From: Thermococcus barophilus MP
Lineage (GTDB): Archaea > Methanobacteriota_B > Thermococci > Thermococcales > Thermococcaceae
Assembly (NCBI RefSeq): GCF_000151105.2
Contig: NC_015471.1
Span: 1 to 54,159 of the forward strand
DNA: 54,159 bases
Direction of reading: 5' to 3'
Shown: piece after piece, positions 1 to 54,159 of the stretch
Layout of the letters: the number at the start of each line of letters is the position of its first letter
How positions within the stretch are numbered: the stretch's first letter is position 1
Program-made: the position numbers and the translations under genes
The notes under the pieces: generated by a model
What the model saw: only the letters and a program-made list of their open reading frames with translations
What the model was told of the DNA's origin: nothing
The model's database searches: none

Positions 1-768
1 TTACTTAAAGATACGTTCTACTTCATTTTCTTCTACGTCAAATATTAGCGAAATTATTTCAATAGCATCACGTCCTCGTGTAATAGGACTAATTCCCCAG
101 TATTTTGCGGACTTTTGTTTCATTTTTTGGGAGATATCTTTTCCCAGTCTTTCCATATCTTCTCTTGATGCTCCACCGACAAAGTATGCCTGAATCTTTT
201 CATTATATACCCCATCAGTAAATGTTTCTATATCACGATGTTTGACACCGGGATAATGGAATAAGACTCTAATATAATAATCTTTAAAATACTCTTTTGG
301 TTTATACGACGTCAAATAGGGTCCAAGGATATCAAAATACTCATTTAGAACACGTCCAAAATCCAGAGCATAAGGTATAGAAGATCTGACTTCCAAAGTT
401 ATGTTTTTATCAAAAAATGTTAGTTTAATATCATTGTGGGCTTCATAGTTAAACGTATCTACATTTATATTTTCACTATCTACCTGAATATCCAGGTCAA
501 TCCTTAAACATCTAGCAACAATGTTCAATATATTAGCTGTAAGCTTTTCTGCTATTAACCCTGATAAAATAGAAGTGAGCATGCGCTTTTCATCACGTTC
601 CCTTCCATCTGGAGCCTTTCTATTGAAATTTTTCATAACCTTTAATGAGACTGGGCGCATATTTTCCATCAGCTTTTTTAGATACTCTCTATGACATTTG
701 ATAACTCTAAATGATTCATTTTTACACCCTTTACAGGTTCGAGGATATTCCATAACCTCAAACTTCAT
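1..768 (-). CDS. Cys-motif protein coupled to the restriction-modification gene
   Basis: 255-residue protein that I do not recognise as a named family. A CxxC pair near residues 13-16, followed by a Cys-His at about 25-26, suggests a small zinc knuckle. Further in, an Asp about ten residues before LEVRSS (near residues 112-130) resembles a weak PD-(D/E)xK nuclease core with Arg in place of Lys. The ATG overlaps the stop of the upstream methyltransferase gene as ATGA, so the two are almost certainly co-translated and this protein probably serves the restriction-modification system as a nuclease or specificity partner. That role is inferred from context. The gene is complete and ends at the window edge. 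Confidence 0.8.
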   Translation of the reverse strand: MKFEVMEYPRTCKGCKNESFRVIKCHREYLKKLMENMRPVSLKVMKNFNRKAPDGRERDEKRMLTSILSGLIAEKLTANILNIVARCLRIDLDIQVDSENINVDTFNYEAHNDIKLTFFDKNITLEVRSSIPYALDFGRVLNEYFDILGPYLTSYKPKEYFKDYYIRVLFHYPGVKHRDIETFTDGVYNEKIQAYFVGGASREDMERLGKDISQKMKQKSAKYWGISPITRGRDAIEIISLIFDVEENEVERIFK

Positions 769-3700
769 TCTATGTCACCCATATATTTCTCTTCTACTAT
801 CGATATAAACTTATGTTCTCCTGCTTTTTTTCTAATTTTTGCTATAAATTCTTTAACTTCATCGTCGGTGAAGAGCTCCCTTGCTATTTGATCGTGCCAA
901 AAGTTGAACTTATTAACAACTGTGTATAGGTATTCGAATATTTTCTCAGTTTCTGATTGTGGTAGTATTTCTGGGAAATAAATACAATATATAAGATAGT
1001 CTAGTAACAGATCCACAAACTCACAATATTTTTTGTACTTTACGTTGCTATACAATTCAGTTAATAGTTTACTTAAGGCTGAAACTACATCTTTGATAAC
1101 ATCCTCATGGGGAATTACTATGGGAAGCTCTCTTAGTTCTGTAAGAGTAGTTTGTCTAAAATCATCCTTTAAGGCTATTGAAGACTTACCAAGGTATATA
1201 AAAGACAGCAGTTTGCTATTGATAAGAGCTAATAAATAGTAATAATCTACCAATGATAAAAACTCAGATTTTAGATTAAACACATATAAGTCCTTTTTTA
1301 CAACACCTTGAAGGTTACAGAACGAGGCCATAATCCTGTCTTGTCTGCTAACAATCCTTCTAATCATTATCTTCTCTTTTGAGAGGTAAAGGTCTAAGTA
1401 GTCCTTGTTGTCCTTGTGCTGTGAAAAGTCAACAAATTTTGTTTGTTTTAAGTTAGTGATGTATCTATAGACATTTCCCTCTAGATAGGGTAGATGCCAC
1501 TTGCTAAGCTTAACTAGGGAAAACTTATATTTAGACGCTAATATACCAATTGTTGAGTTTGTTAGATCACCTAATGGGTAAACATCATAATTTCCCCTTT
1601 GACTTAAGCTAGATATATGGTCTAATATCTCGTATATTACATTCCCACCCGGGAAAATTCTACATAATGGATCATTCAAGAGCAACGAATACCTTATTTT
1701 TTCTATTTTTGGATTCTCCCATACTGTTAAAAGTTCCTCTAGTCTGCTCCTTTTAGGAAAGGCATATATTAGAACCTCGTTGTCCATTGACGGCTCTTCA
1801 TTTTTCAGGACTATTATTGAGTTATCCACATATGCCCCTTCAAATACATCAAATGGCAAATACAAAAAGACCTTGAGTTCCATTGTTTGCAAGAAGTGTT
1901 TTCTGGCCTTTGTGTAGTTTACGCCAGTTCCAAAACTTGCTGGAATTATAAACCCAAGATATCCACCATCTTTGAGCAATTCTTGACTTCTCCTCATAAA
2001 GGCGAGGAATGAATCTACACTATAAGTGGCCTCTTCTTCTCTATATCGTGTATCTATTATGTCTTTTTCGATATTTGATAATATGTTGCCGTATGGTGGA
2101 TTTCCTATTATTATGTCAAAGCCACCTTCTTTCATTATCCATCCGAAGTCAACTACCCAGTGAAATGGTTTCAGAATATCTTCGTCGAACTTAATCTTTT
2201 TCTTCTTCCTTCTATTTTCATTAATTGTGTCGTTAATAAAGTTGAAATACTCCCCACTCACCCTTTGGTATATTCTCCTACGGATGCTCTCGAGTATCTC
2301 CTTCAGTATGGCAGCCTTCTTCCCGACGTTGTTCTTATATATCTCATAGAGGATACAGTACGCTTCCACATAGTCTTTAACCGTACTCGAATGGTCCTTG
2401 AGGAGTTCTTCAGCTTTCTTTATCTTGACAGCCTCTTCACCCGTTGCCAGCGCTTTCAATCCAATAAAGATACCCTCAACCTTTTTGTCGTACGGATAGT
2501 CAAGCGTTGCTATTGTCAATCTTTCCCCTATCCACCCCACGAGGGAGTTACCCACCCTCACGTTATACTCTATGTTCGGCAAAATAACATCTCCCCTTCT
2601 AACAGCATCAACGTCTAAGTCTTCAATGAGCGCCAACCACAACCTAAGTTTTGCAACTTCAACGGCCGTTTCATCTATATCGACGCCGTAGAGATTGTTT
2701 AAAATTATCTCCAACTTCAGCTTGTAGGTATTGAACTCTTCGCCAATAAGAGAATGCACCCTCTTCTTAATCTCGAGGAGCTCCTTCAATACAGAAATCA
2801 GGAAATGTCCACTTCCAACAGCTGGATCAAGTATTTTCATTTTGTTAATCTCGTCCAAAAAATCTTTTAGTACTCTTCCATCCCGTGTTATTGGCCGATC
2901 CTCGTTAAGGACTTCATCCAGAGTGCTAAAATTCAACAATTGTTCCTGCCATCCCCACTTTTTGAGGACTTCTTTCAGCTTCTTTATTACAACAGGCTCT
3001 ACTGTACTTTTTACTATAGTTCTAGTGACTTCTTCTGGAGTATAGTAGGCACCAAGACCTTTTTGCCCCTTATTTGTTAAGAGGTTTATTAGCTTCTCAT
3101 ACACATGTCCAAGTATGTCGGGGTCCAACGATTCTTCATTACTCTTGCTTCCCAAAGTGAAGTCATATCTCTCCAAGAACTTGATGATTTCTTCCATAAC
3201 ATTATCGTCAGGAATATCATATTGTTTTTCATTCCTTAAGTTTTCTCTAAACAGACCACCATTTAAGTAGGGTATATCTCTAAAGTGTTCAATAACTTTC
3301 CTATCCCTTTCTTCTTCGGGAGTGTTGAAAACGCCGAAGAATAGTGGTTCAAGGTAGGCTTTGTAGTAACTCACAGGAACACTTGAGTTTCTCCACTCTT
3401 CAAAAGTTCTCTTCAGGAGACCTCCCGGGACAAGCCCTTTATCCTCTAGAAACTTTACAAAAATCAATCTGTTCATTAGAACAACTGCAAACTTCTGCTT
3501 ATCTTCTTCTGTTGCGTCGAGAGGGGCTTTGATCTTATCGTACAGGCAGTTGTTTGTTACTTTTTTTAACTTCGTTTTGCTGTTCGTTTTGACTTCCCGA
3601 TACCCAAAGACATAGTAAATGAAGTCGTCATAAAACTTTTTAGTTATCGCTTCCTTTTTCTCTCTAATAAATTTCGTTCTACCCTCTATATACTCTTCAA

Positions 3701-4364
3701 TGTATTCTCTGGAAAACGCATAGTAAAATCTTACAAAGAGCTCTCTTAACTCTTTCACGCTGTATCCTATTATAAGACCTTTTTCTCTCTTTGAGAGATA
3801 GTTAAAGATTGGAGCAAGATCTATCTCGGCGAGTGTTTTTATCTCCTTTGAGGTATTATCATAATAAAGAAGTATCCACTCAAAACCATTCGTTGCTATC
3901 CCGATATCAACGTTGAAAGATCTTCTGTCGAGCCATTCTATCACTTGATTGACACCACTCCCCTTTTTATAGAGGTTGCTACCAAGAGGTTCAGCTTCTA
4001 TAAGGATCTCTTCACCAAATATACTCTTTACGCGATAATCGGGTTGTTTTATTTTTTTGATCATGCTACTACCCAATACAGAGACAGTCCTCTTTACAAC
4101 TTCTGGGGTTAGTTCGTAACCCAAAAACTTGAGAAGAGGATCTATAACGTGCTGCCTTGTAAAAGGTTCAGGTTGCTGGTCTTCACAATCTTCGGAAGTT
4201 ATAGTGATATTTTGCCCCCTCAAAATCCCCTCCAGTTTTCTTCTTACTTTTGGATAAGAGCCAAGATCAGCATTTATTTTGTTTGCGAGTTCAAGAAATT
4301 TACCCCACTTTTCATACACATTTTTTGGGACTTCAATACCAAAAGTTAATACAGCTTGAGGCAT
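765..4364 (-). CDS. Eco57I/type IIG-like restriction-modification protein, adenine-specific methyltransferase
   Basis: 1199 residues. An N-terminal HsdR-N-like segment (about 60-180) contains PDY and, 12 residues on, EAE where active enzymes usually have ExK. The N6-adenine methyltransferase domain follows: motif X GAYYTPEEV near 440, AdoMet motif I DPAVGSGHF near 511, catalytic NPPY near 755. The C-terminal third is probably the target-recognition region. The family methylates adenine in a specific DNA site and often cleaves in the same polypeptide; here the altered ExE makes self-cleavage uncertain. The start has a GGTGATG ribosome binding site and a TATA-like ATTAAATATACG at about 4435-4447. 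A BREX PglX-like role is an alternative, but no other BREX gene is visible. Confidence 0.88.
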   Translation of the reverse strand: MPQAVLTFGIEVPKNVYEKWGKFLELANKINADLGSYPKVRRKLEGILRGQNITITSEDCEDQQPEPFTRQHVIDPLLKFLGYELTPEVVKRTVSVLGSSMIKKIKQPDYRVKSIFGEEILIEAEPLGSNLYKKGSGVNQVIEWLDRRSFNVDIGIATNGFEWILLYYDNTSKEIKTLAEIDLAPIFNYLSKREKGLIIGYSVKELRELFVRFYYAFSREYIEEYIEGRTKFIREKKEAITKKFYDDFIYYVFGYREVKTNSKTKLKKVTNNCLYDKIKAPLDATEEDKQKFAVVLMNRLIFVKFLEDKGLVPGGLLKRTFEEWRNSSVPVSYYKAYLEPLFFGVFNTPEEERDRKVIEHFRDIPYLNGGLFRENLRNEKQYDIPDDNVMEEIIKFLERYDFTLGSKSNEESLDPDILGHVYEKLINLLTNKGQKGLGAYYTPEEVTRTIVKSTVEPVVIKKLKEVLKKWGWQEQLLNFSTLDEVLNEDRPITRDGRVLKDFLDEINKMKILDPAVGSGHFLISVLKELLEIKKRVHSLIGEEFNTYKLKLEIILNNLYGVDIDETAVEVAKLRLWLALIEDLDVDAVRRGDVILPNIEYNVRVGNSLVGWIGERLTIATLDYPYDKKVEGIFIGLKALATGEEAVKIKKAEELLKDHSSTVKDYVEAYCILYEIYKNNVGKKAAILKEILESIRRRIYQRVSGEYFNFINDTINENRRKKKKIKFDEDILKPFHWVVDFGWIMKEGGFDIIIGNPPYGNILSNIEKDIIDTRYREEEATYSVDSFLAFMRRSQELLKDGGYLGFIIPASFGTGVNYTKARKHFLQTMELKVFLYLPFDVFEGAYVDNSIIVLKNEEPSMDNEVLIYAFPKRSRLEELLTVWENPKIEKIRYSLLLNDPLCRIFPGGNVIYEILDHISSLSQRGNYDVYPLGDLTNSTIGILASKYKFSLVKLSKWHLPYLEGNVYRYITNLKQTKFVDFSQHKDNKDYLDLYLSKEKIMIRRIVSRQDRIMASFCNLQGVVKKDLYVFNLKSEFLSLVDYYYLLALINSKLLSFIYLGKSSIALKDDFRQTTLTELRELPIVIPHEDVIKDVVSALSKLLTELYSNVKYKKYCEFVDLLLDYLIYCIYFPEILPQSETEKIFEYLYTVVNKFNFWHDQIARELFTDDEVKEFIAKIRKKAGEHKFISIVEEKYMGDIE

Positions 4365-4760
4365 GCGTCATCACCTTTTAATTTTTAGCTTATTTCTGAA
4401 CGGATTCTATTCTAGGACTATAAGCCCCTAATTAACGTATATTTAATGCGGAATTAATAGTTTTAAATTTTTTAGTGTTATTTAAAGATACTCCAAAGCC
4501 CGAAATAAACATTTCCCTCCTACGATTTATCTCACTAATAGCTTTCACAATCATTGGGGCCTATCTACCTATCTAGCAGCTAGCACGTAGAATCCTTAAA
4601 TTTTGTTGTCCCAACAGGATCCTTCTCAGACCAAGAAATTTTGAGTCAAAAATACGGATTGGATAATAAGAAGCAAGGTTAAACAGAAATATTGGTAGCA
4701 GGGCTCGTACTTGTTAGGCGATTCTTTAGTGGGGATTATGGATATCATTATTGAAGAGAA

Positions 4761-4909
4761 AGTAGAGACGTGTTTATCACTTGTATTACTTATAATGATA
4801 GTATAAATGAGGTCAATTCAAGAATTTTTGATAGAAATGCAGTGTCCTGGTGCTACATGACTTTTTCCGAAAGTCTGTTACAAGTGATAAACATCTCTCT
4901 GTCTCTACT
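4761..4909. repeat. Imperfect inverted repeat, about 25-bp arms, 93-bp centre
   Basis: The left arm 4761-4785 (AGTAGAGACGTGTTTATCAC then TTGTA) is matched in reverse complement by 4879-4909. The 15 bp TACAAGTGATAAACA match exactly, and the arms end with TCTCTACT after a 6-bp insertion in the right arm. The element could be a MITE-like relic, the ends of a decayed insertion sequence, or a long transcribed hairpin. No flanking target duplication was recognised. Confidence 0.55.
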
Positions 4910-4916
4910 GGGCTGT

Positions 4917-4983
4917 TTCTTGGTTGGTAATTTTTCTGACCTTGTCCCCGGTGTGAAGGGCAAGGGGCTTCCAACCTGCAAGA
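4917..4983. ncRNA. GC-rich foldable segment, candidate structured RNA
   Basis: A GC-rich island in AT-rich DNA with nested pairing. An inner hairpin joins CCTTG (4940-4944) to CAAGG (4961-4965), extended by CCC/GGG. An outer stem joins GGTTGG (4922-4927) to CCAACC (4971-4976), with CTTG/CAAG beyond a small bulge. In hyperthermophiles GC-rich islands often mark structured RNA. No clear promoter fixes the strand, and it could equally be DNA-level structure from a mobile element. Confidence 0.3.
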
Positions 4984-5160
4984 TAGGTAATTTTATGCTG
5001 AGGAAAATTGCATAGACGCAAAAATGCTATCACTATAGTCACTATAGTTAATAATCAGTTCTCGTCAAAGCCACGCTTCGGGCATGCTCTGTCCTAAAGA
5101 TCTCCTGTGTTTCCCACTAATAAAAAACTGGCCTCCTTCCCATCCCAAAGGACAAGGCTT

Positions 5161-5174
5161 GAAAAAGAAAAATA
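5161..5174 (-). terminator. T-rich terminator
   Basis: On the minus strand the ATPase gene is followed at once by two T-runs (TTTTTCTTTTTC), the usual form of an intrinsic archaeal terminator. Confidence 0.4.
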
Positions 5175-6557
5175 TCAGAGCGTCAGTAAAAAGAGCTCTC
5201 TTGGCACGAACCATACATCGCCTTTCTTTTTCAAAGGACCATTGTAAATAACAACACCGCAGGTTAACCCCGTCTTCTTCATAGTCTTGATAACCTGGCG
5301 AAGATCCTTCTTTCCCCAACCGACCTCAATTACAATTCCTATGGAGTGCCCTTTTAGAATAAAATCTGCACCGCCCTTTTGGGCATCATAGTGAAGACCC
5401 AACTTCTTCTCCTTAGCGAGCAAGTGGAGATAAAGTGCTACAGCATCCTCAAGAAGCATGCCAAGCGTTTTTGAATCCCTTTCAAACAGTCCAAACTCAT
5501 AAAGCACTGCACTCCTAAGCATTGGAGCCAAAAATTTATACTTTGGAGTCTTCCGAGCAACTTTACCTAAAGAACCGTAAGCCCTTACTGGGAAGATAAC
5601 CTCAAGGTCCTCGAGCTTCTCAATCAGCTTCTCTATCGTTCCCTTAGCAAGCCCCAGCGTTGAGCTCAAGTCATCATATGCCAAGCTCTCACCGGAAGCA
5701 AGAAGAAGTAACAGACCAAGAGCCTTTTCCCGAGTTGTTTCGGAAAGCCCCTCGCGCACTAAATCAACTTCGACAATCTTTCTCACTATTTCGTAAGCAT
5801 CTTCAAGCGGACTCGTGGAGGTGAGATAAATGGGTAGCGAGCCCTGAATGAGGTAATCCTCAACATCCTTTTCAGTGAACTTCAATAATACTCCTTCAAG
5901 CTTCTCCTCAATTCCCGAAAAATCACAGTTGAGGAGTGCATGCTTTAAAGCTATGCTGAGCTCCTCTGGAATCCTTATCCCTTTTTTCAAGAGCAGGTAC
6001 TCGGTGAACGTTAGGGGTGGCACTCTGAGCTTCTTAGCTCTTCTCGTCAAGTCAGGGTCAAGCTTGAGGGGAAGTGAAGAAGAGCCAGTGACTACAATCA
6101 TGAGATTGTTTGCGGAGTCGTGAAGGTCTTTCACTGTGATGCCAAAGTTCTCATCATAGTGGGCTTCATCAATAAATAGGAACGTAGGCTGGCTGAACTC
6201 TTCGACTCTCTCACCGAGAAGACGCTCGTATGCTTGAATAAAGTCGCTCAGGCTTATTCCCAGTGAACGAAGCTTGTCAAGGGGAACATAAACAAGTCTC
6301 TCTCTTGAAATTTGGGGAAGAAGTTTGAAGTAGGTTTGAGCGAGCATGGTGGTTTTTCCAACACCACGGAGACCATAAAGGACAAGGAGTTTGTTCTCTC
6401 GTGTTCTGAGGAATGATTCAATTTCTTCACTAAGCTTTGCAAGAGGCTTTCTTTCGGGTCGTTTTTCCCCAGCTGGAGTGAAGGCGTACTTTCTAAGCCT
6501 TGCCTCGGCTGTGTCAATTGTCCTCCTTACGATGCTTTCTACAAGCTTTTCATCCAT
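5175..6557 (-). CDS. AAA ATPase with DUF4143-like C-terminal domain
   Basis: 460 residues. Walker A GLRGVGKTT at about 62-70, Walker B FLFIDEAH near 126-133, a sensor-like VVTGSSS near 155, then the segment PLTFTEYLLLKKG seen in AAA_14/DUF4143 ATPases. A middle winged-helix-like region follows. The C-terminus (about 400-440) has GADFIL and IVIEVGWGKK, like the PD-(D/E)xK fold of this family but with EVG in place of ExK, so it is probably not a nuclease. These proteins are widespread in archaea and their role is unclear. It stands alone between non-coding stretches. The start is by ATG; no strong alternative was seen. Confidence 0.85.
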   Translation of the reverse strand: MDEKLVESIVRRTIDTAEARLRKYAFTPAGEKRPERKPLAKLSEEIESFLRTRENKLLVLYGLRGVGKTTMLAQTYFKLLPQISRERLVYVPLDKLRSLGISLSDFIQAYERLLGERVEEFSQPTFLFIDEAHYDENFGITVKDLHDSANNLMIVVTGSSSLPLKLDPDLTRRAKKLRVPPLTFTEYLLLKKGIRIPEELSIALKHALLNCDFSGIEEKLEGVLLKFTEKDVEDYLIQGSLPIYLTSTSPLEDAYEIVRKIVEVDLVREGLSETTREKALGLLLLLASGESLAYDDLSSTLGLAKGTIEKLIEKLEDLEVIFPVRAYGSLGKVARKTPKYKFLAPMLRSAVLYEFGLFERDSKTLGMLLEDAVALYLHLLAKEKKLGLHYDAQKGGADFILKGHSIGIVIEVGWGKKDLRQVIKTMKKTGLTCGVVIYNGPLKKKGDVWFVPRELFLLTL

Positions 6558-6780
6558 ACTTTTGCACCTTAGTGTAGTTCATTGCAATAGGATAAAAACC
6601 TATCGTTTTATATCACCAAAGTGATATTGAATGTAAGCTAATTGTGAAGAATCTCCAGTTGTTCTGTTTCCCATTATTGTGATAATGTTCCTTTCACTTA
6701 ATATCCTCTTGAGAACACTGACCTCCATCCTGAGAGGGTGGAGGTAAATCATCACATGCAACGTCCAGAAAAAAGAGAGA

Positions 6781-7995
6781 TTAAAGTTGAGTCGCGGAAA
6801 GATTAAATCGCCCAGCAATTATTTCTTTTGTGATGTTTTTCACTGTTGTTGGGTCCTCTTCAAGGTGGAACAAGTGCGTCCGCCCATACCTACCACGTGA
6901 GATTGCTTTCCGTGTAATTAATCCCTCCGCCTCCAATTTAGCCCCGATATAATTTATAGTATGTTTCATTGTTCTCGGGTACCACCCCAAAACATCACAC
7001 AACTCTTTATATTTTAGATACAAGGTGCTACTGTCAATCTGAGCATGCCCTTTCTCTGTGAGAACGGCTAATGCATACAATAACAGTAAAGCATCGATGT
7101 CCAAACCATTGATAACCTGATTTAATACCTTCCTCTCAATGATTTCTACAGCTCTCCAAATTGATTTTTCTGTAATTTTTCCATTCTCAGCTTCATTTGG
7201 CGCTTCTCTTAAAACAAGAAATGCCCAACGTAGATCCCTCGACTCCCGGCGTATTAATGCAGCAAGCAATCTCAGAGCAGCGTCGTCAACAGTTCCAGGC
7301 GCAAATGCTTTTTCAACCCTATCCTTTAGAATAGCATATAGCTCATCGGTGTTGTAATTCCTAAAGTACACAAATATTGGCGAGAGGGATGAAAATGATG
7401 GGGCAGACAATCTTTCCACAATCCTGGCATTATTAGTTACAAAAAAGATAGAAACTACAACTTTACCCACCCGCTCATTAATACGAGAAAGACTATACAC
7501 AAGATTATCAACTGGTTCTTCTCCGGGCCTTTTTCTCAATTTATCAATTTCATCCACTATAATAAGGTACTTGGACTCTTTTTCTTTCATATACATTATA
7601 GTGGAGTCATAAATATCGGCAATCGACATTCCGAGATTCACGTTAATTCCAAGTTGAGACGCAAGTTCATATAGGACTCTGCGGTACGTAAGATCCTTGG
7701 CAGATATATAGATCGCCCTTGAATCAATCTCATTTTCTAAAGCGACTTCATTGTAAGTTCTTTCAAGCATTCTTACTGCAACTGTTTTTCCAACACCTGG
7801 AGGACCATGTATGACAAGATTCTTGACTATAGAGGAAAATAAGAAATCTGCAGCATGTCCCGCTATTTCTTCAACTTCTCTGTCTCTAAAAAGCAACTTC
7901 TCAGGAATATATCCCTCAGATAAATACTGCGGGTAAAGCAGTATTCGAGTAGTAGTTCTTCGTTTTGTGAAAATTTCTTTGAGCTTGTCACTCAT
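6781..7995 (-). CDS. Orc1/Cdc6-type replication initiator (paralogue)
   Basis: ORC1-type AAA+ initiator of about 404 residues. Walker A GPPGVGKT, Walker B LIIVDEIDKL, sensor 1 VTNN, an arginine-rich sensor 2 region (RDLRWAF), and a C-terminal winged helix ending near RTHLF. It is expected to bind origin DNA and load MCM. I place the start at the internal ATG at 7995, because GGAGGG sits six bases upstream and the longer frame would run through origin repeats. The Thermococcales housekeeping cdc6 normally sits by DNA polymerase D genes; the sequence and neighbourhood here differ, so this is most likely an extra copy from a plasmid or virus. Candidate origin repeats lie directly upstream. Confidence 0.9.
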   Translation of the reverse strand: MSDKLKEIFTKRRTTTRILLYPQYLSEGYIPEKLLFRDREVEEIAGHAADFLFSSIVKNLVIHGPPGVGKTVAVRMLERTYNEVALENEIDSRAIYISAKDLTYRRVLYELASQLGINVNLGMSIADIYDSTIMYMKEKESKYLIIVDEIDKLRKRPGEEPVDNLVYSLSRINERVGKVVVSIFFVTNNARIVERLSAPSFSSLSPIFVYFRNYNTDELYAILKDRVEKAFAPGTVDDAALRLLAALIRRESRDLRWAFLVLREAPNEAENGKITEKSIWRAVEIIERKVLNQVINGLDIDALLLLYALAVLTEKGHAQIDSSTLYLKYKELCDVLGWYPRTMKHTINYIGAKLEAEGLITRKAISRGRYGRTHLFHLEEDPTTVKNITKEIIAGRFNLSATQL

Positions 7996-8104
7996 ATTTA
8001 GCCCTCCACTTCCCAAGCAAATTTCCACTTCCTAACTCTCGCTTATCATTTATATATGTTTCTCCATTTCCTGCATTTCTCATCTTTACAAATGTCGGGG
8101 GGAA

Positions 8105-8128
8105 GGGGGTGTGTTAAGAAGTGGAACC
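8105..8128 (+). repeat. ORB-like element, left copy with G-tract
   Basis: GGGGG (8105-8109) followed by TGTGTTAAGAAGTGGAACC. It matches the right copy in inverted orientation with two mismatches. Confidence 0.7.
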
Positions 8129-8388
8129 TATTTTTGGTAATATTTTTAGCATTTTAGTAACTTTTTGTTATTAAATTATTATAGAGGATTAATAAAGATA
8201 AAAAGACATAAAAAATTCAAATTAGTTCAAAAAACAGCAATTATTAATGTTTACCCTGATAAAAGTCATATTAAATTAGTTTTTTGTTTCGATCAAGATA
8301 ACATTTTGGAAAATTTCCAACAGTACTCTATTGGAAATTTGCATTAGGAAGTGGAACCCTAACATATTACACGGGTTACCGCATATAA

Positions 8389-8411
8389 GTTCCATTTCCT
8401 AACACACCCCC
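8389..8411 (-). repeat. ORB-like element, right copy with C-tract on plus strand
   Basis: GTTCCATTTCCTAACACACC plus CCC, the reverse complement of the left copy with two changes. A further C-run follows at 8413-8418. Confidence 0.7.
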
Positions 8412-8529
8412 ACCCCCCAAGGCACCATGTCTCTATATAATATCTTGGCAGTCCTCAAACTTTTCGTAGGGATTATCCGAAGGGCAACCCTTATCTTTTA
8501 GGAATAACCTTGTATAGCAAAGATATAGT

Positions 8530-8536
8530 AAAAAAA
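8530..8536 (-). terminator. T-run terminator
   Basis: Seven Ts on the minus strand directly after the stop codon of the nuclease gene at 8537. Confidence 0.4.
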
Positions 8537-9466
8537 TTAACCAAAAAACCACTCTTTGTCAATAGTTTCGATGGTTAGTGGATTCTTATCATCAAGTATC
8601 TTCTTTATCGGACCAAGTTTAAATTTGGGCCCTAATTGAAGCTTCTTGTAAAGGAGGTAGAGTAATGAATTCACTGGAATACAAAAGACATCCTTTTTAA
8701 TATTCATCCCGACACTTTTAGCTATGAAAACAGGATAATACCTGTTTTCTTCTCCATTTCTTTTCATTTCATCCTCAAGGTACTTTTTAATTGCCCTGAT
8801 GTCAGAGTCAGTAGGGGTGTAGTTCCAACGGTTCTTGCAGTCGTAAACAATGTAATAGTTATCTATCCACGCAATTCCATCAGCAAATTCACCTTCCAAT
8901 TTGTGTCCCTTTTGAATTACGTTGAATCCAATAGCCTTTAACAAATCAGCTATTCTATCTTCAAATTCATCGTTACTCAATTCTTCTTCCTCAATATCCG
9001 AGAAATACTTTCCAATCCAGTCTTTCCAGTTCCATCCTCTTGCTTCCCCTTCGAGGAGTTTTAGCCACTCTTTTGGTGGCTTTTCTCCAAGTTCCTCAAG
9101 AATCTGGATTATTTCTTTCGGGCTGATAGAGAAGAACAATGCACTCTTGTTTGGAAGCCTCTTGAGGAGCTCTTCACTCTTAACCTTAGCTTTTCCTATG
9201 GGTTCAAAATCAAAGTGAGGTTCTCCTTTTTCATTGTATTTCATTCCTTTTACCCTTAAGTACACGAAAGGTTTGTGAAGATAATCGTGTATTTTTCCTT
9301 TTATTGTCTGCTTAATGTAAACGCCGAGACCAGGGAGAGGAAGAGATTTCTTAAGGTTTTCCCAGTCTTTGAGTTCCTTGTATGACCTCTTAGGATATGG
9401 GGCTTCTTTTGCGCTTTCCCAATAGTCCTCAGCCCAGGCAGTTTCCAGCACAAGAACACGTTTCAT
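8537..9466 (-). CDS. Lone PD-(D/E)xK restriction endonuclease-like protein
   Basis: 309 residues. The C-terminal half has a clear nuclease core: NDEFEDRIADLLKAIGF, then EFADGIAW, then VYDCKNR (Asp, then DxK). The N-terminal 110 residues (KPFVYLRVKG, PIGKAKV) recall EVE/PUA-like DNA-reading domains, which would suit a modification-dependent enzyme; that is a weak inference. No methyltransferase gene is next to it, so it is either type IV-like or an orphan. It sits next to the candidate origin and may be part of the same acquired element. Confidence 0.75.
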   Translation of the reverse strand: MKRVLVLETAWAEDYWESAKEAPYPKRSYKELKDWENLKKSLPLPGLGVYIKQTIKGKIHDYLHKPFVYLRVKGMKYNEKGEPHFDFEPIGKAKVKSEELLKRLPNKSALFFSISPKEIIQILEELGEKPPKEWLKLLEGEARGWNWKDWIGKYFSDIEEEELSNDEFEDRIADLLKAIGFNVIQKGHKLEGEFADGIAWIDNYYIVYDCKNRWNYTPTDSDIRAIKKYLEDEMKRNGEENRYYPVFIAKSVGMNIKKDVFCIPVNSLLYLLYKKLQLGPKFKLGPIKKILDDKNPLTIETIDKEWFFG

Positions 9467-9557
9467 AAAGCTTTCCCCACTATCATCTTAGTCTTAACAG
9501 TATTTCAATCTTATTTACCTGTGTTGTTATCGCTATCCTTAGATATCTCTACTATGT

Positions 9558-9580
9558 TGAATTGCTTTTGGTGCAATTCA
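9558..9580. repeat. Short palindromic element, copy 1
   Basis: TGAATTGC, 7-bp centre, GCAATTCA: 8-bp perfect arms. It belongs to a family with the copies at 15131, 16080 and 50929. Confidence 0.5.
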
Positions 9581-9593
9581 GTCGTTTCTGGAT

Positions 9594-9755
9594 TCATCGC
9601 TTTCCAACAAAGAAGAGCTCGAGCCCTCTGATAAACTTCTCCAAGTTTCTACTTCTAAGCCCTCTTTCTGCGAGTATGTCCCTGAGCATTAAAGTCTCGT
9701 TGTTCACGAGGGAGGTCAGAATTGAAGGTAGCCAATAGTTCTCATCATGCTTTTT
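9594..9755 (-). pseudogene. Out-of-frame 3' end of the MNT gene
   Basis: After the TGA at 9716 the minus strand continues as coding-like sequence in another frame (reading ENYWLPSILTSLV, then RDILAERGLRS, ending FFVGKR) to a stop at 9594. It joins the MNT frame if one A is added to the A5 run at 9751-9755 (minus strand), giving a protein of about 251 residues. This could be a real frameshift, slippage at the run, or a sequencing error. Confidence 0.55.
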
Positions 9756-10348
9756 GTTCCATACATCAGGTAAACCTCATACTCCACTATCCAATAGTCC
9801 AGGAATTCTTTGAATTTATAGGTATTCTCTATGGGAATTAAAACTACCCAAGGAGCTAAGAACACTCCATTAAGATCTTTGAGAATTCCTCCACTTCCAT
9901 CTCTCCCTTTAAGGGCGTAATTAAACTTCTTTCTTTGACTCCTGTCTAATCTTTGAACATTTATACTAAATAGGCTATAGCTCTCTCCATTCATGAGCTC
10001 ATGAATGGGCTTTCCCTTGGTAAGAGAAAAGCCACTTATGATAATTCCAGGGGTGGCTAAGTAATTTGGGTCCCAAAGGCTTTCCAGATTAATAGCCTTA
10101 ACATCTAACTTTTCATGGGAAAATCCTAAATCCAAGAGTATTTCCCTGAATTCAAAAGCTAAATCAAATCGCTCCTCTTCATTAGCTTTCTTTGTGATAA
10201 CCATGAAGTCAAAGTCATTGGGAAGTTCCTTTCCAAGTGTGGTGGACCCATAAAGGATCACATCAAAGACTTTCTTGTGTTTCTTCTTGAAGTTCTTGGC
10301 TGCCTTCACAAGTTTACTTAATTCTATCGGCAAGCCTGAGAACTGCAT
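9716..10348 (-). CDS. MNT nucleotidyltransferase of a HEPN/MNT pair (frameshifted near its end)
   Basis: 210 residues as read. LYGSTTLGKELPNDFDFMV (near 33-51) is the GSxxxG...DFD signature of minimal nucleotidyltransferases, with a further Asp in KLDVKA. In HEPN/MNT systems the MNT protein is the antitoxin and adenylylates the HEPN RNase. Its start overlaps the HEPN gene by 35 bp. The last few residues are probably abnormal: a frameshift at the A-run at 9751-9755 seems to remove about 45 C-terminal residues that are still visible in another frame. Confidence 0.82.
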   Translation of the reverse strand: MQFSGLPIELSKLVKAAKNFKKKHKKVFDVILYGSTTLGKELPNDFDFMVITKKANEEERFDLAFEFREILLDLGFSHEKLDVKAINLESLWDPNYLATPGIIISGFSLTKGKPIHELMNGESYSLFSINVQRLDRSQRKKFNYALKGRDGSGGILKDLNGVFLAPWVVLIPIENTYKFKEFLDYWIVEYEVYLMYGTKSMMRTIGYLQF

Positions 10349-10649
10349 TTCTTAACTCCCCCACTTCTCTTTTTGTGATCCTTCTCTCATAAGCATCTCT
10401 ATAGAAATCAAAATACTTATTCACAACCTTGTATAAATCTCTGTAATGAAGTCTCAAAACTGCAAATCGTTCTGCGTGATTCTTTGGCTCAAGCCCCAAG
10501 TCCCTCTTAATAATGTAATCACAAATCCCAACCATAGCCTTGAAATACATAATGGTAGCAGAGTTATACTTTCCTCGTTTAAATGCTATTTCTCCGACTT
10601 CAATGCATTCCTGAATATTAGCCTTTAAATCGTCCAAATTTATTGGCAT
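10314..10649 (-). CDS. HEPN-domain protein, probable toxin of a HEPN/MNT pair
   Basis: 111 residues, all-helical, with the HEPN pattern AFKRGKYNSATIMYFKAMVG and a conserved R/H-rich middle (KNHAERFAVLRL, then YRDAYERR). The family includes ribonuclease toxins using an Rx4-6H motif; the exact match is not clean here. The start has a GGAGG ribosome binding site. An inverted-repeat operator surrounds its TATA box (10668-10712). It is the first gene of a two-gene operon, overlapping the MNT gene by 35 bp. Confidence 0.82.
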   Translation of the reverse strand: MPINLDDLKANIQECIEVGEIAFKRGKYNSATIMYFKAMVGICDYIIKRDLGLEPKNHAERFAVLRLHYRDLYKVVNKYFDFYRDAYERRITKREVGELRNAVLRLADRIK

Positions 10650-10667
10650 ATTATCGCCTCCTTTCAG

Positions 10668-10712
10668 TCATGAGAACAATAAACCAATATAAAAGGCTTT
10701 TTGTTCTCATGA
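10668..10712 (-). promoter_or_regulatory. Inverted-repeat operator around the HEPN/MNT promoter
   Basis: Perfect 12-bp arms TCATGAGAACAA (10668-10679) and TTGTTCTCATGA (10701-10712) enclose 21 bp with a TATA box (CTTTTATATTGG on the minus strand). Binding by an autoregulator would block TBP/TFB access. Confidence 0.65.
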
Positions 10713-10727
10713 TCACAGCAATGGATA

Positions 10728-10939
10728 TTACATGCTCTTTTTAAATTTGCCTCTTAGTGCAAAATTGCCGCCACCAATAAGGTGAAGTGTTATCTTTTCA
10801 AAATCCTTTTCCAGAACTTCCAAGTAGAGTCCGATGGCTTCTTTGATGTTTCTGAGAGCTTCTTCTTTGGTTTCTCCTTGAGACATGCATCCAGATAATG
10901 CTGGAGCGTGATGTTTCTGATGACCTTGAACTGAAACAT
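10728..10939 (-). pseudogene. Broken hicB-like antitoxin gene
   Basis: The start reads MFQFKVIRN in one frame, and the HicB signature APALSGCMSQGETKEEAL, ending IGLYLEVLE, follows in another. Intact HicB has roughly ten more residues between these parts, so a small deletion has removed them and shifted the frame. No hicA is adjacent. Confidence 0.6.
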
Positions 10940-10988
10940 GATCATAAGGATTAAAATACCGTACTCCAGATTTGTTTGGGTGGGTATT

Positions 10989-11177
10989 ATGGAGGATCGG
11001 TTTGAGGAGCTTGCGAGGGCTGTGTTGGGTAAGAGGGTTGTTAGGGTTGTCACTGGTCCGGATGGTTTTGATTTGGAGTTTGATGATGGCACCATTATTG
11101 AACTCTATGATGTTGGTGGTTATGTGATAACGAGCAGAAAAGAGGTAGAAAAATACGAAAAGCTTAACCAAGAGTAA
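10989..11177 (+). CDS. Small hypothetical protein
   Basis: 62 residues, acidic, of the form MEDRFEELARAVLGK, then GPDGFDLEFDDGTIIELYDVGGY. It looks like a small beta-rich domain and I cannot assign it. The start was chosen at the ATG at 10989; an upstream ATG at 10938 would overlap the hicB remnant. It converges on the PIN toxin gene. Confidence 0.6.
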   Translation: MEDRFEELARAVLGKRVVRVVTGPDGFDLEFDDGTIIELYDVGGYVITSRKEVEKYEKLNQE

Positions 11178-11179
11178 TC

Positions 11180-11620
11180 TCAGCACTCTTTCCTTAATTC
11201 TTCTTTCAGAAATTCTATTGGTTTAAGGATTTTAACTTGATGATCTTTAAGCCGCAAGACTTTCTTGTCATCTCTTAAATCCAATAGGTCATCGTCCCAT
11301 GTTAGGATTACTTGAACCTTTGCATCATAGGCAATGTCAAGCAATTTGTTGTCATCTTCATCACGGCAAAGGTTGAAGTGTTCTTTTGGCTCAATTATTT
11401 CTGTTCCATAGAGGAAATTTGCAAGCACTTGCAGCCAATTTTTGCTCAGCTTTCCTTCCTCTTCTAGGATCGCCATCTTAATTTGGAGCTCCTCTAAGGC
11501 TTCTTGACTGGTATAATTAATAAAGTGCTCTTTATCGAGAAGCTCTATGAGAAGAGCAGCCAGTCCTCTTGGTTTTATCATGACAGCTAAGACAACGTTG
11601 GTGTCCATGACGAGCTTCAT
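11180..11620 (-). CDS. PIN-domain toxin (VapC-like)
   Basis: 146 residues. PIN signature: MKLVMDTNVV at the start (first acidic residue), an inner Glu in QEALEEL, then CRDEDDNKLLDIA and LTWDDDLLDL, giving the metal-binding acidic cluster of the RNase. The start at 11620 overlaps the upstream antitoxin stop as ATGA, so the two are coupled. An earlier in-frame start is less likely. Confidence 0.88.
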   Translation of the reverse strand: MKLVMDTNVVLAVMIKPRGLAALLIELLDKEHFINYTSQEALEELQIKMAILEEEGKLSKNWLQVLANFLYGTEIIEPKEHFNLCRDEDDNKLLDIAYDAKVQVILTWDDDLLDLRDDKKVLRLKDHQVKILKPIEFLKEELRKEC

Positions 11621-11940
11621 TTCTTTACACCTTTGAGCTCCTTCCACTTTCTGTCAGCATCCTCGAGGATATCTTTGATCTCTGACCATTCGTCTTCGAT
11701 CTCTTCAGTGAAGAGCTTCTGAAGGGCTTGCCTTGATCTTGCCTTAGCTTCTTCTGGCGTGATTGTTTTCGCCTTTTCTCTCGCTTTTTCCATCATTATC
11801 TGTCCAAGTGTTAGTGTTACGGCGTATTTGATGAAGTCGGAGCGGCTCTTGAATTCGCCTTCCTTTACAAGTTCATCTATCTTTTTGATTATGTATTTTG
11901 GGAGTCTCACTGAAACTGGAGATTCAATAACCTGAGCCAT
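11617..11940 (-). CDS. Ribbon-helix-helix antitoxin (VapB-like)
   Basis: 107 residues. N-terminal RHH: SPVSVRLPKYIIKKIDELV, then FKSRSDFIKYAV. The acidic/helical C-terminus should bind the PIN toxin encoded directly downstream. The start at 11940 is supported by GGTGAT five bases upstream. A 14-bp perfect palindrome lies in the promoter, as expected for autoregulation. Confidence 0.88.
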   Translation of the reverse strand: MAQVIESPVSVRLPKYIIKKIDELVKEGEFKSRSDFIKYAVTLTLGQIMMEKAREKAKTITPEEAKARSRQALQKLFTEEIEDEWSEIKDILEDADRKWKELKGVKK

Positions 11941-11962
11941 CAGTATCACCAAATACAAATGT

Positions 11963-12001
11963 AATACAATTGTATTTAAATTTTCTGGTTATCATGATAA
12001 C
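11963..12001 (-). promoter_or_regulatory. Palindromic operators upstream of the RHH/PIN operon
   Basis: AATACAATTGTATT at 11963-11976 is a perfect 14-bp palindrome overlapping the TATA-like TTTAAATAC of the minus strand. A second perfect palindrome GTTATCATGATAAC lies at 11988-12001. Confidence 0.6.
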
Positions 12002-12005
12002 AAAA

Positions 12006-12149
12006 TTAAAAGGGCCACTTGAGGTCGTGTTGGTGGCGTCTATTAACTTCCATTACTATATTAAAGTCTTTTTTGAGTCTGACATAATTGTCTGCCAGTT
12101 GCATAATTTTATTGGATCTCTCATCTATTAGTTTGCTCTCCACAAACAC
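12006..12149 (-). CDS. Possible very small protein
   Basis: 47-codon frame with a GTG start, reading VFVESKLIDERSNKIMQL, ending DLKWPF. Its composition looks coding, but the ribosome binding site is weak and it may be a gene relic. It is the only coding-like content between 11941 and 12274. Confidence 0.3.
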   Translation of the reverse strand: MFVESKLIDERSNKIMQLADNYVRLKKDFNIVMEVNRRHQHDLKWPF

Positions 12150-12274
12150 TTTCTTTCATCTATATATCTTATATTTAGTGTAATTATTTAGTGTAATGTG
12201 TCCAATTTGGTTTTCAAAATTAGAACGTTACTGTTATATATGAAAAGTGCAGTAATTATTATTCGGTGAGATTC

Positions 12275-12766
12275 GTGGGTCTGAGAAAGTTGATTTTGGG
12301 TTTTGATCCTGATGAATTACATGAACTAAAAACAGCACTTATTCGAATTGAGAATATTGAAAAAGAAATTCGAGAAGTGAAAGAACATATGAAAGAACTC
12401 CAGAGGTTGCTTAATGATAAGGCTGATAAGCAGGCCGTGGATTTATTGTCAAAGATGCTTGAAACTGAACGAAAAATCGTTGATTCGTTAGAACAGGAAC
12501 TAAAGGAGATAAAACTAAAATTCGATACTTTAGAGCTATCTTCGGAATTAGCTGAATCTCATAAAGTCTCAATAGATGATTTTGAGTTAGAAGAACGATT
12601 AATTAAGCTAATTTCACAGGGTCATAATTCACCAACCGAATTAATACGTATGCTTGGTATTTCAGCAGATAAGCTTTATCAGATAATTAATAGATTAATA
12701 GCAAGCCGAAGAATAAAGAAGATTAAGAAAGGACGCAAAGTATACTATGTTTTAGTAGAAGAGTGA
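12275..12766 (+). CDS. Coiled-coil, winged-helix DNA-binding protein
   Basis: 163 residues. A long heptad-rich helix (about 15-95, many K/E/L) is followed by a winged helix near 105-160 (ERLIKLISQGHNSPTELIR, then DKLYQIINRLIASRRIKK). The GTG at 12275 was chosen because GGTGA lies five bases upstream; a GTG at 12266 would place the site inside the gene. It is likely a transcription regulator of the surrounding element. Confidence 0.75.
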   Translation: MGLRKLILGFDPDELHELKTALIRIENIEKEIREVKEHMKELQRLLNDKADKQAVDLLSKMLETERKIVDSLEQELKEIKLKFDTLELSSELAESHKVSIDDFELEERLIKLISQGHNSPTELIRMLGISADKLYQIINRLIASRRIKKIKKGRKVYYVLVEE

Positions 12767-13147
12767 TGTTATTATTGTTCGGTTATAATTCGGAGCCGAA
12801 TATCGATATTTTATCTGGGTACTTTACTGAATCTCCCTTATGTGCTGGGAAAACGTCCTTTGTAGTACATTTACGATTGAATAGTTTGACATATGGGCTT
12901 AGATGAAAAATCTCCGAATTTACCCGAATAATTCAAATCACTGTTGTATTAGTGTATTTAGGTAAATTACTTGATATATTGAACTTTCTTGGCTCGAAGA
13001 CTTGTTATATGGAATAATCGAGGGGGAGTGTTTAAGAAAATTATATATTTACCGTAGCATTAAAGATCATAATGGCAGGCCTCCGCTTTTTCTTTTTTCC
13101 ATAACTCACTTAAACAATGAATGGGGACACAGTTATTAGTGAGGCAT
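12767..13147. other. Non-coding stretch with promoter of the next gene
   Basis: It contains ATTCGG-AG-CCGAAT (12790-12803 region), a short inverted repeat, and a good TATA box (AATTATATATTTACC near 13036-13050) for the gene at 13148. Nothing else recognisable. Confidence 0.5.
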
Positions 13148-13735
13148 ATGAAGAAAGTTAACTCATACTCTGTTAAGTCTTCAAATATCATAACAAACGA
13201 TATTCCTCCCAAAATAAACCAGAACAGTCTGATTGACTTCAGGAGAAAGCTTACTTCCTTGATAGTTAGGGATTTGTTTGATGTTTATCTCAGAAACCCA
13301 TATTACAAGAGACCTGTCCTTGTATTTGGTCCAGATATTCTGTACGTTCACTTCGACAAGACGTTCTATGTAATTGAGCGTGAAATTGGCAAAGCCCTAA
13401 ATAGGTGGGCGAACTTAGCTCAGGCATTTTCACTTAATGAATTGGCTCCAGTAAAGGCTGATAGGATCGTTCTGAATGAGTTTTATACTGTGCCATTGTA
13501 TCATGAGACTTTGAGAGGGATTTTGCATGAAGAAAGGACTCTAACATTCCTTGGTAATGAGCCAAGAAAATACACAAGCAGTGAGCTTAGGGAAATCTCC
13601 CGAGCATTGCTTAGCAGTAAAGGGGCTCTTTTTGAGTTTGAGATGTTTAGCAGGATTGAGAAGAGAAACAAGGAGACGTTGGTGGCTAAGTTTTATCTCT
13701 TTGTGCCCCTTGAAAAAGGGCTCGAGTTTCTGTGA
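13148..13735 (+). CDS. Hypothetical protein
   Basis: 195 residues, no recognised family. Mixed alpha/beta with aromatic and basic stretches (VYLRNPYYKRPVLVFGPDI, YVHFDKTFYVIER). The start at 13148 was chosen for the GTGAGG site just upstream; an in-frame ATG at 13121 lacks one. Its own TATA box lies near 13040. Confidence 0.7.
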   Translation: MKKVNSYSVKSSNIITNDIPPKINQNSLIDFRRKLTSLIVRDLFDVYLRNPYYKRPVLVFGPDILYVHFDKTFYVIEREIGKALNRWANLAQAFSLNELAPVKADRIVLNEFYTVPLYHETLRGILHEERTLTFLGNEPRKYTSSELREISRALLSSKGALFEFEMFSRIEKRNKETLVAKFYLFVPLEKGLEFL

Positions 13736-13845
13736 ATCTCTGCTTCTGAGGGGAATGAAACATACATTTTTCTGTGTTGTTTCATAGAGGAGTGTAACAA
13801 AATCTATATAACTGTGGAATCTGCTAAACGCTATGAGGGATTGGA

Positions 13846-14568
13846 ATGGCAATGCCGAGAAGTATAAGAGAGTGTTTAGGAGAAATTATCCCTGCAGGAA
13901 TTTTGTTGGTCTCATATAATCAGTATTCTTTGGGTTGGAAGGTTGGAATTAAGTTGGCGAAGGAGGAGATAGACTCTGGCGGGTTTGCTATTATAACCAA
14001 TATTGCGATCCCTTTTAGGAAGTTTTGTGCAAGGGTGAATGCTGCAGGCTTGGATATTATAAAGGAGGGCGAACAAGGGAAGTTGGCTGTCATAAATGTC
14101 TTCAAGGAAGAGGTACCTTATGATTTCGTTTACAGTTTGGAGGATGTTGATGAGAGTACGTTTATTCCAAAATATGTAGAAGTCAAAAAGGAGATTGTTA
14201 AGAAATATGGATTAGGGAAAAGGAAGGTCATTCATGTATTTGCTACGTTGGATACGCTTTATACAAGATTTGGTGAAGATGTTATGAGGGAATTGTTTAT
14301 GGCACGTTTGTATGCAGGAGAAGAGTTGGTTTTGAGGGGGTTTAATTTTTGGGATGTTCTCATTGTTAATAGGGACAGCATACCTAAAGAGCTACACTCT
14401 TGGATGGTCACCATTAGTGATTATGTCATCATGACTCAGGGAATTTTGAAAGAGCAGGAATTTATCGAGAATATCTCTGTATTAAAAGGAGTCTCCAAAA
14501 ATTTTAGACCCATAGTTTTTCAAGTCAGAACATCAACAATATCAATACCCTCAGAAATGATATATTAA
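13846..14568 (+). CDS. DUF257-like protein (degenerate RecA/KaiC-like fold)
   Basis: 240 residues. The N-terminal GEIIPAGILLVSYNQYS, the alternating strands/helices and the later NFWDVLIVNRD recall the Pyrococcus/Thermococcus DUF257 family, related in fold to RadA/KaiC but without a Walker A motif. Function unknown. A TATA box (ATCTATATAAC) lies at about 13801-13811. Confidence 0.7.
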   Translation: MAMPRSIRECLGEIIPAGILLVSYNQYSLGWKVGIKLAKEEIDSGGFAIITNIAIPFRKFCARVNAAGLDIIKEGEQGKLAVINVFKEEVPYDFVYSLEDVDESTFIPKYVEVKKEIVKKYGLGKRKVIHVFATLDTLYTRFGEDVMRELFMARLYAGEELVLRGFNFWDVLIVNRDSIPKELHSWMVTISDYVIMTQGILKEQEFIENISVLKGVSKNFRPIVFQVRTSTISIPSEMIY

Positions 14569-14731
14569 ATGTGCTCGTATGAAATCTAAAGTTGTAGAAT
14601 TGAGAGGTTAACACAATGAAATGGGGAGTGTTTGGAGAATTAAATGTGACAACTTGAGGTTTCATTTGAGTTAGACTTTGTCCTGAATCTTGAAAGAATT
14701 ACAAAATTTTAAATTTATAAAATATCGAAGG

Positions 14732-15103
14732 TCAATAGTTCCATTTTTCAAATAGCTCTCTCGTGGTTTTTGCATAAATTTCGTCAAAGGCTTCTCTCCA
14801 GTCTTTGGTTAGCTTGAGCAGTCTGCGTGGTCGGTTTCTTGGATTCTCTACGAGTCTTGTTTCAATTATACCGAGCTCTTCCATCTCGAACATGAGGTTT
14901 CTCCAGCTTCTGAGGGCTGTCCCGGGATTCACACCAAGAAACTCGGCAAGTGCCAAGTTGCAGAGCTCTTCCGCTTCACATTTGCAGTAATCTTTGTGTG
15001 TCCAGCAGGGTCCTCCTATTTCCCGGAATGTTTTCTTTATTTTTGGGGCATTTTCAAGGGCTGCAATCATCCTCATTACATTCCTGAGCGTGGCTCCTCC
15101 CAT
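14732..15103 (-). CDS. Winged-helix regulator with cysteine cluster
   Basis: 123 residues. The sequence CWTHKDYCKCEAEELC carries four Cys that could bind a metal. A helix-turn-helix follows (LALAEFLGVNPGTALRSWR, then MEELGIIETRL). The start at 15103 has a weak GAGGT site; a longer frame runs through a palindrome and is not credible. Divergent from an ATPase remnant, with a palindromic element between. Confidence 0.72.
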   Translation of the reverse strand: MGGATLRNVMRMIAALENAPKIKKTFREIGGPCWTHKDYCKCEAEELCNLALAEFLGVNPGTALRSWRNLMFEMEELGIIETRLVENPRNRPRRLLKLTKDWREAFDEIYAKTTRELFEKWNY

Positions 15104-15130
15104 GGTGATAACCTCAATGATGAATAGTTC

Positions 15131-15151
15131 GAATTGCTTTAAAAGCAATTC
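15131..15151. repeat. Short palindromic element, copy 2
   Basis: GAATTGCTTT-A-AAAGCAATTC, perfect 10-bp arms with a 1-bp centre, in the intergenic space before 15103. Close relatives lie at 16080 and 50929. Confidence 0.6.
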
Positions 15152-15206
15152 GGTGTGAACCACAAATGTAAATGCATTTTCATGCATAAAACTGTAAGGT
15201 GGTACT

Positions 15207-15330
15207 ATGTTTGTAGATAGAAGGGTAGAATTCCCTCTTCTCAAAGTCTGGCTTTACTGAGAAGGCCAAGGAGTTATGTGAAAAAGAGGGAGTTAAGATG
15301 CTTAAGCCTGAGGATTTAGAAATTAGGTGA
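15207..15330 (+). pseudogene. Relic of an archaeal ATPase: start joined to end
   Basis: The frame starts MFVDRRVEFPLLK, like the first residues of archaeal DEXX-box ATPases (FVDRexEl). It is followed out of frame by SGFTEKAKELCEKEGVKML and PEDLEIR, like the extreme C-terminus of the same family. Most of the gene, including the P-loop, is missing. A good site (AAGGTGG) still precedes the ATG. Confidence 0.55.
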
Positions 15331-15450
15331 TTTTTGGGTCAAAGGATGTCTTTGGTTTTTAGAATTTGCCTTTTATGATATTTCTACCGAGTGTTGCCAT
15401 TAAGATTAAATTATTTGAATAAATATCTAAGAGAGGATGGGGGGTAAGAA

Positions 15451-16050
15451 ATGCCCTCATGGAGAGTTCACAAGAAATGGGGAGAAAGGATTTTAGGCTT
15501 CTCAACTTCGAAAATTGATCAGTTAATAGACCAGGATGAAACTCATGATGCGGGGAGATATGATATTAATATCTTTGAGAGACAGGTGACTCATGTAAAG
15601 TCACTATACGGGGAAACGGGAGTTGAATATTATATCCTCCACCACTTATTAGACTATGCTGAGCAGAGATTGTTAAGTATACTATCTGATGAAGCTATAA
15701 GGGAATATTATGAGAGGACTAGAAGTGCAGAAGAAGTTTTAAGAGAGGTTAGACGTAAGCTTCTTGAAGATCTTCAAGAGTTTAAATTAAAAGATGACCC
15801 TTTTATAGCTAAAACAATAAAGAAGATAGTAAAATTCTATCAAAATTTAGACATGCTGGATGAGCTTATTTTTGATATAATGAACGGAGATAATTTTCCT
15901 AAGCGATTGGGAAATATCATTTATATGAAGGCCATTCCTCACTCAAAGAGTTGGTATTTCATTGATCAGAAAAAAGTGGACGAGATAGTGAACATAGCAA
16001 TCGAATGTATAGGTGAAATATTTGGAATTTTGGCTAAAAAATTTCAGTAG
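15451..16050 (+). CDS. Hypothetical protein with conserved His/Asp residues
   Basis: 199 residues, mostly helical. The start MPSWRVHKKWGERILGF follows a strong GGGGGT site. DETHDAGRYD (about 29-38) and YILHHLLDYAEQ (about 61-72) give a His/Asp set that could bind metal, as in HD-like hydrolases, but I see no exact HD signature. No adjacent partner in the same direction. Confidence 0.75.
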   Translation: MPSWRVHKKWGERILGFSTSKIDQLIDQDETHDAGRYDINIFERQVTHVKSLYGETGVEYYILHHLLDYAEQRLLSILSDEAIREYYERTRSAEEVLREVRRKLLEDLQEFKLKDDPFIAKTIKKIVKFYQNLDMLDELIFDIMNGDNFPKRLGNIIYMKAIPHSKSWYFIDQKKVDEIVNIAIECIGEIFGILAKKFQ

Positions 16051-16079
16051 TTGGAGCCACGATGTTCCCTATTCATTTT

Positions 16080-16100
16080 GAATTACTTTAAAAGCAACTC
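16080..16100. repeat. Short palindromic element, copy 3
   Basis: GAATTACTTTAAAAGCAACT then C; same layout as the copy at 15131 with two arm changes. It lies between convergent genes. Confidence 0.5.
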
Positions 16101-16134
16101 GATTAATTATATTAATATTTCCACGTTTTAATTT

Positions 16135-17061
16135 TCAAATAAACTCAAATCCAAAGCTAATCAAGTCCTTCACAATTGAATGCAAATGGATAGAATTACT
16201 ATTCACTTCTGGGACAAAATACCTGACTAAACCATCATTCAGTAGGTCATGTAGCTCTCTTAAGAAATGCACTTTAAGCTCTCTTACTTGTTCTTGCGGA
16301 TTACCTTTAGATAGCTCTTTACATTTCAGTCCACCAAAATATGAGTCTAATGTGCCTACGTGGGATGTAGGTCTCTTATTTTTCCCCAGACATTTTCCCC
16401 ATAGATGAATGCTCATTATATATCCCCTTATTGGGTATAGCTCTTTGAAAATCTGAGATATTCTCTTTTTTGAAAATCTGCCAATTTCCATGTTGTGAGC
16501 TGAAAATAGTTGTGGTATGTCTAAAGCAATTCTCAATTTTAGCTCACGTGTTTCTATTAGCTTTGTCAGCTTCTTTAAATCGTACGTAGTTGAGAGTATG
16601 AAATTGCCACCATGATATTGTGTTCCATACCTATTTTCGATGAATATCTGCACATCCGGATACTTGTTTAGGATTTCTCTTTCGAACTTTTCATAGAGGT
16701 CCACGAAATGACTTAAATTTTTACAGTAATCATTGAATGGTGGATGTATTTCAATTATTTTTGGCGGTCTTTTCTCACCTACAAGCCTGAAAATAAAAAC
16801 AATAAAGTCCCCCACCCAGTCTTCATCAAACCATAATTTGGGTACCCCTCTTTTATCTGCTCTCTTTATCCCTATTAACCCTTTGCAAGCAGGAGAGGTA
16901 AATTTTCGTGGATAATATGAGTATTCCGTGTGAAGTGAATAGTCAAAGTTGCAGGGTATTTTTGTTTTACTATCAAAATGAGCTGGGATTTCCTTGATCT
17001 TGGGTTTGATTCCATAGGGATATCTCTTGTTCCCATAGAGTATTGGTATAAGCTTAACCAT
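16135..17061 (-). CDS. Xylose isomerase-like TIM-barrel protein
   Basis: 308 residues. The pattern IIEIHPPFNDY, QIFIENRYG, RIALDIPQLFSAH, MSIHLWGK and HVGTLDSYFGG fits the AP endonuclease 2/xylose isomerase-like barrel, with Glu, Asp and His at metal-ligand positions. Substrate unknown. It has its own promoter (TATA ACTTATAAAAA near 17086-17096) and lies just downstream of mcrB. Its last 24 bp recur exactly at 28493-28516, see the relic there. Confidence 0.72.
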   Translation of the reverse strand: MVKLIPILYGNKRYPYGIKPKIKEIPAHFDSKTKIPCNFDYSLHTEYSYYPRKFTSPACKGLIGIKRADKRGVPKLWFDEDWVGDFIVFIFRLVGEKRPPKIIEIHPPFNDYCKNLSHFVDLYEKFEREILNKYPDVQIFIENRYGTQYHGGNFILSTTYDLKKLTKLIETRELKLRIALDIPQLFSAHNMEIGRFSKKRISQIFKELYPIRGYIMSIHLWGKCLGKNKRPTSHVGTLDSYFGGLKCKELSKGNPQEQVRELKVHFLRELHDLLNDGLVRYFVPEVNSNSIHLHSIVKDLISFGFEFI

Positions 17062-17185
17062 AATTTCACACCTATCTTGTGATTATTTTTTATAAGTATC
17101 TATCTGTTTTCTGTTTTTAAAGTTCAATAAGGAGGATTTTTTTAGTTTTTAGAATTTTGCCTTTGATAGTAAATAACAAAAAGAA

Positions 17186-20062
17186 TCAACTAAAGGATGC
17201 AAAGCCAATCTCATAGAGCTGTCTGAGCATTCTAAGAACTTTTTTGGCTGTGTGTTGGAGTGTATAGTTGCTAGTAGAATTTGCAAGTACTTTAACCACC
17301 ACATCACTCTTGTTCTGTATGTTCTCAGTCTCAAATACCTCTTTGAATAGTTCGTCAACATCTTTGTCGGCGTCTTTTTCATCAAGCATCCCTTTCTTTG
17401 CGAGCTTAAGAACAAGCAGTAATGGTTTCTCAAGCTTCTTTCTGTTGCCGTGGAATTTTGGAAGTATTTTCATAAGAAGTGCAAGGTCGAAAATTTCATT
17501 GTTAACTTTATTTTCATCATTATTATTTTCAAACTCTATTATTCTTGCTTTCCAGCTTTCTTTTGCGTTTTCGAAGAACAAAGCAATCTCATCAACTACT
17601 CTGTAACCAAAGTGCAAGTCGTATGGCTCGAGGGTCTTGTTGAGTTGCTGGAGTATTTGCCAGTATTTTCCATTGCCAGCGTTTTTGAGCTCTTTAAGGG
17701 CTTCTTCAATATCGCTTTTTGCTAGGCCATCTTTTCCTTTCTTGTAAACTGTTAAGAATTTCCCACTCCTTCTTAGATCATCAAGGACTCTCTTTCTTAA
17801 ATTTTCAAGTTCTTCCTGCGATAACTTGGCTTCCTCTGGAGGGTAACCTTCAAGATCCACATCATGGAACTCTATTGTAAACGCTCTATCGAGAACCTTA
17901 GGGCTGAACATGTAAGTTGTTTCGTCTATATTCACCGTACCTATTATGTATAGGTTTGGCGGGAGTTTGAGTTCTTTGGGAATGCCTTGCTCTTCTACAA
18001 CTTTATCAACATCGTGGAGCTTTATGCTCTCTCTCGTGAAACCGCTATCATCTCTGCCGCTCTCAAGGACGCTGAGGAAGTCGGCGAAGTAATATTCGAC
18101 GTGAGCAAGGTTCATCTCGTCGAGAATGATGAAGTAGGGCATGGCTTTTTCTCTGTTCTGTTCATAATCTTTGATTGCCCTTAGGATGAATTCTAAGAGA
18201 GGAGTTTTGTAATATTTGCCATCTAACGGGTTGTAGTAGCCAAGCAAAGGCTTTGAATCTCTCCAATCTGGGCGGACGGAGAGGAAGATGTGATTACTAA
18301 TCTTAGGCATGCAATCTTTTGGAGCTTTGACCTTGATGAACCCTCCACCACTCATGTCACTACTCCTAGCTGGTCGTTCTTTTTCAACATCCCAAAATTG
18401 TGATACACTTCTATCACACTCTATGACCTTTATAGCTTTTAAGAAAATGTCATGCTCTTTGATGTAGTCCTCTACAGTCTCATCATAAACCCTTTTAACC
18501 CATTTCATACCTTTTTTCCAGCTTTCTGGCAATTCTTTTTCTTCTTTTAAAATTCTATCAACTATAAAAAGCCCGTAGGGAACCTTTCGATAGTACTGGG
18601 TATCTTTTTCATCACTATCATACACCCACAGGATAAATGGAAGATCAATATCTTTTGCTTTTCCTGCAGGTCTCCAAGCATAAATCACGTATCCAATTTC
18701 TTCAATTGTTTTTTCAATTGCCTTGATTTCCTCTTCAGCTTTCGTATTTGGACCTGATGCAACCATTAATTGAGGGATTTTATCCCCTGCTAATCTATCT
18801 TCTAAAAGTTCAGCAAACTCCAAAGCAATTTTTGTCTTTCCTGTTCCACTTAAGCCTGAAAGAATTACAAAACCTTTTGTTTTTAGGGCAGTGTAAAATT
18901 GAGCAATGACATGATCTGGGAAGTGGTAACCTTTTGAGTGGAAATATTGCTTCAAATTTTTAATATTCTTCGAATCTGAATCATCTTTGCCCATAAATTC
19001 ACCCTCAAAATACTCCTCCAACACCCATTCTATCTTTTTAATGATGTCTTCTGCTTCTTGTCTTTTTTCATCTGGAAGTTCTGGGTTATTTAAAAGCTCT
19101 TCATGTTGTTGTTTTGCTTTTAAAAGGAGGTTATATACACTTTCTGGCTTAATAATCTCATTTTCTCCAATATATACTATCTTGTTTTGACCAAATTTTT
19201 TGAGTCCTATCTCTTCGGGAGAAAATTTAACATATGCCTCTGGAAGGAACACTGTTGATAATGTTTTTTTGCCCCTGAGTTTGCTTACAACTTCATTAAC
19301 TTCTCCAGATAGCACTTTGGCAATATATTCAGCATGCTTTTCCGAAATATCGCCCTTTTTTATTGCCTCATTTAAGTATTCTTTAGCTTCATCTGGAAGA
19401 ATCTCGGTTAGTGCTTTACCGGTTCTAAAACCCTCCCTTGAGTATTCTCCTTTTCCATAGAACCCCACAAGATAAAATTTCCCATCATCTATGTTTCTTG
19501 AAATGAAAATTACTAAACCCTCACTAAACTTGCCAAGTTTTCCCCTACTCTCAACGTGGCCATAATAATATTCTGGACTGAAGTTTTCATAGAAATTCCA
19601 CCATTCATGAGCTAACCCAGTCTGTTTAACGTACTCAAAGCCATATTTATCCCTTTTCTTAAATCCTTCCTCATCAAATCCTTTCCATCTGTTATGCGCC
19701 CAAGCAATATTTGCAACTATCCCAATTGTTTTCGTTTCTATTTGTTTCTCAGAGTTTGAGTCTCCAAAGAATTCATGAATCCTTTTTTTATCCCTGTTAT
19801 CAACAGCATATTTCAACAACCTTTGCATTAGGGGCTGAGGATTGTTGTTAATTATCCATTCTTTCAAGAGCTCATCAAACCCTGCTACATTCAACCCAAG
19901 TTGCCGTGTATACTTATCGGATACAGTGTTTATTTCTACTCCATGTCTTTTTGCAACTCTTTCTGTTGCCTCTTTTCTAAGCTTTTCTAAGTCTTGCTCG
20001 GGAGAATACATATCCTTAATTTCCTTAAGAACATCTAATATTTCGTCAATCCTCCGGGACAC
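17186..20062 (-). CDS. mcrB: McrB-like AAA+ GTPase with N-terminal reader domain
   Basis: 958 residues. AAA+ motor: Walker A LSGLSGTGKTK near 405, Walker B FIILDEMNLAHVEYYF near 660, and GTVNIDETTYMFSPKVLDRAF near 720, the McrB-type signature. In McrBC the protein recognises modified DNA and drives the McrC nuclease. The N-terminal region (about 110-220: NIAWAHNRWKGFDEEGF, HEWWNFYENF, FYLVGFYGKGEY) is aromatic-rich and resembles PUA-like EVE/YTH readers of modified bases; Thermococcus McrB is known to carry a YTH-type reader. GTG start with GGTGATG upstream, 14 bp after mcrC. Last gene of the operon. Confidence 0.9.
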   Translation of the reverse strand: MSRRIDEILDVLKEIKDMYSPEQDLEKLRKEATERVAKRHGVEINTVSDKYTRQLGLNVAGFDELLKEWIINNNPQPLMQRLLKYAVDNRDKKRIHEFFGDSNSEKQIETKTIGIVANIAWAHNRWKGFDEEGFKKRDKYGFEYVKQTGLAHEWWNFYENFSPEYYYGHVESRGKLGKFSEGLVIFISRNIDDGKFYLVGFYGKGEYSREGFRTGKALTEILPDEAKEYLNEAIKKGDISEKHAEYIAKVLSGEVNEVVSKLRGKKTLSTVFLPEAYVKFSPEEIGLKKFGQNKIVYIGENEIIKPESVYNLLLKAKQQHEELLNNPELPDEKRQEAEDIIKKIEWVLEEYFEGEFMGKDDSDSKNIKNLKQYFHSKGYHFPDHVIAQFYTALKTKGFVILSGLSGTGKTKIALEFAELLEDRLAGDKIPQLMVASGPNTKAEEEIKAIEKTIEEIGYVIYAWRPAGKAKDIDLPFILWVYDSDEKDTQYYRKVPYGLFIVDRILKEEKELPESWKKGMKWVKRVYDETVEDYIKEHDIFLKAIKVIECDRSVSQFWDVEKERPARSSDMSGGGFIKVKAPKDCMPKISNHIFLSVRPDWRDSKPLLGYYNPLDGKYYKTPLLEFILRAIKDYEQNREKAMPYFIILDEMNLAHVEYYFADFLSVLESGRDDSGFTRESIKLHDVDKVVEEQGIPKELKLPPNLYIIGTVNIDETTYMFSPKVLDRAFTIEFHDVDLEGYPPEEAKLSQEELENLRKRVLDDLRRSGKFLTVYKKGKDGLAKSDIEEALKELKNAGNGKYWQILQQLNKTLEPYDLHFGYRVVDEIALFFENAKESWKARIIEFENNNDENKVNNEIFDLALLMKILPKFHGNRKKLEKPLLLVLKLAKKGMLDEKDADKDVDELFKEVFETENIQNKSDVVVKVLANSTSNYTLQHTAKKVLRMLRQLYEIGFASFS

Positions 20063-20076
20063 TTCTCATCACCTTT

Positions 20077-21741
20077 TTAGGGTTTACAACTTAAATACCC
20101 AATTCCCTCAAGTTTAACATTATCTCTGTCCAATAATGCCCTTAAATCGAATTTTCCTTTGCATTCTTTTAGGTCTCCAATACATTTCTTGCTTATTTTG
20201 TCAAAAAACAAACTCCTATCCCCCGGATAAAGCACCACAGCAAATTTAGCATTTAGAGCATCCCTATAAGTGTGCATCTTATAAATATCCTCAAGCTTTG
20301 CCCATGTCTGAAAATTGGGCGCTCTTTCCATTTCTCTGTCCTCTTCTGCAAACTCGTTAACGTCAACAACATCGAGCTTAAACTTAGCGTCGAAAACCCC
20401 AATGATATTTCTTCCTTTTAAAAGCAAAAAGTCTGGCCTTAATGAGACAGAATAACCACGCTTTTTCAGATTATAATAAAGCCTCCAACCGTTATCAAAC
20501 TCTGCATAAACATGTCCTCTCTCAGATAGCTCCCCGGTTGGTTCAACAATTATTCTCAAGTTTTCTTGTCCAAGTATCTTCCCAAGTTCCTCCACAAGCT
20601 TGAAGAAGCACCAGTACTCGTAAAGCTTGGCAATGTCTTTGTTATCTATGGCTTTTTGCATTTCATCGAAAAACGGTGAGTAACTCCTGAACTCTCGCCA
20701 GAGCTGGAGTAAATCCCTGTATCCTTCACGTTTAAGAAGCACTTGAGAAGTGTATGGAAAGATGACCATCTCACCAACATCATCGAAAATATCACTTGTG
20801 GCATAGTATTCCAGTTCACCAAGAATAGAGGTTAGTTTGGAAGTTGCATTCTCCTTTTGCTCTTTTGTTAGATATGACGAAGTTAGAATTGCAGCAATAG
20901 CTTTCTCACCCCATGTTATCAACTCGTTGAGGAAGTGCTTGGCAAATCTATTCTCATGAGTGTCAAAGCTTTCATACTTAATTCTTTGAGCAACCTTAGT
21001 GGGAACATGATTGTTCAAGTATTCTGCAACTGCAATAGAAGAGGGCTCCGCTTTTATCAAGTATTCAGGATGGGTAATGATTGACATCACAGTGTCTTCA
21101 TCAACTTCACTTACTTCCCAGAAGTTTAGCCATTCTTCCCTCTCAACAAGTTTTCTGTGAGGACGTCTTATGATTTCTTCATAGGCTGAGATTATCCTCT
21201 CCCTGTTATTCACAAGAAAGTGATATACAAAGAGTTCGCTCATAGGCTCTTCGGATTCTTCAACTCCAAAGGCTGTGGGAGCACTAACCGAGAATGGAAG
21301 AGAAATTGATTTTTCGCTTATGTATTTGAGTAACGCATTGTAGAGTTCCTCATGCTTCTGTATAAGCTCTTCTGTATTCTCTGGACTGACGTTGTAAATT
21401 TTCCCCACTTTCTCTGAGAGCACTTCAAAATTCTTGAATTCAAGGGAGATTGGTTTAGTACCCTCCAGAATCTCGATGTGAGTCTTTCCAATGTAGTTTT
21501 TGAACTGAAATGTTGCTATGTAGGTATTTTCGTTGATTTTCTCTGCCTCAATCTTTTCATCTCCAATTCTTACGCTGAATTCTTTTTCTCCTATAATCAT
21601 ATATTCTTGCCATTCAAAGAGATATAATGTCTCTGCATCTTTTATTATACTCTCCTTTTTCTTCTTGGCTTTTAGTTGATATTTTCCACCCTTATCTAAT
21701 GATATTTCTGGAAGGAAATTTTTATTCCTGCTCTTTTCCAT
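20077..21741 (-). CDS. mcrC: McrC-like nuclease subunit (DUF2357 plus PD-(D/E)xK)
   Basis: 554 residues. The N-terminal part with beta strands and a helical segment (about 120-330) is like DUF2357. The C-terminal nuclease core has RPDFLLLKGRN followed by IGVFDAKFKLD (D...DxK) near 455-475, then a helix with QTWAKLEDIYKMHTYRDAL. It is expected to be the cleavage subunit partnered with McrB downstream. The nearest strong site (GGGAGGG) lies about 15 bases before the ATG, a longer spacing than in the neighbours. Confidence 0.88.
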   Translation of the reverse strand: MEKSRNKNFLPEISLDKGGKYQLKAKKKKESIIKDAETLYLFEWQEYMIIGEKEFSVRIGDEKIEAEKINENTYIATFQFKNYIGKTHIEILEGTKPISLEFKNFEVLSEKVGKIYNVSPENTEELIQKHEELYNALLKYISEKSISLPFSVSAPTAFGVEESEEPMSELFVYHFLVNNRERIISAYEEIIRRPHRKLVEREEWLNFWEVSEVDEDTVMSIITHPEYLIKAEPSSIAVAEYLNNHVPTKVAQRIKYESFDTHENRFAKHFLNELITWGEKAIAAILTSSYLTKEQKENATSKLTSILGELEYYATSDIFDDVGEMVIFPYTSQVLLKREGYRDLLQLWREFRSYSPFFDEMQKAIDNKDIAKLYEYWCFFKLVEELGKILGQENLRIIVEPTGELSERGHVYAEFDNGWRLYYNLKKRGYSVSLRPDFLLLKGRNIIGVFDAKFKLDVVDVNEFAEEDREMERAPNFQTWAKLEDIYKMHTYRDALNAKFAVVLYPGDRSLFFDKISKKCIGDLKECKGKFDLRALLDRDNVKLEGIGYLSCKP

Positions 21742-21779
21742 ATCTATATATTGTCCCTCCCATAATTTACCTCTGTCAT

Positions 21780-23207
21780 TTAAAATAACACAAATCTGAA
21801 CTTATCTTTTTCGGTTATGAAATGATTTGTTAGAACTTTCTCCAAGTTATCAGACCAGGCGTTCCATAAATCTCCAGTGAAGTTAGCCGGTATCGGTAAG
21901 TTGAAGATTTTTGGCTCAGACATGTCTATGTTGTAGAGGGCATACCAGAGTCTTTGTTTTTTAACTTTCCCAAGTAGTATGTGCGGCTTTTCGTTAATCC
22001 AAACAATGCCCTTGATCCTCCATCTCCAGTTTCTTCTCTTCATAAACCAGGAGAACGTAAGTTCTTCATAGCTCCCAACTAAGTAGTAGCACTCCTTACT
22101 CACATAGTTGACTTTAATACGAGATTCTAAATTGTGAGTCACACTTATTTCCCAAGTTAGATGTTGTACATTCCCACACTTCCCTCTGATGTATTCCCCC
22201 AACTTCTTCAGATCCTCCTCAACTTCTCTTGGGTAGAAGCTCTGTAGCTTTAGAGCATTTTCATTTCCAACTATTTTTGCAATGTCTTGCAAGAGCGTTA
22301 TACACTCCACTAAATCAATTGACAGCATGCACTCTTCTCCGTTTAGTATTGAGAGCAAGGCATCGGTTAGCGGCCACTCATCACGGTCAATCTGCTCAAG
22401 CAGTTTCTTAGCCTCCTCGGCAGTTAAATTTCCGCTAATTAAGTCAAGCGCAACCTTCAAAGCATAAATGTCCGTATTAGCATCACCAGTCATCTCAATT
22501 ATTCTGTTAATGTCGTCATCATAAAGAGAAGCATCGCCGAAGTCGTGTTGTGTTGAATAATGAATACAGATTGCGTTCACCATGAAGTCAATTGCTTTCC
22601 TATTCATGCCCAATTCAGCATAAGTGAGTGCCAGGTTATATAGAGTAAGTGCCGTCTCACGTGGGGTCATTGCATATCTCAACGCCTTCTTAAGCACCAT
22701 TAGAGCTTTCTCAGGGCGGTTAGTTTCATAATAATAGGTGCCTAATATGTTCAGTATTATTGAATAATCTTTTGGAATAACGCCGAGCTTCATGACCTTT
22801 TCTCCAAGCTCAACGGCCAGCTTTAAGTATTTTTCAGCCTTCTCAGGATTATTTTGCTGTGAAAGGTAAATCAAAGATACCGAGGTAGCGATATTAGAAG
22901 CCTTGATGTAATATTTTGTGACTAATTTTTTGTAAGTAGGGCTTTTAGAAGAGGTACCAAAATACTCATCCAAAAACGCCTCAACTTCATTTTTGCTACC
23001 CTTTTTAGATCTTTTCTCGTAGTATTCAGCAATGCTGACGAGTAGCTTTATGTAGCCATCAGCGTAAAGAAGCTTCTCTCTTTCCCAAGCTTCCTCATAC
23101 GCTTTCTCAAGATCTTCCAGAGATTTTTCCGAAAATCCTTCTGCAAAGAATTCTTCAACTGTAATGCCCTCTGGCTTTACAAACTTCTTAACCAACTCAC
23201 CCATCAT
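21780..23207 (-). CDS. TPR-repeat protein in the McrBC operon
   Basis: About 475 residues. Helical TPR-like repeats around 120-230, for example NPEKAEKYLKLAVELGEKV, RPEKALMVLKKALRYAM and ALTLYNLALTYAELGMNRKA. The C-terminal third is beta-rich with many Trp/Tyr residues. The start lies at the double ATG 23207/23204 after AGGAGG, overlapping the small membrane gene upstream. It probably acts as a scaffold or sensor for the operon products; no enzymatic motif seen. Confidence 0.8.
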   Translation of the reverse strand: MMGELVKKFVKPEGITVEEFFAEGFSEKSLEDLEKAYEEAWEREKLLYADGYIKLLVSIAEYYEKRSKKGSKNEVEAFLDEYFGTSSKSPTYKKLVTKYYIKASNIATSVSLIYLSQQNNPEKAEKYLKLAVELGEKVMKLGVIPKDYSIILNILGTYYYETNRPEKALMVLKKALRYAMTPRETALTLYNLALTYAELGMNRKAIDFMVNAICIHYSTQHDFGDASLYDDDINRIIEMTGDANTDIYALKVALDLISGNLTAEEAKKLLEQIDRDEWPLTDALLSILNGEECMLSIDLVECITLLQDIAKIVGNENALKLQSFYPREVEEDLKKLGEYIRGKCGNVQHLTWEISVTHNLESRIKVNYVSKECYYLVGSYEELTFSWFMKRRNWRWRIKGIVWINEKPHILLGKVKKQRLWYALYNIDMSEPKIFNLPIPANFTGDLWNAWSDNLEKVLTNHFITEKDKFRFVLF

Positions 23208-23355
23208 CCTTCCTCCTCTTCTCCACCTCTTCGCAAACATCAGCAAGGAGCTCCACCAATGCTTTCCAAAAGGATCTTCCAAGTGCCAAAAGGAAAAGCA
23301 AGAGCACGACCCAAAGCAAAAAGCCAGCTATTATTTTGATTGGCTCCATGATCAT
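23197..23355 (-). CDS. 52-residue single-pass membrane protein
   Basis: Reads MIMEPIKIIAGFLLWVVLL, then a hydrophobic run to LALGR, and a charged amphipathic tail (EEVEKRRKDDG). One membrane helix at about residues 8-30. The ATG overlaps the stop of the ADP-ribosylglycohydrolase gene as ATGA, and its end overlaps the TPR gene start, so it is embedded in the operon on the same strand. That packing is the main argument that it is real. Confidence 0.65.
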   Translation of the reverse strand: MIMEPIKIIAGFLLWVVLLLFLLALGRSFWKALVELLADVCEEVEKRRKDDG

Positions 23356-24293
23356 TTCTGCCGCCCAAGAAGGCTGTCAATGAAGGTGTTGATTATTTCT
23401 CCAGCGTATTCCTTCGCCTCGATCTTCTCGAGCCACTCTTGCGGAATGGCGCCAATTCCATAATACGTTCCAGCCAAGCCGCCAGTAACGGCTCCCGTAG
23501 TGTCAGCATCCTCCCCGAGAGAGATTACCTCCTTTATCGCATTGACAAAGCTCTCGTTCCTCAGGAAAGCCCAGAAGCTTGCCTCAAGAGTATGCACGAC
23601 ATAACCACTGCCCCTAATCTCGCTCCTCTCAACCTTGTGAATCCTCCCGCTCAAGACCCTCTCGTAATGGGCGAGCTCCTTGGCAAATGATTCTCTTAAG
23701 TAGAACTTTTCCGCTGTCTCTATTGCTTTATGATACGCTTTAAGCTTGTCCATTCCGTCAAGAATGTTCCACACGATCAAGGAGTAAATGCCGCAGCCAA
23801 TGAGCGCTCTGGGATGAGCGTGAGTAATCATGGAAACCTCGTGAATAAGCTTAAGCCTTTCCTCCAAAGAGTTGAGCTTGAAGTAAGCATAATACGCCGC
23901 TGGCGGGATTCTCATCAGCGAGCCGTTGCCGTTATCCCACTCTCCTCTACCGCCAGCCTCAAGGGGCGGAACTCCATTAGCAATGCGCTCTATTGCTCTT
24001 GAAGTTGTGTTGCCCTGGTCAAATGTATAACCCCTCGGCGTGAATTCGCCGTCATAATACCAGCGGAGGAAGTTCTCTGCAATCCTCTCAATGCTGTAGC
24101 CTTCCCTCAGTGCGTGGGCGGTTGCCAAAGTCAAAGAGGAGTCATCACTCCACAAGCCGTCAAGCATTGGGATTTCCTTGGGTTTTGGATAATTCAATTC
24201 CATCGCAAGCCTGCTGGTGAACTGGAAGGTTAAGCCAAAGGCATCTCCAACGAGGACTCCCCAGAGACCGCCTTCAAGCCTTGAGCGGAGCAC
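23352..24293 (-). CDS. ADP-ribosylglycohydrolase (DraG-like)
   Basis: About 313 residues. All family motifs are present: GVLVGDAFG near the start, GLWSDDSSLTLA near 50, NGNGSLMRIPP near 120, THAHPRALIGCG near 155, and the C-terminal GEDADTTGAVTGGLAG, giving the binuclear magnesium site. The enzyme removes ADP-ribose from proteins or nucleic acid. GTG at 24293 was chosen because GGTGG lies five bases upstream; the GTG at 24302 overlaps it. In this operon it may reverse an ADP-ribosylation signal. Confidence 0.9.
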   Translation of the reverse strand: MLRSRLEGGLWGVLVGDAFGLTFQFTSRLAMELNYPKPKEIPMLDGLWSDDSSLTLATAHALREGYSIERIAENFLRWYYDGEFTPRGYTFDQGNTTSRAIERIANGVPPLEAGGRGEWDNGNGSLMRIPPAAYYAYFKLNSLEERLKLIHEVSMITHAHPRALIGCGIYSLIVWNILDGMDKLKAYHKAIETAEKFYLRESFAKELAHYERVLSGRIHKVERSEIRGSGYVVHTLEASFWAFLRNESFVNAIKEVISLGEDADTTGAVTGGLAGTYYGIGAIPQEWLEKIEAKEYAGEIINTFIDSLLGRQK

Positions 24294-24295
24294 AT

Positions 24296-24637
24296 TCACC
24301 ACCCTTTAAACTCGACATCATCAAAATCCCCGCTCTCTACTCTCTCCCCACTCGGCTCATGTACCCACTTCCAGAGAATCGCCCTGCCAAACTTTGTATC
24401 CACTTCAACTGGCTTGTAGCCGGCGTTTACCTCCATACGACTAATTCTCTCGAATGTTTCTTCATCAACCTCGTAGATTTCAACCTTCAGTCTCCCTTCA
24501 CCCTTAACGGCGTAAGGAAGGACGTCAACGTAAAGGTCGTAACCTTCAATCCAGTCCTCGCCAAGGAATTTACTCTCCCTTAAATAGTCGTGCAACGGTT
24601 TGCCTTTCCTCAAGGTGCCGTAAACTGCTATCTTCAT
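24296..24637 (-). CDS. Gamma-glutamylcyclotransferase-like protein
   Basis: 113 residues. MKIAVYGTLRKGKPLHDYL is the signature YGTLRxG of the GGCT/AIG2 fold. The expected catalytic Glu is probably in MEVNAGYKPVEV (near 71-82). The family cleaves gamma-glutamyl amines by cyclisation. The start at 24637 has GAGGAG five bases upstream, formed by the end of the amidotransferase gene; a GTG six bases earlier overlaps that stop. Confidence 0.85.
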   Translation of the reverse strand: MKIAVYGTLRKGKPLHDYLRESKFLGEDWIEGYDLYVDVLPYAVKGEGRLKVEIYEVDEETFERISRMEVNAGYKPVEVDTKFGRAILWKWVHEPSGERVESGDFDDVEFKGW

Positions 24638-24639
24638 AA

Positions 24640-25608
24640 TCACTCCTCTACAATCAGTTTGACTATTGCCTCCCTGTAATCGTTTATTACAGCCCCACTC
24701 TCGGTGATTTTCAGGAGTTTTAAGTCCACAAGCCGCTTGACTGTCTCGTTGAGCTCAACGTTCTCTCTATTCAAAACCGCTCTGAGGACTTCTATGGCTT
24801 CGCTGTCGAGCATTGGCTCGATTCTGTTTCCTACCTTGAGCAATAAGGCACCATCCCTGAAGATGTAGAGCTTCTTTTTTTCTATCTTTTCCCAGTTTTC
24901 GTCTGTGAGCCTTTTTGTTGCCACAAGGTAAGCATACTCATCCTCGGCTTTTACGTCTCCAATTGAAACTTCAAAATCTTCGTCAAGGAGCCTTGCGCGA
25001 CCCTTATGTGGTGGATGACGCTTCAGCAGCCACATGCCTTTACCGGGATAATAACTGTAGGCAAAGAGGTACCTCCCATTGCTTATCAGAACATTCAGCG
25101 TGCCGTAATCACTGAGCTCGCTCAAAAGCTGGTAGAGTTTGGTAAAGAGTTCTCTTATTGTTCTTATCCCCTCCAGGTTTTCCATTATGTAGCAGAATGC
25201 TGCCTCTGAGTCTGTTGTTCCTAAAGGCTTGAAGCGCCTGGGCAGTTCTTCAACACCATCAAGCACTCCATTGTGGGCGAAAATCCACTCATCGTACTGA
25301 CCGATGCTTTTAATCCTCCTAATGAAAGGGTGAGTGTTCAGGTAGTTGATTTCACTAGTAGCAAATCTTACGTGGCTTATGATGACTTGGCTCTTTATGT
25401 TAAGCTTTGGGAGTGTGAGGGCAATTCTGCTTTTGTAAGCTGGAATCGGTTGCTTTACCAGTGAAGCGGCCCTTTTTCCGTGGAGGGCTGTTAAATACCA
25501 GCCAACGCCCCAGCCGTGAGGATTAAGCTTGCCTTTCCTCACGAAGCCCCGCCACGTAAAGTTGACATCTACTTCTTTGTTTGCGTTAACTCCAAAGAGT
25601 TCACACAT
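24640..25608 (-). CDS. Class II glutamine amidotransferase
   Basis: 322 residues. MCELFGVNAN places the nucleophile Cys at residue 2. HGWGVGWYL, SHVRFAT, FAHNGVL and GTTDSEA are the glutamine-pocket and oxyanion motifs of Ntn-type GATases (YafJ-like). No synthase domain is attached, so it would be a stand-alone glutaminase or amide transferase. Next to a gamma-glutamylcyclotransferase-like gene, it suggests chemistry on a gamma-glutamyl or amide substrate. The C-terminal 80 residues include a winged-helix-like segment. Confidence 0.88.
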   Translation of the reverse strand: MCELFGVNANKEVDVNFTWRGFVRKGKLNPHGWGVGWYLTALHGKRAASLVKQPIPAYKSRIALTLPKLNIKSQVIISHVRFATSEINYLNTHPFIRRIKSIGQYDEWIFAHNGVLDGVEELPRRFKPLGTTDSEAAFCYIMENLEGIRTIRELFTKLYQLLSELSDYGTLNVLISNGRYLFAYSYYPGKGMWLLKRHPPHKGRARLLDEDFEVSIGDVKAEDEYAYLVATKRLTDENWEKIEKKKLYIFRDGALLLKVGNRIEPMLDSEAIEVLRAVLNRENVELNETVKRLVDLKLLKITESGAVINDYREAIVKLIVEE

Positions 25609-25617
25609 ATCTATCCC

Positions 25618-26868
25618 TCACGGCACTACTTCGTAAATCCTAATTGCTATCTCTTTGTTTCCGAGTTTTAGGTCTCTCCGAAATCTGCAGATTACTGTAG
25701 GCTCTGGAAAGTCTTCTTTTTCAGTTATTCTCTTTAATTGCCTAACGAAGGTTACGGGCTTTCTAATCAAGTACTCTCGGGTAACTTTGAATCCGGTGTT
25801 TTCCTTTAAGCTGATGAATGGTTCGTATCCACGAGCAGGGTTGCTGAGATAGCTAACCATGTGTTCATCAGCAACGTAGACAAAGTACCTCTTGATATTG
25901 CCCTGCTCTTTTCTAAAGAGGGCAAGTTTGAGGATGTCGGCGAACACAGCTCCAGCATTGTCCGGTTTGGGCATGGCGTTATTACCAATCTTTTTTTGGA
26001 ATTTCATCTCGAATGCTAAAGCTGGTCTGTTCTCTTTAGGAGCTACAAACGTGTCAAGCTTCGCGTATTTCTTATTGGGAACTTGTGGATGCGGGTATTC
26101 AAGGTAGACATCCGTTGGATCAACTCCTCCAACGGTCGTTAGCGAGTGAAACATCATGTACCTAACTGTGTCCTCGCTTTCTTGGTAAATTTCCTCAAGC
26201 TCAGAGCGTCCTTCAGCTATGGCTTTCAGCCTTTCCTCTATGAGTGTAGCAAACTTTTCGAAGACTCTGTACATTTTTTCGTCGAATTCGTCCGGAGGAA
26301 ATCTCTTATTTTCTGGGAATATCCTATTTTTCTGGATTTTCTCAAACCATACTATTTCATCTCTAAGATCAACATGCCTAATCCTCCATCCCGCTTTTAA
26401 CCATCCATGTACTGCTTGAGGATGCTTTTTGTCGTTAGCCCACCAAGCCTTGTATGTCCTTGCCGCTGGTGGGAGTTCTTTCCCAATGATGCGTTCAATG
26501 TCTCTAAACCTCAGAACTACAGTGTCTTTAGCGATTTTTGATAAATATTCTCCAAGTGGGGAATACTTAGAGATTCTGGCCGGCTTATGGTTTTTTCCAT
26601 CAGAGATGTGTTTCTCTCTGTATTCTACCACAAACCCAAGTTTTTCCAAATATCTCGCTGCTTCGTGGCTTGTGAACTCTGAGGAAGGTAGAAGTTCCCC
26701 GTTAACGTATTTGTTGGCGAGCTCTACCACATACTTTACTGGATATCTGTTTCCGTTGTAAACCAAAAACCAGACCCTGAACCTCCTGTTCTTGGGAGTG
26801 CCATTTCTATCTATATCCTCTATGGCTTTCAACACGTGCTCCCTCAATATGTTCTCCGGGATGGGCAT
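25618..26868 (-). CDS. ScoMcrA-N/DUF7662-like PD-(D/E)xK nuclease
   Basis: 416 residues in three parts. The N-terminal head (about 1-85; FRVWFLVYNGNRYPVKYVV, ELLPSSEF, RYLEKLGF) resembles the ScoMcrA N-terminal domain of type IV enzymes. The middle (about 100-175; YSPLGEYLSKI, LPPAARTYKAWWAND, WLKAGWRI) resembles DUF7662. The C-terminal nuclease core has KLDTFVAPKENRPALAFEMK (D...ExK). The start at 26868 has GGAGGG six bases upstream and follows the previous stop by one base. Likely a modification-dependent restriction enzyme working with the downstream McrBC genes. Confidence 0.75.
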   Translation of the reverse strand: MPIPENILREHVLKAIEDIDRNGTPKNRRFRVWFLVYNGNRYPVKYVVELANKYVNGELLPSSEFTSHEAARYLEKLGFVVEYREKHISDGKNHKPARISKYSPLGEYLSKIAKDTVVLRFRDIERIIGKELPPAARTYKAWWANDKKHPQAVHGWLKAGWRIRHVDLRDEIVWFEKIQKNRIFPENKRFPPDEFDEKMYRVFEKFATLIEERLKAIAEGRSELEEIYQESEDTVRYMMFHSLTTVGGVDPTDVYLEYPHPQVPNKKYAKLDTFVAPKENRPALAFEMKFQKKIGNNAMPKPDNAGAVFADILKLALFRKEQGNIKRYFVYVADEHMVSYLSNPARGYEPFISLKENTGFKVTREYLIRKPVTFVRQLKRITEKEDFPEPTVICRFRRDLKLGNKEIAIRIYEVVP

Positions 26869-26869
26869 G

Positions 26870-28411
26870 TCAAACCCTCCAGCTTTCCCCATTCTTTAAA
26901 ACAACAGCCTCTTCACCCCAATTTTCCCTGAACCATTCGAGCTTTTCTGTGTGAACTGGAATAACGTAGTCCGGATCAATTTCTTCAATTACTTCTCTCA
27001 ACTCTTCCCTGGAAATGTGTCCAGAGGCGTGAAGTCCTTTCTCAAAAATTGGCATTCCATACTTATCTACCTCAAACCCGTGAACTTCAAAACCGAAATA
27101 CTGTAGCCAGTTCCATAGGCGGAGAAAGCTAAAGACCTGTTCTTCTCCAAAAGCCTCACTGGAGGAGTAAATGTAAGTCCCGCCATCAGGCATTATGTCA
27201 AGCAGATGAGGCATATCGTAGAACGAGAAGCAGAGGATGTAGTTCTCTTGGTTCTCCCTAATCTCGAAGGGAGAAATGTACTGCTCGGCATAATTCCCAT
27301 GGACAATTATGCTTTCCCATTTGTCCTGGGTAGCTTTGAAGTTACCATAAATCCTCAAGCCTTCGAGTCTGTTGATGCCATCAACCAGCTGGAGAGCATG
27401 TAGGAAGTAAGCGTCTTTAGCCGTAACCACGAGCTCTCTTCCAGTATTCTCTGCAATCTTTTTGAAGCTCTCGAGCCTCTCGAAATTCCTTGGAGAGAAA
27501 TCGGCTATCACAAGCCCTTTGGCATCTTCAACAATCTTTAGAGCATTCTCATAAACTTCCTGCTCTGAAGTGTTTCCATGCTCATCTCTTCCAACTCTCG
27601 TCCCCTCGGTTATTAGGACGCTTGAGTTCTTGGCTGCCTTGATGAACTTCCTTGTCTCATCTCCTTTCCCACCGTGTAGCCTGAAGTCTCCAGTGTAAGC
27701 CAAGCTGATGTCACCTTCAATTATGTAGGCTGTGGCTCCATAAATTGAATGATCCACGTGGAAAGCCTTGACTTCAAAGCCCAAATCTTCTTCATCAAGG
27801 GTTTTCACCTCGTTGGGGATGATTTTCTTGGCTTTTGGTGACTCTTGTCCGGGCCTGTAGAAGAGGAATTCGTGGAGAGGCTGAACGTATTCGATGAGAA
27901 CAATTTTCCTTGAAGGATAATCTGCTTTCCTGTCACTCTCTATGATGTAGCCTTCCGAGTCTTTTATTTTTCTGATCTTGTAGTAGGGGAGCTCAATCCC
28001 AAAGTGGTTGCCTCCCTTAGAAGTGTCGTTGATGGCTTTGAGGATTGCAATCGTTGTTGGAGAACCTACGATCGGAATATTTTCATCAAGCAGGGTTATG
28101 TTACCTACGTGGTCCAGATGGGCATGGCTTATAAGGACTGCGTTGACTTGGGGCTTTGAGCATTGGCTAATTTCTAAGGCAAGGTCTTTTGGGATTAAAT
28201 CTTTTCGGTAAATGTTGAGTTTTGGGATTAGGTTGAGCTTCCACAAGTCGTAGATTCCTCTTGAGGTTCTTTCACCAAGGTATTCCTCGTAATAAAGTGA
28301 ATATTTTGCGAAGTTCATTCCAAAGTCTAAGAGAAGCCCATTTCCGTTTTCCTCTATGTGGATCTTTGTTCCGCCAATAGTATCAGCACCATCGTAGATT
28401 GTTATCTTCAT
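26870..28411 (-). CDS. Metallo-beta-lactamase/beta-CASP-type nuclease
   Basis: 513 residues. MBL motifs: DFGMNF, SHAHLDHVGN (HxHxDH), a further His in FHVDHSIYGA, and AYTGDFRLHGG. The C-terminus HASGHISREELREVI, then YVIPVHTEKLEWF matches beta-CASP RNA/DNA processing enzymes (RNase J/CPSF-like). The first gene of the operon. Start at 28411 with GGAGGG six bases upstream. Substrate not deducible; the spacing suggests it is not the housekeeping RNase J. Confidence 0.85.
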   Translation of the reverse strand: MKITIYDGADTIGGTKIHIEENGNGLLLDFGMNFAKYSLYYEEYLGERTSRGIYDLWKLNLIPKLNIYRKDLIPKDLALEISQCSKPQVNAVLISHAHLDHVGNITLLDENIPIVGSPTTIAILKAINDTSKGGNHFGIELPYYKIRKIKDSEGYIIESDRKADYPSRKIVLIEYVQPLHEFLFYRPGQESPKAKKIIPNEVKTLDEEDLGFEVKAFHVDHSIYGATAYIIEGDISLAYTGDFRLHGGKGDETRKFIKAAKNSSVLITEGTRVGRDEHGNTSEQEVYENALKIVEDAKGLVIADFSPRNFERLESFKKIAENTGRELVVTAKDAYFLHALQLVDGINRLEGLRIYGNFKATQDKWESIIVHGNYAEQYISPFEIRENQENYILCFSFYDMPHLLDIMPDGGTYIYSSSEAFGEEQVFSFLRLWNWLQYFGFEVHGFEVDKYGMPIFEKGLHASGHISREELREVIEEIDPDYVIPVHTEKLEWFRENWGEEAVVLKNGESWRV

Positions 28412-28492
28412 CACAAACCCTCCGTTCAGCAATAGATAGTGATTTTTCAACATTTGATTAGAATACTGTTATCGTTATTTCCAACATTCGTT

Positions 28493-28530
28493 ATTTTCAA
28501 ATAAACTCAAATCCAATGCTTATTATGGAA
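28493..28530 (-). pseudogene. C-terminal relic of a second TIM-barrel gene
   Basis: 28493-28516 is identical over 24 bp to 16131-16154, the end of the barrel gene. It reads SIGFEFI and stop in the same frame, then identity is lost. Only the tail is left. Confidence 0.5.
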
Positions 28531-28540
28531 ATTCCTCGGA

Positions 28541-29572
28541 TCAATACACTTCTATGGCTACGTCAATTCCGGTTCGCTGTTTGATTTTCTTGAGAAATTG
28601 CACAGTGGAATTCCCATCACCTGGCATTATTACACCAAAGCCATTTCCTATTTCAATAACTCCGGCACTTCTAGGAATGATCCTCTCTAAACGATCAATC
28701 TTAGAAGGAATATGCAAGTTGCTAATGTCAATCCCCTTCTGCAGGAGAAATACAACTACAGCTGGCAATAAGGTGCTCCACTTGAGCCTTGGTGATCTTC
28801 CCCACCTTTTCCCACCAACAATCTCGAGCCTCCACCACGTTTCGCTGAGTTTCACATACACACTTAATGGACGCTTACCTTTCAAATCCACATAAAGAAG
28901 CTCATCGATTGTTGGAGCATTAAGTGTACTTACCGGTATCCCTTCCACCTCCAGAGTTTTTATCCTTGAAGACTCACGTATTGGTATTTTTTCTATTAGT
29001 CGTGTTGAGCCTGGGTTGCTTTCTTTTAGTTTAGAATCATCACTTTGAGGAATCTCTACAAGCCTTTCTTGGATATTGGCTACGTTTTTGATTTTTTCCT
29101 TGGATAACCATGATAATCTTTTGATGCTTTCTTCTAATGGAAGGCGTTTTAGGTCTATGACAATGAGGAGTCTATCTCTTAACTTCTTCTTTGGTTCAAA
29201 TGCATTAATTACGACCCACTGGATGCCGTTGGTGAGTATTCCAAGCTGGACACCATCGCTGAAGCAGTATTTCCCAAGTTGGCTAAGTGCGTTGTGATCT
29301 GATATTATGTTCACGCCAAGGCTCTTGGCTTCAACATATGCTATGCACTCACCATTGATGTAGAGGGCATAGTCAACTCTGCCTCCTTCCTCAGTGCTTA
29401 CCTCTGGAATCACGTCTTCAGGGTTGAAAATATCCCACTCAAGTGCACTTAAAATCGGGAGTACAAGATGTTGTTTCGTGGCTTCTTCATTGGAATGATA
29501 AAGGGTGGCCCAAGAATGTGCTATATCCAGGACCTTTTTAATTGTTATCCCCATTGGGGTCTTTTCGCACAT
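28541..29572 (-). CDS. HsdR-N-like type I restriction endonuclease domain protein
   Basis: 343 residues. The N-terminal 160 hold a PD-(D/E)xK core of HsdR-N type: EEATKQHLVLPIL, GGRVDYALYI, IAYVEAKSLG (D...ExK), QLGILTNGIQWVV. The C-terminal half is unknown. No motor domain follows, so it is not a full type I enzyme. It starts six bases after the NYN gene, with GGGGTGAT as site, so the two form an operon of probable nucleases. Confidence 0.82.
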   Translation of the reverse strand: MCEKTPMGITIKKVLDIAHSWATLYHSNEEATKQHLVLPILSALEWDIFNPEDVIPEVSTEEGGRVDYALYINGECIAYVEAKSLGVNIISDHNALSQLGKYCFSDGVQLGILTNGIQWVVINAFEPKKKLRDRLLIVIDLKRLPLEESIKRLSWLSKEKIKNVANIQERLVEIPQSDDSKLKESNPGSTRLIEKIPIRESSRIKTLEVEGIPVSTLNAPTIDELLYVDLKGKRPLSVYVKLSETWWRLEIVGGKRWGRSPRLKWSTLLPAVVVFLLQKGIDISNLHIPSKIDRLERIIPRSAGVIEIGNGFGVIMPGDGNSTVQFLKKIKQRTGIDVAIEVY

Positions 29573-29578
29573 GATGAA

Positions 29579-30127
29579 TCACCCCTGAACACTAATTTCT
29601 TCAATGTTCGGGTAAATATTATTATCGAATGTAGCATTAAGCACACTGAATTCAAGAAGGTTAATTACTTGGTATCTGTTCTTGATGACATTTGCGGTAG
29701 AGTCTGGAAAAGCTGCAAAAAGAACTGTCCTGCCAAGCTCTTTTGCTTTTTCTGCAAGAGGCAAAAAGTCTCTGTCGCCTGAGACAATCACAATAGCATC
29801 AATTGCTGGCCTCTCATAGAGTATGCTTATTCCATCGACTATCATAGTTGCATCAGTCGTACTTTTTGGTCCGTTTTCTTTCATAGTAGAATCTGCTAAG
29901 ACAACTTTAATGCCCATTTTTTCTAAGTTGTTGGCAATGTGGGGATTTTTGAGGAATATGAATGGGTTTGCATAAATTCTGGCTATTGTGACTTCATAAT
30001 CCAGAGATTCAAGGTACTTGAAGAACTTCTTCCAATTTATGTCTTTGTCGAGATGTACTTTTCCACCAACGACATCCCTGAGGCACATCACAACATTTTC
30101 ACCATCAATCAACACAGCCGCCTTCAT
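29579..30127 (-). CDS. NYN-domain RNase (LabA/DUF88-like)
   Basis: 182 residues. AVLIDGENV near the start, STTDATMIVDG near 90, and VIVSGDRDFLPLAEKAKE near 115 are the acidic motifs of the NYN/PIN-like nuclease fold. The start at 30127 has AGGTGG upstream; an upstream in-frame ATG is in the operator. First gene of a pair with the HsdR-N-like nuclease. The promoter has the triple 23-bp-spaced repeat. Confidence 0.85.
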   Translation of the reverse strand: MKAAVLIDGENVVMCLRDVVGGKVHLDKDINWKKFFKYLESLDYEVTIARIYANPFIFLKNPHIANNLEKMGIKVVLADSTMKENGPKSTTDATMIVDGISILYERPAIDAIVIVSGDRDFLPLAEKAKELGRTVLFAAFPDSTANVIKNRYQVINLLEFSVLNATFDNNIYPNIEEISVQG

Positions 30128-30143
30128 CCTTACCACCTCTTCC

Positions 30144-30216
30144 GTAATATTATGCAAGCAGTTTTTGTAATATTAATCTTCTTCATTATGTAATATTGTT
30201 GTTATCATATTTAAAT
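30144..30216 (-). promoter_or_regulatory. Triple-repeat promoter of the NYN operon
   Basis: GTAATATTA at 30144-30152 and 30167-30175, GTAATATTG at 30190-30198: exact 23-bp steps. The TATA box (minus strand ATTTAAATATG) is at about 30206-30216, so the repeats span from the TATA box through the start of transcription to the ribosome binding site, as a repressor array would. Confidence 0.65.
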
Positions 30217-30254
30217 CTTCCGGTCTGATAATTTGGGTGATCATGAATATGATT

Positions 30255-30503
30255 TTAACTGACGTAGATGGTGTTACCCTTGAGGATATCAGGAGGTAGT
30301 GCTCTCACAACAGTACTGCCTTGCAAATCCTCTAGAAGTCTAAAACTGGAGAGCCCATCATTTTTGAGCTTTGCACTCCCACCAGCTGAAAGATTGGCTA
30401 CCAGAAATTTTCATTTCACAACTTCACTTCTGCAAACAAAAATGGTACCTCTGAGAGTTTGTCTGAATGTCATTGAACTCCCACAATTAGGGCAGAATCT
30501 CAT
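30255..30503 (-). pseudogene. Small zinc-ribbon gene with in-frame TGA
   Basis: Reads MRFCPNCGSSMTFRQ with a third Cys in FVCRSEVVK, then TGA at 30411-30413, and the same frame stays open for 51 more codons (KFLVANLSAGGSA, then STVVRALPPDILKG) to a TAA. The zinc ribbon lacks its fourth Cys. A good GAGGTGAT site is present. Either a nonsense-broken gene, or a 30-residue peptide with an unrelated downstream frame; selenocysteine is unlikely in Thermococcales. The remaining stretch to 30706 is empty. Confidence 0.5.
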
Positions 30504-30706
30504 ACTTTATCACCTCAAACACTAAATAGTCGATCTAATTCATGTTCTAAAAATAATTCCTCTAGTCAATTCACAACCTTTCTGATACTCAAAATTTCAT
30601 CAGCCCCTTTATCAACTTTTAAAAAACGATTCCAATCCCTATACCAAACGTCTTCTTTTCGTTTTTTCCATTAAAAATCTAAACTTAATAAAAGCTAAGG
30701 CCGAGC

Positions 30707-31084
30707 CTACGATATTTCTTCTTTCTTGTCAAATATCAAAACATCCACCCATCCGTCCTCTAAAAACAACTTCTTCAACCATTCCTCAAACTTCTCCTTA
30801 CTCATCACGCACTCAAACTTCTTGTCAATTCTAAAAAACACATGGCACTCGAACCCATCATCTTTTTCAACCATCCTCTTCTCAATCACTTCAAGCCCAA
30901 ACCTTCTTATATCTCCATCAAACGTATCATCCTTCAACCACTCAAACTTATTACTTTCGCTATCGTCAACATAACAATACCAAACCGTCCCATCAACCCT
31001 TTTCCCTTCAATAACAACCGAATACGTTACGAAACCCTCAACACCCAACAACCTATCCTGAGCAACTATCACCTCCATCCTCAA
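30707..31084 (-). CDS. Hypothetical protein
   Basis: 125 residues, no recognised family. Beta-rich start (VTYSVVIEGKRVDGTVWYCY), then an acidic/basic helix end (FEEWLKKLFLEDGW). It starts 17 bp after the gene at 31102-31497 and is probably in the same operon. The minus strand is strongly purine-rich here. Confidence 0.75.
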   Translation of the reverse strand: MRMEVIVAQDRLLGVEGFVTYSVVIEGKRVDGTVWYCYVDDSESNKFEWLKDDTFDGDIRRFGLEVIEKRMVEKDDGFECHVFFRIDKKFECVMSKEKFEEWLKKLFLEDGWVDVLIFDKKEEIS

Positions 31085-31101
31085 GCCCCTCCTACAAGCT
31101 T

Positions 31102-31497
31102 TTAAATTAAGGAGATAAACAGAGCGTCCAAATCAGTTTTTAACCAATTAAAACCCTCTTCAAGTCCTTTCATTAAAGAATCATTTTTGAAAATTTCAAC
31201 ATACCCAAACAGAACTCTTGCTTTTGGGACATCCCATTCAATTTCTTTTGCTAACACTTTAAAGCCGTGTTCTTGAGCAATCTCATCGAATTCTTCACTT
31301 GCTAATTTCTCAACGCATTCCCAACAATCAGCTACAAGGTACTCAATCAACGCTTCAAATAATAGTTGTCCATTTTCACGGCCTTTTATTCCCCTAGCTG
31401 TGTAATACACTCTTGTTCTTTCGTTTTTCTCATTTACAAGATCCTTAATCCCAACAATTAACCTTGGCTCAGCAAAACTACCAATAGCCCCCACCAT
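31102..31497 (-). CDS. Hypothetical protein with NYN-type promoter
   Basis: 131 residues, unknown family. It has strand-helix segments such as LFEALIEYLVADCWECVEKL and FDEIAQEHGFKVLAKEI. A strong GGAGGAGGTGAT site precedes the start. The promoter carries the same triple repeat as the NYN gene, which ties these genes to one regulator. Confidence 0.78.
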   Translation of the reverse strand: MVGAIGSFAEPRLIVGIKDLVNEKNERTRVYYTARGIKGRENGQLLFEALIEYLVADCWECVEKLASEEFDEIAQEHGFKVLAKEIEWDVPKARVLFGYVEIFKNDSLMKGLEEGFNWLKTDLDALFISLI

Positions 31498-31509
31498 ATC
31501 ACCTCCTCC

Positions 31510-31574
31510 GTAATATTAGACTAGAAACTTCTGTAATATAAAATTTTTGCATTTTGTAATATTATCATATTTAA
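31510..31574 (-). promoter_or_regulatory. Triple-repeat promoter, second copy
   Basis: GTAATATTA at 31510-31518, GTAATATAA at 31533-31541, GTAATATTA at 31556-31564, again at exact 23-bp steps, followed by the minus-strand TATA box CTTAAATATG. The innermost repeat abuts the ribosome binding site. Confidence 0.65.
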
Positions 31575-31642
31575 GTTTTTCGGTTTTTTCATAGTGCATG
31601 ACCCCTTCAAGTACCAACTTAAAGAAACAAAAAGAAGAAAAG

Positions 31643-33133
31643 TTAAAGCAGTTCTTTGAGAATAAGTTCTTCTAAGATCTCTTTTACTTTCTTTCTATGG
31701 AACAGTTCCAGTATTCTGACGAGAGGCTTTGGAAATGTAGTTGTGAACACTTCAGAGGACCTTGAAAATGCTGAGAGCAGATCCTTACCTCCTTCCTGTT
31801 TTACAAGCAGGTACTCAAGGAATGCATCGACACCCTTAGCAACGCTGAGAACCTCTAACACTTCCTCATCAATTTCTCCCTTCTCAACTTTTGCCTTTGC
31901 CTCAGCTACTTTTTCTTCACTCAACCCTACAGCCTCATAGTATGCTTTTTTAGCAATGCTCCTTAATCTTTCAAGATTCTCCTTAACTTCATTTTTGCTG
32001 GGCTTTCTCTTGAGAGCTATTCCATCTATCTTGAGCTCTCTTTCTGAAAACTCCATCCTAAATAGGGGTAGGGGGTAGTCTTCAAAACAGTAGGGCAGAA
32101 ATTCAGCATGCATGAATTCTTGACCCTCTTCCGGGTAAATAAACGGCTTGGTACCCTCCCTGAACAGTATCTCTATTTCCTTTTCAAAATTGTGGCAGAA
32201 GATACTCTTGTAATCATCAAGAGTTAAAGCTTCTCCTCGCTCAAGCTTTGCCTTTATCTTTTCAATAACATGAGGACACTTCACGAAGGCATCAAAGAGA
32301 ATCTTCTTATGAAATTTCAGCACAACTTCCGGCGGAAATTCTTGAATTGCTCGTACTGGATACTCAAACACAACATAGTGGAAGTCGAGAGTATTCACTT
32401 CTGGACCTAACCTTAGGAATATTTCATCATTCTCCTTGAAAACACCCACATATGTGTAGAAAAATGCTTCGGGGGTCTCAAAATCACTGGCAACAGTTTT
32501 CTCAAAAAGCAAGTCCACAATTTCCTCTGGAATATTATCTCGCTTGACATAGGCTTTCACGAGACGCTTCAAAAAATAGTGGATATGCTTTAAGTCGGAA
32601 ACACTTATCGGCTCCTCATGTTCATAAATTAGTATGTACTTTCTGCCCTCTTCATCCTCATTAAATGTCCTTCTCTCCTGCAGTTTCTCTAAACCTTCAA
32701 GAGACTCTTTAATTAGCAAGTATGCTCTTGGAGTGATTGTACCTGTTTCATTCAATTCTTCAATGAGGCTTTTAGCTGCATTGATCAAAAGTCTCCTGAG
32801 AATTGCTGACGGGGACGTCTCATGCTTGAGTGCCAAAGCATAAAGCTTCACCCATAAGGGGAACGAAATCCTGAGGGAGAGAAGCTTAGGTGTAAGGTTT
32901 TTCTCAAGCTCTTTGAGGTAGTCTTTTTTCGAGGACTCCATCAGCTCCTTTGCCTCGGCAAACTTTCCTTCCTTTACGAGCTCTGAAATTAGCTGCTGGA
33001 CTTTGTCTTTCTCAATAAATCTTGGCCTTTTTGTCTCAAAGTCGTAGTATGGTACTTTGTCTGTTAAGGCTGCAATGTACTCCATCTCTTGTAAGTTTTT
33101 GTAATTTAACATATTAATATCCCTGTATTTCAT
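31643..33133 (-). CDS. Large hypothetical protein
   Basis: About 496 residues, mainly helical, with no motif I recognise. The N-terminus has a charged coiled segment (KVQQLISELVKEGKFAEAKEL), followed by LPLWVKLYALALKHETSPSAILRR-like helices. Several Cys/His in the middle (FVKCPHVIEK, FCHNFEKE) could be structural. The start at 33133 was chosen because GGGTGA lies five bases upstream. TATA-like TTTAAATAC near 33165-33174. Confidence 0.72.
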   Translation of the reverse strand: MKYRDINMLNYKNLQEMEYIAALTDKVPYYDFETKRPRFIEKDKVQQLISELVKEGKFAEAKELMESSKKDYLKELEKNLTPKLLSLRISFPLWVKLYALALKHETSPSAILRRLLINAAKSLIEELNETGTITPRAYLLIKESLEGLEKLQERRTFNEDEEGRKYILIYEHEEPISVSDLKHIHYFLKRLVKAYVKRDNIPEEIVDLLFEKTVASDFETPEAFFYTYVGVFKENDEIFLRLGPEVNTLDFHYVVFEYPVRAIQEFPPEVVLKFHKKILFDAFVKCPHVIEKIKAKLERGEALTLDDYKSIFCHNFEKEIEILFREGTKPFIYPEEGQEFMHAEFLPYCFEDYPLPLFRMEFSERELKIDGIALKRKPSKNEVKENLERLRSIAKKAYYEAVGLSEEKVAEAKAKVEKGEIDEEVLEVLSVAKGVDAFLEYLLVKQEGGKDLLSAFSRSSEVFTTTFPKPLVRILELFHRKKVKEILEELILKELL

Positions 33134-33203
33134 AATCTTCACCCAATTGTAATTTAAGAGAAAAGTATTTAAAATTTGCTGGAAATGGTTTGTGGGTGGT
33201 ATT

Positions 33204-33473
33204 GTGGTTGTAGTCAGGGTTCTTAAACCTTCTGAGATCAAGGCTTCATATTCAAACTGGGCTGAGATTCTTGATGAAACGGGTTGGTGGTTTAATAATG
33301 GTGAGATTGTTGTTGTCAAGCAGGAGAACAAGTTGGAGGAGCTGAAAACAATTTTGCATGAAGTTTTTGAGTTTTACCTCGAAAAATACTTTGGACTTTC
33401 TCATGAGGTTGCCCATCAATTGGCCCTTAATCTTGAGGAGTTTGCTGAGAAGTCTCTAAAGAAAGTGCAGTAA
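33204..33473 (+). CDS. Small hypothetical protein, mobile-element type
   Basis: 89 residues. VLKPSEIKASYSNWAEIL at the start, then LHEVFEFYLEKYFGLSHEVA and HQLALNLEEFAEK. The His/Glu helix is typical of small proteins of archaeal integrated elements but I cannot name the family. The GTG at 33204 has GGGTGG directly upstream. Divergent from the gene ending at 31643. Confidence 0.6.
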   Translation: MVVVRVLKPSEIKASYSNWAEILDETGWWFNNGEIVVVKQENKLEELKTILHEVFEFYLEKYFGLSHEVAHQLALNLEEFAEKSLKKVQ

Positions 33474-33551
33474 TTTTGCATTACGGAGATTTTAGGTTGT
33501 TAAGTGGAGAGTAACTTTCATACAGTGGTCAGGAACTTACATGTTTCTGGT

Positions 33552-33586
33552 AGAAATTCCTGAAGCCCAGGATTTCAGGAAATTCT
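33552..33586 (+). promoter_or_regulatory. Inverted repeat upstream of tfb
   Basis: AGAAATTCCTGAA (33552-33564) and TTTCAGGAAATTCT (33573-33586) pair with two mismatches around 8 bp. No T-run follows, so an operator for the tfb gene is more likely than a terminator. Confidence 0.45.
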
Positions 33587-33615
33587 GATTTTAAGGAATC
33601 CTTGGGGGTGGTTGG

Positions 33616-34521
33616 TTGTATTTTGGGGTGGATGTTGGTAAGTGTCCAAGTTGTGGTTCCTCCAAGCTGATTTACGACTATGAGCGTGGGGAAATCTTCT
33701 GTGCAGTTTGCGGAAGCATTGTAACGCAGGATATTGTTGACCTCAGGCAGGAATGGCGTGCTTTTGATGCTTCTCAGAGGGAAAAGCGTTCAAGAACTGG
33801 CGCACCTGAGAGCATTCTGCTCCACGATAAAGGTTTATCCACAGACATCGGGAGCGACAGGAATATTACCGGCTTGATGAGAGAAAAGATGTACCGTTTG
33901 AGAAAGTGGCAGTCTCGCTTGAGAGTCAGTGATGCCGCCGAGCGTAATCTCGCCTTCGCTCTCAGCGAGCTTGACAGAATTGCCTCACAACTCAAGCTTC
34001 CAAGACACGTTGAAGAAGAGGCAGCTCGTCTTTACAGGGAGGCTATTAGGAAAGGTTTAATTAGGGGGCGTTCGATTGAGAGTGTCATCGCTGCCTGCGT
34101 TTATGCCGCTTGTAGGCTCTTAAAGATTCCGAGGACGCTTGATGAGATTGCTGACATTGCAAGAGTTGACAAGAAAGAAATTGCGAGAAGTTTTAGATTC
34201 ATTGCCAGAAACCTCAACCTGACTCCAAAGAAGCTTTTTGTTAAGCCAACTGATTATGTGAATAAATTTGCTGACGAGCTTGGCTTAAGTGAAAAAGTAA
34301 GAAGAAGGGCAATTGAGCTTTTGGAAGAGGCTTATAATAGAGGATTAACGAGTGGCAAAAGTCCAGCTGGATTAGTTGCTGCCGCATTGTACATTGCTTC
34401 TCTGCTTGAAGGTGAGAAGAGAACCCAGAGGGAAGTTGCTGAAGTTGCAAGGGTTACTGAAGTAACCGTTAGAAACAGATACAAAGAATTAGTAGAAAAG
34501 CTTGGGTTGAGCATTGTTTAA
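33616..34521 (+). CDS. tfb: Transcription initiation factor B (TFB paralogue)
   Basis: 301 residues. Zinc ribbon CPSCGS...CAVCGS at about 10-33, B-finger EWRAFDASQREKRSRTGAPES, then two cyclin-like repeats (SAFALSELDRI-like, and TSGKSPAGLVAAALYIASLL) and the C-terminal helix-turn-helix TQREVAEVARVTEVTVRNRY. It recruits RNA polymerase to TBP-bound promoters. TTG start with GGGGGTGG upstream. The core is nearly the same as the housekeeping Thermococcales TFB as I remember it, whereas the first 50 residues differ, so this appears to be an element-linked second copy. Confidence 0.92.
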   Translation: MYFGVDVGKCPSCGSSKLIYDYERGEIFCAVCGSIVTQDIVDLRQEWRAFDASQREKRSRTGAPESILLHDKGLSTDIGSDRNITGLMREKMYRLRKWQSRLRVSDAAERNLAFALSELDRIASQLKLPRHVEEEAARLYREAIRKGLIRGRSIESVIAACVYAACRLLKIPRTLDEIADIARVDKKEIARSFRFIARNLNLTPKKLFVKPTDYVNKFADELGLSEKVRRRAIELLEEAYNRGLTSGKSPAGLVAAALYIASLLEGEKRTQREVAEVARVTEVTVRNRYKELVEKLGLSIV

Positions 34522-34702
34522 GTGTTTCTTATTCCTTGTTATTTAGGTTCAGCAAGGTACTGGCTCTGAGATAAGGTAACAACATAAATATTTATCCTCT
34601 ACACTCTTGGAAATTTGTATTGGGTCGTATGAGTGCATTCCTTTCTATTCATAGATTTTTTAGAAGCTCATATAAAATTGGGTCTTTGAAATAGTTACCT
34701 CA

Positions 34703-36637
34703 TTATTGTCTTTTTCTCAAATTTCCAATTAGTATCACCCCAATCACTGAGATAATCCATGAAAAGGCATAGATAAGTGAATCAGGCTTCGTCACTCTGA
34801 TTATAACAAAGTCACAGGTTTCTTTTACCTCATTTAGAACGCATACCTGCACACTATACTCCCCCTCTCTCCTGTCAGTTTTTATTTTAATTTCAATTTC
34901 TTGCGTTTCCCCGGGCTCGAGAGCAAAGTTTGATTGTGATACTTCATATGACCAGCCTTCGGGGACTTCAGCAACCAGAGATAGGTTTTCCAGTTTTGTA
35001 TTCCCCGCATTTCGCACTTTCACTGGAATTGTTATTTTATCTTGAGTCTCATAATAGTAGGAATCCAGAATTATCTTAATCTTTGGATTCTCGAGAACGT
35101 GAAGTCTGAGAACTTTCTCTGTGATGTTCTCTGTAGTTAACACCCTAAATGTCAGGTTGTAAGTTCCAGAGTGCATATCTTTGGCTTTCAGCTTTAGATA
35201 CAGGACAGAAATTTCATTAGGTCCCAGCTTGAGAATTGAGAGAGCTTTCTCTGAAGTTGGGCTTTTAAGCACCCACCACCTTATGTTCTCGGGTCCAGAT
35301 AAATCAAACATTATCTCTCTTTCCTCGTAACCCAAATTTTTGAGAATAAACTTTACAGTAGTGTATTCCTCATTCAGCTCTACATCTAATGTTTCAAAGG
35401 ACAATTCGACCTTCGAAGGTTCTTTTTCCAAGATGACATCGAGCTCTCTGTTCTCAGCGAGGCTAAGGCTCAAATTGATAGTTTTGTTTCTGTATCCTTT
35501 GGCAGCTAATGTCATTGTATAGGTCCCGGGATTTAGTTCAAACTCAACTCTTCCTTCTGAGTCTCCAATTTTTGTTAGATTCCCAAATTTCACGATTGGA
35601 TATTTGATTGGGACTAAGTCCTCATTGAAGACTCGTATTTTTACACTTATATGTTGGGTTCTACACTCACCGAGAAAGCTGACATTGAATTGATATCTAT
35701 TTCCGTTGATAAGCACCTTGATTTTTCCTTCATTTGGGCCAGTATATGGTTTTTCAGCAACTAAGTACACAACTTTTTTCTCGTTGGGTTTCAGAAACAG
35801 AACTCTGGTCTTTTGATTTTCACTATCATAAAAATCGACATTCCAGTTTTGTGGCTTCTCGAGTACTCTAAATATCGCAAAAGTTTCTTCTCCATAGTTT
35901 TCTACAATAATTGGAAACTCAGCCCTTTCATCGCATGAAACCCGAAGTTGTGAATAGGGGATTGTGATTGTTGTATTCTCTTTATGCTCTTTGTCGGGAA
36001 ATTCTATTTTGATCTCTCCTACAAAGCTGTTTATTCTGAACCTAACCTTGTCAGTTCTTGCGTTAGCAGGGATATCAACTATTAAATACAGCCTGATATT
36101 TTTCTCTGGTCCAAGAAGTAGCTGTTTGAGTGAGTAAGCCCTTTCAGAAGTTTCAAAGTGAGCTTTCCAAGTATTGGGCACATCTACCAGGTCAAATGTT
36201 AAGGTTAGGTTGTCCATTGTGGGATTCTCTATTTCAATTGGTAATTTTAGTGTAGTTCTTGGAGTAGCTTCTACAACAAGTGGTTGGTATCTAACCCTGA
36301 ATTTCTCAGCCCTTTGAACTTTCTGAACTTTTGTATCTGGACCATAGATAAGAACATGTAGCCTTTCATTTGCCCACTTGCCGATGATAAGAGTGAAATT
36401 TCCAAATTCAATTTGCTTCCCGAATATTGCCTTTCCAAACCACACTATTTGGGTTTTGTTTGTAACCATCAAGTATGGTTCTCCAGAAAGGCTGAGCTGA
36501 AGCTGTATTGTAAAATTACCCACTCCTATGGCGTCATAGGTGGTTAGGTGTCCATTAAAGATGGGCTCTCCTTGTAGGGCTTGTAAAGAAGGGAGAGCTG
36601 ATAAAAATATTAAGAATATGAGGATACCTCTTTTCAC
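34703..36637 (-). CDS. Secreted membrane-anchored protein with NEW3/Ig-like repeats
   Basis: 644 residues. Signal peptide (about 1-20, cleaved near LQALQG), an ectodomain of repeated beta-sandwich units with many N-glycosylation sequons (NFT, NLT, NTT), a carboxypeptidase-regulatory-like segment (GRVEFELNPGTYTMTLAAKGY) near 365, a NPCBM/NEW3-like unit near 530-610 (VRNAGNTKLENLSLVAEVP), and a C-terminal membrane helix before NLRKRQ. Probably a cell-surface or virion-spike-like protein. Overlaps the upstream gene by 4 bp. Confidence 0.82.
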   Translation of the reverse strand: MKRGILIFLIFLSALPSLQALQGEPIFNGHLTTYDAIGVGNFTIQLQLSLSGEPYLMVTNKTQIVWFGKAIFGKQIEFGNFTLIIGKWANERLHVLIYGPDTKVQKVQRAEKFRVRYQPLVVEATPRTTLKLPIEIENPTMDNLTLTFDLVDVPNTWKAHFETSERAYSLKQLLLGPEKNIRLYLIVDIPANARTDKVRFRINSFVGEIKIEFPDKEHKENTTITIPYSQLRVSCDERAEFPIIVENYGEETFAIFRVLEKPQNWNVDFYDSENQKTRVLFLKPNEKKVVYLVAEKPYTGPNEGKIKVLINGNRYQFNVSFLGECRTQHISVKIRVFNEDLVPIKYPIVKFGNLTKIGDSEGRVEFELNPGTYTMTLAAKGYRNKTINLSLSLAENRELDVILEKEPSKVELSFETLDVELNEEYTTVKFILKNLGYEEREIMFDLSGPENIRWWVLKSPTSEKALSILKLGPNEISVLYLKLKAKDMHSGTYNLTFRVLTTENITEKVLRLHVLENPKIKIILDSYYYETQDKITIPVKVRNAGNTKLENLSLVAEVPEGWSYEVSQSNFALEPGETQEIEIKIKTDRREGEYSVQVCVLNEVKETCDFVIIRVTKPDSLIYAFSWIISVIGVILIGNLRKRQ

Positions 36638-37563
36638 TTAAGAGCCCCCTTGTACTTGTAAATCTTTACTTCAGCCCCAGGGTTCTCTTTGAGAATTTCA
36701 TTCAAGTCTACATCCTTGATGTATCTCGGCACTTTATTTGTTAGAACAACATCAAAGGGGCTCAACTGAAGCTTTTGATTCATAACGTCCCTTAAAGGGA
36801 GTATTTTTGTGTAATAGGGCCCTCTCGTCTTCATCCAATAAACTTTGGGAACCCTGTTCTCTGTAACCTCAAAGTATCCCCTTGGTGTTGCAAGATAAAA
36901 TCTCTCATAACCAGCTCCAATGATTTCCCCCTCCAAATCATAGCAAAAGCCTTCACAGTATGTGAGCTTTACAAAAACCCGATAAGCCTCACCCTCACGG
37001 CAGCCTTTTTCAAGATAAAGATTCCTTGCACCAACAAAAGTTGGCATGGCTGATCTGAAAACAGAACGCCAGCCGATGTAGTAGATGCCAACTGTCGAGA
37101 CAGCCAAGAATGAGAATATAATGAAGACCACAAGCTCCTGCCTTGAGTTTGTCTTCACCGTGAGCCTCTGTGGAATAAAGTAAACTGGTCGTGAATTTGG
37201 CCAGAAGAGCATTACTCCTGTCTTGGTCATCCCATCTGCTATAAGATGACTTAGTGTTCCCATAGAAAAAGCCACAGCATACGTTAGTTCTCCTACTGGA
37301 TATGCAATTGCCAATGATAAACACGTTCCTCCCAGCCAGAACCAGAGGCTGTGTGTGATCGTTCTGTGTCCATAACGTTTGTTAATCCATTTTGAAAGGG
37401 GTAGGAATAACATCCCTATACTGCTGGTTGGATTATCAATGTCAGGAACCAAAGCCCCAAATGCCACTATTGCGAGGATGCCTCTTGTTATTGGAAGATT
37501 GAAGATAGAAGCTGTTGCTCCATAAAAGAATATTGAAAAGACAATGTGGGTAAGCCCCATCAT
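36634..37563 (-). CDS. YdjM/DUF457-like membrane metal-dependent hydrolase
   Basis: 309 residues. GLTHIVFSIF, LVPDIDNPTSS, GHRTITHSLWFW and SHLIADGMTKTGVMLFWP are the conserved His/Asp motifs of the YdjM membrane hydrolase family, with four to five membrane helices in the first 180 residues and a soluble tail. Role unknown. Overlaps the next gene by 4 bp; operon with the ATPase upstream. Confidence 0.85.
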   Translation of the reverse strand: MMGLTHIVFSIFFYGATASIFNLPITRGILAIVAFGALVPDIDNPTSSIGMLFLPLSKWINKRYGHRTITHSLWFWLGGTCLSLAIAYPVGELTYAVAFSMGTLSHLIADGMTKTGVMLFWPNSRPVYFIPQRLTVKTNSRQELVVFIIFSFLAVSTVGIYYIGWRSVFRSAMPTFVGARNLYLEKGCREGEAYRVFVKLTYCEGFCYDLEGEIIGAGYERFYLATPRGYFEVTENRVPKVYWMKTRGPYYTKILPLRDVMNQKLQLSPFDVVLTNKVPRYIKDVDLNEILKENPGAEVKIYKYKGALK

Positions 37564-37628
37564 GATTTTGCACCACTTTTTGTTTGTGTGTTTTTATTCG
37601 CCCTCCGAATATACCCGAATTTTGCACA

Positions 37629-38486
37629 TCAGTCGTTTCTCACGGGATACACCACCAAGCTCTTGAATGCAAAGTAAAGCATCATTGAGATAAAGCTGCC
37701 AAAGCTGTAGAGCTCCTTGTCTCCTGTGCCCCTTGAAATGTACTTGAAAGCGACAAGGCTGAAAGCTAAAATCACAAGTATTGGAAAAAGATTAATAGGC
37801 TTGTCCTGAATTGCTCCGTGTTCATTCTCCCTCAGCTCTTCACCTTTTTTCAGAGCTTCAAGCTGGCTCTTAATGCAGAGAGCATTTCTGTTGCAGTTCT
37901 TCAAAATCCGCTCTTTCATTTGTTTGCTCAATGAAAGTCCAAGCCTTGACGACTCCTCTTCGATAAATTTCTTTGCTTCTTCTTCAGTGAAGGGCTCCAT
38001 TTCAATGGTCTTAAGTTCCCATACGAGCCTTTTCATCTCGGGCTTCTTGTAGAGCTTGTCCACATACTCGTCATTGGCAACGCAGAGAAGTTTTACTTTC
38101 TTAGTTCCCTCTATAAGAAGTCGAAACGCTGTCGCTGAAGTTGTGGTGATTGTGTGAAAATCATCGAGGATTATGACCATTGAGAATTCTCTCCTATTCA
38201 GTTCGTTGGCAATATATTGAGCCAGCTGTGGTATGCTCCCCCTCTTATAGCTCTTCCACTTTTCGTTGGCTTCTCCATCTTCAAGAACCATTTTCAGAAT
38301 CTCAAGGAGAATTGCCTTTGGAGGCTTCGGCTGGGGGAAGTAAAGCCATATTTGAGATGCTCTGTCATTCTCTTGGAGCAGTTCATTGACAAGATAAGTT
38401 TTGCCGACTCCATGCTGACCCCTTAGCAGGATATGGTTCCCCTTATTGAGTTCCTTTAAAATCTCTTGTTTGAGTTCTTCCCTCAT
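37629..38486 (-). CDS. AAA ATPase with C-terminal membrane helices
   Basis: 285 residues. Walker A LRGQHGVGKTYL near 21-32, Walker B MVIILDDFH near 104, sensor 1 LLCVAND near 135. Two membrane helices at about 232-248 and 258-277. A membrane-tethered AAA protein among secreted proteins suggests a DNA- or protein-moving role, as in integrated Thermococcales plasmids; this is inferred. It starts 20 bp after the coiled-coil protease-like gene. Confidence 0.82.
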   Translation of the reverse strand: MREELKQEILKELNKGNHILLRGQHGVGKTYLVNELLQENDRASQIWLYFPQPKPPKAILLEILKMVLEDGEANEKWKSYKRGSIPQLAQYIANELNRREFSMVIILDDFHTITTTSATAFRLLIEGTKKVKLLCVANDEYVDKLYKKPEMKRLVWELKTIEMEPFTEEEAKKFIEEESSRLGLSLSKQMKERILKNCNRNALCIKSQLEALKKGEELRENEHGAIQDKPINLFPILVILAFSLVAFKYISRGTGDKELYSFGSFISMMLYFAFKSLVVYPVRND

Positions 38487-38506
38487 TTTGAACCCTCTTT
38501 AAGAGC

Positions 38507-39349
38507 TTATAAGAAAACGTACTCAATTTCACGGTAATATTCTGGCAGTGTTTCGTTAAATGGAAAAATTGATCCAGTTTGCGGCTCTATAATGTAAACG
38601 CTAAGCTGGTTTGTGCTGTTTATCTTAAAGATTATAATGTTAAAAACATGATTTTTAGAATACGCAACGCCCAGTGCCAGGAGAGAATAGTGGGTTTTGC
38701 TCTCCGAGTAGAGCCTCCATGCAAAGTCATCACAATCATTAAGCTCGGCTTTGTATTCAAGCTCAGGGATCTTGGTCCAGTTTATGAATATCTCAAGTTT
38801 GTCTATGTTTTCTATTGGCGGAGTTATGTACACAATGTCGCTCGTAATGATTTTTGCCTTGGGAAAAATTTCCTTTAGCTTTTCTTTGATATCAAGGTTT
38901 GTAAAAGCAGTACCGTTTTTGTAAATATCTTTTTCCTCAATAGGTAGCGTTTGATTCTTGTTATTGCTTATTTTTCTGAGGACTAAGTTAGTATTCTCAT
39001 TTGTATGCTCGATTATTTGTTCAAGCTCCATGAGTTTAAACTCGGTTCTTTGAGCTGTAGTGTTGATTACGTGTTCAAGCTCTCTGAGGGTCTGATTGAA
39101 TTTATGTAATTGGGCATGGAGAGATTGGATTTCTTTTTGTTGTTGCAGGATTATTTGATTAAGACTTTCTTGGCTTGATTTTAGTGTCTGCATCTGGGTG
39201 ATGCTTTTGTTTATGTCCTTGTGTATATCGTCTAACTGCTGAAGAAGTGGCATAAGAATTGTTTCTTGGGTGGTGTCGTGGGGTGTGACTTGAGAAACAA
39301 CAAGGAGAGTAGCAAATACGATGGCTCCTATTCCAATGTGCCATTTCAT
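38507..39349 (-). CDS. Secreted coiled-coil protein with thiol-protease-like end
   Basis: 280 residues. Signal peptide/anchor at 1-20, a long coiled coil (about 30-130, many Gln/Leu heptads), then a domain with ELNDCDDFAWRLY, KNHVFNIIIF and YIIEPQTGSIF: a Cys-His-Glu/Asn order as in transglutaminase-like cysteine proteases. It may cut or cross-link cell-wall or host proteins. Promoter at 39450-39457 (TTTATAAA on either strand) after the previous gene; the 5' leader has two GATAGT repeats. Confidence 0.75.
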   Translation of the reverse strand: MKWHIGIGAIVFATLLVVSQVTPHDTTQETILMPLLQQLDDIHKDINKSITQMQTLKSSQESLNQIILQQQKEIQSLHAQLHKFNQTLRELEHVINTTAQRTEFKLMELEQIIEHTNENTNLVLRKISNNKNQTLPIEEKDIYKNGTAFTNLDIKEKLKEIFPKAKIITSDIVYITPPIENIDKLEIFINWTKIPELEYKAELNDCDDFAWRLYSESKTHYSLLALGVAYSKNHVFNIIIFKINSTNQLSVYIIEPQTGSIFPFNETLPEYYREIEYVFL

Positions 39350-39474
39350 TTTATCCTCTCCTGGTTGTTTTCATACAAATTATGGTGGTAAAAACAATAA
39401 AAAATTTTCGATAGTCGATAGTAATCATGATTTTGACAATAGTAATAAATTTATAAATGAGCAAAAGAGAAAGT

Positions 39475-40071
39475 TCAAAGAGAAACTATAAACTTGATGA
39501 TATCGCCGTCGGGAGTATAAAGATATCCTGCATGAGGTCTATTTCCATCAACTCTGATTTCCCCCAAATCCGTGGATACCATGAATGTCTTCTTACCTAT
39601 CTTTTTGAGCCCTAAAATCCTTACTGGAGAATTCTGGAGATGCTCATAATATGCTTTAACAGCTATAATAGCAAAATCCCCAGTAGTGGAGGGTTCTTCA
39701 TTTACTTTGACTCTATATGTTGGGTTAAACATCGGATTCTTTATCTGTTCAATTCCTCTGATATGGAACTCCTGGATTTTTTCTTCAGGAGATTGTTTTT
39801 GAAGTGGTGGCTTGTAGACCTTTGGTCTTCTGGATGTGGCTTTATAATGATAAAACAGCAGGACTCCAGACAGCAATAACTCTTTTTCATCTTGTACCAA
39901 CTTAGATAGAGCATTGGCAAGTACATCTGGGTCTTCATTTCTGGATAAAGCATTTTTGATTAGTCTTTCTAACTCGTCAATCTTTTCAAATGGCGGAGAA
40001 CCTCTGTAAAGGTACTTTATCAGGCTGTCCTTTATTTTTGAGTCTACTAATAGAATTTTCTCCGTTTTCAT
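39475..40071 (-). CDS. Hypothetical protein
   Basis: 198 residues, unknown. Helical start (KDSLIKYLYRGSPP, then NALSRNEDPDVLANAL) and a beta C-terminal part (VRILGLKKIGKKTFMVSTD). The start at 40071 has AGGTG five bases upstream. It lies in the same direction as the secreted cluster. Confidence 0.72.
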   Translation of the reverse strand: MKTEKILLVDSKIKDSLIKYLYRGSPPFEKIDELERLIKNALSRNEDPDVLANALSKLVQDEKELLLSGVLLFYHYKATSRRPKVYKPPLQKQSPEEKIQEFHIRGIEQIKNPMFNPTYRVKVNEEPSTTGDFAIIAVKAYYEHLQNSPVRILGLKKIGKKTFMVSTDLGEIRVDGNRPHAGYLYTPDGDIIKFIVSL

Positions 40072-40133
40072 GTTAGCACCTATTTTTAGTATTTTACCAT
40101 TAATAGTTTTAAGCTTTTTGATTAGAGTGATAA

Positions 40134-41132
40134 TTAATTTTTGGTTATTCTTTTTAACCAAATTACCAGTAGAAAACTACCTACAAGGATTATCCCAATT
40201 AAATTGATATCTCGTGAAACTCCCTTTTCGGTGTTCTCCGAAATGTAGATCTCTCCAGAAATAGCAACTGTCTTAGTTCTAATTAAACTTGGTACAAATA
40301 TCCTTGCTACTTGCAACCAGGAGGAATCAGATTTGATTTCTTTGAGTGTGATTCTATTTTCATTTTGGATTTTACTAACTGTGATCTTCTTACTGGAAGA
40401 GTCAAAGCCAATGTAAAACGTCTGCGTTGACGACAGATTTGGGTTTAGTGTTACTCTATGTTCTCTTCCTCCTTCACCTTTAAGGTATACAGTCACAGGA
40501 GTAGAGGCATCAATCCTAAGGAGCAACTGTTTAAATGTCACTGGCTCAGGGAGCAGCAGATATCCGTTGGGTATTTCTTTGATTACAAAGTCGGTTTCTC
40601 GGCTTTGAGTATAGATGTAGAATTTTATATCTTCGATTTTGGTTTTGGAGCCCTCTGGTAGAAATGCGCTTATAACAATGTTACCCTCCAAAAACTTCTC
40701 TTTCCTCCAGTTCTCTACATAAAGGGCAGTGTGGTACAAGGAAGAGTTCATTAGGTATGTTGAGGCTATGTATTCTCCATTGCCAAGTGGATAAATATCA
40801 AAACTCATTCCGACTCCGAATTTGTCTGAACTACCTTGTTTCTTGATTAAAAACAGATTAAAGTCTTGTGCTAAGTTTTCTCCTAAATTCGAGAATCGAA
40901 GTGTTATCCCTATAATTTGGGCTTCTTCCGATAAAGTGAAGTTGCGTCTTATTGAAACGATGTTATTGTCTCCACTGATTGTTTCGTTTATGGGGATGGT
41001 ATAGACATCAATAAAATTCTGCGGACGGATTATTGCTTTGTATCTCCAGCCATACTGGTAATATGCTCCACTGCTATTTAACGGCAGTATCAAAAAGAGC
41101 AAAAACAAACTGATGAGAACATTTCTTTTCAT
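40134..41132 (-). CDS. Secreted membrane-anchored protein
   Basis: 332 residues. Signal peptide 1-22 (LISLFLLFLILPLNSSGA), beta-rich ectodomain with sequons, a C-terminal membrane helix (GIILVGSFLLVIW) and a short basic tail. No family recognised. It starts 6 bp after the PLD gene stop, so the two are co-transcribed. Confidence 0.78.
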   Translation of the reverse strand: MKRNVLISLFLLFLILPLNSSGAYYQYGWRYKAIIRPQNFIDVYTIPINETISGDNNIVSIRRNFTLSEEAQIIGITLRFSNLGENLAQDFNLFLIKKQGSSDKFGVGMSFDIYPLGNGEYIASTYLMNSSLYHTALYVENWRKEKFLEGNIVISAFLPEGSKTKIEDIKFYIYTQSRETDFVIKEIPNGYLLLPEPVTFKQLLLRIDASTPVTVYLKGEGGREHRVTLNPNLSSTQTFYIGFDSSSKKITVSKIQNENRITLKEIKSDSSWLQVARIFVPSLIRTKTVAISGEIYISENTEKGVSRDINLIGIILVGSFLLVIWLKRITKN

Positions 41133-41138
41133 TGGAAA

Positions 41139-42062
41139 TCACCGTATTGAATAGAAATAACTGATAAGCTCTTTTGCGAAATCTTCTGAATAAACTAAGA
41201 CGCTAACTTCGTGGTTGTAGTAGAGAGCACTTTCGGTCCAGTTGTGGCTACCTATCAGCACGACTTTTCCATCAATTATCAAGATTTTTGCATGTGTTGT
41301 TTTTGAAGGAGAGTCAAAGCGGACGTCAATTCCATATTTGGCCAAGTATTCTTTTGTAGCTTCGTTTACATTTGGATAGTTGTCTAAAATTACATGGACG
41401 TCAACACCTCTTTGCTTGGCTTTTATGAGGGCATTTATCAGGTCATTGGCCCAGTCAAACGAATCCCCAGCATCATATTTGGCAACATACATTATAAGGT
41501 AGATGCTTTCATTGGCTTGATTAATAAGAATAAGGGCTTTATGGTAATACTCTTGGTCTATTAGGAGATAAGTTTTAGTTGATTCTTGATTTTGAAGCTG
41601 TGATAGTTGAGATTTGCATGAAAGATAGCTCCGGTTTAGCTTAGTTAAGTTTGCAGAACAGCTTTTGTAGAGTTTTTCATAATATGTCTTCTCTTTGAAG
41701 AACTTAACAGTCATATTTACAGATTTTTGAAGGCTTTGGTTCATTATCTGGAGCTGGACTGTCAAATTTCTAATCTTTAATTCGAGTTCTTTATTGAGCT
41801 TGGTGAGATTATCATAGGCTTCTTTTGTGAGATTGTATTTTCTCTCCAGCTCGAGATATTTGGATTTCCAGTATTGGAGTTCTTTTGAATAATTGTCGTT
41901 ATGAGTTTGAGTTATTGTTTGTTGTGTTTCTCGGGGACTCACTGTAGGAGTTGAGACAGAACTTGTAAAGGAAATAGTTTTGGTGTCTATACACCCCGAG
42001 CTTAAGAGTAGCAGTAGGAGTGGTATGACAATAACAAGACTTTTTTTCAACATTGACACCAT
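41139..42062 (-). CDS. PLD-like lipoprotein with coiled coil
   Basis: 307 residues. Lipobox LLSSGC near 24 (surface lipoprotein), a Thr/Ser-rich linker, a coiled coil (about 60-150), then a phospholipase D-type domain with the motif HAKILIIDGKVVLIGSHNWT (HxKx4Dx6GSxN) near 265. One HKD motif only, so a Nuc-type nuclease/phosphodiesterase acting as a dimer. Similar surface PLD proteins occur in Thermococcales mobile elements. First gene of this part of the cluster. Confidence 0.85.
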   Translation of the reverse strand: MVSMLKKSLVIVIPLLLLLLSSGCIDTKTISFTSSVSTPTVSPRETQQTITQTHNDNYSKELQYWKSKYLELERKYNLTKEAYDNLTKLNKELELKIRNLTVQLQIMNQSLQKSVNMTVKFFKEKTYYEKLYKSCSANLTKLNRSYLSCKSQLSQLQNQESTKTYLLIDQEYYHKALILINQANESIYLIMYVAKYDAGDSFDWANDLINALIKAKQRGVDVHVILDNYPNVNEATKEYLAKYGIDVRFDSPSKTTHAKILIIDGKVVLIGSHNWTESALYYNHEVSVLVYSEDFAKELISYFYSIR

Positions 42063-42212
42063 AGATAAATTACAAATTTGAATTAAATATCTTGTTGTTC
42101 TAAGTTTCCCACTTACCAGAGTTTTAGTGGTAGGTAAAGTTTATTAAGATGATTAAGCATAAAATAATTAATATTTGCTTGTGCTATTTTATAAAATCCA
42201 AGGGGGAGACAA

Positions 42213-42734
42213 GTGGTTAGTCTATCCCTTATTGTTGGAGGAGTTATGTTTGTTGTGGGGCTTATAATGCCCATTATTTGTTGTTCAACCAAGGAAGGAG
42301 TAAACAGATATTTCTGGGTAGGAATTTTAACAGGCTTTGGAATTTTATTTATAATGTTCAAGTATGACCTTTGGCTTGAGCACTTGTCTAAAGTTATAGT
42401 GGGGTTTATAGGATGGTTTTTCGGCGCATCCTATGGGACTGAGATTGCAAAAAACAGAATTAATTCAAAAATGAGAGAAGAGTTGCTCAAGAGTTCTAGT
42501 TCGGGAAGTAGTTCTATATACTTAACTACCCATTTGCAATCTAAACCAAAAACATCGAAAACACAGGCTAGTAGCGATGGATATACGTATGTTGGAACTA
42601 CGTCTATTGGAATGAGCAAATATGCTGTTTATCAAAATAGTCAGGGTAAAAAGAAATATATCCGAGTGGGTTTGGACTATACGAAAATGGCTGCTGCTTC
42701 AAGATTTATTAGGCGAAATATGCGCAGAAGATGA
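42213..42734 (+). CDS. Membrane protein with basic tail
   Basis: 173 residues. Three membrane helices in the first 80 residues (GGVMFVVGLIMPIICC, GILTGFGILFIMF, VIVGFIGWFFGASYG), then a Ser-rich linker and a basic C-terminal end (RFIRRNMRRR). Function unknown. GTG start with GGGGGAGA upstream; TATA TTTTATAAAATCC directly before it. Divergent from the secreted cluster. Confidence 0.72.
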   Translation: MVSLSLIVGGVMFVVGLIMPIICCSTKEGVNRYFWVGILTGFGILFIMFKYDLWLEHLSKVIVGFIGWFFGASYGTEIAKNRINSKMREELLKSSSSGSSSIYLTTHLQSKPKTSKTQASSDGYTYVGTTSIGMSKYAVYQNSQGKKKYIRVGLDYTKMAAASRFIRRNMRRR

Positions 42735-42862
42735 TATATTTTTTCAATTGTAGTTTTTGTTGTTTTTATCAGATTGTTTTTTATTTAGTAAAGAGAATAA
42801 GTCTTAGTTTCTTATGAAATCCTTGATAATAACTCTATGAACCTTTTCCTGAATAATCATTT

Positions 42863-43414
42863 TCATTCTTTGCACCTGAGTATAACATCAGCAATTCTTT
42901 TTGCAGTTGGAGTTATCAATGAAGACAATACATCCTTAATCCATTCTTCTGTGTTATACCCCTGCTTGCTGTATTCTATTGCTTGCAATAACATATCTAA
43001 CTTGTCTGCATCATGGGTTATTATGGCTTCTTTACTTTTCTTCTCTTGGTACTCATTAAATGTATCAAAAAATATTCTCTTTATAGATGTGGGTAAATTA
43101 TCTATTAAATCCTTCATAATCTCTTTCTCCAATTCCTCCTTGTTTTTGATGTATTTTTTAGCTCGGGCAGGTAAGTCTAATAATCTAACTTCTGCCAAAT
43201 CATGTAATAAACACATTAGCACAACTTTATTCATGTCGACATTTTCTAGATTAGCTAAAATTACTCCAATAATTGAAGTTCTAAACGTGTGATCTGCTAC
43301 TGATTCAGGTAATTGGATACCAGCAAATAACCAACCTGAACGAGGAATATTCTTAAGATTTCCTATTTCTAAAAGAAATTTAGCTAAATGCGTGTAATCA
43401 ATAGACTTGTCCAT
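42863..43414 (-). CDS. HD-domain phosphohydrolase (YfbR/HDDC2-like)
   Basis: 183 residues. ESVADHTFRTS (H), LLHDLAEVRLLD (HD) and HDADKLDMLLQ (D) are the metal ligands of YfbR/HDDC2-type 5'-nucleotidases. It overlaps the NACHT gene by 17 bp, and its GGAGG site lies inside that gene. Nucleotide-pool enzymes are known effectors of antiviral systems, so this pair is a candidate abortive or nucleotide-depletion module (inference). Confidence 0.85.
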   Translation of the reverse strand: MDKSIDYTHLAKFLLEIGNLKNIPRSGWLFAGIQLPESVADHTFRTSIIGVILANLENVDMNKVVLMCLLHDLAEVRLLDLPARAKKYIKNKEELEKEIMKDLIDNLPTSIKRIFFDTFNEYQEKKSKEAIITHDADKLDMLLQAIEYSKQGYNTEEWIKDVLSSLITPTAKRIADVILRCKE

Positions 43415-45635
43415 TTTTAGACCTCCATTTTTCTATTTCTCTTTTGATATCTTCAATCTTAGATAATGTTTCTGGCTCTAGTTCATCTTTTAAGGAGATT
43501 AAAAAATTGATGAATTTTACTAGTTGGTTATATGTCAGTTCATCATCCATATATTCTAACAAGTTTTTTTGAATGGCATACAAAGCTTCTAATAAATATC
43601 CCTTGGATATAACTAATCTTCTCCGTTCTTCATTTTGAAGAATGCATTGACGAAAAGTTATAAGATCTAAAGGCCATCCAGCTTTGTGGTTAATAGATAA
43701 GAAGTGGCGTATTATATTACGGACAGTGTTTTCACAGTCTTTTTTCCCCAGATCAATATACGATCTAACTTGATCCCCATAGTACATTAGATAATATCCG
43801 CAATTAACCTCACGTTCTTCCCAATCTTTCTCAAGAAGTCTTAAATACTCCTTGAGAATGTCTTTCCTATTAGCATGTCTAAATAATCCAACTCTTATTC
43901 CTCTAGTGATAAATTTGTTTGTTTCAGTTCTTAATTTTCCTATAAGGAAATTCTCTATATCCTCCTTTATGTCTTCTGACAAATATGGAATCAAAATGGC
44001 TAGGTAATGAGCTGTCTGTTGTTTTCCCATAATTATCTCGCTTATCTCTCTCTTTGTCTTTGGATTATTATTTATGCTTTCTAAATCGATTTTATTGTAA
44101 ATTGTTTTCAGAGAAAGAGCAACTTTCTCTATGGCATTTTTTTGAAGAGATTTTAACATATATTTAAGGAATCGCTCAATATCTGAAGAAATATGTATTT
44201 TTAAAATTTCTGTACCCTCTTTAATTTTTTCGTATTCTAGGACCTTCACAATATATTTTGCGGTATAATAATCTTGAAAGGACGTATGAATAAAAGAATA
44301 TTCATGTTCCCCTTGGCTTCGTATAAGAGAATGATTACAGATGTTGTACTTGACATCCTTTAAAGAAACATCTACTCCAAATCTATTTGTTATTTCTTTT
44401 AGTTCATCTATAGTGAAGTACGTTCTATTCTGTTTAAATAAAAAACCTGCTAAGTCTGTTAAAATTTTTTGCTTTGTGTCTATATCCAGTTTTGCGTGTT
44501 TTTGTTTTTTGTTTGTTTCATATGCTATTATATTAGTAACATAGTGGAAATACAATTGATAAATATTCCAATGTTTTAGTCTTTGAGGTTCGGATAAATA
44601 AAGATGGATAGTCATGGATAGGAGAAGAGGATATTTAGCAAGTTCAAGAATTGCCTTGTCATTTTTGAGCATATCCATAAAATCGCTAATAATTCCAGCA
44701 GGTTCATTAATTTTTTTATCCATCGTATTTTTTTCTGGAAGATTGTACAAATATTTGATATAGTTACTGACAAAAGTCTCTATTTTCTCGTAATCCATAG
44801 GCAGAATCTCGATTTTTTCGGTGATTTGATCCAATTCTGAATTTTTTACATACAACTGATACTCATTTTTTCTACACGAAATTAATAACGGACAATGTCC
44901 AAGTGCTTCGATATCTTTGTTCAGTGATGTTAAAAGTGAAGGAGGAGCTTCATCTAATCCGTCTAGTATGAAAATGATTTTTCCCTTGTTGATTCTATTC
45001 TCAAATTCCTTATATGAAAGTGGAAATTTGGGGATCTCCTCTTCAGTTAGGTATTTCCATAGAAGAGTTTTAAAAGATTTTCCATTATTGTGCTTTTCAA
45101 AAAATGAAGATATTTTCCTAATTTCAATAAATAAAGGTATAAATTCTCTGTTTTTCTTGTATTGATCTTTAACTTTACTAAATATTTTTTTTAATAAAAT
45201 ACTTTTTCCTTGTCCTGGATTACTCAAAACTAAATAACTTTTATTTTTCATTGTCATTCCATCTATTATTACCAAAACTAAGGAATCATGTCTAATCTCT
45301 TTTTTGTTAAGAAACTTCCAAGGTAAATCAACAAATACTTCATCCTTTAGAATATCCCCCACTGTTAACCCTAAGATACCGGGTACCTGTGTTTTTGTGA
45401 GATTATTGAGCATTAAATTTAGATAAGAACTCAACTTATGTTTTTTCATAGAAAGCCGGATTACGTAGATACAAAATAAAAATAATATTGATATCAAAAG
45501 GATGTACATAAATAAATTAAACATATAGCGCGATAGTTTTATTTTTAGTATATAAATAGATGAAACAGTTAGTATAAATGTTAATATCTGAGATATATCA
45601 GAGAGAGTTGATAATAATTCTTTACGTCTAGACAT
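43398..45635 (-). CDS. Membrane-anchored NACHT-type STAND NTPase
   Basis: 745 residues. Two membrane helices at about 15-35 and 38-60, a linker, then a NACHT domain: Walker A LSNPGQGKSILLKK near 135, Walker B KIIFILDGLDEAPP near 220 and LLISCRKNEYQ near 253, a helical winged part (SFIHTSFQDYYTAKYI near 450), and a C-terminal all-helical repeat region that probably senses a ligand. STAND NTPases of this type act as pathogen sensors in prokaryotes. Strong GGAGG site before the start. Confidence 0.86.
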   Translation of the reverse strand: MSRRKELLSTLSDISQILTFILTVSSIYILKIKLSRYMFNLFMYILLISILFLFCIYVIRLSMKKHKLSSYLNLMLNNLTKTQVPGILGLTVGDILKDEVFVDLPWKFLNKKEIRHDSLVLVIIDGMTMKNKSYLVLSNPGQGKSILLKKIFSKVKDQYKKNREFIPLFIEIRKISSFFEKHNNGKSFKTLLWKYLTEEEIPKFPLSYKEFENRINKGKIIFILDGLDEAPPSLLTSLNKDIEALGHCPLLISCRKNEYQLYVKNSELDQITEKIEILPMDYEKIETFVSNYIKYLYNLPEKNTMDKKINEPAGIISDFMDMLKNDKAILELAKYPLLLSMTIHLYLSEPQRLKHWNIYQLYFHYVTNIIAYETNKKQKHAKLDIDTKQKILTDLAGFLFKQNRTYFTIDELKEITNRFGVDVSLKDVKYNICNHSLIRSQGEHEYSFIHTSFQDYYTAKYIVKVLEYEKIKEGTEILKIHISSDIERFLKYMLKSLQKNAIEKVALSLKTIYNKIDLESINNNPKTKREISEIIMGKQQTAHYLAILIPYLSEDIKEDIENFLIGKLRTETNKFITRGIRVGLFRHANRKDILKEYLRLLEKDWEEREVNCGYYLMYYGDQVRSYIDLGKKDCENTVRNIIRHFLSINHKAGWPLDLITFRQCILQNEERRRLVISKGYLLEALYAIQKNLLEYMDDELTYNQLVKFINFLISLKDELEPETLSKIEDIKREIEKWRSKNGQVY

Positions 45636-46001
45636 TTTTATACCTCCCTAATGTGATATTCTAAATCCTAAACTAAAATTATGATTATAATTACAAACTA
45701 TTAAACATAAAAATTTTGGTACAATAATATCATACTTATGATCGATCTAAGACTACATTTAATTCCAGATAATTATGAAATCCTGTCAAAACCGGTCCCT
45801 AATGCAAATATTTCTTTACCCCTTCCAATTTTAGCAAAACATAAACTAAAGCAAAATATTTATAGCAAAGAAAACTAAAGCAAAAGAAGGCTAAGTAATC
45901 AATATTTACCCGGCAATGAAGGTCTCTAAATCCTATACAAAATGTTTATATTTAAAAAGTCTCATAATAAGGTAATAATATTTACCTAATGGTGAGAATA
46001 T
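45636..46001. other. Divergent intergenic region, NACHT and AbiE promoters
   Basis: It contains a 14-bp direct repeat AAACTAAAGCAAAA at 45843-45856 and 45872-45885 around a TATA-like AATATTTATAG, and the AbiE promoter. No gene seen. Confidence 0.5.
45947..45996 (+). promoter_or_regulatory. AbiE promoter with inverted-repeat operator and RBS
   Basis: TATA-like GTTTATATTTAAAAAG at about 45947-45962, inverted repeat AGGTAA-TAATAT-TTACCT at 45970-45987, then the site GGTGAG. AbiEi proteins are known to repress their own operon. Confidence 0.5.
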
Positions 46002-46775
46002 ATGAATAAAATGGAAGTCCTAACAAAGCTCTTAGAACTTGGAGAAGCATTCACAATTCAAGAAGCACTTGATCACCTTAAAATTGACAGGAATCTACTG
46101 AAGTATTATCTCAAAACTCTCTCTGAAGCAGGCTTCATAAAAAGGATTGGCAAGGGCATTTACGCTATAACACCAGATCCCAACGAACCACCTTCAGTCC
46201 ACGAATTCGTTCTTGCCTCCCTCTTCGTAAAGCCAAGTGCCATAGCCTACTGGAGTGCTCTAAATTATTACGGCTTAACGGAGCAGATCCCCAACATCAC
46301 CTTTGTGCAGACGCCAAGAAAGAGAGGTTACGAGAAAATCGTTGAATTCAACAATAGGAAGTTCAAAATAGTGACAGTAAAGCCCAGCAAGTTCTTTGGT
46401 CTGAATACAGCAAAGATTGGAAGAAGGAAAGTCAACATCACAGACCCAGAGAAGACCATAGTGGATTGCTTAGACAAGCCCAGATATTGTGGCGGAATAA
46501 TCGAGGTTGTGAAAGCCTTAAAGAATGCAAGCTTTAACCAGGAGAAGCTTTTACAGTACGCTCAAAGAATGGAAAACAAAGCAATTTTGAAGAGGCTGGG
46601 ATATATCAGTGAACGACTGGGTTTAGGGTTGGAGGAAAAAATTCAACTTTCAGATAAAGATAGAAAAAGTTTTTCACTCCTTGATCCAACGATGCCTGCC
46701 AAGGGGAAGTTTAACTACAAATGGGGACTTCTGGTAAACGTTCCCAAAGATTACTGGGAGGAGTTGGAATGGTGA
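46002..46775 (+). CDS. abiEi: AbiEi-like antitoxin/repressor
   Basis: 257 residues. N-terminal winged helix (AFTIQEALDHLKIDRNLLK, GFIKRIGKGIYAI) and the conserved AbiEi core (VLASLFVKPSAIAYWSALNY, then DPEKTIVDCLDKPRYCGG). The antitoxin of type IV AbiE systems, which counteracts the nucleotidyltransferase toxin encoded directly downstream. GGTGAG site five bases before the start. Confidence 0.9.
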   Translation: MNKMEVLTKLLELGEAFTIQEALDHLKIDRNLLKYYLKTLSEAGFIKRIGKGIYAITPDPNEPPSVHEFVLASLFVKPSAIAYWSALNYYGLTEQIPNITFVQTPRKRGYEKIVEFNNRKFKIVTVKPSKFFGLNTAKIGRRKVNITDPEKTIVDCLDKPRYCGGIIEVVKALKNASFNQEKLLQYAQRMENKAILKRLGYISERLGLGLEEKIQLSDKDRKSFSLLDPTMPAKGKFNYKWGLLVNVPKDYWEELEW

Positions 46776-47596
46776 TTGATGAAATCAAAAGGAAAAGCTT
46801 TGAATTAGGTTTGCCAATCTCAACAATTGAAAAAGATTATGTAATCGGCTGGATTCTTTACGGAGTCTGGAGGAGCGGACTCTGGAAGGACTTGGCATTT
46901 AAAGGTGGAACATGCCTGAAGAAAGCTTACTTCAGCGATTACCGCTTTTCTGAAGATTTGGACTACACTTTGACTGGGAAAGTTAGTGAAGACAAGCTTA
47001 AGGAGAGACTTGAAAGAATGCTGGAGTTCGCAAACGCTGGCCCAGTGGAGTTTTTGGGATTGGAATTTGAGCTCCGCTATGGAGTCAGGAACTTTGAAGG
47101 AGAACTGCTGGGGTTTGAAGTTAAGATCCCGTTCAGACTTGTTAGGAGAACTGGAACCCCATCAAAGATAAAGATGGACATCACGTTGGAAAAATATGAG
47201 AAGATTGTACTCCCGTTGCAGGAGAAGGAGTTACTTCATGAATATTCTGATGCAGACAAGTTTTCACTGGTAAGGCTGAAATCCTATAGTTTGGAGGAAA
47301 TTTTTACCGAGAAAGTTCGCTCGCTCTTCCAGAGAACAAGACCAAGAGATTTGTATGATGTGTGGAAATTAAAGGATATCATCGAATTAGAGACTGCTTT
47401 TAGCATTCTTCCCGAAAAGTTCAGACTTAAGAATGTCCAGTTTGAGCTGGAAATCTTTAAAGAACGTAGAATCTATTATGAGAGAGCTTGGGAGAGAAGT
47501 TTAGCCCATCAAATAAACCCACTCCCAGAATTTGATAAAGTCTGGAATGATGTTCTAAAATTCTTGGAGGAACTCAAGGAGAGTGTTAAGCTATGA
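46769..47596 (+). CDS. abiEii: AbiEii-like nucleotidyltransferase toxin
   Basis: 275 residues. FKGGTCLKKAYFSDYRFSED then LDYTL: the GG(S/T)...SEDLD signature of the DUF1814/AbiEii family, followed by SLEEIFTEKVRSLFQRTRPR and DLYDVWKL. It overlaps AbiEi by 7 bp with GGAGG seven bases before the ATG. The start of the ORF at 46721 is not credible because the site is further in. Confidence 0.9.
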   Translation: MVIDEIKRKSFELGLPISTIEKDYVIGWILYGVWRSGLWKDLAFKGGTCLKKAYFSDYRFSEDLDYTLTGKVSEDKLKERLERMLEFANAGPVEFLGLEFELRYGVRNFEGELLGFEVKIPFRLVRRTGTPSKIKMDITLEKYEKIVLPLQEKELLHEYSDADKFSLVRLKSYSLEEIFTEKVRSLFQRTRPRDLYDVWKLKDIIELETAFSILPEKFRLKNVQFELEIFKERRIYYERAWERSLAHQINPLPEFDKVWNDVLKFLEELKESVKL

Positions 47597-48296
47597 GAAT
47601 TAAAGCTGTTGTTTATTCCCGTGTGAGTACTGAGGAGCAAAATCCAAAGGCTCAACTTGAAGTGGTCCTACAATACGCCCAGGAGAGGGGTTATGGGGTT
47701 GTAAAAATTTTTGAGGAACATATTAGTGGGAGCACAGACCCACTGGAGAGACCAGTTTTTAAGAGCTTCTAAAATTCGTGAAAGAGAATGACATTGGGGT
47801 TATTATTCTATATGATCTCACCAGATTTACAGGGCTGCAAGCCCTACCACAGCCCTCAACAAGCTCAGACAGATTATGGATGAGTATGAAGTGTTTTTGA
47901 CTTGCAAGAGAGCCTGAAATAGAGGATCCGCTCTTTCGAGAATTCTGGATGTTTGTCAAGAGCTGGTTTGCCAGCTATGAGCGTTTGCAGATTAGTTTGA
48001 GGACAAAGTACGGCCTGATGAGGCTTAAGAAGGAGGGGAAGCTTTACCACAAGCCCTCAATTGTTCACTATTATGCTGCCTGGCTTTATGATAAGGACTT
48101 TAGTGAGCTTACTAAAGAGGAACTTGAGAGTGCAAGAAAGCAGTTAGTAAAGATTGTAAAGAAGTACTGGGATAATCCTGCCGTAAAGAAGACAAAGATT
48201 GGGGAGTTGCTAAGGCAGAATGAATTAAGAGAGATGTACATAAGATTCCCAAAGGCTCCAGACAGTTATTTTACTTGGAGACGGCTCTTGAAATAA
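47593..48296 (+). pseudogene. Degraded serine recombinase
   Basis: Starts intact, MRIKAVVYSRVSTEEQNPKA, then KIFEEHISGSTDPLERPVF (resolvase domain, Ser in YSRVS), but a one-base loss near 47760 shifts the frame (ELLKFVKENDIGVII, then LYDLTRF continue in another). Further frameshifts occur before 47900 (NKLRQIMDEYEVFLT, then PEIEDPLFREFWMF). The C-terminal end runs to 48296 (ERLQISLRTKYGLMRLK, then GKLYHKPS). At least three lesions. It overlaps abiEii as ATGA. Confidence 0.75.
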
Positions 48297-48330
48297 TTTT
48301 GTTACTAAATTTTTTATTATTTTGTATACT

Positions 48331-49146
48331 CTAGAGTCCAAGATCCCAAGAGATTTTTTGAATTAAGGACTCACCTAAGTTCCCTTTCCTGTAATGCTCC
48401 AAATATAAAGGTATAAATCCAGTCCTTAATATAGAAACAGCTTCTTTTTTTCTTAACTTAGGACGAACATATTTTATAAATAGACATCTCGATTCTTTAT
48501 ACCCACGTAAAGCATTGAGTACTATATTTGAAATATAATCCGCAACTTGAATCCCAAAAGAATATGTAGAAACTTCAAATGCTATTGAATCCTTTATGTG
48601 AGAGTATTTTTCTACGAACTCTCCTCTAAGAAATATTTCGCTATAAAACCTAGATAATGGTTTTAGAAAAGCCACATCATATAATATAATCCCTCTTTTC
48701 CCTTGTTCTTTTAGTTCATCCTCAATTCGTAACATTATTGTTTGAAGGAAATCTCTCTCTATATCCCTTTGATTTTTAAAAACCCTTTCAAAAAAATATG
48801 TCCATACTACAATGATAACAGAACTTCTTGGTATTAGTTTAAGACTCTTCTCAAGAAATTCCATATAGTATTCATACCCCTTCTTACTATCCACAAGGTA
48901 TTTTTTAAGCCTCTTATTACATCTTTTTTCTAAGTTAGGGCTATTCTTTTCCTGACATATTTTCAAAAACCATATGTCAGAAGTCTTTAACTCTTCATCT
49001 TTTGGAATCCCATATTCTTCTTTTAAAGATAGAAACTCATTAGAGGCTTCAAAATATTCTTTTTCCGGAATCACAACAACACTTCTTAGGTAATAATTCC
49101 CAACTCCAATCCTCCCAGCTTCATCTGAAAAAATAAACTCTACCAT
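48331..49146 (-). CDS. DUF3800-like protein
   Basis: 271 residues. FIFSDEAGR at the start (acidic first strand), a middle with the strand GIILYDVAF, and SIAFEVSTYSFGIQVADYIS at about 205, the SxxxxxIQxADxi signature of DUF3800, an RNase H-like fold. The family turns up in defence islands. Start at 49146 with GGTGG five bases upstream. Third gene of the RHH/nuclease/DUF3800 operon, 34 bp after the nuclease. Confidence 0.8.
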   Translation of the reverse strand: MVEFIFSDEAGRIGVGNYYLRSVVVIPEKEYFEASNEFLSLKEEYGIPKDEELKTSDIWFLKICQEKNSPNLEKRCNKRLKKYLVDSKKGYEYYMEFLEKSLKLIPRSSVIIVVWTYFFERVFKNQRDIERDFLQTIMLRIEDELKEQGKRGIILYDVAFLKPLSRFYSEIFLRGEFVEKYSHIKDSIAFEVSTYSFGIQVADYISNIVLNALRGYKESRCLFIKYVRPKLRKKEAVSILRTGFIPLYLEHYRKGNLGESLIQKISWDLGL

Positions 49147-49180
49147 GAGTCCCACCAGAGATCTAGATGATCTTCTAAAC

Positions 49181-49510
49181 TTAACAATAAACCTTTCTTA
49201 TCCTAATGTTTCTTTTTTTAGCCTCCTTTTTTGCAGGCTTTGTTAAGGAGACTCGGGGACCAATTACAAGAACTGGTTTGCCTTTTATTGACCTTGCAAC
49301 TTCTGCTAATTTTCTAATAACTGATGATGTCACTACTTGTTTACCTGCTTTAGTCTCTATAACTAACTTTTTTTGACGTTTTTTCTTTGCTATGATATCT
49401 ATTTCTGTTCCATTTTTCACTTTATTTCTCTCTATAAAATAACCAGCCCGTTTATATCTGCTTGCAATTTTTTTCTCAAACCCAGATCCTTTACCTCTAT
49501 TTCGTGGCAT
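49181..49510 (-). CDS. Small PD-(D/E)xK nuclease (YraN/Hjc-like)
   Basis: 109 residues. GFEKKIASRYKRAGYFIER, GTEIDIIAKKK, KLVIETKAGKQVV (E...D...ExK) is a full restriction-endonuclease-like core close to YraN/Hjc-type nucleases. The tail is Lys-rich. Start at 49510 with GGAGG upstream. It follows the RHH gene by 25 bp and precedes DUF3800. Confidence 0.82.
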   Translation of the reverse strand: MPRNRGKGSGFEKKIASRYKRAGYFIERNKVKNGTEIDIIAKKKRQKKLVIETKAGKQVVTSSVIRKLAEVARSIKGKPVLVIGPRVSLTKPAKKEAKKRNIRIRKVYC

Positions 49511-49535
49511 ATCCTCCCCCTCCATTTTTAGTTAG

Positions 49536-49895
49536 TTAAATGTAATACAAATTCCTCTCCAACTTTCTCTGTATTTTTTTAATTTTCTTCTTTAATATCC
49601 TAATTTCATCCAAGGAAAGGCCAGATAATCGAATTAATTCAACCACGTCAGAACTTTCAGCCTTTTCTATTAATTCATCAATGTATTCATCTAAAGGAAC
49701 ACCTTTCTCCGAAGCTTCTTTTGCAACTTTTTCATAAATCTCAACTGAATCCACTAGATCCCAAAGAAGAAGATATAAGGCTTCACGAATAATTTCACTT
49801 CTTGTGGCGTATAACCCTTTCTCCACCAAGACATCTAATAACTCCACTAGTTCTGGAGGCAAAGAGATAGAAAGTTTTTTAAATATTGAGGGCAT
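49536..49895 (-). CDS. Ribbon-helix-helix regulator/antitoxin
   Basis: 119 residues. SIFKKLSISLPPELVELLDV, then YATRSEIIREALYLLLW is a CopG/NikR-like RHH DNA-binding domain. The C-terminal acidic helices could bind a partner. First gene of a three-gene operon, so it is the likely regulator or antitoxin of the nuclease and DUF3800 protein. Two ATACCTTAG repeats flank its TATA box. Confidence 0.85.
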   Translation of the reverse strand: MPSIFKKLSISLPPELVELLDVLVEKGLYATRSEIIREALYLLLWDLVDSVEIYEKVAKEASEKGVPLDEYIDELIEKAESSDVVELIRLSGLSLDEIRILKKKIKKIQRKLERNLYYI

Positions 49896-49913
49896 TTTAT
49901 TCTCACCCTAATA

Positions 49914-49975
49914 ATACCTTAGTAGTATTTAACTATTTAAATTTTTCGGTTTAGATATACATACCTTAGGTATCA
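49914..49975 (-). promoter_or_regulatory. Operator flanking the RHH/nuclease/DUF3800 promoter
   Basis: ATACCTTAG at 49914-49922 and 49961-49969; the second forms the near-palindrome ATACCTTAGGTAT. The TATA-like ATTTAAAT lies between (49935-49942). Typical of an RHH autoregulatory site. Confidence 0.55.
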
Positions 49976-50135
49976 CCTTTCAAAGCCATTTAGTAACATT
50001 ACCAAAGAGGTCAGTTAAACAGAGAATAAATTCTTACAAAATCGTGCCAAAAGGCAACTAGAGAGACAAATCTGTGAACAAATACCAGAAATTTAAACTA
50101 AACGCCCCATTGCTTGTCCTGATAGTATAAATAAC

Positions 50136-50166
50136 GTGCAACACAAACCATTTAAACAGTGCAACG
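50136..50166 (+). promoter_or_regulatory. GTGCAAC operators flanking the 50205 gene promoter
   Basis: GTGCAACA at 50136-50143 and GTGCAACG at 50159-50166 (23-bp step) on each side of TTTAAA (50151-50156). The same motif recurs inverted at 50979-51034. Confidence 0.6.
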
Positions 50167-50204
50167 TTAAATCTTAATGAAGACAACACAAAAAGGTGGG
50201 AAAA

Positions 50205-50654
50205 ATGTTTGAATCTATCCTCAAAAAGCTCCACAGAACAAATGCCCCTATTACTGGCAAATCTAAAATACCAGCCGCTGGAGTCAAAGCCTTTGAAGCA
50301 ATCCTCAAATCCAAGGGACTTAAAGAAGGAAGTGAGGCAGTTAAAATAGCGCTCTCTGAGTTTTCAAAATACAACAACGAAAATGAAGAAACATTTCAAG
50401 AGTTCAAGAAAATACTAGAGAGGGAGTTTTCAGGGCTTAGGGGGGCGAGAATAATCAAGGCTAAAGCTAAAGCCCTAAAAGAGCTCTGGGAAGCTGAAGC
50501 CAAAGCACTTTTCGGTCCAGTAAGAAGAACTAAATGGATCTCCATTAGAGTCACGGAAGAAGAATATAATAAAATCCTTGAAGAGGCAAACAAAGAAGGT
50601 TTGGATGTATCAAACTACATACGGAAAAAGCTCGGACTCAGTTATGAAGTCTAA
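50205..50654 (+). CDS. DNA-binding protein with C-terminal RHH-like domain
   Basis: 149 residues. Lys-rich helical N-terminal and middle part, then TKWISIRVTEEEYNKILEE followed by DVSNYIRKKLGL, an RHH/mobilisation-protein-like fold at about 110-145. It may be a plasmid-type copy or promoter regulator, and it is the obvious candidate to bind the GTGCAAC sites. The ATG at 50205 has GGTGG five bases upstream; a GTG at 50196 is less likely. Confidence 0.78.
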   Translation: MFESILKKLHRTNAPITGKSKIPAAGVKAFEAILKSKGLKEGSEAVKIALSEFSKYNNENEETFQEFKKILEREFSGLRGARIIKAKAKALKELWEAEAKALFGPVRRTKWISIRVTEEEYNKILEEANKEGLDVSNYIRKKLGLSYEV

Positions 50655-50707
50655 TTTTTCTTTTGTTCTCCTTTTTCAACGCCTCTTTTATAGTGTGCAA
50701 TTGTTAA

Positions 50708-50792
50708 GGAGCTACTTCGGGCAAAGCCCGAGGCGGGTTAAAACCCACCGTATTCCGCTGCGCGCGGGAGGCAAGCCCCCCGTGCTCGCTCC
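50708..50792 (+). ncRNA. GC-rich multi-hairpin element, candidate structured RNA
   Basis: Closed by GGAGC (50708-50712) and GCTCC (50788-50792). Inside are three hairpins: TTCGGGC-AAA-GCCCGAG, GGGTT-AAAACCC, and CGGGAGGC-AA-GCCCCCCG (one mismatch). The segment is strongly GC-rich in an AT-rich region. A TATA box (CTTTTATAG, about 50685-50693) lies about 25 bases before the predicted 5' end. Either a transcribed ncRNA or the structured end of an IS200/IS605-type element; no transposase is adjacent. Confidence 0.5.
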
Positions 50793-50928
50793 ATAAGGAA
50801 GTTAAATCAGTGGGTATCTTCACTCATTCAGTTTTAGAGCTTCCCTAAGCTTGGCACCATTTCAAAAATACCAGCTCTTGTGAGAGAACCTGCTCCATAC
50901 TCTCAACGAGGTTAATGTTCAAGATTTC

Positions 50929-50949
50929 GAATTGCATTAAATGCAACTC
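50929..50949. repeat. Short palindromic element, copy 4
   Basis: GAATTGCATTAAATGCAACT then C, preceded by ATTTC. Arms of 7-8 bp with two changes from the copy at 15131. Confidence 0.5.
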
Positions 50950-50978
50950 AAACTTTTCTCAACTAAACTTTGCCTTTA

Positions 50979-51034
50979 TGTTGCACGAAAAATCAATTTA
51001 ATGTTGCACCAAAAAACTTATAAATGTGTTGCAC
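50979..51034 (+). promoter_or_regulatory. Inverted GTGCAAC operators at the 51074 gene promoter
   Basis: TGTTGCAC at 50979-50986, 51002-51009 (23-bp step) and 51027-51034, with the TATA box CTTATAAAT (about 51016-51024) between the second and third. Confidence 0.6.
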
Positions 51035-51073
51035 ACATAGGGTATTTTGAGAACCTTTGCGGAGGCCTGCCAA

Positions 51074-51568
51074 ATGGAAGTTGTCCAAACCCAAATTGTT
51101 GGATTTTTGAAGCCTGCCATGAAAAGCCCAACAGAAGAGCCCAAAGTTGAGTTTAGAACAGCCCTGGAATTTGAAGCCATTGCAGAAAGGAAGAGAAGAG
51201 CTTTTGAGAAGTGGCACCCCATAATAAAGAAGACTGAGTTTTTAGTTATTAGGGAACACCTTCGGGCAAAGGATGTGTATGGAAAGGATTACATTGAAAA
51301 GGTTTTGAACGTGCAGTTTTTGGCTGAAATTCTGGAAAACTACAAGGTCAAAGCCCAAATTATAATCTATGAGGCTTATTTTGAGGTCAAATTCTTCCAC
51401 CACCTTAGTAAGGTCAAGTACAGAAAGATAGTGCAGGAGATCAACAGGGTTACACTCCAGGAGCTCAATGAAAGGGCCCAATGGGACAAGAAAGAGAAAG
51501 TCCTCAAGGTGCCGAGAGTTAAGGAGAAACCCATTGACGAGCTGATGGAAGTTGAAATTGACTTTTGA
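51074..51568 (+). CDS. Hypothetical protein
   Basis: 164 residues, unknown. Mixed alpha/beta, Lys/Glu-rich (KKTEFLVIREHLRAKDV, VKAQIIIYEAYFEVKFFHH). The ATG at 51074 was chosen for the GGAGG eight bases upstream. Followed at a short distance by the zinc-ribbon gene. Confidence 0.7.
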   Translation: MEVVQTQIVGFLKPAMKSPTEEPKVEFRTALEFEAIAERKRRAFEKWHPIIKKTEFLVIREHLRAKDVYGKDYIEKVLNVQFLAEILENYKVKAQIIIYEAYFEVKFFHHLSKVKYRKIVQEINRVTLQELNERAQWDKKEKVLKVPRVKEKPIDELMEVEIDF

Positions 51569-51597
51569 TTCTTTTTCACTTTTTGGAGGGGCTTGAG

Positions 51598-51828
51598 ATG
51601 AAGGAGTTGAGATGTGCAATTTGTGGCCAAGAAATAACTCACAATGAAGTGGGCTTTATTTTCAAAGATGGGGAAGTTATGTGTGTTTACTGTTTGGACG
51701 AGGCTCTTTTGGAGATCCAAGACGAAGAAATTCCCCCAGAGGAAGTTAATCATATGATTAGAGAATTTTTGAAGAGCTTACAGCTTCCTAAGCTTCCAGA
51801 AAAGGCTTTCAAGGTGGTGAGGGCATGA
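51598..51828 (+). CDS. Small zinc-binding protein
   Basis: 76 residues. CAICGQEI near 5 and CVYCLDEA near 32 form a CxxC...CxxC zinc site with a beta-hairpin between. An acidic helical tail. GGAGGGG site six bases before the ATG at 51598. It overlaps the next gene by 4 bp as ATGA. Confidence 0.78.
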   Translation: MKELRCAICGQEITHNEVGFIFKDGEVMCVYCLDEALLEIQDEEIPPEEVNHMIREFLKSLQLPKLPEKAFKVVRA

Positions 51829-52196
51829 AGATAAACGTTTACAAAGACTTCGAAGATTTGGAGCCACACCATGGAAGAAAAGTCACTAAGAGAACCCTTT
51901 TGAAAGTTCTTGAGAAGGGTCTATATGAAAAGATTGTGATTGATATGGTCTTAACAGACGATTACATGTGGGATTCAGTTCTTGACTTCCAGAGAGGAAG
52001 GGAGATCCTAAATGTCAAAAAACTCATTGAAGAAATAAAAAGAGGATGGGCCCGTCCTTATTGTTTGGCCCTTTACTATCCAGAGAAGCATGCCATAGAG
52101 GTAAGCTGGTACAGACATCAGTATTACACGATTTATTTGAAGCCTGAAGTTAGAGTTATTGAAAAGATAAAATCAAAAAGGAAAAAGTATGCCTAA
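51825..52196 (+). CDS. Hypothetical protein
   Basis: 123 residues, unknown family. It has YKDFEDLEPHHGRKVTKRTL at the start and YYPEKHAIEVSWYRHQYYTI in the middle, with no catalytic signature. Co-translated with the zinc-binding protein gene (ATGA overlap). Last gene of a three-gene operon from 51074. Confidence 0.72.
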   Translation: MKINVYKDFEDLEPHHGRKVTKRTLLKVLEKGLYEKIVIDMVLTDDYMWDSVLDFQRGREILNVKKLIEEIKRGWARPYCLALYYPEKHAIEVSWYRHQYYTIYLKPEVRVIEKIKSKRKKYA

Positions 52197-53201
52197 CTAC
52201 TGTTTCCTTCTTCTTTTCTTCCAAAAGATTATCAACATCCCAAAAATTCCAATAAGCATTAAAAAGATAGTTCCATTAGAAAGACGAGCTGTAGAAAAGT
52301 CTACATCAACAATCGAGGTGTCATCAACTTTTACGTAGGCTTTCCTTTCAGTGATTAAACATAAAAATCCCATGTAACATTTTTTGATCTTTAAAAGATA
52401 CTCATTTTCGCCTAAAAGAAACGTTGCCATCCCATTTTCATCAGAAATCTGCTCCAACACTTTTCTGGGAGATCTATATCTATCAGGATACCTTTTCATT
52501 AAATATGTACTATAGACAACAACTGTAGCGCCTTTAACTGGTGTATTCCTTTTAGAAATTTTCACAATCAATTTTCCTCGTTTTATGTATTCATCAGAAA
52601 CATCAATCCTGTCTGCAGGATTGAACATATCAACAGATTCTACATAGGACCAATGTCTTCCTTCAGCAAACTTCTTTGGATCAACAATAGGACCAACAGT
52701 CGATGGATCAAACACAATTTTAATGCCATTATAGTAATATTCCGCCCATGCATGATCCTCACCAGGTGCTCTAACAATCCTCGCTTTAACCCCCGCATGA
52801 GTCATTATGAATACAAAAACTCGAGCATATTCCTCACAGTTAGCTAATTTTGAATGAAGTATCCATGAAACAGGAGTTGGATAAAATGTTGGCCTCAAAA
52901 ACCATCTATATTCCCCCTCTATTTTATATATGCCTATGTTTCTGAGAAGTTCTGGAGTTTTTTGATAATAAGTATATGGAGACACAAAGTTTGATTTTTC
53001 CCAAAAGTAAATATTCAACGCAATTTTATTGGGATTAGTCTCATTTCCAATAACAGTAGATACTACATCATTAATAATTTTCTCACCCCATATCGCATCA
53101 TAAATAGCAGGTATCAAATTAAGGAGGAAAATCCATACTAATGATACCAATAGTCCATGTTTTACTCCCAAAACAATTGTCAACTTAAGACTTCTTTTCA
53201 T
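52197..53201 (-). CDS. Transglutaminase-like membrane protein
   Basis: 334 residues. Membrane helix at about 15-35, transglutaminase-like core with LANCEEYARVFVFIM (Cys), EDHAWAEYYY (His) and IVFDPST (Asp) at about 125-175, an Ig/carboxypeptidase-regulatory-like unit (PVKGATVVVYSTYL) and a C-terminal membrane helix with a basic tail. Such proteins act as thiol proteases or cross-linkers on the cell surface. It overlaps the coiled-coil gene upstream by 17 bp. Confidence 0.85.
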   Translation of the reverse strand: MKRSLKLTIVLGVKHGLLVSLVWIFLLNLIPAIYDAIWGEKIINDVVSTVIGNETNPNKIALNIYFWEKSNFVSPYTYYQKTPELLRNIGIYKIEGEYRWFLRPTFYPTPVSWILHSKLANCEEYARVFVFIMTHAGVKARIVRAPGEDHAWAEYYYNGIKIVFDPSTVGPIVDPKKFAEGRHWSYVESVDMFNPADRIDVSDEYIKRGKLIVKISKRNTPVKGATVVVYSTYLMKRYPDRYRSPRKVLEQISDENGMATFLLGENEYLLKIKKCYMGFLCLITERKAYVKVDDTSIVDVDFSTARLSNGTIFLMLIGIFGMLIIFWKKRRRKQ

Positions 53202-53658
53202 CAGATTGTTTCACCTTTTTCTTCTCTTCTGGGGCTTTCTTTAAATAATAATTGATGCTAACTAAAGTGCCAACAACAGATCCAAAGACAGAACCAAAGG
53301 TAATCCCTAAAACAAAATATCTTCTCATTGTGAGCCTAATAGAATTCTTAAGAGACAAGACTTGAGAACTCAACTGCTCTATTCGTTGATTTAGAATATT
53401 TATGTTGTTTCTTATCTGTATTAACTCAAAATTGGTAACATTCACACTAATGTTTTCGTAAAGACTTTTGTAATAGTCCCTTTCTTTGGTGACATTCTCC
53501 AGTGTCTTATTGAGTATTAGTAATTGTTGATAACATTCTGCAAGAGCCTGATCAATATTTTCTGAAATCGGAGTAGTGGGAATACCATAGACCAAAAGCA
53601 CTGAAACAAAACTAACAACAAACACAAAAATCCAAAATAAACGAAATCTAACTTTCAT
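53185..53658 (-). CDS. Membrane coiled-coil protein
   Basis: 157 residues. Membrane helix at 7-27 (signal anchor), a coiled coil of about 75 residues (ERDYYKSLYENISVNVTNF, NILNQRIEQLSSQVLSLKN), a second hydrophobic helix (YFVLGITFGSVFGSVVGT), and a Lys-rich tail. Start at 53658 with GGTGAT four bases upstream. Probably a scaffold for the transglutaminase-like protein. Confidence 0.78.
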   Translation of the reverse strand: MKVRFRLFWIFVFVVSFVSVLLVYGIPTTPISENIDQALAECYQQLLILNKTLENVTKERDYYKSLYENISVNVTNFELIQIRNNINILNQRIEQLSSQVLSLKNSIRLTMRRYFVLGITFGSVFGSVVGTLVSINYYLKKAPEEKKKVKQSDEKKS

Positions 53659-53684
53659 AATTATCACCATATAATGTGAATACA

Positions 53685-54116
53685 CTAAAGCAAGCTCTCT
53701 ATCAACTTGTAGTCCTCTTCTGGCAGTTCTCTCATAGCTTTGCCCATCAAGTGACCGCTCCACTTCTTCTTGTTTGTGATGAACTTCAGCTTTGGAATTA
53801 AGGGCTTGAACTCAACCTCTCCAAGCTTTACGGGCTTAATTTTGACTCTCAGAGGATAAGTCTCGTTGAGATGCGGCGGAGACTTGAAGATTTTTGTTGA
53901 GTCCTGATAGGGCTCGCTTACAACTTCAAAAATGCCAACAATCTTTGGTTCCAAAATTTGCTTATCTTTTCTTTCTTGCTTCACGTAAATTACAAGCTTA
54001 TCACCGAGCTTTACTTTGGCAATAGTGTTCCTATGCCTCTTCGGCACACCCCAGACGTTCTCCTTTTTGATAACCTCCCAATTATCACGGTTCGTAATGC
54101 AAAGCCAGTACGCCAT
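53685..54116 (-). CDS. EVE-domain protein
   Basis: 143 residues. [42 protein letters not shown] and [10 protein letters not shown] follow the order of the EVE (PUA-like) fold, which reads modified bases in DNA/RNA and is common next to restriction systems. GGTGG site four bases before the start. No partner gene is visible within the window. Confidence 0.88.
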
Positions 54117-54159
54117 ATTACCACCAAGAAATATTTGTTTGTATTCTTTTTAATTTTAA

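Follow-up and report, generated by a model that had tools for sequence, protein, structure and literature searches.

McrBC systems are usually portrayed as a gene pair with a reader domain. ScoMcrA, a phosphorothioate-dependent type IV endonuclease, carries SBD, SRA and HNH domains. The P. yayanosii island PYG1 was published in 2016, and pTBMP1 was already named there as a homologue; the authors assigned the middle module of PYG1 to metabolism and to environmental adaptation to heat and pressure, not to defence (Li et al., PMC5126054). In the Brig3-BapA system, BapA removes glucose from glucosyl-5hmC and the glycosylase Brig3 can then act; an ADP-ribosyl glycohydrolase ORF adjoins the pair and is not needed for defence against T4(5hmC) (PMC13160076). 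In LUZ24-like phages, genes for amidoligase, GATase, ATP-grasp and AIG2/GGCT lie together in early clusters (PMC3890496).

In our study, we examined a window of 54,159 nucleotides of the deep-sea archaeon Thermococcus barophilus MP (the whole stretch of DNA analysed; contig NC_015471.1), and we infer that the replicon carrying the gene run described here is the plasmid pTBMP1. McrBC was found here as one exchangeable end of larger operons. These operons also encode a beta-CASP nuclease, a ScoMcrA-N nuclease and three enzymes that cleave bonds, whose families normally take off ADP-ribose or gamma-glutamyl groups; the same accessories were gained by both of the McrBC lineages in Thermococcales. 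Our leading but tentative reading is that the locus may be a composite plasmid-borne type IV restriction operon, in which the middle hydrolases would strip adducts from invading nucleic acid.

Gene order and content

Nine co-directional ORFs were found on the minus strand from 28411 to 17186, in the order MBL, ScoMcrA-N/DUF7662 nuclease, GATase, GGACT, DraG, 52-aa gene, TPR, McrC and McrB, and each junction was either overlapping or had a gap of 38 bp or less. From the coordinates, the overlaps were 23 bp (MBL/ScoMcrA-N nuclease), 4 bp (GATase/GGACT), 7 bp (GGACT/DraG), 4 bp (DraG/52-aa gene) and 11 bp (52-aa gene/TPR, taking the TPR start as ATG 23207), and the gaps were 9 bp (ScoMcrA-N nuclease-GATase), 38 bp (TPR-McrC) and 14 bp (McrC-McrB). 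The first-pass annotation had listed these nine genes with the same identities and described them as tightly packed; the ORF check, the Pfam families and the McrB motifs bore out the genes, and the packing was seen at all eight junctions. The predicted run probably starts two genes earlier, with NYN followed by HSDR_N, up to 30157. The best BRE/TATA-like site was located at 30221, ahead of the NYN gene, and McrC also had its own candidate promoter.

The NYN-domain protein (29579..30157, minus strand; Pfam NYN 3e-23) has a PIN-like nuclease fold of the LabA type, and its start is either TTG 30157 or ATG 30127, the latter with a ribosome site ahead. It was followed by the HSDR_N endonuclease-like protein (28541..29572, minus strand; Pfam HSDR_N 4e-14), which contained D...EAK in its sequence. 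The same pair was present in another locus (L043) with an identical 6-bp gap and 80% identity, and there a single 144-aa gene separated the HSDR_N homologue from the downstream MBL; a broken HSDR_N copy was found directly upstream of MBL in L042. The first of the nine genes encodes an RNase J-like beta-CASP metallo-beta-lactamase (26870..28411, minus strand), identified by Pfam Lactamase_B_2/RMMBL and by RNase J-type MBL models, and its start at 28411 was preceded by the ribosome site GGAGGG. The protein contained the HxHxDH and beta-CASP/RMMBL motifs, and its HAHLDH and VHTE sequences showed no variation across 16 homologues. Its identity as RNase J itself was rejected, as full-length RNase J models scored far under their cut-offs, and it belongs to a separate family.

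The second gene (25618..26892, minus strand) encodes a nuclease with ScoMcrA-N, DUF7662 and PD-(D/E)xK parts. The Pfam match to DUF7662 (9e-16) and the Foldseek match between its N-terminal domain and ScoMcrA 5zmm_B (probability 1.00, E 8e-3, 86 columns, 26% identity) agreed with the domain call of the first-pass annotation, and D280...E295-x-K297 was unchanged in 9 homologues. The class-II glutamine amidotransferase-like protein (GATase_4; 24640..25608, minus strand) matched Pfam at 3e-69, the EgtC model at 7e-13 and PDB 1te5, and its N-terminal catalytic Cys2, N113-G114 and D133 were all invariant. The gamma-glutamylamine cyclotransferase-like protein (GGACT/AIG2; 24296..24643, minus strand) matched Pfam at 7e-15 and PDB 1v30 (PH0828) at 4e-50, with invariant Y8-G9-x-L11 and E71, which are the YGxL motif and the catalytic Glu. 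The ADP-ribosylglycohydrolase of DraG/ARH fold (23352..24302, minus strand; Pfam ADP_ribosyl_GH 3.5e-70) contained, as its metal-binding acidic motifs, S52-D53-D54-S55 and D265/D267/T268, which did not vary among 12 homologues. The 52-aa protein (23197..23355, minus strand) had one predicted membrane helix (hydropathy 2.9 over 19 residues) and homologues in L027, L047 and L028. The TPR protein (21780..23207, minus strand; Pfam TPR_12 1e-9) starts at ATG 23207 behind AGGAGG, and TTG 23282 is a mechanical start only.

McrC (20077..21741, minus strand) contained DUF2357 and a PDDEXK_7 nuclease (Pfam 1e-36 and 1e-13); since it is of this type, the PF10117 profile of classical McrC gave no match in this genome. 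The McrB-type AAA+ GTPase (17186..20062, minus strand; PADLOC PDC-M26A 4e-49) contained the Walker A sequence GLSGTGKT and the sensor sequence TVNIDETT with an NxD motif, and its N-terminal domain is variable. Thus the pair has the Walker A and Nx(x)D motifs in McrB and a DUF2357 plus PD-(D/E)xK McrC beside it, as expected of type IV McrBC. The N-terminal domain of McrB was shared only with L056 and L058 and had no Pfam match, and its AF2 model (358 residues, pLDDT 56) was too poor for naming a reader.

Association and exchange of the gene families

The survey set contained 94 Thermococcales genomes, in which these families lie together much more often than chance predicts and also recombine. 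Among the genomes holding both families, MBL and GATase were within 10 kb of each other in 6/6, MBL and DraG in 7/7, GATase and DraG in 6/6, and MBL and McrC in 8/13, each against expectations of 0.1-0.2 calculated without phylogeny correction. GATase was present in 8/94 genomes, always at 8 kb or less from MBL, the ScoMcrA-N nuclease, McrBC or DraG, where about 0.1 would be expected for each pair tested, and it adjoined two distinct McrBC lineages. McrC and McrB were adjacent in 24 loci. The overlap between GGACT and DraG was exactly 7 bp in 5/5 loci, and TPR was the usual partner of DraG (adjacent in 6 loci).

The middle enzymes recurred beside the two McrBC lineages, the ScoMcrA-N nuclease and a DISARM-like set. 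They were found after MBL (L049, L053), between the nuclease and a DUF2357-type McrC (L031, L032), directly after a PF10117-type McrC (L040, L061), beside DrmA/B/C-like genes (L051) and after McrB (L072, L073). The tie to nucleases proposed in the first-pass annotation was therefore supported, and in Thermococcales the middle genes were not confined to unrelated contexts. Their occurrence beside varied DNA-cutting systems among related archaea makes the enzymes probable accessories of DNA-cutting defences. The association of the gene set with defence is very probable, and its role would be antiviral. Against the leading reading, GGACT was found away from nucleases in 4 genomes, and DraG-TPR occurred without MBL or McrBC in G023, G025 and G045.

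Judged by sequence, the nine genes are at least three joined modules and not one inherited unit, because GC3 and the best relatives differ among them. Module 1 is NYN-HSDR_N-MBL, in which the nearest relatives of MBL were those of G006 (89%) and G093 (82%); module 2 is nuclease-GATase-GGACT-DraG-52aa-TPR, in which nuclease through DraG were 87-92% identical to P. yayanosii; and module 3 is McrC-McrB, 75% identical to G077/G082. GC3 was 0.47-0.59 in the middle block and 0.36-0.39 in McrBC and the backbone. The single nine-gene system that was first proposed found no support in that form, as the enzymes recurred in subsets, composition and nearest relatives indicated a mosaic, and McrC has its candidate promoter. 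These differences would also be expected of a passive mosaic, in which recombination gathers defence-island genes, selection acts per module and the nine share no common mechanism. We consider this quite unlikely, as order and overlaps inside the modules were kept between genera, and MBL came first, on the same strand, ahead of partners as different as the ScoMcrA-N nuclease, GGACT, McrB, McrC and a 143-aa protein.

Outside Thermococcales, the plasmid search at DNA level gave no match, and neither MBL nor the ScoMcrA-N nuclease had relatives in the IMG/VR scans. The GTDB-wide GATase scan gave a single close relative in Thermococcus (apparently G068), the rest being YafJ-like bacterial proteins of 23-33% identity; its two strict patterns must have overlooked the pairs already published for Methanocaldococcus and Methanotorris. 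A nuclease-GATase pair is reported for MJ1514/MJ1515 (PMC5126054). The few phage relatives of GATase were also YafJ-like. The matches to the MBL profile at 1e-60 were all within Thermococcales. Distant MBL homologues were found on Thermus, Rhodothermus and Methanothermobacter plasmids, several of them amid toxin-antitoxin, R-M, CRISPR or Avs genes, and McrBC was absent near them. The contexts of distant homologues in E. coli and Butyrivibrio were uninformative.

Possible roles of the middle enzymes

Under the leading reading, the operon would have been put together from three exchangeable modules against invading DNA whose bulky adducts block restriction enzymes. DraG would cleave ADP-ribosyl linkages, whereas GATase, as an N-terminal-Cys amidohydrolase like EgtC but without a synthase partner, would act with GGACT to hydrolyse or cyclise gamma-glutamyl-type amide adducts. 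The stripping would uncover a simpler modified base, readable by the N-terminal domain of McrB and by the ScoMcrA-N domain, and McrC, the PD-ExK nuclease, HSDR_N and MBL would then cut and degrade the invader, with TPR and the membrane peptide as a possible scaffold. The order of these steps and the action on invader nucleic acid are our conjecture, and the adduct-stripping role itself is put forward with some reserve. Stripping followed by attack is suggested by analogy with Brig3-BapA, and the neighbours of DraG at other loci (AGOG-type and HhH DNA glycosylases, DUF6884) may point to DNA bases. The amidoligase/GATase clusters of LUZ24-like phages are a possible source of the adducts. The stronger version, in which the hydrolases unmask viral or plasmid DNA bearing previously unknown ADP-ribosyl/gamma-glutamyl adducts for four to five nucleases, seems doubtful. 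To our knowledge, no Thermococcales virus has ADP-ribosyl or gamma-glutamyl DNA, which counts against stripping, as does the dispensable ADP-ribosyl glycohydrolase ORF of the Brig3 island (PMC13160076).

The first-pass annotation had left it undecided whether the middle enzymes make or erase the small molecule or modification that controls the nucleases. Of the two, erasing agrees better with the three enzyme families, because all three cleave bonds, profile searches found no ADP-ribosyltransferase or ligase within the operon, and DarT was present in 0/94 Thermococcales genomes. For the same absence, DarT was rejected as the ADP-ribose writer of a DarTG system, and a host-made DarT mark is unlikely as the substrate. 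The gate could also act on protein: a nuclease or the TPR protein would be kept inactive by a gamma-glutamyl conjugate or by ADP-ribosylation, the latter arising enzymatically or through thermal glycation with ADP-ribose, and would be released by DraG, GATase and GGACT. DraG-type enzymes classically reverse protein ADP-ribosylation (PMC9503650), DraG is regularly paired with TPR, and its nearest solved structure is Lmo0067 (8za7), followed by Tri1-type and DraG hydrolases. We nevertheless regard this switch as unlikely, given the lack of DarT and of a transferase or ligase in the operon and the association of DraG with DNA glycosylases.

The middle module could instead serve a gamma-glutamyl/NAD-related pathway or heat-adduct repair and share the island with McrBC only through mobility. 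This agrees with the interpretation of Li et al. (2016), in which six module-III genes were up together at high temperature and non-optimal pressure and deletion of PYG1 slowed growth at 100 C (PMC5126054), a defect unpredicted by a purely antiviral role; the distinct GC3 of the middle block also agrees. However, the deletion took 22 genes, so the phenotype is unassigned to any of them, the module itself includes the ScoMcrA-N/PD-ExK nuclease, and these enzymes are also found next to several nuclease systems that are unrelated to one another, with junctions that overlap. We consider metabolic or stress cargo rather unlikely.

Comparison with described systems

The NxD motif raised the possibility of CoCoNuT membership, which was rejected because of the architecture. 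McrB belongs to the NxD clade, and CoCoNuT superoperons can hold TPR and MBL-fold genes; however, the McrC nuclease of pTBMP1 looks intact, and CoCoNuTs are nearly absent from archaea. No coiled-coil, cold-shock (CSD), HEPN or Hsp70 parts were identified in the operon, where Pfam gave PDDEXK_7 and no HEPN/CSD, coiled-coils being judged without a dedicated scoring program. The LUZ24-like clusters likewise contain class-II GATase and AIG2/GGCT genes side by side, but these belong to the early genes of phages and come with amidoligases and ATP-grasp; the GATase is GATase_6 instead of GATase_4, and DraG is absent. The nuclease of pTBMP1 shares the fold of its N-terminal domain with ScoMcrA, whereas it contains DUF7662 and PD-(D/E)xK rather than SBD, SRA and HNH.

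As in the McrBC of E. coli and T. gammatolerans and McrBC1/2 of T. kodakarensis, a McrB-like GTPase and a DUF2357-PD-(D/E)xK McrC are in tandem, but McrB of pTBMP1 has the NxD instead of the NxxD sensor motif and an unrecognised N-terminal domain. The added MBL, GATase, GGACT and DraG go unmentioned in the McrBC census text (PMC11090510). The association of the middle enzymes with nucleases was also partly published for PYG1 (PMC5126054). Modules II and III of PYG1 also lie beside McrBC and contain, in unchanged order and at 69-92% identity, TPR, a protein of about 50 aa, ADP-ribosyl glycohydrolase, GGCT, class-II GATase and nuclease, whereas the McrBC of PYG1 is of the PF10117 type with a frameshifted GTPase gene, and it has no MBL, NYN or HSDR_N. 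The heat/pressure island of 2016 can be re-read as probable defence cargo.

Brig3-BapA (and Brig1) may be analogous in that an adduct remover widens the range of an enzyme attacking modified DNA, though the enzyme families differ, the attacker is a glycosylase and the removed group is glucose. McrBC deletions are already published for T. kodakarensis, where both McrBC pairs are removed in strain TS904, so the idea is directly testable there. If the middle enzymes do strip DNA adducts, the pTBMP1 operon would be an archaeal counterpart of Brig3-BapA, archaeal mobile elements would carry ADP-ribosyl or gamma-glutamyl hypermodified DNA, and the operon would point towards DNA modifications still to be discovered in the viruses and plasmids of hyperthermophiles.

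Layout and composition of the operon

The window was found to be the complete second contig (54,159 bp) of a 2,064,237-bp assembly. We infer that it is the plasmid pTBMP1; the protein identities to Pyrococcus yayanosii match Table 3 of an earlier study (PMC5126054). ORF reading and Pfam/profile searches bore out the first-pass annotation of nine minus-strand genes (28411 to 17186) and their families: beta-CASP metallo-beta-lactamase (MBL), ScoMcrA-N/DUF7662/PD-(D/E)xK nuclease, class-II amidotransferase (GATase), gamma-glutamylamine cyclotransferase-like protein (GGACT), ADP-ribosylglycohydrolase (DraG), 52-aa protein, TPR protein, McrC and McrB. Seven of the eight junctions were overlaps or gaps of at most 14 bp, and the remaining one, TPR-McrC, was 38 bp; the TPR gene likely starts at ATG 23207. 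Upstream of the MBL gene, the co-directional HSDR_N gene (28541–29572) was located 129 bp away, preceded at a 6-bp spacing by the co-directional NYN gene (29579–30157). By simple scoring, the best BRE/TATA score was found at 30221, ahead of NYN (chance expectation for the stretch 0.03), followed by a weaker candidate at 21790, ahead of McrC (0.09). These upstream genes and promoter-like sites suggest that the transcription unit probably comprises eleven genes, and that McrCB perhaps has a second promoter of its own.

The MBL contained HAHLDH and VHTE motifs, kept in 16/16 homologues. The nuclease contained D280...E295-x-K297, invariant among its homologues, and its N-terminal domain matched ScoMcrA. 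The GATase kept Cys2, N113-G114 and D133, GGACT kept YGxL and E71, DraG kept SDDSS and DxDT, and McrB contained Walker A and the NxD sensor motif (TVNIDETT). Judged by these residues, the proteins look like working enzymes.

The operon is composed of three joined modules: NYN-HSDR_N-MBL, the middle module from nuclease to TPR, and McrC-McrB. From MBL to the 52-aa gene, GC3 was 0.49, 0.47, 0.53, 0.54, 0.59 (DraG) and 0.55, followed by 0.44 in TPR, 0.39 in McrC and 0.36 in McrB, with neighbouring genes at about 0.38. The nearest relatives of the MBL were found in genomes G006 (89%) and G093 (82%), in each case immediately preceded by an HSDR_N relative; its identity to the MBLs that precede the nuclease was 65–68%. 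Nuclease, GATase, GGACT and DraG were about 87–92% identical to those of P. yayanosii, and McrC was nearest to G077 and G082 (75%). A passive mosaic is one main competitor of the adduct stripping proposed below.

Near the operon, a 562-aa ORF (31643–33331) belongs to a family that adjoins the NYN gene in loci L032, L043 and L065, a possible tie to the NYN module. The gene downstream of McrB (16135–17061) had no Pfam match; L043 has a remnant of 37 residues, 81% identical, immediately after McrC, and the gene may travel with McrBC too. The plasmid also encodes a 1199-aa Eco57I/MmeI-like restriction-modification protein with a methylase (765–4364), a Cdc6/Orc-like initiator (6781–8028), probably its replication protein, a transcription factor B (33616–34521) that could let the plasmid choose its promoters independently, and a 745-aa NACHT (STAND) ATPase (43398–45635), a candidate second defence gene with a very low GC content (29%).

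Recurrence beside two McrBC lineages

We searched 94 Thermococcales genomes with six queries (nuclease, GATase, DraG, MBL, McrC and GGACT), extracted up to 20 kb of sequence round the matches, with all GATase, DraG and full-length MBL matches covered, and compared the neighbourhoods by clustering. Pair statistics were computed in genomes with both partners; their p-values ignore shared ancestry and give an order of magnitude only. GATase was found in 8 genomes, each time within 8 kb of MBL, nuclease, McrBC or DraG. MBL was found in about 26 loci, with McrB or McrC within 8 kb in about 15; its same-strand downstream neighbour was a 143-aa protein (7), nuclease (5), GGACT (4), ScoMcrA-N-McrB (2) or McrC (1). 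The GGACT-DraG overlap was 7 bp in all five loci where the two adjoin. These families are not obligate partners, since four GGACT genes stood alone and DraG-TPR occurred without nearby MBL or McrBC in three genomes.

The McrBC lineage in the window has a DUF2357-PDDEXK_7 McrC and an McrB with NxD; the other has a PF10117-type McrC and an McrB with NxxD (NTADRS or NTSDRS). GATase, GGACT, DraG and MBL were found beside both, and in L051 MBL and GGACT immediately preceded a set of DrmA, DrmB and DrmC genes, recognised by eye as DISARM-like. That unrelated nuclease systems acquired the same accessories points to a role in restriction itself. Common hotspots could alternatively bring accessories and nuclease systems together, so the linkage is not proof.

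The Drm set of L051 recurs near McrC in L068. A family of 131–162 aa without Pfam match (L044, L045, L046, L052, L053, L055–L058, L067) lies mostly between MBL and McrC or McrB. DUF7662 occurs within large proteins (705–1448 aa) in L036, L037 and L038 of other Thermococcales. Full-length MBL relatives, about 32% identical, were found on Rhodothermus, Thermus and Methanothermobacter plasmids (L106–L110), several of them in surroundings rich in defence genes (Avs2, toxin-antitoxin, R-M, CRISPR). A second DraG-TPR neighbourhood (L047, L049, L061, L063, L064; also L040, L062) contained an AGOG-type DNA glycosylase, DUF6884 and an unnamed protein of about 285 aa, or an HhH glycosylase with an iron-sulphur motif; it is possibly a separate base-excision defence module.

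Proposed action of the middle enzymes

DraG, GATase and GGACT are predicted to be bond-cleaving. DraG would cleave ADP-ribosyl linkages, the EgtC-like GATase gamma-glutamyl amides, and GGACT gamma-glutamylamines by cyclisation. The GATase matched the EgtC model in profile search, and EgtC-like GATases cleave gamma-glutamyl amides. Family searches of the operon turned up no synthase, ligase or ADP-ribosyltransferase, and DarT was absent from all 94 Thermococcales genomes. In other loci, DraG-TPR was accompanied by AGOG and HhH DNA glycosylases and DUF6884. In Brig3-BapA, an adduct-removing hydrolase widens the range of modified-DNA defence; an ADP-ribosyl glycohydrolase ORF adjoins that system but was excluded from the activity (PMC13160076). 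Phage clusters exist that could build amide adducts (PMC3890496). The bond-cleaving families, the lack of a writer among those found, the glycosylase neighbours, the Brig3-BapA precedent and the phage clusters together suggest that the middle enzymes may strip adducts. The other main competitors are a protein-level gate and metabolic or heat-adaptive cargo, the latter backed by work on the P. yayanosii island PYG1 (PMC5126054).

Comparison with published systems

A 2016 paper described module III of PYG1, a relative of the middle module, together with its relation to pTBMP1, and interpreted it as metabolism and adaptation; the same paper reported the nuclease-GATase pair outside Thermococcales (MJ1514/MJ1515 and others) (PMC5126054). 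The McrBC census describes other associations, names MBL and TPR solely in CoCoNuT superoperons, and its text makes no mention of ADP-ribosyl, cyclotransferase or amidotransferase (PMC11090510). In the literature searched, no paper linked McrBC with beta-CASP. McrBC of T. kodakarensis, also a member of Thermococcales, restricts incoming plasmid DNA (PMC13385129), which supports restriction as the operon's setting. Our study adds the modular pattern across Thermococcales and its tie to both McrBC lineages, as well as the NYN-HSDR_N genes ahead of MBL and the mosaic make-up of the operon.
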